35,889 bases of DNA, from the NCBI RefSeq assembly GCF_000826685.1, contig NZ_JROO01000035.1, forward strand, positions 1 through 35,889, in the 5' to 3' direction. Origin of the DNA: Streptomonospora alba (GTDB lineage: Bacteria > Actinomycetota > Actinomycetes > Streptosporangiales > Streptosporangiaceae). The position numbers were made by a program, and so were the translations under genes. The notes beneath the pieces are model-generated. The model ran no database searches, had not been told where the DNA came from, and was given only the letters and a program-made list of their open reading frames with translations. Positions within the stretch are counted from its first letter, which is position 1; each line of letters starts with the position of its first letter. Shown piece after piece: positions 1 to 35,889 of this stretch.

Positions 1-428
1 ATCCGGTACAAGCCCCGGCCCACTACGAAAGCGGGCCCGCCCAGGCTCTTCCCAAGAGACGGAATCTCCCCACGGAAAGCCACGAAATCTTGTCCGCGCT
101 TTCCGCTTCATGTTTTCGGCCGCAGAGCGCGACCTCGCTTCTGAACTCTAGCAAGAATTCCGAACCGAGGCGAACTCCGCGATTTCGCTCCGCCGCGCTT
201 TCCCTTCCGGGACGCGCTCCTGCCGAGCTGTTCTCCACTCTACCGGCTGCCACGAGTGCTCGTGACCGTTCCGGTCGAATCGAGAGGGGCACCGACCCGC
301 CCGCCGAGTTCACTCCGCGTTCGTTCCGTCGGTGCCTCCATCCTACAGACCCTCAAGCGGTGCCTGGTACACGCAGCGGATGCCCGCGGCATCGCGCCGG
401 CGCCTCAGACCGCCGTGGACCCGCACAC
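1..428. other. Non-coding stretch downstream of pcrA
   Basis: This is the window edge and the 3' flank of the helicase gene. I see no convincing gene on either strand. The open frames here are arginine- and serine-rich shadows without recognisable motifs. Roughly bases 80-240 are visibly less GC-rich than the rest of the window, with short A and T runs that are unusual in this genome. A gene fragment or regulatory region belonging to a gene left of the window is possible but cannot be shown. Confidence 0.5.
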
Positions 429-2735
429 TCACAGCCTCTCGATCGGCGCGAACTTCACCAGGAAGTCCTTCTCGCCGATGTCGGCGCCGAAGTCGATGCG
501 GGCCTTGGTCTTGTCGCCTGCTCCGTCGACGAGCAGGACCTCGCCCATGCCGAACTGGTCGTGGTTGACCTTGTCGCCCGGAGTGAGCGAGGGGACCTCG
601 TTCTTGGCCTTGCGGGACGGCGCCGGAGACGGCGTCCGGCCGCGCGGCTGGGCCGCCGACGCCAGCGACGACTCCGCGCGGCGCCACTCGACCAGCTCGG
701 CCGGAACCTCGTCGAGGAACCGCGACGGCGGATTGAACGAGGGGGAACCCCATGCGCTGCGCACCGCCGCACGCGACAGATACAACCGCTCCTGGGCCCG
801 GGTGATTCCCACATAGGCCAGGCGGCGCTCCTCCTCCAGTTCGGCCTTTTCGCCGAGCGTGCGCATGTGCGGGAAGACGCCGTCCTCCATGCCGGTCAGG
901 AACACGACGGGGAACTCGAGCCCCTTGGCCGCGTGCAGGGTCATCAGCGTGACGACGCCTCCGGACTCGTCGGCGTCGGGGATCTGGTCGGTGTCGGCCA
1001 CGAGCGACACCTGCTCAAGGAAGTCCACCAGCGTCGGCTCGGGAGCGACGGCAGGCGCCTCCTCCGCGGCCTCCCCGCCGTCCTCGGCGCCGTCCGACGC
1101 TCCCGGCTCCTCCTCGTAGAGCGGCCCGGTGAAGTTGCTCTCGAACTCACGGGCGACCTCGACGAACTCCTCCAGGTTCTCCGCCCGGCTCTCGTCTTGC
1201 AGGTCCTTGGAGTTGGCGAGCTCGGAGAGATAGCCGGTGCGCTCCAGCACCGCCTCGACCACCTCCGACGGCGAGCGCTCCGCGGCGATGCCCTCCAGCT
1301 CCTCCAGCAGCGCGACGAAGTCCCGCACGGCGTTCAGCGAGCGCTTCGCCATCCCGATCTCGTCTGCGCGCCGCAGCGCACGCGCGAACGACGTCCGCTC
1401 CCGCGCCGCGAACAGTTCGACGGTCTCCTCGGCGCGGTCGCCGATGCCCCGCTTGGGCACGTTGAGGATGCGTCGCAGGCTGACCGTGTCCTCGGGGTTG
1501 GCCAGCACCCGCAGGTAGGCCAGGACGTCGCGGATCTCCTTGCGTTCGTAGAACCGCACCCCGCCGACGATCTTGTAGGGCAGCCCCGTGCGGATGAACA
1601 CGTCCTCGAAGACGCGGGACTGGGCGTTGGTCCGGTAGAAGACCGCCACCTCGCCCGGCGTGCACCGGCCCTCGTCGGTCAGCCTGTCGATCTCCTGGAC
1701 GACGAACGCCGCCTCGTCGTGCTCGTTGTCGGCGACGTAGCCCGTGATCGCCGGGCCCACCCGCTGCTCGGACCACAGGTTCTTGGCAGGGCGGTCGGGA
1801 TTGCGCTGGATCACCGCGTTGGCCGCGGTGAGGATGTTCTGCGTCGAGCGGTAGTTCTGCTCCAGCAGGATGGTCCGGGCCTGCGGGTAGTCGCGCTCGA
1901 ACTCCAGGATGTTGCGGATGGTGGCGCCGCGGAACGCGTAGATCGACTGGTCGGCGTCGCCCACCACGCACAGCTCGGAGGCGGGGACGACCGCGTCCGG
2001 GGTGTCCTCGCCCACCAGCCGCCGCACCAGCTCGTACTGGGCGTGGTTGGTGTCCTGGTACTCGTCGACCAGGACGTGGCGGAACCGCCGCCGGTAGTGC
2101 TCGGCGACGTCGGGGAACATCTGCAGCAGGTTGACGGCGACCATGATCAGATCGTCGAAGTCCATCGCGCCGGCCTCGTGCAGGCGCTGCTGGTACAGCG
2201 CGTAGGCCTCGGCGAGCTTCTTCTCCTGCTCACTCTGCGCCTGCTCGGCGAAGGTGTCGTAGTCGACCAGCTCGTTCTTGAGATTGGACACCTGAGACGA
2301 GAAGGACTTGGGCGGGAAGCGCTTGGGGTCGAGATCCAGCTCCTTGCACACCAGCTGCATCAGCCGCCGGGAGTCGGCGGCGTCGTAGATGGTGAACCCG
2401 CTGGGGTAGCCCAGCCGCCCCGCCTCGCGGCGCAGAATGCGCACGCACGCGGAGTGGAACGTCATCACCCACATGGCGCTCGCGACCCGGCCGCCCAGCA
2501 GCGCCTCGATGCGCTCCTTCATCTCGGCGGCCGCCTTGTTGGTGAAGGTGATCGCGAGCACCTCGCTCGGACGCGCGCCGCGTTCGGCGAGGAGGTAGGC
2601 GATGCGGTGCGTGAGCACCCGCGTCTTGCCGGAGCCCGCACCGGCGACGATCAGCAGCGGGCCGCCGGCGTGGGCGACGGCTTCGCGCTGCGGGGCGTTC
2701 AGGCCTTCGAGGAGCTGTTCTTGGGAGGACGACAC
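429..2735 (-). CDS. pcrA: ATP-dependent DNA helicase PcrA/UvrD (SF1A)
   Basis: This 3'-5' SF1A DNA helicase would act in nucleotide excision repair, removal of recombination intermediates and replication-conflict resolution in the cytoplasm. At about 768 aa it has the normal family length. Motifs appear in the expected order: Q-motif region LNAPQREAV (about 12-20), Walker A GAGSGKT (32-38), DEXX box VDEYQDTN, motif IV QNYRST, motif V TLHAAKGLEF and motif VI YVGITRAQERLYL. The C-terminus has the Tudor-like fold region (VNHDQFGMG...) typical of PcrA. The reading frame stays open further upstream, but homology starts at the GTG at 2735, which follows a GGAGG only two bases away. This start is therefore chosen on protein conservation more than on the ribosome site. 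It is transcribed divergently from the Pr6Pr gene. Identification is firm; the exact start is less so. Confidence 0.95.
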   Translation of the reverse strand: MSSSQEQLLEGLNAPQREAVAHAGGPLLIVAGAGSGKTRVLTHRIAYLLAERGARPSEVLAITFTNKAAAEMKERIEALLGGRVASAMWVMTFHSACVRILRREAGRLGYPSGFTIYDAADSRRLMQLVCKELDLDPKRFPPKSFSSQVSNLKNELVDYDTFAEQAQSEQEKKLAEAYALYQQRLHEAGAMDFDDLIMVAVNLLQMFPDVAEHYRRRFRHVLVDEYQDTNHAQYELVRRLVGEDTPDAVVPASELCVVGDADQSIYAFRGATIRNILEFERDYPQARTILLEQNYRSTQNILTAANAVIQRNPDRPAKNLWSEQRVGPAITGYVADNEHDEAAFVVQEIDRLTDEGRCTPGEVAVFYRTNAQSRVFEDVFIRTGLPYKIVGGVRFYERKEIRDVLAYLRVLANPEDTVSLRRILNVPKRGIGDRAEETVELFAARERTSFARALRRADEIGMAKRSLNAVRDFVALLEELEGIAAERSPSEVVEAVLERTGYLSELANSKDLQDESRAENLEEFVEVAREFESNFTGPLYEEEPGASDGAEDGGEAAEEAPAVAPEPTLVDFLEQVSLVADTDQIPDADESGGVVTLMTLHAAKGLEFPVVFLTGMEDGVFPHMRTLGEKAELEEERRLAYVGITRAQERLYLSRAAVRSAWGSPSFNPPSRFLDEVPAELVEWRRAESSLASAAQPRGRTPSPAPSRKAKNEVPSLTPGDKVNHDQFGMGEVLLVDGAGDKTKARIDFGADIGEKDFLVKFAPIERL

Positions 2736-2891
2736 GCCCTCCAGGTTACGGGGACCGGCGTGCGGGCGTATCCGCTTCGGCCGCCCGCGGCCGTGCGCCT
2801 CCGCCACCCCCGTTCCGCCGCGGCCGCCGGGCCCGGACCCCGGCTTCACCTGAGAGCGGTAGCGTCGATCGCCGGGGAAGGAGGCGTGTCG

Positions 2892-3605
2892 ATGCCGGTG
2901 GTCGTGGGGTTCTACCGGGCCCTCGTGGCGGTGGTGGCGGTGAGCGGTGTCGCGATGGAGGTGGTGCGGGACGAGGCGCTGCATCCGTTCGTCTACTTCA
3001 CGATCCAGAGCAACTGCCTGCTGGCGGTGTGCTTCGCGTTCGCCGCGTGGGCGGTCTGGCGCGGTCGGGAGGGCCTGCCCGGCGGCCTCAAAGGCGCCGC
3101 GACGCTCTACATCCTGATCACCGGGCTGGTCTTCAACTTCGTGCTGTCCGACGGGCCCACGCAGGTTCCGCCGGCCGGCGCCGGCGAGTTGGCCGGCGAG
3201 CCGTGGTGGGTCGTGGACTCCAGCGACCTGCTGCACACCGTGGCGCCGGTCATGGCAGCTGCGGACTTCGTGCTGTTCGACCGCCACCGCCGGCTGCGCT
3301 GGTTCCACGCGGCCGCGTGGCTGCTCTACCCGCTGGCCTACGCCGTGTTCACCACGGTGCGCGGTGCCCTGTTCCCGCTGGCGGGTTACCCCTACTTCTT
3401 CGTCGACGTGTCGGTACTGGGCTACGGCGGACTGCTCCGCAGCCTGCTGGGCTACGGCGCCGCGTTCCTGGCGCTGGGCCTGGTGCTGGTGGCGGCCGAC
3501 CGGCTGCTCGGGGCGCCCGCGCCGGAGCGCCTGCTGGCGCGGGTGCGCGGCGAGCGTGCCGCGTCGGGCACCGCCGCGGAGCCGGCGGGTTCGCCGGTCC
3601 CCTGA
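2892..3605 (+). CDS. Pr6Pr-family integral membrane protein
   Basis: A 237-aa polytopic membrane protein with about six hydrophobic segments (roughly 5-22, 33-56, 66-86, 110-129, 136-155 and 184-203) and a polar Arg/Ala-rich C-terminal tail. The motif YFTIQSN after the first helix, and the DLLHT segment before the fourth, are typical of the actinobacterial Pr6Pr family. The biochemical role of that family is not established, so no function is claimed. The ATG at 2892 is preferred because AAGGAGG at 2878-2884 sits seven bases upstream; the in-frame GTG at 2886 would be too close to it. The gene is divergent from pcrA across 156 bases. The same frame stays open far upstream, antisense to pcrA, which is an artefact of GC-rich coding DNA. 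Confidence 0.82.
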   Translation: MPVVVGFYRALVAVVAVSGVAMEVVRDEALHPFVYFTIQSNCLLAVCFAFAAWAVWRGREGLPGGLKGAATLYILITGLVFNFVLSDGPTQVPPAGAGELAGEPWWVVDSSDLLHTVAPVMAAADFVLFDRHRRLRWFHAAAWLLYPLAYAVFTTVRGALFPLAGYPYFFVDVSVLGYGGLLRSLLGYGAAFLALGLVLVAADRLLGAPAPERLLARVRGERAASGTAAEPAGSPVP

Positions 3606-3726
3606 CCGCCACGCGGCACCGGCCGCCTGAGTTGTCTAGGCTTGTCCCTGCAATGCCTGATCCGGCGCGGGCCCGCTCAGCCCCTGCCGGACACGGCGCG
3701 ACACGCGGCACGAGGGGTTTTCACGG

Positions 3727-4659
3727 GTGCGAATCTACGTCGACTGCGATCCGGGGATCGACGACGCTCTGGCGCTCGCCTATCTGACGGCTTCACCCGA
3801 GGTCGAACTGGTCGGCGTGGGCTCGGTGTTCGGCAACAACTACGTGCCGGCGACCACCGCCAACGCGCTGCGACTGCTGGAGCTCTACGGTCGCCCGCAG
3901 GTTCCCGTGGCACGCGGCGCGGGGCGCGCGCTGGCCCAGCCCGCGCGCGCGGCCAAGAACGTCCACGGCGAGAACGGGCTGGGCGAGGTCGAACTGCCCG
4001 AGCCCGCGGCCGCGCCGGTGGAGTACTCGGCGGCCGAGATGCTGGTCCGCAGCGCCCGGTCGGCCCCCGGAGAGATCGACGTGCTCGCGCTGGGCCCGCT
4101 GACCAACCTGGCGCTGGCGCTGAGCATCGAGCCGCGGCTGCCCGAGTTGTTGGGGCGCGTGGTGATCATGGGCGGGGCCGTGCGTCGGCCCGGCAACATC
4201 ACCCCCTGGGCCGAGGCCAACGTGGCCGCCGACCCCGAGGCCGCAGAGGCGGTACTGGGGGCCGGTTTCGACACGACGCTGGTCGCGCTGGACGTCACCA
4301 TGCGCACGGTCGCCACGGGCGCGTGGCTGGAGGGCCTGGACCGGATCGAGGGTCGGCGCGCGCAGACCACAGCGGCGTTCCTGGGTTTCTACACCGACTG
4401 GTACTCGCGGGTGTTCGGCATCCGCCAGTGCGCGATGCACGACCCGCTGGCGGCGGCGGTGCTGCTGGACCCCGACCTGGTGGCCGAGGCCGACGAGGTG
4501 CCGGTGCGGGTGGAGCTGCAGGGCGCGCACACGCGCGGGCAGACCATCGCCGACCTGCGCCCCAACCGCGCCTCCGACGACGAGCGCCCGGCGGTGACCC
4601 TGGTGGGCGACGTCGACGGCGAGGCGTTCTTCAAGCGCATGACCGACGCGCTGCGCTGA
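3727..4659 (+). CDS. Inosine-uridine-type nucleoside hydrolase
   Basis: A 310-aa member of the IunH/RihA-type nucleoside N-ribohydrolase family. These enzymes hydrolyse the N-glycosidic bond of ribonucleosides to base plus ribose in salvage. The N-terminal calcium-binding DCDPGIDDA signature lies at residues 6-14, and VIMGGAV (about 141-147), preceded by the ALGPLTNLA segment, is also characteristic. Length matches the family. The GTG start at 3727 is preceded by GAGGGG at a workable distance. The gene stands alone, 121 bases after the Pr6Pr gene and convergent with the LuxR-type regulator. Base specificity (purine or pyrimidine) cannot be read from the sequence. Confidence 0.92.
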   Translation: MRIYVDCDPGIDDALALAYLTASPEVELVGVGSVFGNNYVPATTANALRLLELYGRPQVPVARGAGRALAQPARAAKNVHGENGLGEVELPEPAAAPVEYSAAEMLVRSARSAPGEIDVLALGPLTNLALALSIEPRLPELLGRVVIMGGAVRRPGNITPWAEANVAADPEAAEAVLGAGFDTTLVALDVTMRTVATGAWLEGLDRIEGRRAQTTAAFLGFYTDWYSRVFGIRQCAMHDPLAAAVLLDPDLVAEADEVPVRVELQGAHTRGQTIADLRPNRASDDERPAVTLVGDVDGEAFFKRMTDALR

Positions 4660-4663
4660 GCGC

Positions 4664-4683
4664 GAAGCCGCGGGAAGCCGCGG
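4664..4683. repeat. Tandem 10-base repeat between convergent genes
   Basis: The unit GAAGCCGCGG occurs twice in direct succession in the 41-base gap between the convergent nucleoside hydrolase and response regulator genes. It may be chance, or part of a termination or transcription-collision region. No clear hairpin with a T-run is present. Confidence 0.4.
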
Positions 4684-4700
4684 GCCGAACCGGCGCGGGC

Positions 4701-5372
4701 TCACACCAGCTTGCGCGCGGTGGCCCAGCGGCTCAGTTCGTGGCGGTTGGACAGCTGGAGCTTGCGCAGCACCGAGGAGACGTGGGTCTCGACCGTCTTC
4801 ACCGAGATGAACAGCTCCTTGGCGGCCTCCTTGTAGGCGTAGCCGCGGGCGATGAGCCGCAGCACCTCGCGCTCGCGCTGGGTGAGGCGGTCGAGCTCGG
4901 GGTCCATGGGCGGGGCGTCGGTGGCGGAGAACGCGTCCAGCACGAACCCGGCCAGGCGCGGGGAGAACACGGCGTCGCCGTCGGCGACGCGGACGACGGC
5001 GTCGGCCAGCTCTCGGCCGGAGATGGTCTTGGTGACGTAGCCGCGGGCGCCGCCGCGCACGACCCCGATGACGTCCTCGGCGGCGTCGGAGACCGACAGC
5101 GCGAGGAACGTGACCTCGGGCTGGTTGGGCAGGACGCGGCGCAGGACCTCGCTGCCGCCCCCGCCGGGCAGGTGGACGTCCAGCAGGACCAGGTCGGGCT
5201 GCTTCTCGGCGATGACCCGGACCGCGCTGTCGACGTCTCCGGCCTCGCCGATGACGTCCACGGCGTCGCCAAGCTCGCCGCGGACGCCGCTGCGGAAGAG
5301 CCGGTGGTCGTCAACGATCACGACGCGGGGCGCCGCGCCGCTCTCGGCGAAGGTCGTGTTCTCGTCGTCCAC
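4701..5372 (-). CDS. LuxR/NarL-type response regulator (LiaR/VraR-like)
   Basis: A 223-aa two-component regulator. The receiver domain (about 15-130) has the acidic pair D21/D22, the phosphoacceptor D65 in VLLDVHLPG and the conserved Lys near 115. The C-terminal LuxR helix-turn-helix (about 160-218) carries the LTQREREVLRLIA and SVKTVETHVSSVLRKL signatures. The GTG at 5372 gives an N-terminus a few residues before the receiver; its ribosome site is weak (GGTAGA). The gene lies 80 bases downstream of the PspC-domain kinase on the same strand, so the two should be cotranscribed and form a cognate pair. By analogy with LiaRS/VraSR systems it probably answers cell-envelope stress; that role is inferred. 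Confidence 0.92.
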   Translation of the reverse strand: MDDENTTFAESGAAPRVVIVDDHRLFRSGVRGELGDAVDVIGEAGDVDSAVRVIAEKQPDLVLLDVHLPGGGGSEVLRRVLPNQPEVTFLALSVSDAAEDVIGVVRGGARGYVTKTISGRELADAVVRVADGDAVFSPRLAGFVLDAFSATDAPPMDPELDRLTQREREVLRLIARGYAYKEAAKELFISVKTVETHVSSVLRKLQLSNRHELSRWATARKLV

Positions 5373-5452
5373 AGCACAGACTCTACCCACAGGGGCCCCG
5401 GCGCAGGCCCGCGTGCCCGGGTCCGGCCAAGCGGTGCGCACCTCGCCGGTCC

Positions 5453-6709
5453 TCACGCGGCGGATTCCGTGTCGCGGGGCATCCGCAGCTGGACCTCCGT
5501 CCCTTCTCCCGGAGCGGTGCGGATGCGGGCACTGCCGCCGTGGCGTTCCATGCGGCCCAGGATGGAGCCGCGCACGCCCATGCGGTCCTCGGGAACGGCG
5601 TCGAGGTCGAAACCGGTGCCGCGGTCGCGGACGAAGACGAGCACCTCCTCGGGATCGACCTCGCCGAAGACCGAGATGGAGTCGCTGCCGGCGTACTTCG
5701 AGGCGTTGACCATGGCCTCGCGTGCCGCCCGCAGCTCGGCGTGGACGCCGTCGTCGATGGGGCAGTCGCCGACGCACACGACCTCGATGGGCACGCCGTG
5801 GGCCTCCTCGACCTCGGCGGCCACCCTCTCCAGACCGGGTTTGACCGTGGTTTCGGCGTCGGCGGGCCGCTGGTAGAGCCAGCTGCGCAGGGCGCGCTCC
5901 TGCACCCGCGCCAGCCGCTGGACCTCGCGGGGGTCCTCGGCCTGACGCTGGATGAGGGTGAGGGTGTGCAGCACGGAGTCGTGGATGTGCGCGGCAAGCT
6001 CGGCGCGCTCCTGGCTGCGGATGCGCTCGCGGCGCTCCCTGTCGCGCTCGCGCACCAGTCCCACGATCCACGGCGCGGCGATCAGGCTGATCCCGGCGAG
6101 GATCGTGGCGGCGAAGGTGAGCCCGGCGCGGGCTTCGTTCAGCTGCTGCTGGAAGGCGAGGAAGCCGATGGCGCCGATGACGACGAGCAGGACGCCAGCG
6201 CCCGAACGTGCCCAGCTCTTACTGCTCTGGCCCAGCACCGAGGTGGACATCCACTCCTCGCGCAGCGCCGGGTTGGCCTGCTGCCAGAGGATGGTGGCGC
6301 CGAGCGCGCCGAAGATGATGAACCACAGCACCGGCTCGAACCAGCCGCCGAAGAGCAGCGCGAGCATGCCCAATCCGCCGGCCAGGGCGCAGTAGGCCAG
6401 CAGCTGGCTGATGTCGCGGCCCTTGCGCTTGGCCGCGTCCTCGGTGGATTCGGTCGAGGCGTCCTCGCCGGTCCCCGCGGTCTCCAGCGTCTCGTCCGTC
6501 TCGTCGTCCACCGGGACGAACAGCGCGAGGACGATGTAGACGGCGATCCCGATCCCACCGAAGCACAGGGCCAGCAACGCAAGCCGGGTCACGACCGCGT
6601 CGATGCCCAGATGCCGGGCCAGCCCTGCGCCCACGCCGGCGACCAGGCGCCCCTCGCGCGGGCGCACCAGCGGCGGCGTCTGGGGCTGTCGGCTCACCGA
6701 TTCGGTCAC
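5453..6709 (-). CDS. PspC-domain sensor histidine kinase (LiaS-like)
   Basis: A 418-aa membrane sensor kinase. Residues about 11-70 form a PspC domain with its hydrophobic helix (VRPREGRLVAGVGAGLARHLG). After an acidic linker (67-90) come further membrane segments near 103-140, 170-187 and 196-218. The dimerisation domain has the HDSVLHTL motif with presumed phosphoacceptor H243. The HATPase has N335 in AMVNASKYAG and the G1 box DRGTGFD. This is the HisKA_3/NarL-type kinase class that pairs with LuxR regulators, matching the gene just downstream. The GTG at 6709 is chosen because the PspC domain begins soon after and GGAAGG/GGAG lie upstream; a second GTG four codons later is possible. It is divergent from the PspC/LiaF-like gene. 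Confidence 0.92.
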   Translation of the reverse strand: MTESVSRQPQTPPLVRPREGRLVAGVGAGLARHLGIDAVVTRLALLALCFGGIGIAVYIVLALFVPVDDETDETLETAGTGEDASTESTEDAAKRKGRDISQLLAYCALAGGLGMLALLFGGWFEPVLWFIIFGALGATILWQQANPALREEWMSTSVLGQSSKSWARSGAGVLLVVIGAIGFLAFQQQLNEARAGLTFAATILAGISLIAAPWIVGLVRERDRERRERIRSQERAELAAHIHDSVLHTLTLIQRQAEDPREVQRLARVQERALRSWLYQRPADAETTVKPGLERVAAEVEEAHGVPIEVVCVGDCPIDDGVHAELRAAREAMVNASKYAGSDSISVFGEVDPEEVLVFVRDRGTGFDLDAVPEDRMGVRGSILGRMERHGGSARIRTAPGEGTEVQLRMPRDTESAA

Positions 6710-6778
6710 CGTCTCCGTGCCTTCCCCTACGACCTGCCACTCCGCGCGCCGCGTACGGGCGCGCGGGCGGGCGGTGCC

Positions 6779-6805
6779 GGGCGTCCCGCTCGCGGCGGGA
6801 CGCCC
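6779..6805. promoter_or_regulatory. Strong hairpin in the divergent kinase/PspC region
   Basis: A perfect 11-bp inverted repeat (GGGCGTCCCGC, loop TCGCG, then its complement) lies in the 279-base intergenic region between the divergent kinase and PspC/LiaF-like genes. It is 70 bases upstream of the kinase start, so it could be a leader hairpin of the kinase mRNA or a protein-binding site controlling both genes. I cannot distinguish these. Confidence 0.5.
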
Positions 6806-6950
6806 CGGCGCGCCCGTGCACCCAGGATGCCCCGGCGACGGGCGGCGGGGCATCAGGGACCCGCCCCGGGACTCCGGGCGGCGCCTCTCAGGGTGGCGTC
6901 AGGGTCGTTCCCGATGGGCTCCGGCGCACGTTACGGGGCAGGATGGAAGC

Positions 6951-6992
6951 ATGCGGCAGATCCGTCGGTCGAGGGTGGAACGAGAGCGTTGA
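6951..6992 (+). CDS. Possible 13-codon leader ORF coupled to the PspC/LiaF-like gene
   Basis: An ATG at 6951 opens a short frame encoding MRQIRRSRVERER, very basic, ending at TGA 6990-6992. That stop overlaps the TTG start of the next gene as TTGA. AGGATGGAAG precedes the ATG. The arrangement suggests translational coupling, where ribosomes finishing the leader restart at the weak TTG. In DNA this GC-rich, short open frames arise often by chance, so this is a candidate only. It would explain use of a TTG start without a close ribosome site of its own. Confidence 0.35.
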   Translation: MRQIRRSRVERER

Positions 6993-8593
6993 ACGAGAAC
7001 GGGCCCGGAGCGGACGACGCCGCGCGCGGTCCCGGCGAGCAGGGGGCCGCGGCGGCGGACGGTGTTGCGCCGGGGGCGCCGCCCGGGTCCTCTCCGCCGC
7101 AGTCCTCCAGCGCCGCCGGCGAGGCGGGGGGCCCGGAGCTGGTCAGGGACAACGAGCGCGGCCTGGTCACCGGCGTGTGCGCCGGGCTCGGCGCCTACAC
7201 CGGCATCGACCCCATCGTGTGGCGGATGAGCTTCGCCGTCACGGGCCTCGCGGGCTTCACCGGTGTGCTGCTGTATGTCGGCGCGTGGATGGCCATGCGC
7301 GACGCCGGGCGCGGCCCGGCGATGTTCGAGCAGCTGCTGAACCGGCGCATCGCCGATCGGGCGGTGCCGGCGCTGCTCGGGCTGGGGCTGGCCGCGGCGG
7401 TGGCGCTGAGCCTGATCGGCGGTGTGGGCTGGGGGACGCTGATGCTGGCGACTCCGCTGATCCTGGGGACCCTGGTGGCCCACAACCGCGGCGTCGACCT
7501 GCGCCGGACCTACCGCGAGCTGCCGGGGCTGCTGAAGTCGGACGAACCGCCGCCGACCACGCCCGAGCCCGGTCCCAAACCCGCCTACTACAACCCCGCA
7601 CAGCCGTGGGCGCAAGCGCCCCCCGGCCCGGTGGACCTGGCTGTGGTGGCCGCCCCCGAGCGCACCGGCGGCGCGGACTCCGCGGCGCGGAGCACGCAGG
7701 ACGCCGGCGAGGCCGGCGGCTCCCGGGAGGCGGAGGGCACGGACGCCCCCGACGGCGCTGGGGCCGGGGACGGCATGGACCGTACGGACGGCGACGGCCC
7801 CGAGGGAGGCGCCACCGCATCGGGGTACTCCGGGCGCAAGCGCATGCGGGATCGGTGCCGGCCGCGCGGGGTACGCCTGCTCGGCATCGTGGGGTGGGCG
7901 GTCGCGGCGGCGGCCGCGATCACGATCGTCGCCACCTCGGCACCGCCGCTGACCGCTCTGTTCGGGCCGAGCACCGGTCCCCTGTTCTTCGGGAGCGTCG
8001 TCGTGATGATCGGGATCGCCGCCGTGGTCGGGACGTGGCTGGGCGACCCGCGCGGGCTGATCGCCGCCGGGACCGTGGCCGTCGTGCTGCTGGTGGCCTC
8101 GGCGGCGGTCGACCTGACGAGCCTGCACCTGGGCTCGAAGGTCTGGCGCCCCACCTCCGTCCCGGCCGCCGAGCGCACCTACGAGCTGGCCGGAGGCCAG
8201 GCGCGGCTCGACCTCACGCGGATGCCGCTGGAGCCGGGGCAGCGGGTGGAGGTCGGCGCCGAGGTGGGCTTCGGCGCGCTGACCGTGCTGGTGCCTCCCG
8301 ACTCCCGCGTGCTCGTGCGCGGCCGCGCGACGTTGGGGGAGATCCGCATCGACGACGCGATGCAGTGGGGAACAGGGCTGGACATGAGCCGCACCCTGGA
8401 GCCGGAGGAGGCCGGGGCGGCCGCGGCCCGCAGCGGCGGGCGCCAGGACGGCGGCCGGGGCGGGGGCCCGGAGCCGGACGGCGGGCGGCAGCGGCCCGCG
8501 GACGGCGACACCGCGGACGGCGACCCGCCCACGCTCGTCGTGAAGCTGGTCTCCCGCATCGGCGACATGGAGGTGCGGCGTGCGGCGTCGTAG
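6989..8593 (+). CDS. PspC-domain protein with LiaF-like C-terminus
   Basis: A membrane protein of about 534 aa. A polar N-terminal tail (1-47) leads to a PspC domain (about 48-106: LVRDNERGLVTGVCAGLGAY...), more membrane helices (about 123-165), a long Gly/Ala/Asp/Pro-rich linker (about 180-280) and a second membrane cluster. The soluble C-terminal half (YELAGGQARLDLTRM..., then GALTVLVPPDSRV) resembles the LiaF/YvqF cell-wall-antibiotic-response domain. LiaF-type proteins restrain a partner kinase, so this is probably the inhibitor or co-sensor for the divergent PspC kinase (inferred). The TTG at 6989 is chosen just before the tail; an in-frame ATG at 6914 is the alternative, adding 25 residues. 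Confidence 0.83.
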   Translation: MNENGPGADDAARGPGEQGAAAADGVAPGAPPGSSPPQSSSAAGEAGGPELVRDNERGLVTGVCAGLGAYTGIDPIVWRMSFAVTGLAGFTGVLLYVGAWMAMRDAGRGPAMFEQLLNRRIADRAVPALLGLGLAAAVALSLIGGVGWGTLMLATPLILGTLVAHNRGVDLRRTYRELPGLLKSDEPPPTTPEPGPKPAYYNPAQPWAQAPPGPVDLAVVAAPERTGGADSAARSTQDAGEAGGSREAEGTDAPDGAGAGDGMDRTDGDGPEGGATASGYSGRKRMRDRCRPRGVRLLGIVGWAVAAAAAITIVATSAPPLTALFGPSTGPLFFGSVVVMIGIAAVVGTWLGDPRGLIAAGTVAVVLLVASAAVDLTSLHLGSKVWRPTSVPAAERTYELAGGQARLDLTRMPLEPGQRVEVGAEVGFGALTVLVPPDSRVLVRGRATLGEIRIDDAMQWGTGLDMSRTLEPEEAGAAAARSGGRQDGGRGGGPEPDGGRQRPADGDTADGDPPTLVVKLVSRIGDMEVRRAAS

Positions 8594-8825
8594 GACGGAC
8601 TGGGGATCGCTCATCGCGGGGATGCTGTTCATCGCGCTGGGGGCGGGCTTCATCGTCGCCGGCCCGTCGCGCTGGGGGCTGGACGCGGTGTGGACGGTGC
8701 CGGTGCTGGCGGTGGGCCTGGGTGTGGCCGGGATCGCCCGAGCGCTGGCGGCCTCGCGCGACCGCCGGAGGCTCCCCGAGGGACCCGACGCCGCGCCCGG
8801 CTCCGGCCCCGGGTCCGACCACTGA
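8580..8825 (+). CDS. Small two-helix membrane protein
   Basis: An 81-aa protein beginning at GTG 8580, inside the last codons of the PspC/LiaF-like gene (14-base overlap), so the two are very likely coupled. It has a basic start (MRRRRTDWG), two hydrophobic segments (about 9-28 and 38-56) and a polar Pro/Gly-rich tail. This resembles the short two-helix modules found beside PspC/LiaF-type proteins. I do not recognise a catalytic motif. Function is unknown, but position suggests a subunit or modulator of the same envelope-stress sensor. Confidence 0.75.
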   Translation: MRRRRTDWGSLIAGMLFIALGAGFIVAGPSRWGLDAVWTVPVLAVGLGVAGIARALAASRDRRRLPEGPDAAPGSGPGSDH

Positions 8826-8956
8826 GCCTTCGGCCGGCGACACGCCGGGGGCGAGGGGGCCCGGAGGGCGGGCCCGGGGCGAGCGGGCGGTCCCGCCTCC
8901 TTTGAACAAGAAGTTGCGATAAGGGGCCTGGATAGCCTCGACCCCGTGTTTTACCG

Positions 8957-9000
8957 TGGTCGGACCTCCCACGACCAGTAGTACTGAGGTGGCCACTACT
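8957..9000. promoter_or_regulatory. Inverted repeats upstream of the molybdenum hydroxylase operon
   Basis: Two overlapping imperfect palindromes lie just before the coxS ribosome site: TGGTCG/CGACCA (8957-8962 and 8972-8977) and AGTAGT/ACTACT (8977-8982 and 8995-9000). The second also contains GTGGCCAC. They fall where an operator or leader structure would control the operon. GAGGAGG at 9002-9008 is the coxS ribosome site. No regulator gene lies next to the operon, so the binding protein is unknown. Confidence 0.35.
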
Positions 9001-9018
9001 TGAGGAGGTCTTGGCCCC

Positions 9019-9591
9019 ATGCCACACATCCGCGTAACCGTCGACGGCGTCAGCTACGACGATCAGGTCGAAGCGCGCCGGCTCCTCGTCCACTACCTAC
9101 GTGAGCAACTGGGCAAGGTCGGCACCCCTGTCGGGTGCGACACCACCAACTGCGGCGCCTGCACGGTCCTGATGGACGGGCAGTCCGTGAAGAGCTGTTC
9201 GGTCCTCGCCTGCCAGGCCGACGGCCATGACATCACCACCGTCGAGGCGCTGGCCGCCGACGGCGACCTGCACCCGATCCAGCGGGCCTTCCACGAGACA
9301 CACGCCCTGCAGTGCGGCTACTGCACGCCGGGGATGATGATGGCGGCACTGGACCTGCTGCGCGACAACCCCGATCCGAGCGACGAAGAGATCCGCGAGG
9401 GTCTCGAAGGCAACATGTGCCGGTGCACCGGCTACGTCAACATCGTGCGTGCGGTGCGCGAGGCCGCCGCCGTAATGCGGGCGACGACCGCGGCGCCCGA
9501 GTCCGAGTCGCGCACCACCGACGTCCCGCAACAGGTGGTCCGCGAGCAGGAACCGGCGCCGCAAGCCGCGAGCGGGGGTGCTTCGTCATGA
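9019..9591 (+). CDS. coxS: Molybdenum hydroxylase small (2Fe-2S) subunit, CoxS-like
   Basis: A 190-aa iron-sulfur subunit of the xanthine oxidase/CO dehydrogenase family, passing electrons from the molybdenum centre to FAD. The plant-type ferredoxin domain carries C40, C45, C48 and C60 (the first three in [10 protein letters not shown]). The all-helical domain carries C99 and C102 (QCGYC) and C134 and C136 (MCRC), so all eight ligands of the two clusters are present. Residues after about 155 form a polar extension beyond the usual end. The ATG at 9019 has GAGGAGG upstream. The stop overlaps the large-subunit start as ATGA, the first gene of an S-L-M operon. The substrate is set by the large subunit and is not known. 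Confidence 0.93.
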
Positions 9592-11987
9592 CCATGGCAC
9601 CGGAGTCGGGCACCGACCAGGTCGGCAGCCCGCGCCTGCGCAAGGAGGACGCCCGGCTGATCACCGGGCAGACCGAGTGGACCGACAACATCCAGCAGAC
9701 GGGCATGCTGCACGTGGCGTTCCTGCGCAGCCCGCACGCCCATGCCCGCATCACGTCCGTGGACACGTCGGCGGCGATGCAGCAGCCCGGGGTGGTGGCG
9801 GCGTACAGCGGGGCCGACTTCGCCGACGAGCAGGGCAGCCTGCCGTGCGCGTGGCCGGTCACCGAGGACATGCTGCTGCCCGCCCACCCGCCGATGGCCG
9901 TGGACGAGGTCCGCTACGTCGGCGAGGCCGTGGCGTGCGTGGTGGCGCGCGACGCTTACTCGGCCGCCGACGCGCTGGAGGCGCTCGACGTCGAGTTCGA
10001 GCCGCTGCCCGCCGTGATCGACATGGAATCGGCGCTGGCCGAGGACACCCCGCTGGTCCATGAGGGCTCGGGCCAGGGCCAGGGGAGCAACAAGGCCTTC
10101 GAGTGGCCGATGGCCGTGGGCGACGTCGACTCCGCGTTCGAGGGCGCCGACATCGTCCTGACCCGCCGCTACCACCAGCAGCGGCTGATCCCCGCGGCGA
10201 TGGAGCCCCGGTCGGTGGTGTGCCGTCCCGACGGCGACGCCTTCACGCTGTGGTCGGCCACCCAGGTGCCGCACATCGTGCGGCTGATGCTGGCCATGAC
10301 CACCGGCATCCCCGAGCACAAGATCCGCGTCATCGCCCCGGATGTGGGCGGCGGGTTCGGGTCGAAGCTGCAGGTGACCGCGGAGGAGGTGCTGGCGCTG
10401 CTGCTGGCGCGGCGGCTGCGCAAGCCCGTGAAGTGGACCGAAACCCGTACCGAGGGCTTCCAGACCACCCACCACGGGCGCGACCAGATCCAGGACGTGT
10501 CGATCGCCGCCGATTCCGACGGCCGCATCCGCGGGCTCAAGGTGGACCTGCTGGCCGACATGGGCGCCTACATGATGCTGGTGACGCCGGGCGTGCCGAT
10601 CCTGGGCGCGTTCATGTTCCCCGGCATCTACAAGATGGACGCCTACTCGTTCCACTGCACCGGGGTGTTCACCACCAAGATGCCCACCGACGCCTACCGG
10701 GGCGCGGGCCGCCCCGAGGCGACCTACGCGATCGAGCGGATCGTCACCGAGCTCGCCGACGAGATCGGGATGGACCCGATGGAGCTGCGGCGGCGCAACT
10801 GGATCACGCACGACGAGTTCCCGTACACCGGCATCGCCGGGTTGACCTACGACTCCGGCAACTACGAGGCGGCCACCGACCGGGCGGTGGAGCTGTTCGA
10901 CTACGACGGGCTGCGCGCCGAGCAGCGCCGGCGCCGCGAGAGCGGCGACCCGGTACAGCTGGGCATCGGCATCTCGACCTACACGGAGATGTGCGGGCTG
11001 GCGCCCTCACGCGTCCTGGGGCAGCTGTCCTACGGCGCCGGCGGCTGGGAGAACGCCGCGGTGCGGATGCTGCCCACGGGCAAGGTCGAGGTCGTCACGG
11101 GCACGTCGCCGCACGGGCAGGGCCACGTCACGTCCTGGAGCCAGATCGTCGCCGACCAGCTCGGGGTGCCCTTCGAGGACGTGGAGGTACTGCACGGCGA
11201 CACCCGTGTCGCGCCCAAGGGCATGGACACCTACGGGTCGCGCTCGCTTGTGGTGGGCGGAACCGCGGTGGTCCAGGCCTGTGACCGGGTGCTGGACAAG
11301 GCGCGCCGGCTGGCGGCGCACATGATGGAGGCCAACGAGGACGACCTGGAGTTCTCCGACGGGCGCTTCACCGTGCGCGGCACCGAGCGGCCCTCCACGA
11401 GCCTGCAGGAGGTCGCGCTCGCGGCGTTCGCTGCGCACGACCTGCCCGAGGGCGCGGAGGCGTCGCTGGACGCCGACGCCACGTTCGATCCGGAGAACTT
11501 CTCGTATCCGCACGGCACCCACCTGTGCGCGGTCGAGGTCGACACCGAGACCGGCCAGGTGTCCCTGCGCTCCTATACGGCGGTCGACGACGTGGGCACG
11601 GTGATCAACCCGTCGATCGTGGACGGGCAGGTGCATGGCGGACTTGCGCAGGGCATCGCGCAGGCCCTGTTCGAGGAGGCCGTGTACGACACCGACGGCA
11701 ACCTGGTGACGTCGACGATGGCCGATTACACGGTGCCGACGGCGGCCGACCTGCCGGACTTCACGCTCGACCGCACCACCACCCCGGCGACCACCAATCC
11801 GCTGGGGGCCAAGGGGGTCGGCGAGGCCGGCACGATCGCCTCCACTCCTGCGGTGGTGGGCGCGGTCGTCGACGCGCTTCGGCCCTTCGGTGTGCGGGAC
11901 ATGCGGATGCCGTGCACACCCCAGCGGGTGTGGCGGGCCGTCGCCGAAGCGCGCGAGGCCGGCCGGAGCGAGGGAGGACAGCGATGA
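9588..11987 (+). CDS. coxL: Molybdenum hydroxylase large subunit, form II CoxL-like
   Basis: A 799-aa molybdopterin-cytosine-dinucleotide subunit of the xanthine oxidase family and its catalytic component. Visible motifs are PDVGGGFGSK (251-260), the active-site loop AYRGAGR (369-375), the cofactor-binding PHGQGH (508-513) and the C-terminal GAKGVGEAG, whose Glu (about 746) is the usual catalytic base. Form I, true aerobic CO dehydrogenases, have AYXCSFR with the Cu-binding Cys in this loop. Here the Cys is absent and the sequence is the form II signature, so CO oxidation should not be assumed; the real substrate is open. The gene overlaps coxS and coxM by ATGA at both ends, so expression is tightly coupled. 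Maturation genes (XdhC/CoxD/MobA types) are not in this window. Confidence 0.93.
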   Translation: MTMAPESGTDQVGSPRLRKEDARLITGQTEWTDNIQQTGMLHVAFLRSPHAHARITSVDTSAAMQQPGVVAAYSGADFADEQGSLPCAWPVTEDMLLPAHPPMAVDEVRYVGEAVACVVARDAYSAADALEALDVEFEPLPAVIDMESALAEDTPLVHEGSGQGQGSNKAFEWPMAVGDVDSAFEGADIVLTRRYHQQRLIPAAMEPRSVVCRPDGDAFTLWSATQVPHIVRLMLAMTTGIPEHKIRVIAPDVGGGFGSKLQVTAEEVLALLLARRLRKPVKWTETRTEGFQTTHHGRDQIQDVSIAADSDGRIRGLKVDLLADMGAYMMLVTPGVPILGAFMFPGIYKMDAYSFHCTGVFTTKMPTDAYRGAGRPEATYAIERIVTELADEIGMDPMELRRRNWITHDEFPYTGIAGLTYDSGNYEAATDRAVELFDYDGLRAEQRRRRESGDPVQLGIGISTYTEMCGLAPSRVLGQLSYGAGGWENAAVRMLPTGKVEVVTGTSPHGQGHVTSWSQIVADQLGVPFEDVEVLHGDTRVAPKGMDTYGSRSLVVGGTAVVQACDRVLDKARRLAAHMMEANEDDLEFSDGRFTVRGTERPSTSLQEVALAAFAAHDLPEGAEASLDADATFDPENFSYPHGTHLCAVEVDTETGQVSLRSYTAVDDVGTVINPSIVDGQVHGGLAQGIAQALFEEAVYDTDGNLVTSTMADYTVPTAADLPDFTLDRTTTPATTNPLGAKGVGEAGTIASTPAVVGAVVDALRPFGVRDMRMPCTPQRVWRAVAEAREAGRSEGGQR

Positions 11988-12835
11988 TCCCGGCACAGTT
12001 CGACTATGTGCGCCCCGGCGACGTCGCCGAGGCGGTGCGGGTGCTCGCCGAAAGCGAGGAGCCCAAGGTGATGGCGGGCGGGCAGAGCCTGACGCCGCTG
12101 CTGCGGTTCCGGTTGGCCTATCCCGACGTGGTGGTCGACCTCGGCGGGCTCACGGAGCTCCGGGGCGTCGCCGACGAGGGCGAGTGGCTCCGGATCGGTG
12201 CCATGACCACGCACGACGAGGTCATACACGACCCGCTGGTGGCGGCGCACTGCCCGCTGCTGGCGCAGGCCACGCACACGGTCGCCGATCCGGCGGTACG
12301 CCACCGCGGCACGCTCGGCGGGTCGCTGGCCCACGCCGACCCGGCGGGCGATCTGCCCGCCGTCGCGCTGGCGCTGGACGCGGAGTTCCTGGTCAGCGGC
12401 GAGGACGGGGACCGCGCGGTTCCCGCGTCGGAGTTCTTCCAGGACTATCTGACGACGGTGCTGGACATCGGCGACGTGCTGACGGCGGTGCGCTTCCCGA
12501 AGCTGACCGGCTGGTCCTTCCACTACAAGAAGTTCTCCCAGACCGCTCAGGCCTGGGCGATCGTGGGCGTCGCGGCGGCGGTCCGGCGCGACGACGGAAG
12601 CGTCGCCGAGGCGCGCGTGGGCCTGACCAACATGGGCAGCACGCCGATCCGCGCCCGTCAGGTCGAGGAGGCCTGCCGGGGCGTCCCGGCGCGGACCGAT
12701 GCGCTGCGGGAGGCCGCCCAGTCGGCCGACGCGGGCACCGATCCGCCCAACGACCTCAGTGCGCAGGCCGACTACCGGCGGCACTTGGCCCGCGTTTTGA
12801 CCGGCAGGGCGCTGGCCGCGGCGGCGGGGCTCTGA
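11984..12835 (+). CDS. coxM: Molybdenum hydroxylase FAD subunit, CoxM-like
   Basis: A 283-aa FAD-binding subunit that receives electrons from the iron-sulfur subunit and passes them to an acceptor. The FAD motifs AGGQSL (31-36) and TLGGSLAHADPAGD (110-123) are intact, followed by the C-terminal CO-dehydrogenase flavoprotein domain. Length is normal for the family. The ATG at 11984 follows AGGGAGGA and overlaps the coxL stop as ATGA. The order small-large-medium matches form II clusters; form I operons usually run M-S-L. The operon appears to end here, at two consecutive hairpins. Confidence 0.93.
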   Translation: MIPAQFDYVRPGDVAEAVRVLAESEEPKVMAGGQSLTPLLRFRLAYPDVVVDLGGLTELRGVADEGEWLRIGAMTTHDEVIHDPLVAAHCPLLAQATHTVADPAVRHRGTLGGSLAHADPAGDLPAVALALDAEFLVSGEDGDRAVPASEFFQDYLTTVLDIGDVLTAVRFPKLTGWSFHYKKFSQTAQAWAIVGVAAAVRRDDGSVAEARVGLTNMGSTPIRARQVEEACRGVPARTDALREAAQSADAGTDPPNDLSAQADYRRHLARVLTGRALAAAAGL

Positions 12836-12840
12836 CGCAG

Positions 12841-12861
12841 GGTCGGGCGGGCGGCCCGACC
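12841..12861 (+). terminator. Hairpin just after coxM
   Basis: A 7-bp perfect inverted repeat GGTCGGG/CCCGACC with a 7-base loop begins five bases after the coxM stop. It has no T-run and is followed closely by a stronger hairpin, so the two may act together to end the coxSLM transcript. Confidence 0.45.
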
Positions 12862-12871
12862 GATGGCTGAG

Positions 12872-12901
12872 GCGGGTCGGCTGCGGATGCGGCCGACCCG
12901 C
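12872..12901 (+). terminator. Terminator of the coxSLM operon
   Basis: A 13-bp stem with one G-U pair and a four-base loop (GGAT): GCGGGTCGGCTGC pairs with the strand ending in GCCGACCCGC. It is followed by TCTT. Its position between coxM and coxG suggests that coxG, although functionally linked, has its own promoter or receives only read-through. Confidence 0.65.
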
Positions 12902-12980
12902 TCTTCGCTGGTAACGGCGGGTGGACGCCCGCCTGCTGGGTAGTAACGGATTGGGTTCGAGGCGCCCGCACACGGGGCAG

Positions 12981-13001
12981 ATGGAGGACCGGAGCCGATG
13001 A
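12981..13001 (+). CDS. Possible 6-codon leader ORF (first of a chain)
   Basis: ATG at 12981 encodes MEDRSR and stops at TGA 12999-13001, overlapping the next mini-ORF start as ATGA. A weak GGGG lies just upstream. It is very short and could be chance. It is reported because it forms a chain with the next mini-ORF and coxG. Confidence 0.22.
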   Translation: MEDRSR

Positions 13002-13036
13002 CGCCGAACGCGGCAGGAAGGCGGCGCTGCGAATGA
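12998..13036 (+). CDS. Possible 12-codon leader ORF coupled to coxG
   Basis: ATG at 12998 has good ribosome-site material upstream (GGAGG at 12983-12987 and GGAG at 12991-12994). It encodes MTPNAAGRRRCE, and its TGA overlaps the coxG ATG as ATGA. The coxG start itself has only a distant AGGAAGG. Ribosome delivery through this mini-ORF is therefore plausible. The peptide is basic and resembles no attenuator peptide I know, and it may have no role as a product. Confidence 0.4.
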   Translation: MTPNAAGRRRCE

Positions 13037-13887
13037 GTACGCGGTTGAACAACCGGTTCACGGTTCCGGTGCCTGTGGACCAGGCCTGGGACGTGCTGAT
13101 GGACGTCGAGCGGGTCGCGCCCTGCATGCCGGGGGCGACGCTCGAATCGGCGGAGGGCGACTCGTTCACGGGCAAGGTCCGGGTGAAGGTCGGCCCGATC
13201 ACCGTGACGTACCGGGGCGAGGCGCATTTCACCGAGGTCAACGCCGACGAGCGCAGGGTCGAACTGCACGCGGGCGGCAAGGAGGCCCGCGGGTCCGGCA
13301 CCGCGTCGGCCACGGTGACAGCCCGCCTGCGCGAGCAGGACGACTCCACGACGGAGGTGACCGTCGACACCGACTTCACCGTCACCGGCCGCGTCGCCCA
13401 GTTCGGGCGCGGCGTGATGGCCGACGTCAGTGCCAAACTGGTGGACCGGTTCGCCGAGAACCTCGCCGCGGAGCTGCAAGGGCGCGAACACGAGCAGGTG
13501 GGAGCGGGCGGCGGGGCCGCCGCGGCCCGCGGCGGCGACGGCTCCGGCGCTTCGGCGGGCTCCTCCGCCGCATCGTCGGGCGGCACCGCCGATGCGGGCA
13601 CGTCCGCCAACGGGGTCGTGCCCCCGCAGGCCGGCGAGCCCCGGCAGGCGGGCGAGCGCGGCGGCGAGCAGAGCGGGGCGCCGTCCGGCTCCCGCGGGGG
13701 TTCGCGGCCGAGCGGGAACGCCCGTGAAGACGCCCCGGGGCTGCGGCCCCGCGACGACAGCATCGACCTGATGTCGACGGTCGGCCTGCCCGTCCTCAAG
13801 CGCATCCTGCCGGCGGTCGGGGCCGTGGCGCTGCTCGCGATCGTCTTCTCCTGGCTGCGCAGGCGCAGGAGGGCACGCAGGGCGTAG
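13033..13887 (+). CDS. coxG: CoxG-like SRPBCC protein with C-terminal membrane anchor
   Basis: A 284-aa protein. Residues 1-150 form a CoxG/SRPBCC domain (NRFTVPVPVDQAWDVL... CMPGATL ... GEAHF). A 90-residue Gly/Ser/Ala-rich low-complexity linker (about 155-245) leads to one transmembrane helix (about 256-275) and a very basic cytoplasmic tail (RRRRRARRA). In CO-dehydrogenase systems CoxG tethers the enzyme to the membrane and links it to the quinone pool. The same role is likely here for the adjacent S-L-M enzyme, but inferred. The long linker would let the domain reach a cytoplasmic partner. The gene is 197 bases after coxM, beyond two hairpins, so it may be transcribed separately. The ATG at 13033 overlaps the stop of a 12-codon ORF. 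Confidence 0.88.
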   Translation: MSTRLNNRFTVPVPVDQAWDVLMDVERVAPCMPGATLESAEGDSFTGKVRVKVGPITVTYRGEAHFTEVNADERRVELHAGGKEARGSGTASATVTARLREQDDSTTEVTVDTDFTVTGRVAQFGRGVMADVSAKLVDRFAENLAAELQGREHEQVGAGGGAAAARGGDGSGASAGSSAASSGGTADAGTSANGVVPPQAGEPRQAGERGGEQSGAPSGSRGGSRPSGNAREDAPGLRPRDDSIDLMSTVGLPVLKRILPAVGAVALLAIVFSWLRRRRRARRA

Positions 13888-13888
13888 T

Positions 13889-13921
13889 CCCCCGTCTGGG
13901 AGCCCTCCGGCAACGCGGGGG
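13889..13921 (+). terminator. Weak hairpin after coxG
   Basis: A CCCCCG/CGGGGG pair (6 bp, 21-base loop) begins two bases after the coxG stop. There is no T-run. It is a possible terminator, weakly supported. Confidence 0.3.
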
Positions 13922-14256
13922 CGGGACACGAGCGGGGCTGCGGCGAGGGGCGGTGGGCGCGTAGCGCGTGTGCCTGCGTGCCGCCCAGCGCTCGCCGCGC
14001 CTTCGACAGCCCACCACCACCCGCCTCAGACACGTCGACGACCTTTCCTTCGCCGACGAGCAGGGGTGCGCCGTGCAGGCACGGCGGTCCCCCACGTTCG
14101 GCGGCAGGCCGGCTCGCGGCGCTGCTCACACGCGTGCCCCATCGCGGCGACCTCCGGGGCGGGCACCACGGACGGTTGCGGAGAGGGCCTGTCCTCGCTG
14201 CGGCGGCGCAGTCCGGCAGGCGGTGCGGAGCGTCCTCCGGAGCGGCGGTGCCGTGA

Positions 14257-14273
14257 CCGGATGCGGCATCCGG
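14257..14273. promoter_or_regulatory. Palindrome upstream of the I36-like inhibitor
   Basis: CCGGATGC and GCATCCGG flank a single central G, an 8-bp inverted repeat 72 bases before the inhibitor start. Spacing and symmetry fit a dimeric regulator site, but no regulator gene adjoins it. Confidence 0.35.
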
Positions 14274-14345
14274 CAACCTGTCGACACCGCCGCGCGCATG
14301 GGGGACGCTGGCCGCGAGGCCGCCCGACCCGAAAGGCGATCCCCT

Positions 14346-14714
14346 ATGCGTGCAATCGCTCGCGCGGCTGCCGTCGCAGCCGCCACCACGGCTCTCGCGG
14401 CCGCTCCGCTCACCGCCGCCGCGGACGACCCCCGGACCGCGCCTCCGCCGGACTGCGACCCCGGCAGCATCTGCGGATACACCGGCTACGGCTACACCGG
14501 AGAGACGGTCCCGCTGCCGGCCGGCGCCGGATGCGTGGATCTCAAGGCGCCCCTCCGCTCGATCACCAACACCTTCGGCAGCCCGGGAATCCCCGCGGTC
14601 GCCAACGTGTACTCCGACCGCGGCTGCGCCGGCGAGATCGTCGCATCCGTCGGCCAGGAGGAGTCCGACCCGATGATCGTGCCGGACGGAGTCAGCGTCT
14701 TCCTCGCCTGGTAA
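14346..14714 (+). CDS. Secreted peptidase inhibitor I36-like protein
   Basis: A 122-aa secreted protein. The first 26 residues are an Ala-rich signal peptide with an arginine start and a likely AxA-type cleavage near TAAADD. The mature part has four cysteines (37, 43, 63 and 94), enough for two disulfides. The pattern ICGYTGYGYTGETVPLP...C...L...SITN, resembling a beta/gamma-crystallin-like fold, is characteristic of the I36 family (Streptomyces metalloproteinase inhibitor SMI type). It probably inhibits an extracellular peptidase or acts as a small secreted crystallin-like protein; the target is unknown. The ATG at 14346 follows AAAGG by several bases. A strong terminator follows at once, so it is monocistronic. 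Confidence 0.78.
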   Translation: MRAIARAAAVAAATTALAAAPLTAAADDPRTAPPPDCDPGSICGYTGYGYTGETVPLPAGAGCVDLKAPLRSITNTFGSPGIPAVANVYSDRGCAGEIVASVGQEESDPMIVPDGVSVFLAW

Positions 14715-14725
14715 CCGCCCCGGTT

Positions 14726-14756
14726 CGTCCGCCGGGGCGCAGCGCCCCGGCGGACG
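14726..14756 (+). terminator. Strong terminator after the I36-like gene
   Basis: A perfect 14-bp stem (CGTCCGCCGGGGCG and its complement) with a three-base loop CAG starts 12 bases after the stop codon. There is no T-run, as is common for actinomycete terminators. Confidence 0.75.
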
Positions 14757-15502
14757 CGTCGCTACGGCGGGGGTGGGAGCGGCTCGGCGAGAGCGCCGGG
14801 GCGTGCTACGCGGTCGGGCTCGGCGCCGCGGAGCGGGGCGTCGTCGTCCGGCTGGACCGACGGTCCGGGGGCGCGCGGCCGGACTGCGGGGAACCGGCGC
14901 GGCTCCGCACGTTCGTAGGTATCGGCGGCGACCCCGGTGCGGCGAGACTCTCGACCGTGACGGGTTCGGGCGCGGGCACGGACGCTGCGGCGGCACAGGC
15001 GGCGGGTTCGCCTCCGAACGGAAGGAGTGCGCGGAGGCCCCCGTTCACGCCGGTGCCCTGACACGGTTGCGCGTACCCCTCGGCCGGCCCGGTGCGCGAA
15101 GCGGGACCCGCGCATCGGAACCGGCGGGGCGCCCCCGCGCACCGGTTCGCGGTCCAGCGGCCCGGCGCCCGCCCGGCTCCTCTGGCGACACCTGCCTCGC
15201 CGAAGGGGCGCGTCAGCGAATACCCTGCCTCGCGGGGAAGCCGCTGTCCCCCGGCGCCGTCGGCGGGGCGGAACCCCGCCCGCGCGCCCCGGCGCAGACA
15301 CCGACGTAGGAGCGCGCCGGTCGGCGGCAGCGCCGCTTTCCCCGGCGGACGCCCGACGCCGCCGCCCCCGCAGGGCCGAGCGCCTGCGGGCCGCCCCGCA
15401 CCGTCCCGATTACGGCTCCCGCCGCCGTTCCCCGTCCACCGGCGGTTCCGGAAGCCGCGACAGCAGGCCGCACGCCGGCCGGCAACCAGAAAGAAGCGAA
15501 GT
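14757..15502. other. Long intergenic stretch without a supported gene
   Basis: About 750 bases between the terminator at 14756 and the pseudokinase start. Open frames exist on both strands, but all are Arg/Pro/Gly-rich and show no domain, signal peptide or good ribosome site. I see no tRNA or known riboswitch. It may hold the promoter of the pseudokinase gene, or remnants of a decayed gene. The weak AGAAAGAAG before 15503 is the only ribosome-site-like element. Confidence 0.5.
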
Positions 15503-17680
15503 ATGAGCGCGCAGACCGGGGCCGACCCCGCGGCCCATCCCCCTCACCTGCGACCTCTGGCCGCCGACGATCCCGCGTCGGTCGGGCCCTACTCCCTGGC
15601 CGGCCGACTGGCCGAGGACGCTGCAGGCGTCGTCTACGCCGCGGCCGACGCCGACGGCTCCCCCGTCGCGGTCCGGGTGGCCGGTGAGCGCCTCGCCGGC
15701 TCCGGGGACGGCTCCGTGCTCGCGCGGCGGGTCGAGGCCCTGCGCGGTCTGGCCGGCGTGTGCGCGCTGCCCGTCCTCGCCGCCGAGACCGGCGGCGAAC
15801 GCCCCTGGCTGGCCACCGCGCCCCCGTTCGGAGAAACGCTGCGCACCAGGGTCGAGGACCGCGGACCGCTGTCGGACGGCGCTTTGATCGCGCTCGCCGC
15901 CGGAACCGCCGAAGCGCTCACCGCCGCCGAGCTCGCCGGAGTCGCCTACGGCGTGATCACGCCCGACGACGTCGTGCTGGCGCCGGACGGCCCGCGGATC
16001 CTCGGCCTCGACGCGGTCGGCGGCGCTGGAGGCTCGGGCCTGGCGGCGGCCGAGGGACCGGCCGAGGGCACCGAGCGGGCCGCGTGGGCGGGTCCCGAGA
16101 CCGCCGACGGCGCAGCGCCGTCCGCGCCCGGCGACGTCTACTCCTGGGGCTGCCTGGTCGCCTACACGGCGACGGGCCGCCACCCCTTCCGGTCGGGCGC
16201 CGACGCCGACGGCCCCTCGGATGTCCGCCGCCGCGCCCGTGAGGGGAACCCCGACCTCTCCGGCGTCCCCACTGAGCTCGCCCCGCTGATCGCGTTGGCC
16301 CTCGCCGCCGAGCCCGGTGCCCGCCCGACCGCCGAGAGCGCCTACCGGGGGCTGGTGGCCTACGCCTCCACCGACGACACCTCCCAGATCGCCACGCGCG
16401 ACTTGGACGGCAGGCTGCGCGCCGCCCTCGCGGAGGGCTGGAGCGGCGTCGCCGCCCGGCAGCACGCGCCCGCCGCCTGGCCCGCCGCGTCGGCGCAGCC
16501 GTCCCCGGCCGCCGATCCGGCCGATCCGGCCGAGCCGGCTGCGCCCGTCCGGCAGGACGACGCCGACGACCGCGCCGCGGACTCCAGCGGCCGCGGCGCC
16601 GCGGAGCCGCGGGAGGACGCGGCGGCAGAGGGCGCCTCGGCCGACGCTCCGGCCGCCGGACGGCCCGGAGCGCTGCTGACGGCGATCGTGACGGCGTCGA
16701 GCATGAGCGCGGCCATCGCGATCGGCACGGCAGGCTTCCTCATCGCCGGCGCGTTGGCCGGCGATCCCGCCGCCCCCGACACCTCGCCCTCGCCCTCGTC
16801 CTCCTTCGGCTCGGCCGAGGAGACCGTCGCCGAAGCGGCCGAGGCGCTGCGGACCGGTGAGAGCTACCGCGCGATCGAGGACGTCGAGGACGTCGACGGC
16901 GCCGACGCGGCGGAGCGCCGGGAGTACGTCCTGGCCACACCGGACGGCGCGCCACTGTTCCAGTCGCTGACGCTGCTGGGCGATCCCGAGGACCCCGCGA
17001 CCGGAAGCACCGCCCGCATCCACCGGCCGGAGTCCGACGGGGTCGTCAGCCGGGACTTCGGCGGCGGCAGCCAAGGCCAGTACACCGCCGTGCAGGCGCC
17101 GACCGACGAGGACACCGCCTGGGGCGACTCCCGCGCCCCGGTGCTGGGGCCCTTCGCGGCCCTGGAGGACACCATGCAGGTGGACGAGCGGATCGAGGGC
17201 GACCTGAACGGCACGCCCGCGCTGCGCGTCAGCGGCACCTTCACGGTCTCGGCGGACGGTACGCAGCACTCCGACACACCCTTCGACCTGTGGTCCGGGA
17301 CCGATGGGCGGCCCCTGAGGCTGACGTACACCGCCGGCGGCACCGAGCACGAGTGGGAGTTCACCGGGTTCGGCGGCCTGGACAGCCGCATCTGCGGCAT
17401 GGTCGACGGTGTTCCCGACCTGGAGCGCGCCTACCTGGTGCCGACGAGCGGCGACATCGACTGCGGCGACGTCCGGCCGGCCGTGCAGGACTTCCTCGCG
17501 ATACCCGAGTCCGAGCAGCAGGCGGCGGGCTACGTCGCCGAGGTCGGCGAGTGGACGTGCCGGCTGCTGCCCGCCCCGGACGGCAGCGCCCAGACCCGCG
17601 CCTACAGCGCCGACGCAGGAGCCTGTTACCGCGGCGGCATCGGATCGCCCGAGCGCGTGGACCTGGTGGTGATGGACTAG
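15503..17680 (+). CDS. Membrane-anchored protein kinase-like protein, probable pseudokinase
   Basis: A 725-aa protein built like a PknB-type receptor kinase. It has a kinase-fold region (about 27-290), an Ala/Pro/Asp-rich juxtamembrane linker (320-388), one transmembrane helix (about 389-420) and an extracellular domain (about 435-725) with several cysteines. Catalytic residues are missing. The VAIK lysine is Arg58 (VAVRV). The HRDLKPxN loop reads AYGVITPDD (Asp to Val151, Lys to Thr153, Asn to Asp156). DFG appears as GLD (168-170). Structural landmarks remain: GPE (about 197-199), GDVYSWG (210-216) and PGARPTA (271-277). It is therefore probably a pseudokinase that binds ligand outside and partners inside. 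The ectodomain is not a PASTA repeat and I do not recognise it. The ATG start lacks a strong ribosome site. Confidence 0.83.
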   Translation: MSAQTGADPAAHPPHLRPLAADDPASVGPYSLAGRLAEDAAGVVYAAADADGSPVAVRVAGERLAGSGDGSVLARRVEALRGLAGVCALPVLAAETGGERPWLATAPPFGETLRTRVEDRGPLSDGALIALAAGTAEALTAAELAGVAYGVITPDDVVLAPDGPRILGLDAVGGAGGSGLAAAEGPAEGTERAAWAGPETADGAAPSAPGDVYSWGCLVAYTATGRHPFRSGADADGPSDVRRRAREGNPDLSGVPTELAPLIALALAAEPGARPTAESAYRGLVAYASTDDTSQIATRDLDGRLRAALAEGWSGVAARQHAPAAWPAASAQPSPAADPADPAEPAAPVRQDDADDRAADSSGRGAAEPREDAAAEGASADAPAAGRPGALLTAIVTASSMSAAIAIGTAGFLIAGALAGDPAAPDTSPSPSSSFGSAEETVAEAAEALRTGESYRAIEDVEDVDGADAAERREYVLATPDGAPLFQSLTLLGDPEDPATGSTARIHRPESDGVVSRDFGGGSQGQYTAVQAPTDEDTAWGDSRAPVLGPFAALEDTMQVDERIEGDLNGTPALRVSGTFTVSADGTQHSDTPFDLWSGTDGRPLRLTYTAGGTEHEWEFTGFGGLDSRICGMVDGVPDLERAYLVPTSGDIDCGDVRPAVQDFLAIPESEQQAAGYVAEVGEWTCRLLPAPDGSAQTRAYSADAGACYRGGIGSPERVDLVVMD

Positions 17681-17696
17681 GTCGCGCCCGGTCGGC

Positions 17697-17751
17697 GCCG
17701 AGCGCGGGTGAGCCCTTGTCCTGAAGGGTGCGGGACCGCTGGGCGCTCGGC
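17697..17751. terminator. Shared terminator between convergent genes
   Basis: A 9-bp perfect repeat GCCGAGCGC/GCGCTCGGC encloses a smaller CCCTT/AAGGG hairpin, in the 82-base gap between the convergent pseudokinase and ABC ATPase genes. It probably serves both strands. Confidence 0.6.
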
Positions 17752-17762
17752 CCCGAGGGCGC

Positions 17763-18635
17763 CTATGCGCTCCGGCGTTGTTCGGCGCCGTCGGGGTCGG
17801 TGTGGCCCAGGGTCGGGCCCGGACGGTCGCGGCGGGCGATGCGCCCGCCGCGGTCCACGGGGACCACCAGCGGGGTGCCGGTCTCCGGGTCGGGGATGAC
17901 GCGCACCGGCATGCAGAAGACCTCCTCCACCAGCTCCTCGGTGATGATGTCGGAAGGGCTGCCCTCGGCGACGACCTGGCCGTCCTTCATCGCGATGAGG
18001 TGGGTGGCGTAGCGGCACGCGTGGTTGAGGTCGTGCAGGACCGCGACGAGGGTGTAGGAGCGTTCCTGGTGCAACTCGGCGCACAGGTCCAGGACGTCCA
18101 TCTGGTGGGCGATGTCCAGGTAGGTCGTGGGCTCGTCGAGGAGCAGCAGCGGAGTCTGCTGGGCCAGCACCATGGCCAGCCAGACGCGCTGGCGCTGCCC
18201 GCCCGACAGTTCGTCGACCATGCGCCCGGCGAGGTCGACGATCCCGGTGGCGTCCATGGCCTCGGTGATGACCTGCTCGTCGGTCCGCGACCACTGCTTG
18301 AGGAACTTCTGGTGCGGGTAGCGCCCGCGCGCCACCAGGTCGGCGACGGTGATGCCGTCGGGCGCGATCGAGGACTGCGGCAGCAGGCCCAGGCGGCGCG
18401 CGACCTCCTTGGAGGGGTAGGAGCCGATCATGCGCCCGTCGAGGTGCACGGCGCCGTGGCTGGGTTTGAGCATCCGCGAGAGGGCGCGCAGCAGGGTCGA
18501 CTTGCCGCACGCGTTGGGCCCGACGATCACCGTGAAGGAGTTGTCCGGGATGGTGATGCCGAGGTCGCGGGAGACCACGCTGTGGTCGTAGGCCAGGGTC
18601 AGGTTCTCTCCCCACAGCCGGGCCGATTCGGGCAT
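17763..18635 (-). CDS. Ferric-siderophore ABC transporter ATPase (FepC/FecE-like)
   Basis: A 290-aa nucleotide-binding subunit of an iron-chelate importer. It has Walker A GPNACGKST (39-47), Q-loop Q87, signature LSGGQRQR (143-150), Walker B LLLLDEP with Glu168, D-loop and H-loop His201 (HDLNHA). The sequence is typical of the FepC/FecE/FhuC branch. The ATG at 18635 is chosen because AGGAGAGA sits correctly upstream; an in-frame ATG at 18674 lacks a ribosome site and would overlap the permease. It is the last gene of a three-gene operon. Iron control is expected from the iron box upstream of the first gene. The chelate is not known. Confidence 0.92.
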   Translation of the reverse strand: MPESARLWGENLTLAYDHSVVSRDLGITIPDNSFTVIVGPNACGKSTLLRALSRMLKPSHGAVHLDGRMIGSYPSKEVARRLGLLPQSSIAPDGITVADLVARGRYPHQKFLKQWSRTDEQVITEAMDATGIVDLAGRMVDELSGGQRQRVWLAMVLAQQTPLLLLDEPTTYLDIAHQMDVLDLCAELHQERSYTLVAVLHDLNHACRYATHLIAMKDGQVVAEGSPSDIITEELVEEVFCMPVRVIPDPETGTPLVVPVDRGGRIARRDRPGPTLGHTDPDGAEQRRSA

Positions 18636-18666
18636 CGTCTCTCCTAGGTGCGTCGCGTGGCCGGGA

Positions 18667-19791
18667 TCAGGCATGTCCGGTGCGCCATTCCCGATAGAGC
18701 ACCCACACCAGGTAGGTGCCGCCGATGACCGCGGTGACCACGCCCACCGGAAGCTGCGTCGGGGCCAGCGCGTGCTGGGCCGCCAGGTCGGCGGCCGCCA
18801 GCAGCAGCGCCCCCATGAGAGCCGCGCCGAACAGCGCGGTGCCCTGGGTGCGTGCGAGGCGGCGGACGAGCTGGGGCGCCGCCAGGGCGATGAAGGCGAT
18901 GGGGCCGGATACGGCGATGGCCGCTCCGGTCAGCGCGCTGGCGGCGAGCATCGCTGTGATCTGGGTGCGCTGGACGGGCACGCCCAGGGCGAGCGCCGCC
19001 TGCTCACCCATCTCCATCATGCGCAGCCGCGGCCCCAGGGCGAGGACCAGGGGCATGAGCACGGCCGCGGCGATCGACACCGCGATCACCTCGCCCCAGC
19101 CGCGCCCGTTGAGGCTGCCGATCATCCAGATGTGGGCGGTCAGGGCTTCGGTGAGCTCGGCGCGGGTGATGAGGTAGTCGCGCACCGCCATCAGCAGCGC
19201 GTTGATGCCGATCCCGACGAGGACGAGCCGGTAGCCCTGCACACCCTGCTTGAACGCCAGCAGGTAGACCAGCACCGCGGTGGCGATACCGCCCGCCATG
19301 GCGCCGAGCGAGACCTGCAGCATGCTGCCGCCGAACACCAGGATGGTGGCGACGGCCCCGGTGGAGGCGCCGCCCGTGAACCCGATGATGTCGGGGCTGC
19401 CCAGAGGGTTGCGCGAGATGCTCTGGAACACGCCGCCGGCGATCCCCAGCGCGGCTCCCACCAGGACCGCCACCCAGGCGCGCGGGAGGCGCACGTCGCG
19501 GACGAAGAACAGGTCCAGGCGCTCGCCCTGGCCCGCCAGTGCCCACAGCACGCGGGGCAGCGGGATGGAGTACTCGCCCACCGCCAGCGACACGGCGAAG
19601 ACGACCGCGGTCGCTGCGATCAGTCCGCCGTAGACGGCGGCCACGCGCGGGCGTACGGCGAAGCTGATGCGGCCGCCCGCCAGGCTCAGCGTGCGTGTCG
19701 CGTGACCGGGGCGCCGGCCGACGGGCGCGTCGGCGCCGCCTGAGGTCGAGGTACCGGAGCCCGTACCGGTACGTGCGGGGGTGAGAGTCAA
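18667..19791 (-). CDS. Ferric-siderophore ABC permease (FecCD family), second subunit
   Basis: A 374-aa FecCD-type permease with about ten membrane helices. Diagnostic stretches are LPRAWVAVLVGAALGIAGGVFQ, then RNPLGSPDIIGFTGGAS near the N-terminal third and AGPIAFIAL-type (SGPIAFIALAAPQLVR) near the C-terminus. It has a polar N-terminal tail of about 50 residues before the first helix. The start is TTG at 19791, whose last bases form the stop of the upstream permease (TTGA overlap); AAGGA lies about ten bases before. The two permeases should form a heterodimer. Translation is probably coupled to the upstream gene. Confidence 0.91.
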   Translation of the reverse strand: MTLTPARTGTGSGTSTSGGADAPVGRRPGHATRTLSLAGGRISFAVRPRVAAVYGGLIAATAVVFAVSLAVGEYSIPLPRVLWALAGQGERLDLFFVRDVRLPRAWVAVLVGAALGIAGGVFQSISRNPLGSPDIIGFTGGASTGAVATILVFGGSMLQVSLGAMAGGIATAVLVYLLAFKQGVQGYRLVLVGIGINALLMAVRDYLITRAELTEALTAHIWMIGSLNGRGWGEVIAVSIAAAVLMPLVLALGPRLRMMEMGEQAALALGVPVQRTQITAMLAASALTGAAIAVSGPIAFIALAAPQLVRRLARTQGTALFGAALMGALLLAAADLAAQHALAPTQLPVGVVTAVIGGTYLVWVLYREWRTGHA

Positions 19792-20894
19792 AGCTGGGCC
19801 ATCCTTCTCCGCCGCACGAGGTAGATGAACACAGGTGCGCCGATCAGGGCGGTGACGATGCCGACCTCCAGCTCGCCGCCGGAGGTGATGACCCGGCCCG
19901 CCGTATCGGCCAGGGTCAGCAGCACCGCTCCGATCGCGGCCGCGTAAGGCAGCAGCCATCGCTGGTCGGGGCCGGTGAAGGTACGGGCCAGGTGGGGCAC
20001 GATCAGGCCGACGAACCAGATCGGCCCGGCCGCCGCCGTGGCTCCCCCGCACAGCAGCACGATCGCCAGGGCCACCAGTGCGCGGGTGCGGTTGACGCGG
20101 GCGCCGAGCGCGGCGGCGAGGTCCTCGCCGAGCGCGACGGCGTTCAGCGCGGGCCCCAGCGTCAGCGCGAGCAGGATGCCGGCGATCAGAAACGGCCAGA
20201 TGCGCACGAAGATCTCGATGTCGCGGCCGACGAGGGAGCCCACCTGCCAGAAGCGGATCTGGTCGAAGACGAACTCGTTGAGGACGGTGATCCCGTAGAC
20301 GAAGCCCTGCAGGACCGCGGCGATCGCGGTGCCGGCGAGGGCGAGGCGCACCGGGGTGGCGCCGCTTCGCCCCCGCGAACCCAGCGCGTAGACGAGCACC
20401 GCGGCGATCGCGGCGCCGACGAAGGCGAACCAGACGTAGGCGTCGACGCCGGTCATGCCGAACACGAAGATCGCGGTGACGACCGCGGCGGCGGCGCCAG
20501 AGTTGACGCCGAGGATCCCGGGTTCGGCGATGGGGTTGCGGGTGAGGGCCTGCATGAGGGCGCCGGCCAGCCCGAGCGCGGCGCCGACGAAGATGCCGAG
20601 CACGGTGCGCGGCAGGCGCAGCTCCCACACGACGCTGGCGTTGTAGCTTCCGTCCGGGTTGAACAGCGCGTCGACGACGGTGCCCAGCGGGATGGCCTTG
20701 GCGCCGACGGCGATGCTGACCAGCACGCACACCGCCAGTCCCACGAGCAGGGCCGAAAGGCCGACGGTGCGCAGCAGGTGGATGCGCGCTGTGGCGTCGG
20801 TGCGGCGGTCGAGCTCCGTCGCGGCCGCGACGGAGTCGGGGGCCTCGCCGTCCTCGCCGAACACGGGGCCGGCGGACGGCCGTTCCAGGCTCAT
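19788..20894 (-). CDS. Ferric-siderophore ABC permease (FecCD family), first subunit
   Basis: A 368-aa FecCD-type permease and the first gene of the iron-uptake operon. Family hallmarks are LRLPRTVLGIFVGAALGLAGALMQ, RNPIAEPGILGVNSGA and GPIWFVGLIVPHLAR. The N-terminal 40 residues are polar and cytoplasmic. The ATG at 20894 has GGAG five bases upstream. The frame stays open further upstream, but across the promoter and iron box, so that extension is not real. No periplasmic-binding-protein-type lipoprotein gene is present in the operon or the window, which is unusual; it must be elsewhere or shared. Confidence 0.91.
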   Translation of the reverse strand: MSLERPSAGPVFGEDGEAPDSVAAATELDRRTDATARIHLLRTVGLSALLVGLAVCVLVSIAVGAKAIPLGTVVDALFNPDGSYNASVVWELRLPRTVLGIFVGAALGLAGALMQALTRNPIAEPGILGVNSGAAAAVVTAIFVFGMTGVDAYVWFAFVGAAIAAVLVYALGSRGRSGATPVRLALAGTAIAAVLQGFVYGITVLNEFVFDQIRFWQVGSLVGRDIEIFVRIWPFLIAGILLALTLGPALNAVALGEDLAAALGARVNRTRALVALAIVLLCGGATAAAGPIWFVGLIVPHLARTFTGPDQRWLLPYAAAIGAVLLTLADTAGRVITSGGELEVGIVTALIGAPVFIYLVRRRRMAQL

Positions 20895-20979
20895 CGCGCT
20901 CCGCCGGGGGCGGCGGCCGTGCGGCGCGCGGGCAGGGGCAGCACTGTTCCTCCGGGGGCGACTTCTGTTCCTCTCGAAC

Positions 20980-20998
20980 TTAGTAGAGGCTAACCTAT
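20980..20998 (-). promoter_or_regulatory. DtxR/IdeR-type iron box
   Basis: Read on the minus strand the site is ATAGGTTAGCCTCTACTAA, which matches 15 of 19 positions of the DtxR/IdeR consensus TTAGGTTAGCCTAACCTAA. The left half-site is nearly perfect and the right half diverges at three adjacent positions. It lies 86 bases upstream of the first permease start, in the right place to cover a promoter. In these families Fe(II)-loaded repressor binds and shuts off siderophore uptake when iron is plentiful. Confidence 0.82.
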
Positions 20999-21133
20999 CC
21001 CCCGTTCCGGCGGAAGTGGGGCCGGAAAGTGACCGCCGTCTCCCTGCGGTGCACGTGCGCACGGCAGCGGGGCCGCTACGGTCCGCTCACCGCCGCCTCC
21101 CGATCGATCCGGTGCCGAGGGTCCCGCCCGCCA

Positions 21134-23452
21134 CTACCGGGTGGTCACCCGCGGCGGGTCGAAGACCCGCACCGGCGGCGGGTCGCCCTCGTAGCGCTCG
21201 ACCTCCACGAGCACGTGCTGGCCCGTGGTGCCCTGGCTCAGTGCCGAGGAGCCGGTGTCGGCGGTGAGCACGTTGGGGTTGCCGTGCACGCAGGTGGCCT
21301 CGGGCGAAGAGGGGTCGTACCAGGCTCCGGTGGACAACTGGACGACGTCGGGCCGCACGTCGGTGCTGGTCTCCACGCCCGCCAGCAGGCTGCCGCGGTC
21401 GTTGTGCACCCGCACCACGTCGCCGTCGGCGACGCCGCGCGCCCGCGCGTCCTCAGGGTGCATGCGCATCCGCGCCCGGTCGGCGATCTCCAGCGAGCGG
21501 CTGTAGGCGCCCATGTCGTGCTGGCTGTGCAGCCTTCCGCGCGGCTGGTTGGCGACCAGCAGCAGCGGCCACCGGCGCGACCGCTCGGCGCCCAGCCGCT
21601 CGGACGCGGTCAGCCATGCGGGGTGACCGGGGCAGTCGTCGTAGCCGAAGGAGTCGATCGTGTGCGAGTACAGCTCGATGCGGCCGCTCGGCGTGCCCAG
21701 CGGATGGGCGCCGGGGTCGGCTCGGAAGTCGCCGAAGAGGGTGGTGTCCTCGACGCGGTCGGGGATGTCCACGCCGCCGGCCGCCCAGAAGTCGTCGAAG
21801 CCGGGCAGCGGCGTCGTGTACCGGGCGCGCCACTGCTCGTAGATGCGCCGCAGCCACTGCGCGGAGGTGCGGCCCTCGGTGAACTCCGCGCGGACCCCCA
21901 GCCGCTCGGCCAGGTCGGCGTAGACGTCGTACTCGTCGCGGGCGCCGCCGTGCGGGGGCACCGCACGCGGCATGGCGCGCACCCGCAGATCGCCTTGGCT
22001 GGCACCGATGTCGTCGCGTTCCAGCGAGGTGGTGGAGGGAAGCACGATGTCGGCGTGGCGGGCGGTGGCGGTCCAGTGGGTCTCGGCGACGACCACGGTC
22101 TCGGGCCGACCGAAGGCGCGGGTGAGCCGCGCGAGGTCCTGGTGGTGGTGGAAGGGGTTGCCGCCGGACCACACCACCATGCGGATGTCGGGGTAGGTGC
22201 AGCGCCGCCCGTTGTAGTCGTAGGACTCGCCGGGGTGCAGCAGCATGTCCGCGATGCGGGCGACGGGGATGGCCGAGTCGACCGGGTTGGCGCCCTGCAG
22301 GAAGCGCGGCAGTCCCGAGGGGGTGGATCCGCCGGCGTAGTTTCCCGTGGAGCCGTAGCCGGTGGCGAACCCGCCGCCGGGCAGCCCGATCTGGCCCAGG
22401 CAGGCGGCCAGGGCGACGCCGCCCCACAGCGGCTGCTCGCCGAACCGGGTGCGCTGCACCGACCAGCCGACGTTGACGAGCGTGCGGCCGCCGGCCATAC
22501 GCCGCGCGAGGCCGCGCAGAGTGTCGGCGGACAGGCCGCACAGGCCCTCGGCCCATTCGGGGGTCTTGGCGACGCCGTCGCGGATGCCGGCGACGTAGTC
22601 GCGCAGCACGTCGGCGCCGACGGTGCAGCGGTCGAGGAAGGCGCGGTCGGCCAGGCCCTCCTCGAACAGGGTGTGGATGAGGGCGAGTTGGACGGCGGTG
22701 TCGCTGCCGGGGTCGGCGGGCAGCCACTGCGCGCCCATCTCCTCGATGGTGTCGTCGCGCAGCGGGCTGACGGAGACGGTGCGGACGCCGTTGCGGGCGG
22801 CGGCGCGCATGCCCTGGGCGGCGGTCTGGCGGGCCCGACCGCCCGAGGCGTTCCAGGTGTTGGACAGCCGCAGGCCGCCGAAGCTCACCACCAGGTCGGT
22901 GTGCTCGGCTACCGCCTCCCAGGTGGGGGCGCGCTCAAGCAGGTCGGCGGTGCCGCCCAGGCCCACGACGTGGGGCAGCAGCACTTCGACGCAGGCGTGG
23001 CTGTAGGTGTTGCGGGAGCGGGTGTAGCCGCCGATGGTGTTGAGGAAGCGGTGCACCTGGCTCTGGGAGTGGTGGAACCGCCCGGCGCTGCCCCAGCCGT
23101 AGGAGCCGCCGTAGATGGCCGCGTTGCCGTGTTCGCGGCGCACCCGGTCGAACTCGGCGGCCAGCAGGTCGAGCAGGACGCCCCAGTCGAGCCGGACGTA
23201 CTCGTCGCCGGGCGAGCCGCGCCGGCTGTCGGCGCCGGGGCCGTTCTCCAGCCAGCGGCGCCGTACGGCGGGCGCGTCCACCCGGGTGGCGTGGTGCTGG
23301 GCCGCGGGGACGTTGGCGCTGATGGGCGAGGGGTCGGTCTCGTCGGGTCCCGGGAGCACGTCCACGACGCGGTCTCCCGAGACGAGGACGTCGTAGGCGC
23401 CCCAGTGCGAGCTGGTGAAATGGCTTGTCGTGTGCTCGTCCTGACGGTCCAT
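21134..23452 (-). CDS. Molybdopterin oxidoreductase, DMSO/biotin-sulfoxide reductase family
   Basis: A 772-aa bis-molybdopterin-guanine-dinucleotide enzyme of the BisC/TorA/DorA type. The N-terminal SSHWGAY, the YGGSYGWGSAGRFHH segment (about 114-128) and NTYSHACVEVLLPHVVG (from about 148), with Ser151 as the probable molybdenum ligand, are family marks. The N-terminal Fe4S4 cysteine motif of other family members is absent, as expected for this branch. The C-terminal cofactor-binding domain includes LLLVANQPRGRLHSQHD. There is no twin-arginine signal, so it is cytoplasmic and more like biotin- or methionine-sulfoxide reductase than periplasmic TorA/DorA. The substrate is not determinable. The ATG at 23452 follows GGAGAAAGG. 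It is divergent from the CitE-like gene, with no electron-transfer or chaperone partner adjacent. Confidence 0.9.
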   Translation of the reverse strand: MDRQDEHTTSHFTSSHWGAYDVLVSGDRVVDVLPGPDETDPSPISANVPAAQHHATRVDAPAVRRRWLENGPGADSRRGSPGDEYVRLDWGVLLDLLAAEFDRVRREHGNAAIYGGSYGWGSAGRFHHSQSQVHRFLNTIGGYTRSRNTYSHACVEVLLPHVVGLGGTADLLERAPTWEAVAEHTDLVVSFGGLRLSNTWNASGGRARQTAAQGMRAAARNGVRTVSVSPLRDDTIEEMGAQWLPADPGSDTAVQLALIHTLFEEGLADRAFLDRCTVGADVLRDYVAGIRDGVAKTPEWAEGLCGLSADTLRGLARRMAGGRTLVNVGWSVQRTRFGEQPLWGGVALAACLGQIGLPGGGFATGYGSTGNYAGGSTPSGLPRFLQGANPVDSAIPVARIADMLLHPGESYDYNGRRCTYPDIRMVVWSGGNPFHHHQDLARLTRAFGRPETVVVAETHWTATARHADIVLPSTTSLERDDIGASQGDLRVRAMPRAVPPHGGARDEYDVYADLAERLGVRAEFTEGRTSAQWLRRIYEQWRARYTTPLPGFDDFWAAGGVDIPDRVEDTTLFGDFRADPGAHPLGTPSGRIELYSHTIDSFGYDDCPGHPAWLTASERLGAERSRRWPLLLVANQPRGRLHSQHDMGAYSRSLEIADRARMRMHPEDARARGVADGDVVRVHNDRGSLLAGVETSTDVRPDVVQLSTGAWYDPSSPEATCVHGNPNVLTADTGSSALSQGTTGQHVLVEVERYEGDPPPVRVFDPPRVTTR

Positions 23453-23693
23453 CGCGCCTTTCTCCCCGCGGGGCGCCCCTCGGCGCGTGTCCGCCGCCGT
23501 GCGCGGCCCCCGTTCTCACTGGTGTCTGAGTCGCACTCTATGTTCTGTCCGGAGGGGCGGGCCGATTGCGGGGCTGCGGCATGCCTCACGACGGAACCGC
23601 AGGCAGGGACGCACTCGGCGGCGCACGTTTGCGAGGATGTCCGGCGGCGGACGGCGGGTGCCGCCCGGCCCGGTGGAGGCGAAGGAGGGCTAC

Positions 23694-24647
23694 ATGAGTG
23701 CTGTCGCATCGCGGTCGCGCCGCTCGGTTCTGGCGGTGCCGGCGTCCAACAGCCGGTTCATCGAGAAGGCGCGCGGGCTGGACGCCGACGCGGTCTTTCT
23801 GGACCTGGAGGACGCCGTCGCCCCCGCCGAGAAGGCGGCGGCGCGCGCGGGCGCCGCGGCCGCGCTCAACGCCGGCGGATGGGGCGCCAAGGTGCGCACC
23901 GTGCGGGTCAACGCCCTGGACACCCCGTGGACCTACCGCGACGTGATCGAGGTGGTGGAGGGTGCGGGCGGCGAACTGGACGGCCTGGTGCTGCCCAAGG
24001 TCACCACGCCCGACCACGTGCGCTGGCTGGACACCCTGCTGACCCAGATCGAGGCGGCCAACGGCCTGGAACCGGGCGGGATCGGCGTCGAGGCCCAGAT
24101 CGAGGACGCCCGCGGCGCCCTGCGGGCCGACGAGATCGCGGCCTCCTCGCTGCGGCTGGAGAGCCTGGTCTACGGGCCCGCCGACTTCATGGCCTCGGTC
24201 AACATGCGCACACTGGTGGTCGGCGAGCAGCCGCCCGGCTACGACGCCGGCGACGCCTACCACTACGTGCTGATGCGCATTCTCCTGGCCGCGCGCGCCA
24301 ACGGTCTGCAGGCGATCGACGGCCCGTACCTGCAGATCCGCGACGTCGAGGCGTTCCGCCGCTCGGCCGGGCGCACCGCCGCACTCGGCTTCGACGGCAA
24401 GTGGGTGCTGCACCCGCTCCAGGTCGAGGCGGCCAACGACGTCTATACGCCCGGCCAGGCGGACTACGACCACGCGGAGCGGATCCTGGACGCCTACGAG
24501 CACGCCACGGAGGTGGAGCGCCGGGGGGCGGTGATGCTGGACGAGGAGATGCTCGACGAGGCCTCGCGCAAGATGGCTCTGGTGGTGGCAGGCAAGGGGC
24601 GCGCGGCAGGCCTGCGGCGCAGTGCGGAATCCGGAGGCGAGGCCTGA
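23694..24647 (+). CDS. CitE/HpcH-family CoA-ester lyase
   Basis: A 317-aa member of the HpcH/HpaI-CitE family, which cleaves or forms C-C bonds in 3-hydroxyacyl-CoA esters such as malyl-CoA or citramalyl-CoA. VPASNSRFIEKARGLDADAVFLDLEDAV (16-42 in part) opens the TIM barrel. VRVN with Arg71, EAQIED with metal ligand Glu133, and YGPADFMASV with Asp164 are the substrate and Mg2+ sites. The C-terminal GFDGKWVLHP is also typical. No CitD/CitF partners are nearby, so it is a stand-alone lyase rather than a citrate lyase subunit. The ATG at 23694 has GAAGGAGGG ideally spaced; an in-frame ATG at 23637 is possible. A hairpin terminator follows. Confidence 0.88.
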   Translation: MSAVASRSRRSVLAVPASNSRFIEKARGLDADAVFLDLEDAVAPAEKAAARAGAAAALNAGGWGAKVRTVRVNALDTPWTYRDVIEVVEGAGGELDGLVLPKVTTPDHVRWLDTLLTQIEAANGLEPGGIGVEAQIEDARGALRADEIAASSLRLESLVYGPADFMASVNMRTLVVGEQPPGYDAGDAYHYVLMRILLAARANGLQAIDGPYLQIRDVEAFRRSAGRTAALGFDGKWVLHPLQVEAANDVYTPGQADYDHAERILDAYEHATEVERRGAVMLDEEMLDEASRKMALVVAGKGRAAGLRRSAESGGEA

Positions 24648-24656
24648 CGGATCCTC

Positions 24657-24685
24657 CGGCGGGCGGCCCCCGGGCTCGCCCGCCG
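24657..24685 (+). terminator. Terminator after the CitE-like gene
   Basis: A perfect 9-bp stem CGGCGGGCG/CGCCCGCCG with an 11-base loop begins ten bases after the stop. There is no T-run. It separates the lyase gene from the MarR-GNAT promoter. Confidence 0.65.
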
Positions 24686-24746
24686 CTCGTTCGGAGGCGC
24701 GGAGAGCCGCCTCTCGGCTTTCCCACGGCCGATCGGTGCGCTAAAT

Positions 24747-24765
24747 TGTTTGCCAGAGTCAAACA
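24747..24765. promoter_or_regulatory. Palindromic operator-like site before the MarR-GNAT gene
   Basis: TGTTTG and CAAACA half-sites flank a seven-base spacer, inside a distinctly AT-rich pocket (from CTAAATTG to CAAACATA). It lies 57 bases upstream of the MarR-GNAT start. MarR-family dimers bind such inverted repeats and commonly autoregulate, so this is the likely operator, overlapping the promoter. The assignment to this protein is inference. Confidence 0.68.
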
Positions 24766-24821
24766 TACCTGCTCCGGCAGCCCGGGGCCGCGGCCGGAGC
24801 GGGCCACCCGTGGGGACCACC

Positions 24822-25847
24822 ATGAGCACGTCCGAAACCGGTGCCGACGTCCCGCTTGAGGACGTCTCGGCGATCCGCGCGTTCAACCGCTTCTACACAC
24901 ACCGCGTCGGGGTGGTCAAACCCGGCATGCTCGACTCCCCGTGGTCGCTGACCGAGGTGCGCATCCTCTACGAACTGCGGCACCGCTCCCGCGTCGAAGC
25001 CCTCGACCTGCGCCGCGACCTGGACATGGACGCCGGCCAACTCAGCCGCGTGCTGACCCGGCTGCAGCGCAACGGCCTCGTCGCGCGCTCACCGTCCTCA
25101 GCGGACCGGCGCAGGCAGGTCGTAGAGCTGACCGAGGAGGGCAAGGAAGCGGCCGAGACCTTGGACGACCGCGCGAACGAGCAGGTCGTCGGGCTGGTGT
25201 CGCACCTGCCGGAGGGCGACCGGGAGCGGCTCATCGAGGCGATGGGCACCGTGCGGCGGCTGTTCGGCGAGCCCCGCCCGCGTCACGGCGCCGACCATCA
25301 CGCCGCGGCGGCCGAACCGACCCAAGGGCACGACGGGGCGGCTCCGGTCACCTCCCCGCCGTCGTACTCCGAGGCCGTGCTGCGCGAGCCCCGCCCCGGC
25401 GACCTGGGCTGGGTCGTCGAACGCCACGGCGCCCTCTACGCAGACGAGTACGGCTGGGACACCTCCTTCGAGGCCTGGGTCGCGCGCCTGATCGCCGACT
25501 ACGCGCAGGCGTCCGACCCGTCGGCGCAGCGCCTGTGGATCGCCGAGCTGGACGGCCTGCGCGCCGGCTGCGTCGCGTGCACGCGGGAGGACGAGCAGAC
25601 CGCGCGGTTGCGCCTGTTCCTCGTGGAGCCGACCGCACGCGGACACGGCGTCGGGTCGCTGCTGATGCGGCGATGCCTGGATTTCGCCCGCTCATCGGGC
25701 TACCGGCGCATGGTGCTGTCCACCTACTCCGTACTCGCGGCCGCGCGCCGCGTCTACGAGGGCAGCGGCTTCCGCCTGGCCTCCTCGCAGCCCGAACGGG
25801 TCTTCGGTCGCGACCTCACGGCCCAGGTCTGGGAGCGGGAACTGTGA
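24822..25847 (+). CDS. MarR-type regulator fused to a GNAT acetyltransferase
   Basis: A 341-aa two-domain protein. Residues about 15-150 form a MarR winged helix: SLTEVRILYEL, the recognition region DAGQLSRVLTRLQRNGLV and the wing SSADRRRQVVELTEEG. A polar His/Ala-rich linker (about 152-183) leads to a GNAT domain (about 185-335) with acetyl-CoA motif RGHGVG (273-278) and the conserved RRVYEGSGF near the end. The fusion is a known architecture. It implies that DNA binding is linked to acetylation of a small molecule or protein, but the substrate is unknown. The ATG at 24822 follows GGGGA; a TTG at 24750 would lie inside the operator and is rejected. A single-gene unit is likely. Confidence 0.9.
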   Translation: MSTSETGADVPLEDVSAIRAFNRFYTHRVGVVKPGMLDSPWSLTEVRILYELRHRSRVEALDLRRDLDMDAGQLSRVLTRLQRNGLVARSPSSADRRRQVVELTEEGKEAAETLDDRANEQVVGLVSHLPEGDRERLIEAMGTVRRLFGEPRPRHGADHHAAAAEPTQGHDGAAPVTSPPSYSEAVLREPRPGDLGWVVERHGALYADEYGWDTSFEAWVARLIADYAQASDPSAQRLWIAELDGLRAGCVACTREDEQTARLRLFLVEPTARGHGVGSLLMRRCLDFARSSGYRRMVLSTYSVLAAARRVYEGSGFRLASSQPERVFGRDLTAQVWEREL

Positions 25848-25962
25848 GCCGCCCTCCAGCGGGGACGCACCAGGGCGGGAACCCGCAGGCGGCGGCGCGC
25901 GTCGGAGTCGTCCCGTCGGGCTTCCCGCTCGAACGGCACCGCGCGATCGGAGGTCCGACCCG

Positions 25963-26151
25963 ATGAGCAGGACGGCATCCGGAGCATCCCGCCTGATCGG
26001 GCTCCCCCTCGGCCTGGCGATGGGGGTCGCCATCGGGGTCGGCATGGACAACATCGGCGCCGGCATCGCCATCGGAATCGTCTTCGGCGTCGCCCTGGAC
26101 GCCTCCAAGCGCAAGGGCGGCCGTGGCGGCGACTCCGGGGGCGGCGGGTAG
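25963..26151 (+). CDS. Small glycine-rich membrane protein
   Basis: A 62-aa protein with one long hydrophobic glycine-zipper stretch (about 10-46; repeated GxxxG/GxxxA spacing such as LGLAMGVAIGVGM and GAGIAIGIVFGVA), then a basic KRKGG tail and a Gly-rich end. It probably forms one or two membrane helices. ATG 25963 has GGAGG nine bases upstream. It precedes another membrane-protein gene by 59 bases on the same strand and may be cotranscribed. I do not recognise a characterised family. Confidence 0.72.
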   Translation: MSRTASGASRLIGLPLGLAMGVAIGVGMDNIGAGIAIGIVFGVALDASKRKGGRGGDSGGGG

Positions 26152-26210
26152 CCCCCTGCCCGTATCCGCGTCCTTCCATCCGCACATCCGAAAGGCGGCG
26201 TGCACCGACG

Positions 26211-26789
26211 ATGAACCAGCGCTTCCTGGGCGTGCTGATCGGCTCCGCGTTCGGGGCGGTGTTCGTCTTCGCCAACTCCGGCGCCCCGATGCCCCCGGAC
26301 GTGACCCTGGCCGCGCGCGTCGCGGCGGCGGCCGCCCTCGCGGCGACCGTGCTGCTGGGCCTGGCGGCCTCCCGCGGTGACGCGGCGGCCGACTCCCGGA
26401 GTCGGCCGCCGGCCGCACGGAACGCGGCCGGGCGGTGGCGGGGCATGTTCAAGCGGGGGTTTGCGGGGGTCGTATTCACCGAGGGCGTGCTGCTCATCGG
26501 CGGATTCCGTGCCATACGCGTGTTCGGCGCTCCCCCGGAGACCAACGTCGCCTGGATCGCCGTCGTCGTCGGGCTGCACTTCGTCGCCCTCGTCGCGGTC
26601 TGGAAGGCGCCGAGTGTCGCCGTTCCCGGCGCGGTGCTCACCGCCCTGGGCGTCGCCGGTTTCGCGCTGGCGGCGCTCTCGCTGACACCGTGGGTGCCCG
26701 TCGTCAGCGGCGTACTGTCCGGCGTGACGCTGCTCGTCTGCGGAGTCGCCGCCACGGCGGCGATGTGGGTCGCGACCCGCCGGGCCTGA
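26211..26789 (+). CDS. Predicted multi-pass membrane protein
   Basis: A 192-aa hydrophobic protein with about six membrane segments (near 6-22, 33-53, 82-105, 112-131, 136-158 and 161-187) and a short basic loop (70-82). No catalytic or transport motif is visible. It follows the small glycine-zipper protein on the same strand and precedes the response regulator by 125 bases. Function unknown. Confidence 0.72.
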   Translation: MNQRFLGVLIGSAFGAVFVFANSGAPMPPDVTLAARVAAAAALAATVLLGLAASRGDAAADSRSRPPAARNAAGRWRGMFKRGFAGVVFTEGVLLIGGFRAIRVFGAPPETNVAWIAVVVGLHFVALVAVWKAPSVAVPGAVLTALGVAGFALAALSLTPWVPVVSGVLSGVTLLVCGVAATAAMWVATRRA

Positions 26790-26914
26790 CTCCGCCGGGC
26801 CGCGGGCCTGCCGTGCCCGGGTACGCCGCCGACGCGATTCGCGCCCGAGCCCACCCACCGCGACCTCGTGTTCCTCTTACCGGTGCCTAACCCGCATGCG
26901 CCACCATTGACCGT

Positions 26915-27622
26915 ATGACCCGAGCCAGCAGCGTCCTGATCGCCGACGACGACCGCGCCATCCGCGACTCCCTGGAGCGGGCCCTGCAGCTGGAGGGCTA
27001 CGCGGTACGGACGGCGGGCGACGGCGTGGAGACGCTGGCGGCGGTGCACAGCGAGCCGGTGGACCTGCTGGTGCTGGACGTGATGATGCCCGGCGTCGAC
27101 GGTCTGGGCGTGTGCCGGGTGCTGCGCAAGGAGGGCGACCGCACCCCGATCCTGATGCTGACGGCGCGGGTGGAGACCTCCGACCGGGTGGCCGGGCTGG
27201 ACGCCGGGGCCGACGACTACCTGCCCAAGCCCTTCGAGCTGGAGGAGTTGCTGGCGCGGCTGCGGGCGCTGCTGCGCCGCGCGGAGCCCACCGACGAGAA
27301 CGGTGTCGCCGAACCGCTGATCAAGGTCGGCGACCTGCGCCTGGACCCGGGGTCGCGCCGGGTGTGGCGTGGCGGCGCAGAGGTCGAGCTGTCCAAGACC
27401 GAGTTCGACCTGCTGGAGCTGCTCATGCGCAACGCGGGGATCGTGCTGGACCACCCGACCATCTACGACCGCATCTGGGGCTACGACTTCGGCCCCGAAT
27501 CCAAGAACCTCGCGGTCTACATCAGCTACCTGCGCCGCAAACTGGAGCCGGAGGGCACGCCGCCGCTGATCCACACCGTGCGGGGCGTGGGCTACACGAT
27601 CCGGCCGCAGGAGGCGGGGTGA
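26915..27622 (+). CDS. OmpR-type response regulator (MprA-like)
   Basis: A 235-aa regulator. The receiver domain (about 5-115) has acidic D11-D13, phosphoacceptor D55 in VLDVMMPG, Thr83 and Lys105 in PKPFE. The C-terminal winged helix (about 137-232) has LSKTEFDLLELLMRNAG, the recognition region and RGVGYTIRP. The ATG at 26915 has no clear ribosome site, so the mRNA may be leaderless or nearly so. The gene is seven bases upstream of its kinase and surely cotranscribed. Sequence style resembles mycobacterial MprA and related envelope-stress regulators; target genes are not known. Whether it controls the HtrA-like protease gene further right, as MprAB does, is speculation. Confidence 0.92.
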   Translation: MTRASSVLIADDDRAIRDSLERALQLEGYAVRTAGDGVETLAAVHSEPVDLLVLDVMMPGVDGLGVCRVLRKEGDRTPILMLTARVETSDRVAGLDAGADDYLPKPFELEELLARLRALLRRAEPTDENGVAEPLIKVGDLRLDPGSRRVWRGGAEVELSKTEFDLLELLMRNAGIVLDHPTIYDRIWGYDFGPESKNLAVYISYLRRKLEPEGTPPLIHTVRGVGYTIRPQEAG

Positions 27623-27629
27623 TCCGCAG

Positions 27630-29063
27630 ATGCACAGCATCCGCAGCGCAGAGGGCCGGCTGAGGGCGCACATCACGCCGATGCGCGACTGGCGCCTGGG
27701 CACCCGCTTCGCGGTGTCGTTCGCGCTGGTGGCGGCGGTGGTGATCGCGCTGGTGGGCTCGCTGGCCTACAACACCGCCGCGTTTCTGATCCGCACCGAC
27801 GCACAGACCGAGTTCGACACCACCGTTGAGAACCTCTCCCGCAACCTGCGCGGCCCGAGCATGGATCCGCTCGCCGGCGAGGGTGCACTGGCGGTGCTGC
27901 ACTCGCAGTCCTTCACCTTCCAGCTGATCACCCCCGACGGCGGGGTGCAGGTGCAGGTGCGCGACAAGGAGCAGGTGCGCTTCCTGCCCGTCAACGACGA
28001 GGACCACAGGATCGCGGCGGAGCAGGAGCCCGGCGTCGTCCACACCCGCGAGGACAGCGCCCACGGCGAGGACTACCGCATCGCGAGCGTCTCCCTGGGC
28101 GGCGGCAGCGGCGCGATCCAGATCGGGCAGCGGCTCTCCCCCACTGAGCAGATGCTGAGCCGGCTCGCCACGCAGATGCTGGGTGTCGGCGTGGCGGTGC
28201 TCATCGGCGCGGGCGTGGCCGGGTGGTTGATCGGACGGCGCGTCACGGGGCGCCTGGTGCGGCTGACCGAGGCGGCCGAGTACGTGAGCTCCACCGGGCG
28301 GCTGGACTACCCGGTGCCCGGCGGCGCGGCGGAGGGCCGGACCACAGGCGACGAGGTCGGCCGGCTGGGCAACGCCTTCAGCGCGATGCTCGCCCGACTG
28401 GCGTCGTCCAAGGAGGAGCAGCGGCGGCTGGTGCAGAACGCCTCGCACGAGCTGCGCACCCCGCTGACGAGCCTGCGTACCAACGTGAGCGTGATGAAGC
28501 GCTTCGACCAGCTGCCGCCGGAGGGCCGCAAGCAGCTCGTCGACGATCTGCAGGGCGAGACGCGGGAGCTGACCGGTCTGGTCGACGAGCTGGTGCAGTT
28601 GGCCACGGAGAGCCGCGAGGACGAGCAGCCCGCCGATCTGGAACTGCGCGAACTGGCCGAGCGCGTGGCCGACCGCACCCGCCGCCGCACCGGGCGCGAG
28701 GTCTCCGTGGACGCCGACGACACCGTGGTCCACGGCAGGCCGGCGGCTGTGGAGCGGGCCCTGTCCAATCCGGTGGAGAACGCCGCGAAGTTCGACCCGG
28801 ACGGCGCGGAGCCCATCGGGATCGTGGTGCGCGAAGGCCGGGTGGAGGTCCGCGACCGCGGTCCCGGGATCGAGGATCAGGAGCTGGATCACATCTTCGA
28901 GCGCTTCTACCGCTCGACCTCGGCACGCAGTATGCCCGGATCCGGGCTGGGCCTGTCGATGGTGCACGACATCGTCTCCGCCCACGGCGGCCACGTGCTG
29001 GCCGCCAACCGGCCCGGCGGCGGCGCGGTCGTGGGGTTCTGGCTTCCGCCCCGGGCCGAGTAG
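27630..29063 (+). CDS. HAMP-containing sensor histidine kinase (MprB-like)
   Basis: A 477-aa classical sensor kinase. It has transmembrane helix 1 (about 27-50), an extracellular sensor region (about 51-182), helix 2 (about 183-205) and HAMP (about 203-258). HisKA has the H-box ASHELRTPLTSLRTN, with H273 phosphorylated. HATPase has an N-box with N384 (PVENAAKF), G1 DRGPGI, the F-box HIFERFYRS and G2 GSGLGLSMV. All catalytic boxes are intact. It follows its response regulator by seven bases. The layout and H-box are close to mycobacterial MprB-type kinases sensing membrane stress. The ATG at 27630 follows a weak GGAGGCGGGG-type site inside the regulator's end. Confidence 0.92.
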   Translation: MHSIRSAEGRLRAHITPMRDWRLGTRFAVSFALVAAVVIALVGSLAYNTAAFLIRTDAQTEFDTTVENLSRNLRGPSMDPLAGEGALAVLHSQSFTFQLITPDGGVQVQVRDKEQVRFLPVNDEDHRIAAEQEPGVVHTREDSAHGEDYRIASVSLGGGSGAIQIGQRLSPTEQMLSRLATQMLGVGVAVLIGAGVAGWLIGRRVTGRLVRLTEAAEYVSSTGRLDYPVPGGAAEGRTTGDEVGRLGNAFSAMLARLASSKEEQRRLVQNASHELRTPLTSLRTNVSVMKRFDQLPPEGRKQLVDDLQGETRELTGLVDELVQLATESREDEQPADLELRELAERVADRTRRRTGREVSVDADDTVVHGRPAAVERALSNPVENAAKFDPDGAEPIGIVVREGRVEVRDRGPGIEDQELDHIFERFYRSTSARSMPGSGLGLSMVHDIVSAHGGHVLAANRPGGGAVVGFWLPPRAE

Positions 29064-29066
29064 GCC

Positions 29067-29120
29067 GAGGAACCCGCCGGCGACCACGCGCATCCCTTCG
29101 GCGCTTCCGGGGGGTTCTTC
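29067..29120 (+). terminator. Hairpin after the kinase gene
   Basis: GAGGAACCC pairs with GGGTTCTTC (one G-U), with an inner CCGG/CCGG helix, starting three bases after the kinase stop. It probably ends the two-component operon; there is no long T-run. Confidence 0.5.
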
Positions 29121-29251
29121 GAGTTCCGGACAGCGCTTCGGCGCACCACGCCCCTCCGGATCCACGCCCCGGGTGCGGCCCCGATGAGGCGCCGGTCGGC
29201 CGGTGGAGCGGCCCGCCGAGCGCGTTCGCGGACGGCGCCCGCGCCTGCGTT

Positions 29252-29271
29252 TATCGGATCTTAATCCGATA
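29252..29271. promoter_or_regulatory. Perfect 8-bp palindrome, operator-like
   Basis: TATCGGAT and ATCCGATA flank CTTA. The site is clearly AT-rich in a GC-rich neighbourhood and has the symmetry of a dimeric repressor site. It lies 189 bases after the kinase stop and 328 before the transporter start. The regulator is unknown; no adjacent regulator gene explains it. Confidence 0.6.
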
Positions 29272-29387
29272 CCCTGCAGAATCCCCAGGACAACGGGACG
29301 GGCCCGGGTACCGAGTGGGGCACCGGCGGCGCAGACCCCCTTCAACGGCCCCTCGCGCCGCGGTATCGGGACCGTCGTCGGATCATC

Positions 29388-29421
29388 CCCCGCCGGTGTG
29401 CCCTGGCACACTCGGGCGGGG
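29388..29421 (+). promoter_or_regulatory. Composite hairpin in the transporter leader
   Basis: CCCCGCC/GGCGGGG (7 bp) encloses GTGTGC/GCACAC (6 bp, loop CCTG) with a small internal loop. It is a stable structure about 180 bases upstream of the transporter start, between the palindrome and the gene. It could act as an attenuator or terminator; no T-run follows. Confidence 0.5.
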
Positions 29422-29599
29422 TGTCTGGGCGTGCCCGAAAACCGGCGCCCCGGCTGCGGGCCGCCACGGACCCGACCCCGACTCCGCTCCCGTTCGCCGA
29501 CGCCCCCGCCGCCGGGTCCGCGACAGGATCCGCGACCAGACCGACGGACCGCCGCATCCGCCACAGCGGGTGAGACGCACAAGGAGGGCGCAGGAGCAC

Positions 29600-30682
29600 A
29601 TGACGTTGCCAGTGGTCATCGCCATCGCGGGTGCGTTCGCCGTCGCGGCGGGGGCCGCCTTCCAGGAGCGGTCGGTCGTCCGCGCGCCCCGACTGGGCCA
29701 GCTGCGGCTGCTGTCGTTCCTGCTGCGCAGCCGCGGCTGGTGCCTGGGCACCGTGCTGACCGCCGCAGGCGTCGTGGCGCACATGCTGGCCCTGACCGGC
29801 GCGCCGCTCATCATCATCCAGCCCATCGGAGTGAGCGGGCTGCTGTTCGCTGTGATGCTCTCCGCGTTCTTCCGTCGGCAGCGGCTGACGAGGGCGCAGG
29901 TCGTCGGCTCCCTCACGGTGACGCTTGCGCTGGCGGGACTGCTGGCCACCCTTCCCGCCCACGCGGGCGCTCCGGAACCCACCCGGGCCGAAACCCTCCT
30001 CATGCCGACGGGCTGCGCCGTCGTGCTGCTGGTCTGCGTCGCCGCCGCCCGCTTCACCGGAGCGGTCTCGCGGGCCTGGATCCTGGCGCTGGCCGGCGGC
30101 GTCGCCTACGGGGCGACCTCGGCGTTCGCGCGCGTCATCGGCTCGGCCGCCGTCACCGACCTGCTCGCCGTCCTCCAGCCGCTGACCGCGGTGGCGCTGG
30201 CCATCGGCCTGACCGGCGCCGTCATCGTGCAGAACGCCTACCGCAGCGGGCACTTCGCGCTGGCGTACGCGACGCTGCTGATCAGCGACCCGCTCTCGGC
30301 CGCGGTGATCGGGGTGACCTTCTTCGACGAGCGGATTCCGGCGGGGCCGGTCGACGGCTCGGTCGCGGCCGGTGCCGCGGTGCTGCTCGCGATAGGCGTG
30401 GTCACGCTGGCCCGCGCCAGCCGCCCCGCGCCCCCCTCTCCCGCCCAGAACGCGGCCCGCACCGGCAGGTCCGCGCCGGCCGAACCGGACCGGCTACGCG
30501 CGGAACGGGCGGCCGGGCCCACCGATCGAGCGCGTGGCGCGAAGACCGACGCGGGCGGACACGAGGGCCGCACGGCCGACCCGAGCGCGCCCAGGACCGC
30601 GGCCGACAGCGCAGGAGCGCAGACTCACCGGACGACCCACGGCCGCCACCGCGGTCTGTCGGCGCGTCCGGCGGTGGAGTGA
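29600..30682 (+). CDS. DMT/NIPA-like membrane transporter
   Basis: A 360-aa protein with about nine or ten hydrophobic segments in residues 1-280. An unusually long polar, Arg/Ala/Pro-rich cytoplasmic tail follows (about 280-360). The segments GAAFQERSVV, QPIGVSGLLFAVMLSAFF and ISDPLSAAVIGVTFFDERI resemble the DMT superfamily, especially NIPA-like proteins annotated as magnesium transporters in eukaryotes. The bacterial substrate is not established. The ATG at 29600 is preceded by AGGAG and, further up, AAGGAGGG. It is convergent with the HtrA-like gene across a strong hairpin. The tail has no homology I recognise. Confidence 0.78.
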   Translation: MTLPVVIAIAGAFAVAAGAAFQERSVVRAPRLGQLRLLSFLLRSRGWCLGTVLTAAGVVAHMLALTGAPLIIIQPIGVSGLLFAVMLSAFFRRQRLTRAQVVGSLTVTLALAGLLATLPAHAGAPEPTRAETLLMPTGCAVVLLVCVAAARFTGAVSRAWILALAGGVAYGATSAFARVIGSAAVTDLLAVLQPLTAVALAIGLTGAVIVQNAYRSGHFALAYATLLISDPLSAAVIGVTFFDERIPAGPVDGSVAAGAAVLLAIGVVTLARASRPAPPSPAQNAARTGRSAPAEPDRLRAERAAGPTDRARGAKTDAGGHEGRTADPSAPRTAADSAGAQTHRTTHGRHRGLSARPAVE

Positions 30683-30737
30683 GCGACGGACGGCCTCCGC
30701 CGTGTGGCTGAGAGCGGGCCGGCCTCCGCCCCAGCCG

Positions 30738-30772
30738 AAGGGCCCGGCGCGCGGTGGTCGCGCCGGGCCCTT
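30738..30772. terminator. Bidirectional terminator between transporter and protease genes
   Basis: A perfect 14-bp stem (AAGGGCCCGGCGCG and complement) with a seven-base loop, followed by TTT on the plus strand and, by symmetry, preceded by AA, so it also reads as a terminator on the minus strand. It lies in the 143-base gap between convergent genes. Confidence 0.88.
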
Positions 30773-30825
30773 TCGCACTCCCCGTCCCCGGATCGCGGGG
30801 GGCGATGCCCGCTCCCCCGTGGCGA

Positions 30826-32712
30826 TCAGCCGTTGAGGCTGTCGGAGGACTGGGCCGAGAGCGTCACCTCGGTCTCGTTCTCCTCGCCGTCGCGGACGTA
30901 GCCGATCGTGATCGTGTCCCCGGGCTGGTGGGAGCGGATCGCTGCGATGAGGGCGTTGGGCTCCTCGACTTCCTCGCCGTTGACGTGGGTGATCCGGTCT
31001 CCGCGCTCCAGGCCCGCCTGAGCGGCGGCGCCTCCGTCGGTGGTCTCGACGATCCTGGAGCCTTCCTCGTTGCTCTGGGTGATCGTGGCCTCGATGGCCG
31101 CGTAGTCGGCCTCACCGTTCTCGATGAGCTGCTGGGCGATGGGCTTGGCCTGGTTGATCGGGATGGAGAACCCGAGCCCGATCGAGCCCGCCTGGCCCAT
31201 GGCGCTCGTCGAGGCGATCGCGGTGTTGATGCCGACCACCTCGCCGCTCATGTTCATCAGCGGTCCGCCCGAGTTGCCCGGGTTGATGGGCGCGTCGGTC
31301 TGGATGGCGTTGATGACCGTAGAGGTCTGCAGCTGCTCCTGTTCCTGTTCTTCCTGCGGCTGCTCCTCCTCGGGGATCCCGAAGGGGTTGTCCGGCTGCT
31401 GCTCCGGTTGCTCCTGCTGCCCGCTCGCGCCGGTGTTGACGGGTCGGTCCAGGGCGCTGACCACGCCGCTGGTGACGGTGCCCTGCAACCCCAGCGGCGA
31501 CCCGATCGCGACGACGTCGGCGCCCACCTGGACCTTGTCGGAGTCGCCGAGCTTCGCGGTGGTGAGCCCGCTCTTGTCCCGGGCCTCGATGACCGCGAGG
31601 TCGGAGACGGGGTCCGAGCCGAGGACCTGCGCCCGGGCCTCGCTGCCGTCCTTGAAGGCGACGTTGACCGTGTCGCCCTCGGCCGCGGCGACGACGTGGG
31701 CGTTGGTGAGGATCTTGCCGTCGGAACTGAGGATCACGCCGCTGCCGGCGCCCTGGCCGGCCTCGATCGAGACCACGCTGGGCAGCGCCTTGTCGGCCAC
31801 GGCGCTGACGTCCCCGCTGGATACCGATCCCTCGGAGCCGTCGTTCAGCGCCGAGGTGCCGCCGCCGTCGACGAGGTAGGCGGTGAGCGCGGCCGCGGCC
31901 GGGCCCACGATCAAGCTGGTGACCAGCGCCGTCACGGCGGCGATGAGCACCACCGCATTGCGCCGGAAGAACGAGGGCTTGCCCGGTTGATCGCCGTGCG
32001 GACCGCCGGGGTGGCCCTCGCCGTAGGGGGGCGGAGGGTAACCGCCGCTGCCGGGGTGGCCGGAGTGGGAACCCGATTCCGGTCCGGGGCCGTAGGGGCC
32101 GCCGGGGTGGCTCGCGGCGCCCGCACCCGCACCGGCGCCGGACCAGGCCGCGGCCTCGGAACCGCCGGGGTGGTGCGGCGGCGCGTAAGGGCTTCCCTGC
32201 CCGGGGCCGCCCGGCCCGCCGGGCGCGCCTCCGTAGGCGCCCGGCGGGTATTGGGCGTGCGGGGCCGTCCGGCCCGCGTCCTGGGGAGTGCTCCACTGCG
32301 GCTGTTCCCGGGCGGCTTGGGACGGATCGCCGTAGGGGGCGTGCTGGGGAGGTTCCTGCTGACCGCCGGTCCGATTATCGTGGGGCGCCGCCTGCTCGCC
32401 GGCCGCGTCCGACGCGCCGGCGCGCGGCGGGCGGTTGGCTACCGCGGACCGCCACGGGCCGGTGGACTCGGGGCCGCGGCCTGCCGGAGCGTCCCCCGTG
32501 GCGGCGCCGGACTCCTCGGCTTCCCGGGACGGCTCGGTGCCGCCGCCGGTTCCGGCCTCGGGCTGCGGCGCACTGGCGGCGGACTCGGCCGAGGACGCGG
32601 GGTCGGCGCCGGACCCGACCGTGTCCGCGGACGCGTCGGCCGGCTCCGCCGGACGGTCACGGCCGTCCCGGTCCCCGGTAGGGAAGCCCTGGTTGGGGTC
32701 GCTGGCACTCAT
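30826..32712 (-). CDS. HtrA/DegP-like membrane serine protease with PDZ domain
   Basis: A 628-aa protein. An unusually long Pro/Gly/Ala-rich cytoplasmic N-terminus (1-245) is followed by one membrane helix (about 252-280) and an extracellular trypsin-like protease. The catalytic triad is intact: His339 (TNAHVV), Asp371 (SDLAV) and Ser481 (GNSGGPL). A Gln/Glu-rich insertion (about 430-462) sits before the active serine. One C-terminal PDZ domain (about 530-620, GLERGDRITHVNGEEV) follows. HtrA proteins degrade or refold damaged exported proteins under envelope stress. The ATG at 32712 has GGAGGAG four bases upstream. It is transcribed towards the DMT-like gene and ends at the shared hairpin. 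It might answer to one of the two envelope-type two-component systems here, but this is unproven. Confidence 0.93.
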   Translation of the reverse strand: MSASDPNQGFPTGDRDGRDRPAEPADASADTVGSGADPASSAESAASAPQPEAGTGGGTEPSREAEESGAATGDAPAGRGPESTGPWRSAVANRPPRAGASDAAGEQAAPHDNRTGGQQEPPQHAPYGDPSQAAREQPQWSTPQDAGRTAPHAQYPPGAYGGAPGGPGGPGQGSPYAPPHHPGGSEAAAWSGAGAGAGAASHPGGPYGPGPESGSHSGHPGSGGYPPPPYGEGHPGGPHGDQPGKPSFFRRNAVVLIAAVTALVTSLIVGPAAAALTAYLVDGGGTSALNDGSEGSVSSGDVSAVADKALPSVVSIEAGQGAGSGVILSSDGKILTNAHVVAAAEGDTVNVAFKDGSEARAQVLGSDPVSDLAVIEARDKSGLTTAKLGDSDKVQVGADVVAIGSPLGLQGTVTSGVVSALDRPVNTGASGQQEQPEQQPDNPFGIPEEEQPQEEQEQEQLQTSTVINAIQTDAPINPGNSGGPLMNMSGEVVGINTAIASTSAMGQAGSIGLGFSIPINQAKPIAQQLIENGEADYAAIEATITQSNEEGSRIVETTDGGAAAQAGLERGDRITHVNGEEVEEPNALIAAIRSHQPGDTITIGYVRDGEENETEVTLSAQSSDSLNG

Positions 32713-33034
32713 TCGCTCCTCCGGATACTCGACCTGTTACCGACAACGATCGGAGGCTGAGGTTAGAAGGCGGTGAGACGGCGCCTAGCCCGCGTTTCGA
32801 GTTCCGGTTCGCGTCTCCGCCCGGGCCCACGGCTACGGTCGCGTCGCAGGGTTCCGCTACCCGTTCGCCGCCGTGAGGCGACATCGGCGCGTCGTGCACT
32901 GCATAGGCCGAAATATGCCCCACGATGGAACGTGGCAGTGCCCTCGCCGGAATCTCGCCGCCGGTCCCTTCCACTGTGCCTCTGATCAGCCGCGTGGCCG
33001 CCCACTGACCCTGGGTTCCTCGGCCACGCGGTTT
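32713..33034. other. Intergenic region between protease and sulfurtransferase genes
   Basis: 322 bases hold the promoter region of the HtrA-like gene (right to left) and the 3' flank of the sulfurtransferase gene. No protein gene is supported. The foldable element at 32896-33031 occupies the right half. Confidence 0.5.
32896..33031 (+). ncRNA. Candidate structured RNA with terminator
   Basis: Bases 32896-32941 can fold into a compact three-way junction: outer helix GCACTG/CAGTGC, then CATA/TATG (loop GGCCGAAA), then CCACG/CGTGG (loop ATGGAA), with only two unpaired bases between helices. Downstream, CCGCGTGGCCG (32990-33000) pairs perfectly with 33021-33031 and is followed by TTTT on the plus strand, which looks like an intrinsic terminator. 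The stretch is less GC-rich than its surroundings. It could be a small RNA on the plus strand. Alternatively, on the minus strand it would be the 3' end of the sulfurtransferase mRNA or part of the protease leader. No promoter was identified, and the fold was found by eye. Confidence 0.38.
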
Positions 33035-33901
33035 TCACGCGGGCCCCTCGCCCTCCCCCGTCTCCGCCGGCAGTCCGCTGTCGGCTCCCCACGCGCTCCA
33101 CGACCCGGGGTACAGGCGGGCGCCGGTGTATCCGGCGTGTTCGAGAGCGAGCAGGTCGTGGCAGGCGGTGACGCCCGAGCCGCAGTAAGCGGTGATGGTC
33201 TCGGCGGAGTCGGCTCCCAGCGCGCGGAAGCGCTCGCGCAGCCGCTCGGGCGGGGCCATGCGCCCGTCCTCGGTCAGGTTGCCCGGCCAGGCGGCGCTTT
33301 GCGCGCCGGGGATGTGGCCCGGGCGCGGGTCGACCGGTGCGGGCTCCGCTCCGGTGTAGCGCTCGCGGGCGCGGGCGTCGAGCAGCAGCCGGCGCGGATC
33401 GCCGGTGTCCGCGCTCACGCCGACGGTGTCGGCGACACGGTCGGCGGGCCAGGCGGCAGGAGTGCGCCGGCGGTGCACCGGTCGGTCCTCGCCGGTCTCC
33501 AGCGGGCCGGGCCAGGCGCCGATCCCGCCGTCGAGCAGCGCGGCGGGCGAGCCCAGGACGCGCAGCATCCACACCAGCCGCGCCGCGGTGGAGCCGCCGC
33601 TGTCGTCGTAGGCGACCACCGGTGTGCCGTCGCCGATGCCCAGGGCGGCCATGGATTCGGCGAAGTCCCGCGGGTCGGGCAGCGGGTGGCGGCCGCCGGT
33701 TCCCGTGGCGGGCCCGGCCAGGTCGGTGTCGACGTCCACGAAGACGGCACCGGGCGGGTGCCCTTCCCGGAAGGCGGCGCGGCCGGACCTTCCGTCGAGA
33801 TACCAGCGGACGTCGGCGAGCAGCACCTCGTCCCGGTGCGCCGCCGCCCATTGCGGCGAAACGACGACCGGCGGATCGGACGGGTTCGGTTCTGATGCCA
33901 T
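33035..33901 (-). CDS. sseA: Two-domain sulfurtransferase (rhodanese family)
   Basis: A 288-aa tandem rhodanese. The first domain (about 10-135) is inactive, with Asp100 where the cysteine would lie (AYDDSGGSTAAR). The second (about 150-280) has the active loop CGSGVTA (240-246), with Cys240 taking up the sulfur. CGSGVTA resembles mercaptopyruvate-type sulfurtransferases more than the CRxGxT loop of thiosulfate enzymes, so 3-mercaptopyruvate is a plausible donor, but assays would be needed. Length fits the family. The ATG at 33901 is the first start preceding the domain. The gene is upstream of the HtrA-like gene on the same strand but separated by 322 bases and a hairpin. Confidence 0.92.
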   Translation of the reverse strand: MASEPNPSDPPVVVSPQWAAAHRDEVLLADVRWYLDGRSGRAAFREGHPPGAVFVDVDTDLAGPATGTGGRHPLPDPRDFAESMAALGIGDGTPVVAYDDSGGSTAARLVWMLRVLGSPAALLDGGIGAWPGPLETGEDRPVHRRRTPAAWPADRVADTVGVSADTGDPRRLLLDARARERYTGAEPAPVDPRPGHIPGAQSAAWPGNLTEDGRMAPPERLRERFRALGADSAETITAYCGSGVTACHDLLALEHAGYTGARLYPGSWSAWGADSGLPAETGEGEGPA

Positions 33902-33930
33902 GGATGCAAGCTACCCGGGCGCAGCGGGGA

Positions 33931-34347
33931 TCAGACGGGGTCGGCCGACGCGCGGGAGCGGGTGACACGGCGCACCCACCACAGTCCCAGCACCGGCAGC
34001 ACCAGCGGGATGAAGAGGTAGCCGCTGCCGAAGCGCGACCACACCGTGTCGTCGGGGAATGCCGACGGATACAGCAGGCTGACCGCACCGACCACCACGA
34101 CGCCGAGCAACTCGATCGTGCACGAGACCGCTGCCACGCGCATCGGGGTGCGGCCGCCGCCGATCAGGCCGATCGTGGCGACGATGTAGACGGCCGCGGC
34201 CACCGCCGAGAGCACATAGGCCAGCGGGGCCTCCTCGAAGCGGGTGAGGATCTGCACGGCGGCACGGGAGGCCGCGCCGACGGCGAAGATCGCATAGACG
34301 GCGACGAGGACGCGGCCGGGACCGCTGCGGCCCGCGGAGTCAGACAA
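33931..34347 (-). CDS. Four-helix membrane protein, downstream partner
   Basis: A 138-aa protein with four predicted membrane helices (about 13-33, 42-64, 70-92 and 108-125) and a basic C-terminal end (WVRRVTRSR). No motif is recognised. The start is TTG 34347, overlapping the end of the upstream membrane-protein gene by eight bases, so the pair is probably translationally coupled and may form a complex. Similar short four-helix proteins are common hypothetical proteins in actinomycetes. Confidence 0.72.
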   Translation of the reverse strand: MSDSAGRSGPGRVLVAVYAIFAVGAASRAAVQILTRFEEAPLAYVLSAVAAAVYIVATIGLIGGGRTPMRVAAVSCTIELLGVVVVGAVSLLYPSAFPDDTVWSRFGSGYLFIPLVLPVLGLWWVRRVTRSRASADPV

Positions 34348-34705
34348 CGGCGGGGTCCCAGATCTGTTCGAGGCGGACCATCATCACGGGCAGGATCAGG
34401 CAGGCGAAGGCGATCACGGCGGGGCCCCAGCGGCTGCGCTCGATGAATCCCCACACCGCGCAGGCGGGCGGGATGAGCACCACGGTCGCCAGGTAACTGA
34501 TGAAGATCAGCGTCTCGGCGGGGCCCTCCCCTCGGGCCATCGGCACCCCCGACACCACCGCCTGGGCGATCACCAGCAGCCACAGCACACCCGCGGCCAC
34601 CAGGTGGGGTACGACCATGGGCTGGTCCCGGAACGTCGAGACCAGGCACCACCCGGCCAGGATCAGCGACGCGGCCTGGATGGTGGTGGTCAGCGCTTCG
34701 ACCAC
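34340..34705 (-). CDS. Four-helix membrane protein, upstream partner
   Basis: A 121-aa protein with four membrane helices (about 4-22, 32-52, 64-82 and 93-111). GTG 34705 is chosen because GGAGG lies five bases upstream; longer in-frame starts lack this. No catalytic or transport motif is seen. Its stop overlaps the next gene's TTG start by eight bases. The matching size and topology of the two proteins suggest a heteromeric pair. Function unknown. Confidence 0.72.
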   Translation of the reverse strand: MVEALTTTIQAASLILAGWCLVSTFRDQPMVVPHLVAAGVLWLLVIAQAVVSGVPMARGEGPAETLIFISYLATVVLIPPACAVWGFIERSRWGPAVIAFACLILPVMMVRLEQIWDPAVV

Positions 34706-34933
34706 GATTGCCTCCACCCGGATTGCAGCGGTGCGCCCCGGCGCCTGCCGCGCGCCGATGCGCACCGGGGGCGATGTCTACGACAGACTGTAGTACCGAC
34801 TGCCGCGCGCCGGTAATCGGGATCCGCCCGGGGAGGCTCCCGCGGATCCGCGCCTCCGGGTGAGTGGAATCGAAAGGGCACCGGGGCAGCTGAAGGACTG
34901 TGGAGGCGCGCACACCTGAGATAGGGAGCTGAA

Positions 34934-35773
34934 GTGAAGTACGGCGTTCTCATGTTTCCGACCCACGACGCCATCGATCCGGCGACCCTCGCCAGCGAGG
35001 TCGAGGACCGCGGCTTCGAGGCGCTTGTGCTGCCCGAGCACAGCCACATCCCGGTCAGCCGCAAGTCCCCCTACCCCGGCGGTGGAGAACTGCCGCGGAT
35101 GTATGTGCACACCTTCGACCCGTTCGTGGCCCTGACCGCGGCGGCCTCGGCCACCTCGACCCTGCGGATCGGCACCGGCGTGTGCCTGGTGGCCCAGCGC
35201 GACCCGATCCACACCGCCAAGGAGGTCGCCAGCCTGGACTTCCTCTCCGGCGGCCGGTTCCTGTTCGGCGTCGGGGCGGGCTGGAACCGCGAGGAGATGG
35301 CCGACCACGGCACCGACGCGCGCACGCGGATGCGGCGCATGGCCGAGAACGTCAAGGCCATGAAGCGGCTGTGGACCGAGGACGAGGCGGAGTTCCACGG
35401 CGACTTCGTCGACTTCGAGAAGAGCTGGGCCTGGCCCAAGCCCGCTCAGAAGCCGCACCCGCCGGTGATCGTCGGCGGCAACGGGCCCACCGTGGAGGAG
35501 CGGGTCGTCGACTTCGGCGACGAATGGATGCCCCAGGGCATCACGCTCGACAACGTCGGCGAGTTCGGCGAGCGCGTGACGCGCCTGCAGCAGTTGGCGG
35601 CCGACGCCGGGCGCGGCACCATTCCGGTGTCGCTGTACTACGCGGTTCCCGACGAGAAGACCATCGACGCTTACGCCGAGGCGGGCGTGGGCCGGGTCTT
35701 CTTCGGCGTCGACTCCGCCGGGCGCGACACGGTGCTGCCGCAGCTGGACCGGCTGGCCGAGCTCATCCGCTGA
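34934..35773 (+). CDS. LLM-class (probably F420-dependent) oxidoreductase
   Basis: A 279-aa TIM-barrel flavin/F420-type monooxygenase-like protein. MKYGVLMFPT starts the barrel. LPEHSHIP, the TLRIGTGVCLVAQRDPI strand and SGGRFLFGVGAGWNREEM are characteristic of the luciferase-like family, and the C-terminal PPVIVGG is also typical. Actinomycete members of this subgroup mostly use F420; the flavin alternative remains possible. The substrate is unknown. GTG 34934 follows GGGAG with good spacing. It is divergent from the membrane-protein pair across 228 bases and is a single gene as far as visible. Confidence 0.9.
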   Translation: MKYGVLMFPTHDAIDPATLASEVEDRGFEALVLPEHSHIPVSRKSPYPGGGELPRMYVHTFDPFVALTAAASATSTLRIGTGVCLVAQRDPIHTAKEVASLDFLSGGRFLFGVGAGWNREEMADHGTDARTRMRRMAENVKAMKRLWTEDEAEFHGDFVDFEKSWAWPKPAQKPHPPVIVGGNGPTVEERVVDFGDEWMPQGITLDNVGEFGERVTRLQQLAADAGRGTIPVSLYYAVPDEKTIDAYAEAGVGRVFFGVDSAGRDTVLPQLDRLAELIR

Positions 35774-35824
35774 GGCGCTGCCGCCCCGGCCGCAAGGACA
35801 GGGCGCAGCCGAGTCGTCGGTGCC

Positions 35825-35852
35825 GCGGGTCCGTCCCCGAAGGCGGGCCCGC
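35825..35852 (+). terminator. Possible terminator after the LLM-class gene
   Basis: GCGGGTCCG pairs with CGGGCCCGC (9 bp, one G-U), with a ten-base loop, 51 bases after the stop. There is no T-run. It is a modest candidate near the window end. Confidence 0.42.
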
Positions 35853-35889
35853 GTCCGAACCGCCCGGGCTTCGGGCCGGTGCGCGGGCG

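Follow-up and report, generated by a model that had tools for sequence, protein, structure and literature searches.

The S-L-M-CoxG operon of Streptomonospora alba: a molybdenum hydroxylase of a known kind, placed outside the form I CO dehydrogenases and possibly acting on an aldehyde

The results of this work support the placing of the large subunit (L) of a Streptomonospora alba S-L-M-CoxG operon outside the form I CO dehydrogenases, as judged from sequence by tree, AU test, family score, active-site motif and gene order. The operon might encode a molybdenum hydroxylase that lacks copper and acts on a small, non-aromatic substrate, perhaps an aldehyde, with electrons leaving via CoxG to menaquinone, a reading to which we give slightly less than even chances. 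The arrangement belongs to a known kind and its anchored CoxG is ordinary; what is added here are the counts of L in the family, the adjacency of CoxG to it, the grouping of CoxG by partner enzyme, and a nonpolar substrate pocket without an aromatic clamp.

Results

The window (i.e., the whole stretch of 35,889 nucleotides that was analysed) carries S, L, M and CoxG all on the forward strand (Table 1), which agrees with the gene order given in the preliminary description of this DNA, and there are ATGA overlaps at both the S/L and the L/M junctions. The same S-L-M-CoxG order was found again in relatives. The host is a soil-type actinobacterium. A promoter and terminator scan of positions 8600-14200 returned none of either. 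S matches Pfam Fer2_2 (115.2 bits, cut-off 30.3) and Fer2 (27.6, cut-off 21), L matches MoCoBD_1 and MoCoBD_2 above their cut-offs, M matches FAD_binding_5 (169.4 bits, above cut-off), and CoxG belongs to Pfam COXG (PF06240; 73.9 bits, cut-off 22.2). The top NCBIfam model for each enzyme subunit is that of glyceraldehyde oxidoreductase (GAOR), with all three below the equivalog cut-offs: 246.7 against 290 for S (glyceraldDH_gamma), 728.8 against 790 for L (glyceraldDH_alpha) and 286.5 against 350 for M (glyceraldDH_beta).

Table 1. Features of the operon, in positions of the window
Feature	Position	Strand	Remarks
S-L-M-CoxG locus	9019-13887	+	Streptomonospora alba, GCF_000826685.1, contig NZ_JROO01000035.1 positions 1-35,889
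S, small subunit, two [2Fe-2S] domains, CoxS/GAOR gamma-like	9019..9591	+	190 aa
L, large molybdopterin subunit, form II CoxL/GAOR alpha-like	9588..11987	+	799 aa
Active-site loop AYRGAGR, without Cu-ligand Cys	10692..10712	+	L residues 369-375
M, medium FAD subunit	11984..12835	+	283 aa
CoxG	13033..13887	+	284 aa
SRPBCC domain of CoxG	13033..13506	+	residues 1-158; AlphaFold2 model
CoxG disordered linker	13507..13767	+	residues 159-245, 87 residues
CoxG juxtamembrane IDL motif, C-terminal helix and basic end	13753..13884	+	residues 241-284

Position of the large subunit

Position and alignment both bear out the earlier report of an AYRGAGR loop without the Cu-ligand Cys, and this loop and the S-L-M order are marks of form II. 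The form I loop is longer in the alignment, with additional residues on either side of the window loop. L residues 368-378 are invariant across 18 aligned sequences, and two rows of the clade beyond that alignment deviate, one with AVRGAGR (L019) and one with SEAA following the loop (L091). The marks of form I (the Cys of AYXCSFR, M-S-L order, a TIGR02416 score above the cut-off and the corresponding position in the tree) are all absent, in line with the preliminary view that this enzyme is not a CO oxidiser by default. M-S-L order alone is a weak criterion, however, because the form I loci L123-L126 share it with L007 and L128, which are not form I.

The phylogeny that had been proposed as a check puts L in a clade of 30 rows (100/99), separate from the five form I rows (100/100), and the AU test rejects the window pair inside form I (p-AU 1.5e-56), so that the grouping named beforehand as a refutation was not observed. 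A grouping of the window clade with form I without GAOR, picked after the tree was seen, had a p-AU of 0.02. The sister of the window clade is 4zoh together with a second Rubrobacter L (99/96), on a long branch, which makes the Sulfolobus GAOR the nearest characterised relative of L among the tree rows, a set that does not include the Kyrpidia CoxL. Form I CO dehydrogenase, on the other hand, outscores GAOR for L in overall sequence and fold, the nearest solved chains being form I, and the structure ranking, which does not favour GAOR, counts against the GAOR link; the absence of 4zoh from the 50 VIA-align matches listed for L excludes nothing. The host genome holds four MoCoBD_1 genes, and the TIGR02416 search of its draft (97.5% complete) gave nothing at E <= 1e-250.

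It is quite improbable, in our estimate, that the enzyme is a true, possibly slow, CO dehydrogenase functioning without the Cu-ligand Cys. In two Kyrpidia strains reported to grow on CO, the only cluster is an AYRGAGR one with S-L-M order and coxG (PMC7248562, in the portion consulted), and the nearness of L to the solved form I chains points the same way, whereas the missing Cys, the shorter loop, the position outside form I in tree and AU test, and a TIGR02416 score of 691.2 bits against a cut-off of 991 all argue against it.

Distribution and neighbourhood

Window-type L is present in 107 of the 150 genomes of the window's family. Three of the 112 L rows, with 45-46% identity and all also above the TIGR02416 cut-off, were dropped, leaving 109 copies; one genome (G043) had only a dropped row, which brought the matching genomes from 108 to 107. 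CoxG adjoins at least 89 of these 109 copies (same strand, no more than 3.5 kb downstream), a lower bound counted from part of the CoxG matches listed. Form I above the TIGR02416 cut-off occurs in 51 of the 150 genomes. CoxG groups according to its partner enzyme, since 29 of 33 window-type CoxGs fall in one clade (98/94), separate both from the M. smegmatis-like CoxGs and from the CoxGs of another form II enzyme.

Across 19 loci (18 from the family plus the window) the clearly recurring genes are limited to S, L, M, CoxG and a PspC/kinase block upstream, and the surroundings of the operon revealed no catabolic cluster; the clusters of neighbouring ORFs are crude and include antisense ORFs, and no CoxG count was drawn from them. 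CoxD-, CoxE- and XdhC-like genes are found together on contig C26, and in relatives CoxD and/or CoxE occur in the surrounding stretch at 33 of 75 loci (13 of 27 at 60% identity or more, 20 of 48 below). A coxDEF set dedicated to the window enzyme is not supported, as XdhC, present in 141 of the 150 family genomes against 107 for window-type L, occurs also in genomes without such an L.

Substrate pocket

When L is aligned with GAOR2 of Sulfolobus tokodaii (4zoh; pocket residues as given in PMC4726530), A373, R375, G550 and E746 match, and Y190, D292, D293, N297 and S330 of GAOR2 correspond to I230, a gap, a gap, V336 and A369, replacements that are almost constant across the rows of the clade. 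The polar pocket of GAOR2 is therefore not that of L, whose own is nonpolar and without an aromatic clamp, with Ala373 and Leu261 at the Tyr/Phe clamp positions of the aromatic-aldehyde enzyme (the D. gigas AOR, whose Phe425/Tyr535 PMC4726530 links to aromatic aldehydes).

These positions bear on whether the same electron path could serve an N-heterocycle or other aromatic substrate, as in the nicotine, quinoline and hydroxypyridine dehydrogenases. Such a substrate would fit the presence of CoxG within the gene run of 6-hydroxypseudooxynicotine dehydrogenase on a nicotine plasmid, its place next to M-S-L genes in a Rhodococcus from a quinoline-degrading reactor, and the proposal, in what was consulted of PMC11962113, of a CoxG homologue as anchor of 3-hydroxypyridine dehydrogenase. 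We nonetheless consider it unlikely, given that 7dqx and 1t3q fall in a different tree group (93/95, drawn open), that the clade lacks the clamp residues, and that the operon is widespread in the family with no catabolic cluster seen around it.

CoxG

The linker, single C-terminal helix and basic end previously described for CoxG were all found again, the linker having 87 residues instead of 90. Its AlphaFold2 model has M. smegmatis CoxG (8uds) as top PDB match (TMt 0.94, rmsd 1.3), and the two sequences are identical in 72 of 150 aligned columns. pLDDT is 90-97 over residues 1-150, the last helix of the domain extending to 158, and 41-53 by block over residues 161-250; 95% of linker residues are G, S, A, P, Q, E, N, T, D or R. 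The C-terminal helix (253-283) has block means of 61, 92, 94 and 80, the protein ends in a basic RRRRRARRA, and the hydrophobic peak of the tail (2.14 over 19 residues) was equalled in 0 of 20,000 shuffles of the tail. Sequence and model would thus give it a C-terminal membrane helix like that of the M. smegmatis-like CoxGs. A hydrophobic tail stretch occurs in 24 of 27 CoxGs of window-type operons, a count that leaves out the truncated CoxG of L046; all 24 have the [DE]L motif and three (L045, L061 and L083) lack the basic end. Three relatives' CoxGs keep the SRPBCC domain without linker or helix, and CoxGs lacking the tail occur in the Promicromonosporaceae.

The earlier claim of a dedicated membrane tether stands insofar as CoxG is kept beside the enzyme, but the tail anchor must be rejected as a peculiarity, for the CoxGs of L129-L134, 74-85% identical to a fragment of M. 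smegmatis CoxG, bear the same tail, and the title of 8uds itself names a lipid-anchoring C-terminus. Neither does CoxG now look like a mere tether: that of M. smegmatis is reported to bind menaquinone (PMC13240472, citing Kropp et al. 2025, as far as consulted), and by homology the window CoxG probably does so too. This, together with the SRPBCC domain retained in the three relatives, makes it improbable that CoxG is a membrane tether only, with no role in electron transfer and with quinone meeting the FAD directly. What speaks for such a tether, in the parts seen of the two papers, is that Sulfolobus G3PDH reduces quinone without CoxG, which shifts the enzyme to the membrane (PMC11962113), and that coxG mutants of O. 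carboxidovorans still use CO, with a generation time of 149 h vs 21 h (PMC4240915).

Discussion

From these observations we infer the substrate class, the docking of CoxG, the transfer to quinone and the membrane insertion. As a copper-free xanthine oxidase-family enzyme (form II, in a GAOR-related actinobacterial clade), it would use the Mo of L, with E746 as the base, to hydroxylate a small non-aromatic substrate, for which an aldehyde of lower polarity than glyceraldehyde is the likeliest candidate. Two electrons would then reach the FAD of M by way of both [2Fe-2S] clusters of S. At the FAD, the SRPBCC domain of CoxG, tethered by its C-terminal helix through the flexible linker, would deliver menaquinone and carry menaquinol back to the membrane. 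The fuller proposal, that this is a widespread, mostly single-copy actinobacterial aldehyde-type Mo hydroxylase which respires a metabolic aldehyde through an inherited, dedicated CoxG menaquinone shuttle, is possible but doubtful.

If true, such aldehyde respiration would mean that the form II 'CO dehydrogenases' of this clade have a genuine role, and would suggest an answer on the acceptor of GAOR-type enzymes, whose physiological acceptor is called unknown in the portion consulted of PMC4726530; our literature search found no work treating GAOR and CoxG together. Homology-based surveys can score form II genes as CO oxidisers (PMC13203968, in the part seen), and the substrate of a clade so common in its family would tell what many actinobacteria may respire and help to mend the counts of CO oxidisers.

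Comparison with known systems

The earlier contrast between a missing Cu-ligand Cys and a retained CoxG has precedents. A form II S-L-M cluster with coxG and AYRGAGR was already described in Kyrpidia (PMC7248562, as consulted), that of Kyrpidia spormannii being like the window in gene order, loop motif and presence of coxG; a difference is that Kyrpidia grows on CO. GAOR2 (PMC4726530, same portion) shares with the window the L/M/S hetero-trimer, a YRGAGRPE loop, its place as sister in the tree and the top NCBIfam models. It differs in that the window subunits stay below the family cut-offs, that its polar pocket residues are nonpolar in the window, and that its L comes from a locus (STK23390) separate from that of its M and S. 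The form I Mo/Cu CO dehydrogenase of M. smegmatis (8uem) has the top overall sequence score with L (42% in the Foldseek alignment), and its CoxG is 48% identical to that of the window; unlike it, the window lacks the AYXCSFR Cys and the M-S-L order, and L lies outside form I.

The other precedent is a Mo hydroxylase with a known organic substrate, the ketone dehydrogenase 7dqx (6-hydroxypseudooxynicotine dehydrogenase). The L of one nicotine-plasmid locus (L200) matches the 7dqx chain at 99.9% identity, and its same-strand gene run also holds a CoxG, 48% identical to that of the window, and CoxD/E/F-like genes; in the portion consulted of PMC6214936, COXG and COXD of pAO1 are tabulated among the plasmid proteins with differential regulation in a nicotine proteome. 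7dqx resembles the window enzyme in lacking the Cu-ligand Cys and in having a tailed, homologous CoxG in its run, and differs in its L (36% identity, with a different place in the tree), its loop (AYRAPGR) and its location on a catabolic plasmid. Given this gene run, CoxG is not CO-specific. The glycerol-3-phosphate dehydrogenase (G3PDH) of Sulfolobus acidocaldarius (PMC11962113, same portion) resembles the window system in that a dehydrogenase not acting on CO is brought to the membrane by a CoxG-like protein, although there the partner is a GlpA-like flavoprotein and not a Mo enzyme.

The operon and its large subunit

The order of genes for small [2Fe-2S] (S), large molybdopterin (L) and medium FAD (M) subunits and CoxG, as well as the AYRGAGR loop at L residues 369-375, were noticed in the preliminary description and are borne out by the gene coordinates (see table). 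ATGA overlaps mark both the S/L and L/M junctions, and the Pfam domains [2Fe-2S], MoCoBD_1/2, FAD_binding_5 and COXG are found across the operon. Residues 368-378 of L are invariant in an alignment of 18 sequences, the loop region being slightly different in two rows of its clade outside that alignment (L019 and L091). By L, the nearest named relative is Streptomonospora sp. PA3 (91% identity).

Coordinates of the four-gene unit in the window
Gene	Position	Strand	Place in the unit
S	9019-9591	+	first
L	9588-11987	+	second
M	11984-12835	+	third
CoxG	13033-13887	+	fourth

Directly upstream (window 5453-8590), a PspC-domain sensor kinase faces a second PspC protein; the kinase-containing cluster is upstream again in 15 of 19 loci (window counted), which may be plain synteny. 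At window positions 17763-24647, a further molybdopterin enzyme, which belongs to a different superfamily (PF00384, minus strand, 21134-23452), is encoded close to a FecCD transporter, ABC ATPase and HpcH/HpaI aldolase.

Could L nevertheless group inside form I, the Cu/Mo CO dehydrogenases with the AYXCSFR loop? In a maximum-likelihood tree of 54 rows it falls inside a 30-row clade (100/99), with five form I sequences apart (100/100), and placing the window pair inside form I was rejected (p-AU 1.5e-56). Forcing the whole clade together with form I without the Sulfolobus glyceraldehyde oxidoreductase, a group picked after the tree was seen, gave p-AU 0.02. Against TIGR02416, the form I family model, L scores 691 versus a cut-off of 991, the matches above cut-off in genomes of the window's family scoring 1,029-1,420. 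The 5.9 Mb draft genome has four MoCoBD_1 genes; AYXCSFR was not found within the stretches read of the three outside the window, and searching the draft gave no TIGR02416 match at E <= 1e-250. Judged from its sequence, L is to be classed outside form I.

Distribution of the enzyme and CoxG

Seventy-five loci were found by L, several on short contigs, and CoxG is present in 21 of the 27 with L identity of at least 60% and in five (one partial) of the 48 with L at 50-58%. Among 150 genomes of the window's family (L at E <= 1e-200, CoxG at E <= 1e-20), L is matched in 108 (107 after dropping one with a form I row only), CoxG in 131, and form I above cut-off in 51. Three of 112 L rows, at 45-46% identity, are form I according to TIGR02416 and were excluded; a same-strand CoxG lies within 3.5 kb downstream in at least 89 of the 109 remaining copies (median 1,035 bases). 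For marine genomes, a passage of PMC13240472 reports that 573 of 864 have coxG no more than 15 genes away from form I coxL. The testable point of interest in this widespread clade is the substrate of L.

Some L genes of the same clade (L091:9995-12361, L019:7001-9400 and L037:7001-9352) have no adjoining S or M in the stretch searched. That of L091, from Rubrobacter, lies next to genes for 5-oxoprolinase (PxpA), a carboxyltransferase and biotin carboxylase, and another S and L follow about 7.5 kb beyond.

CoxG and its tail

In the AlphaFold2 model of CoxG, the SRPBCC domain is confidently predicted (pLDDT 90-97 up to residue 150, with the helix continuing to 158); residues 159-245 form a linker of low confidence, and a C-terminal helix spans 253-283. 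Among PDB entries the model fits CoxG of M. smegmatis best (8uds; rmsd 1.3, 48% identity), and the title of 8uds states that the lipid-anchoring C-terminus was omitted. The hydrophobic peak of the tail was equalled in none of 20,000 shuffles, and such a tail is borne by 24 of 27 CoxGs of window-type operons, all 24 with a short [DE]L motif ahead of the helix (in L011 the scripted match hit an earlier stretch, the motif itself being visible in the sequence) and all except L045, L061 and L083 with a basic end. Since the CoxGs of L129-L134, 74-85% identical to 8uds, bear the same design, the tail is an ordinary one.

Three Promicromonosporaceae CoxGs (L023:10283-10744, L026:4768-5250 and L075:10259-10729) stop at the SRPBCC domain or just past it; they lack the linker, the motif and the membrane helix, and offer a natural test of the anchor.

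A CoxG tree of 53 rows unites 29 of the 33 window-type CoxGs in a single clade (98/94), to which neither the M. smegmatis-like CoxGs (99/99; L129-L134 being labelled form I by similarity to 8uds, not by adjacency) nor those of another form II enzyme (97/95) belong, so that CoxG mostly follows its partner enzyme. Four Acidimicrobiales-type CoxGs fall elsewhere, weakly supported, next to one form I CoxG (94/62).

Comparison with known systems

The genome that carries the window holds another operon of the xanthine oxidase family (M-S-L-CoxG, PYRGAGR loop; L007:6866-11332, contig C32) with its own distant, tailed CoxG. On contig C26, CoxD-, CoxE- and XdhC-like genes adjoin a nucleotidyltransferase-like gene (L088:5297-9383), the 16 kb L088 stretch giving no match to the window's L.

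CoxG is described as a menaquinone-binding protein in PMC13240472, where Kropp et al. 2025 are cited. For O. carboxidovorans growing on CO, the generation time is given as 149 h after loss of coxG, compared with 21 h otherwise (PMC4240915). Full reliance on this menaquinone role is counted against by Sulfolobus, where, according to a passage in PMC11962113, quinone is reduced without need for CoxG; a CoxG-like protein is described there as anchoring G3PDH.

The preliminary interpretation, of an enzyme not oxidising CO by default and possibly feeding the quinone pool through a CoxG tether, stands in part: L does lie outside form I, while the tail is ordinary and the arrangement is of a known kind already. 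An M-S-L-CoxG-XdhC run (L199:5278-10797) is found on a plasmid of Rhodococcus pyridinivorans from a reactor that degrades quinoline. An Arthrobacter nicotine plasmid (L200) encodes a CoxG that shares 48% identity with that of the window, in a run of same-strand genes that includes MoxR, VWA and CoxF-like ones; the L located 2.5 kb away matches 6-hydroxypseudooxynicotine dehydrogenase (PDB 7dqx) at 99.9% identity over 717 residues. A proteome table for nicotine lists COXG and COXD of pAO1 among differentially regulated plasmid proteins (PMC6214936). In Kyrpidia, form II S-L-M with coxG and AYRGAGR is already in print, and strains with this form II S-L-M cluster are described as growing on CO (PMC7248562).
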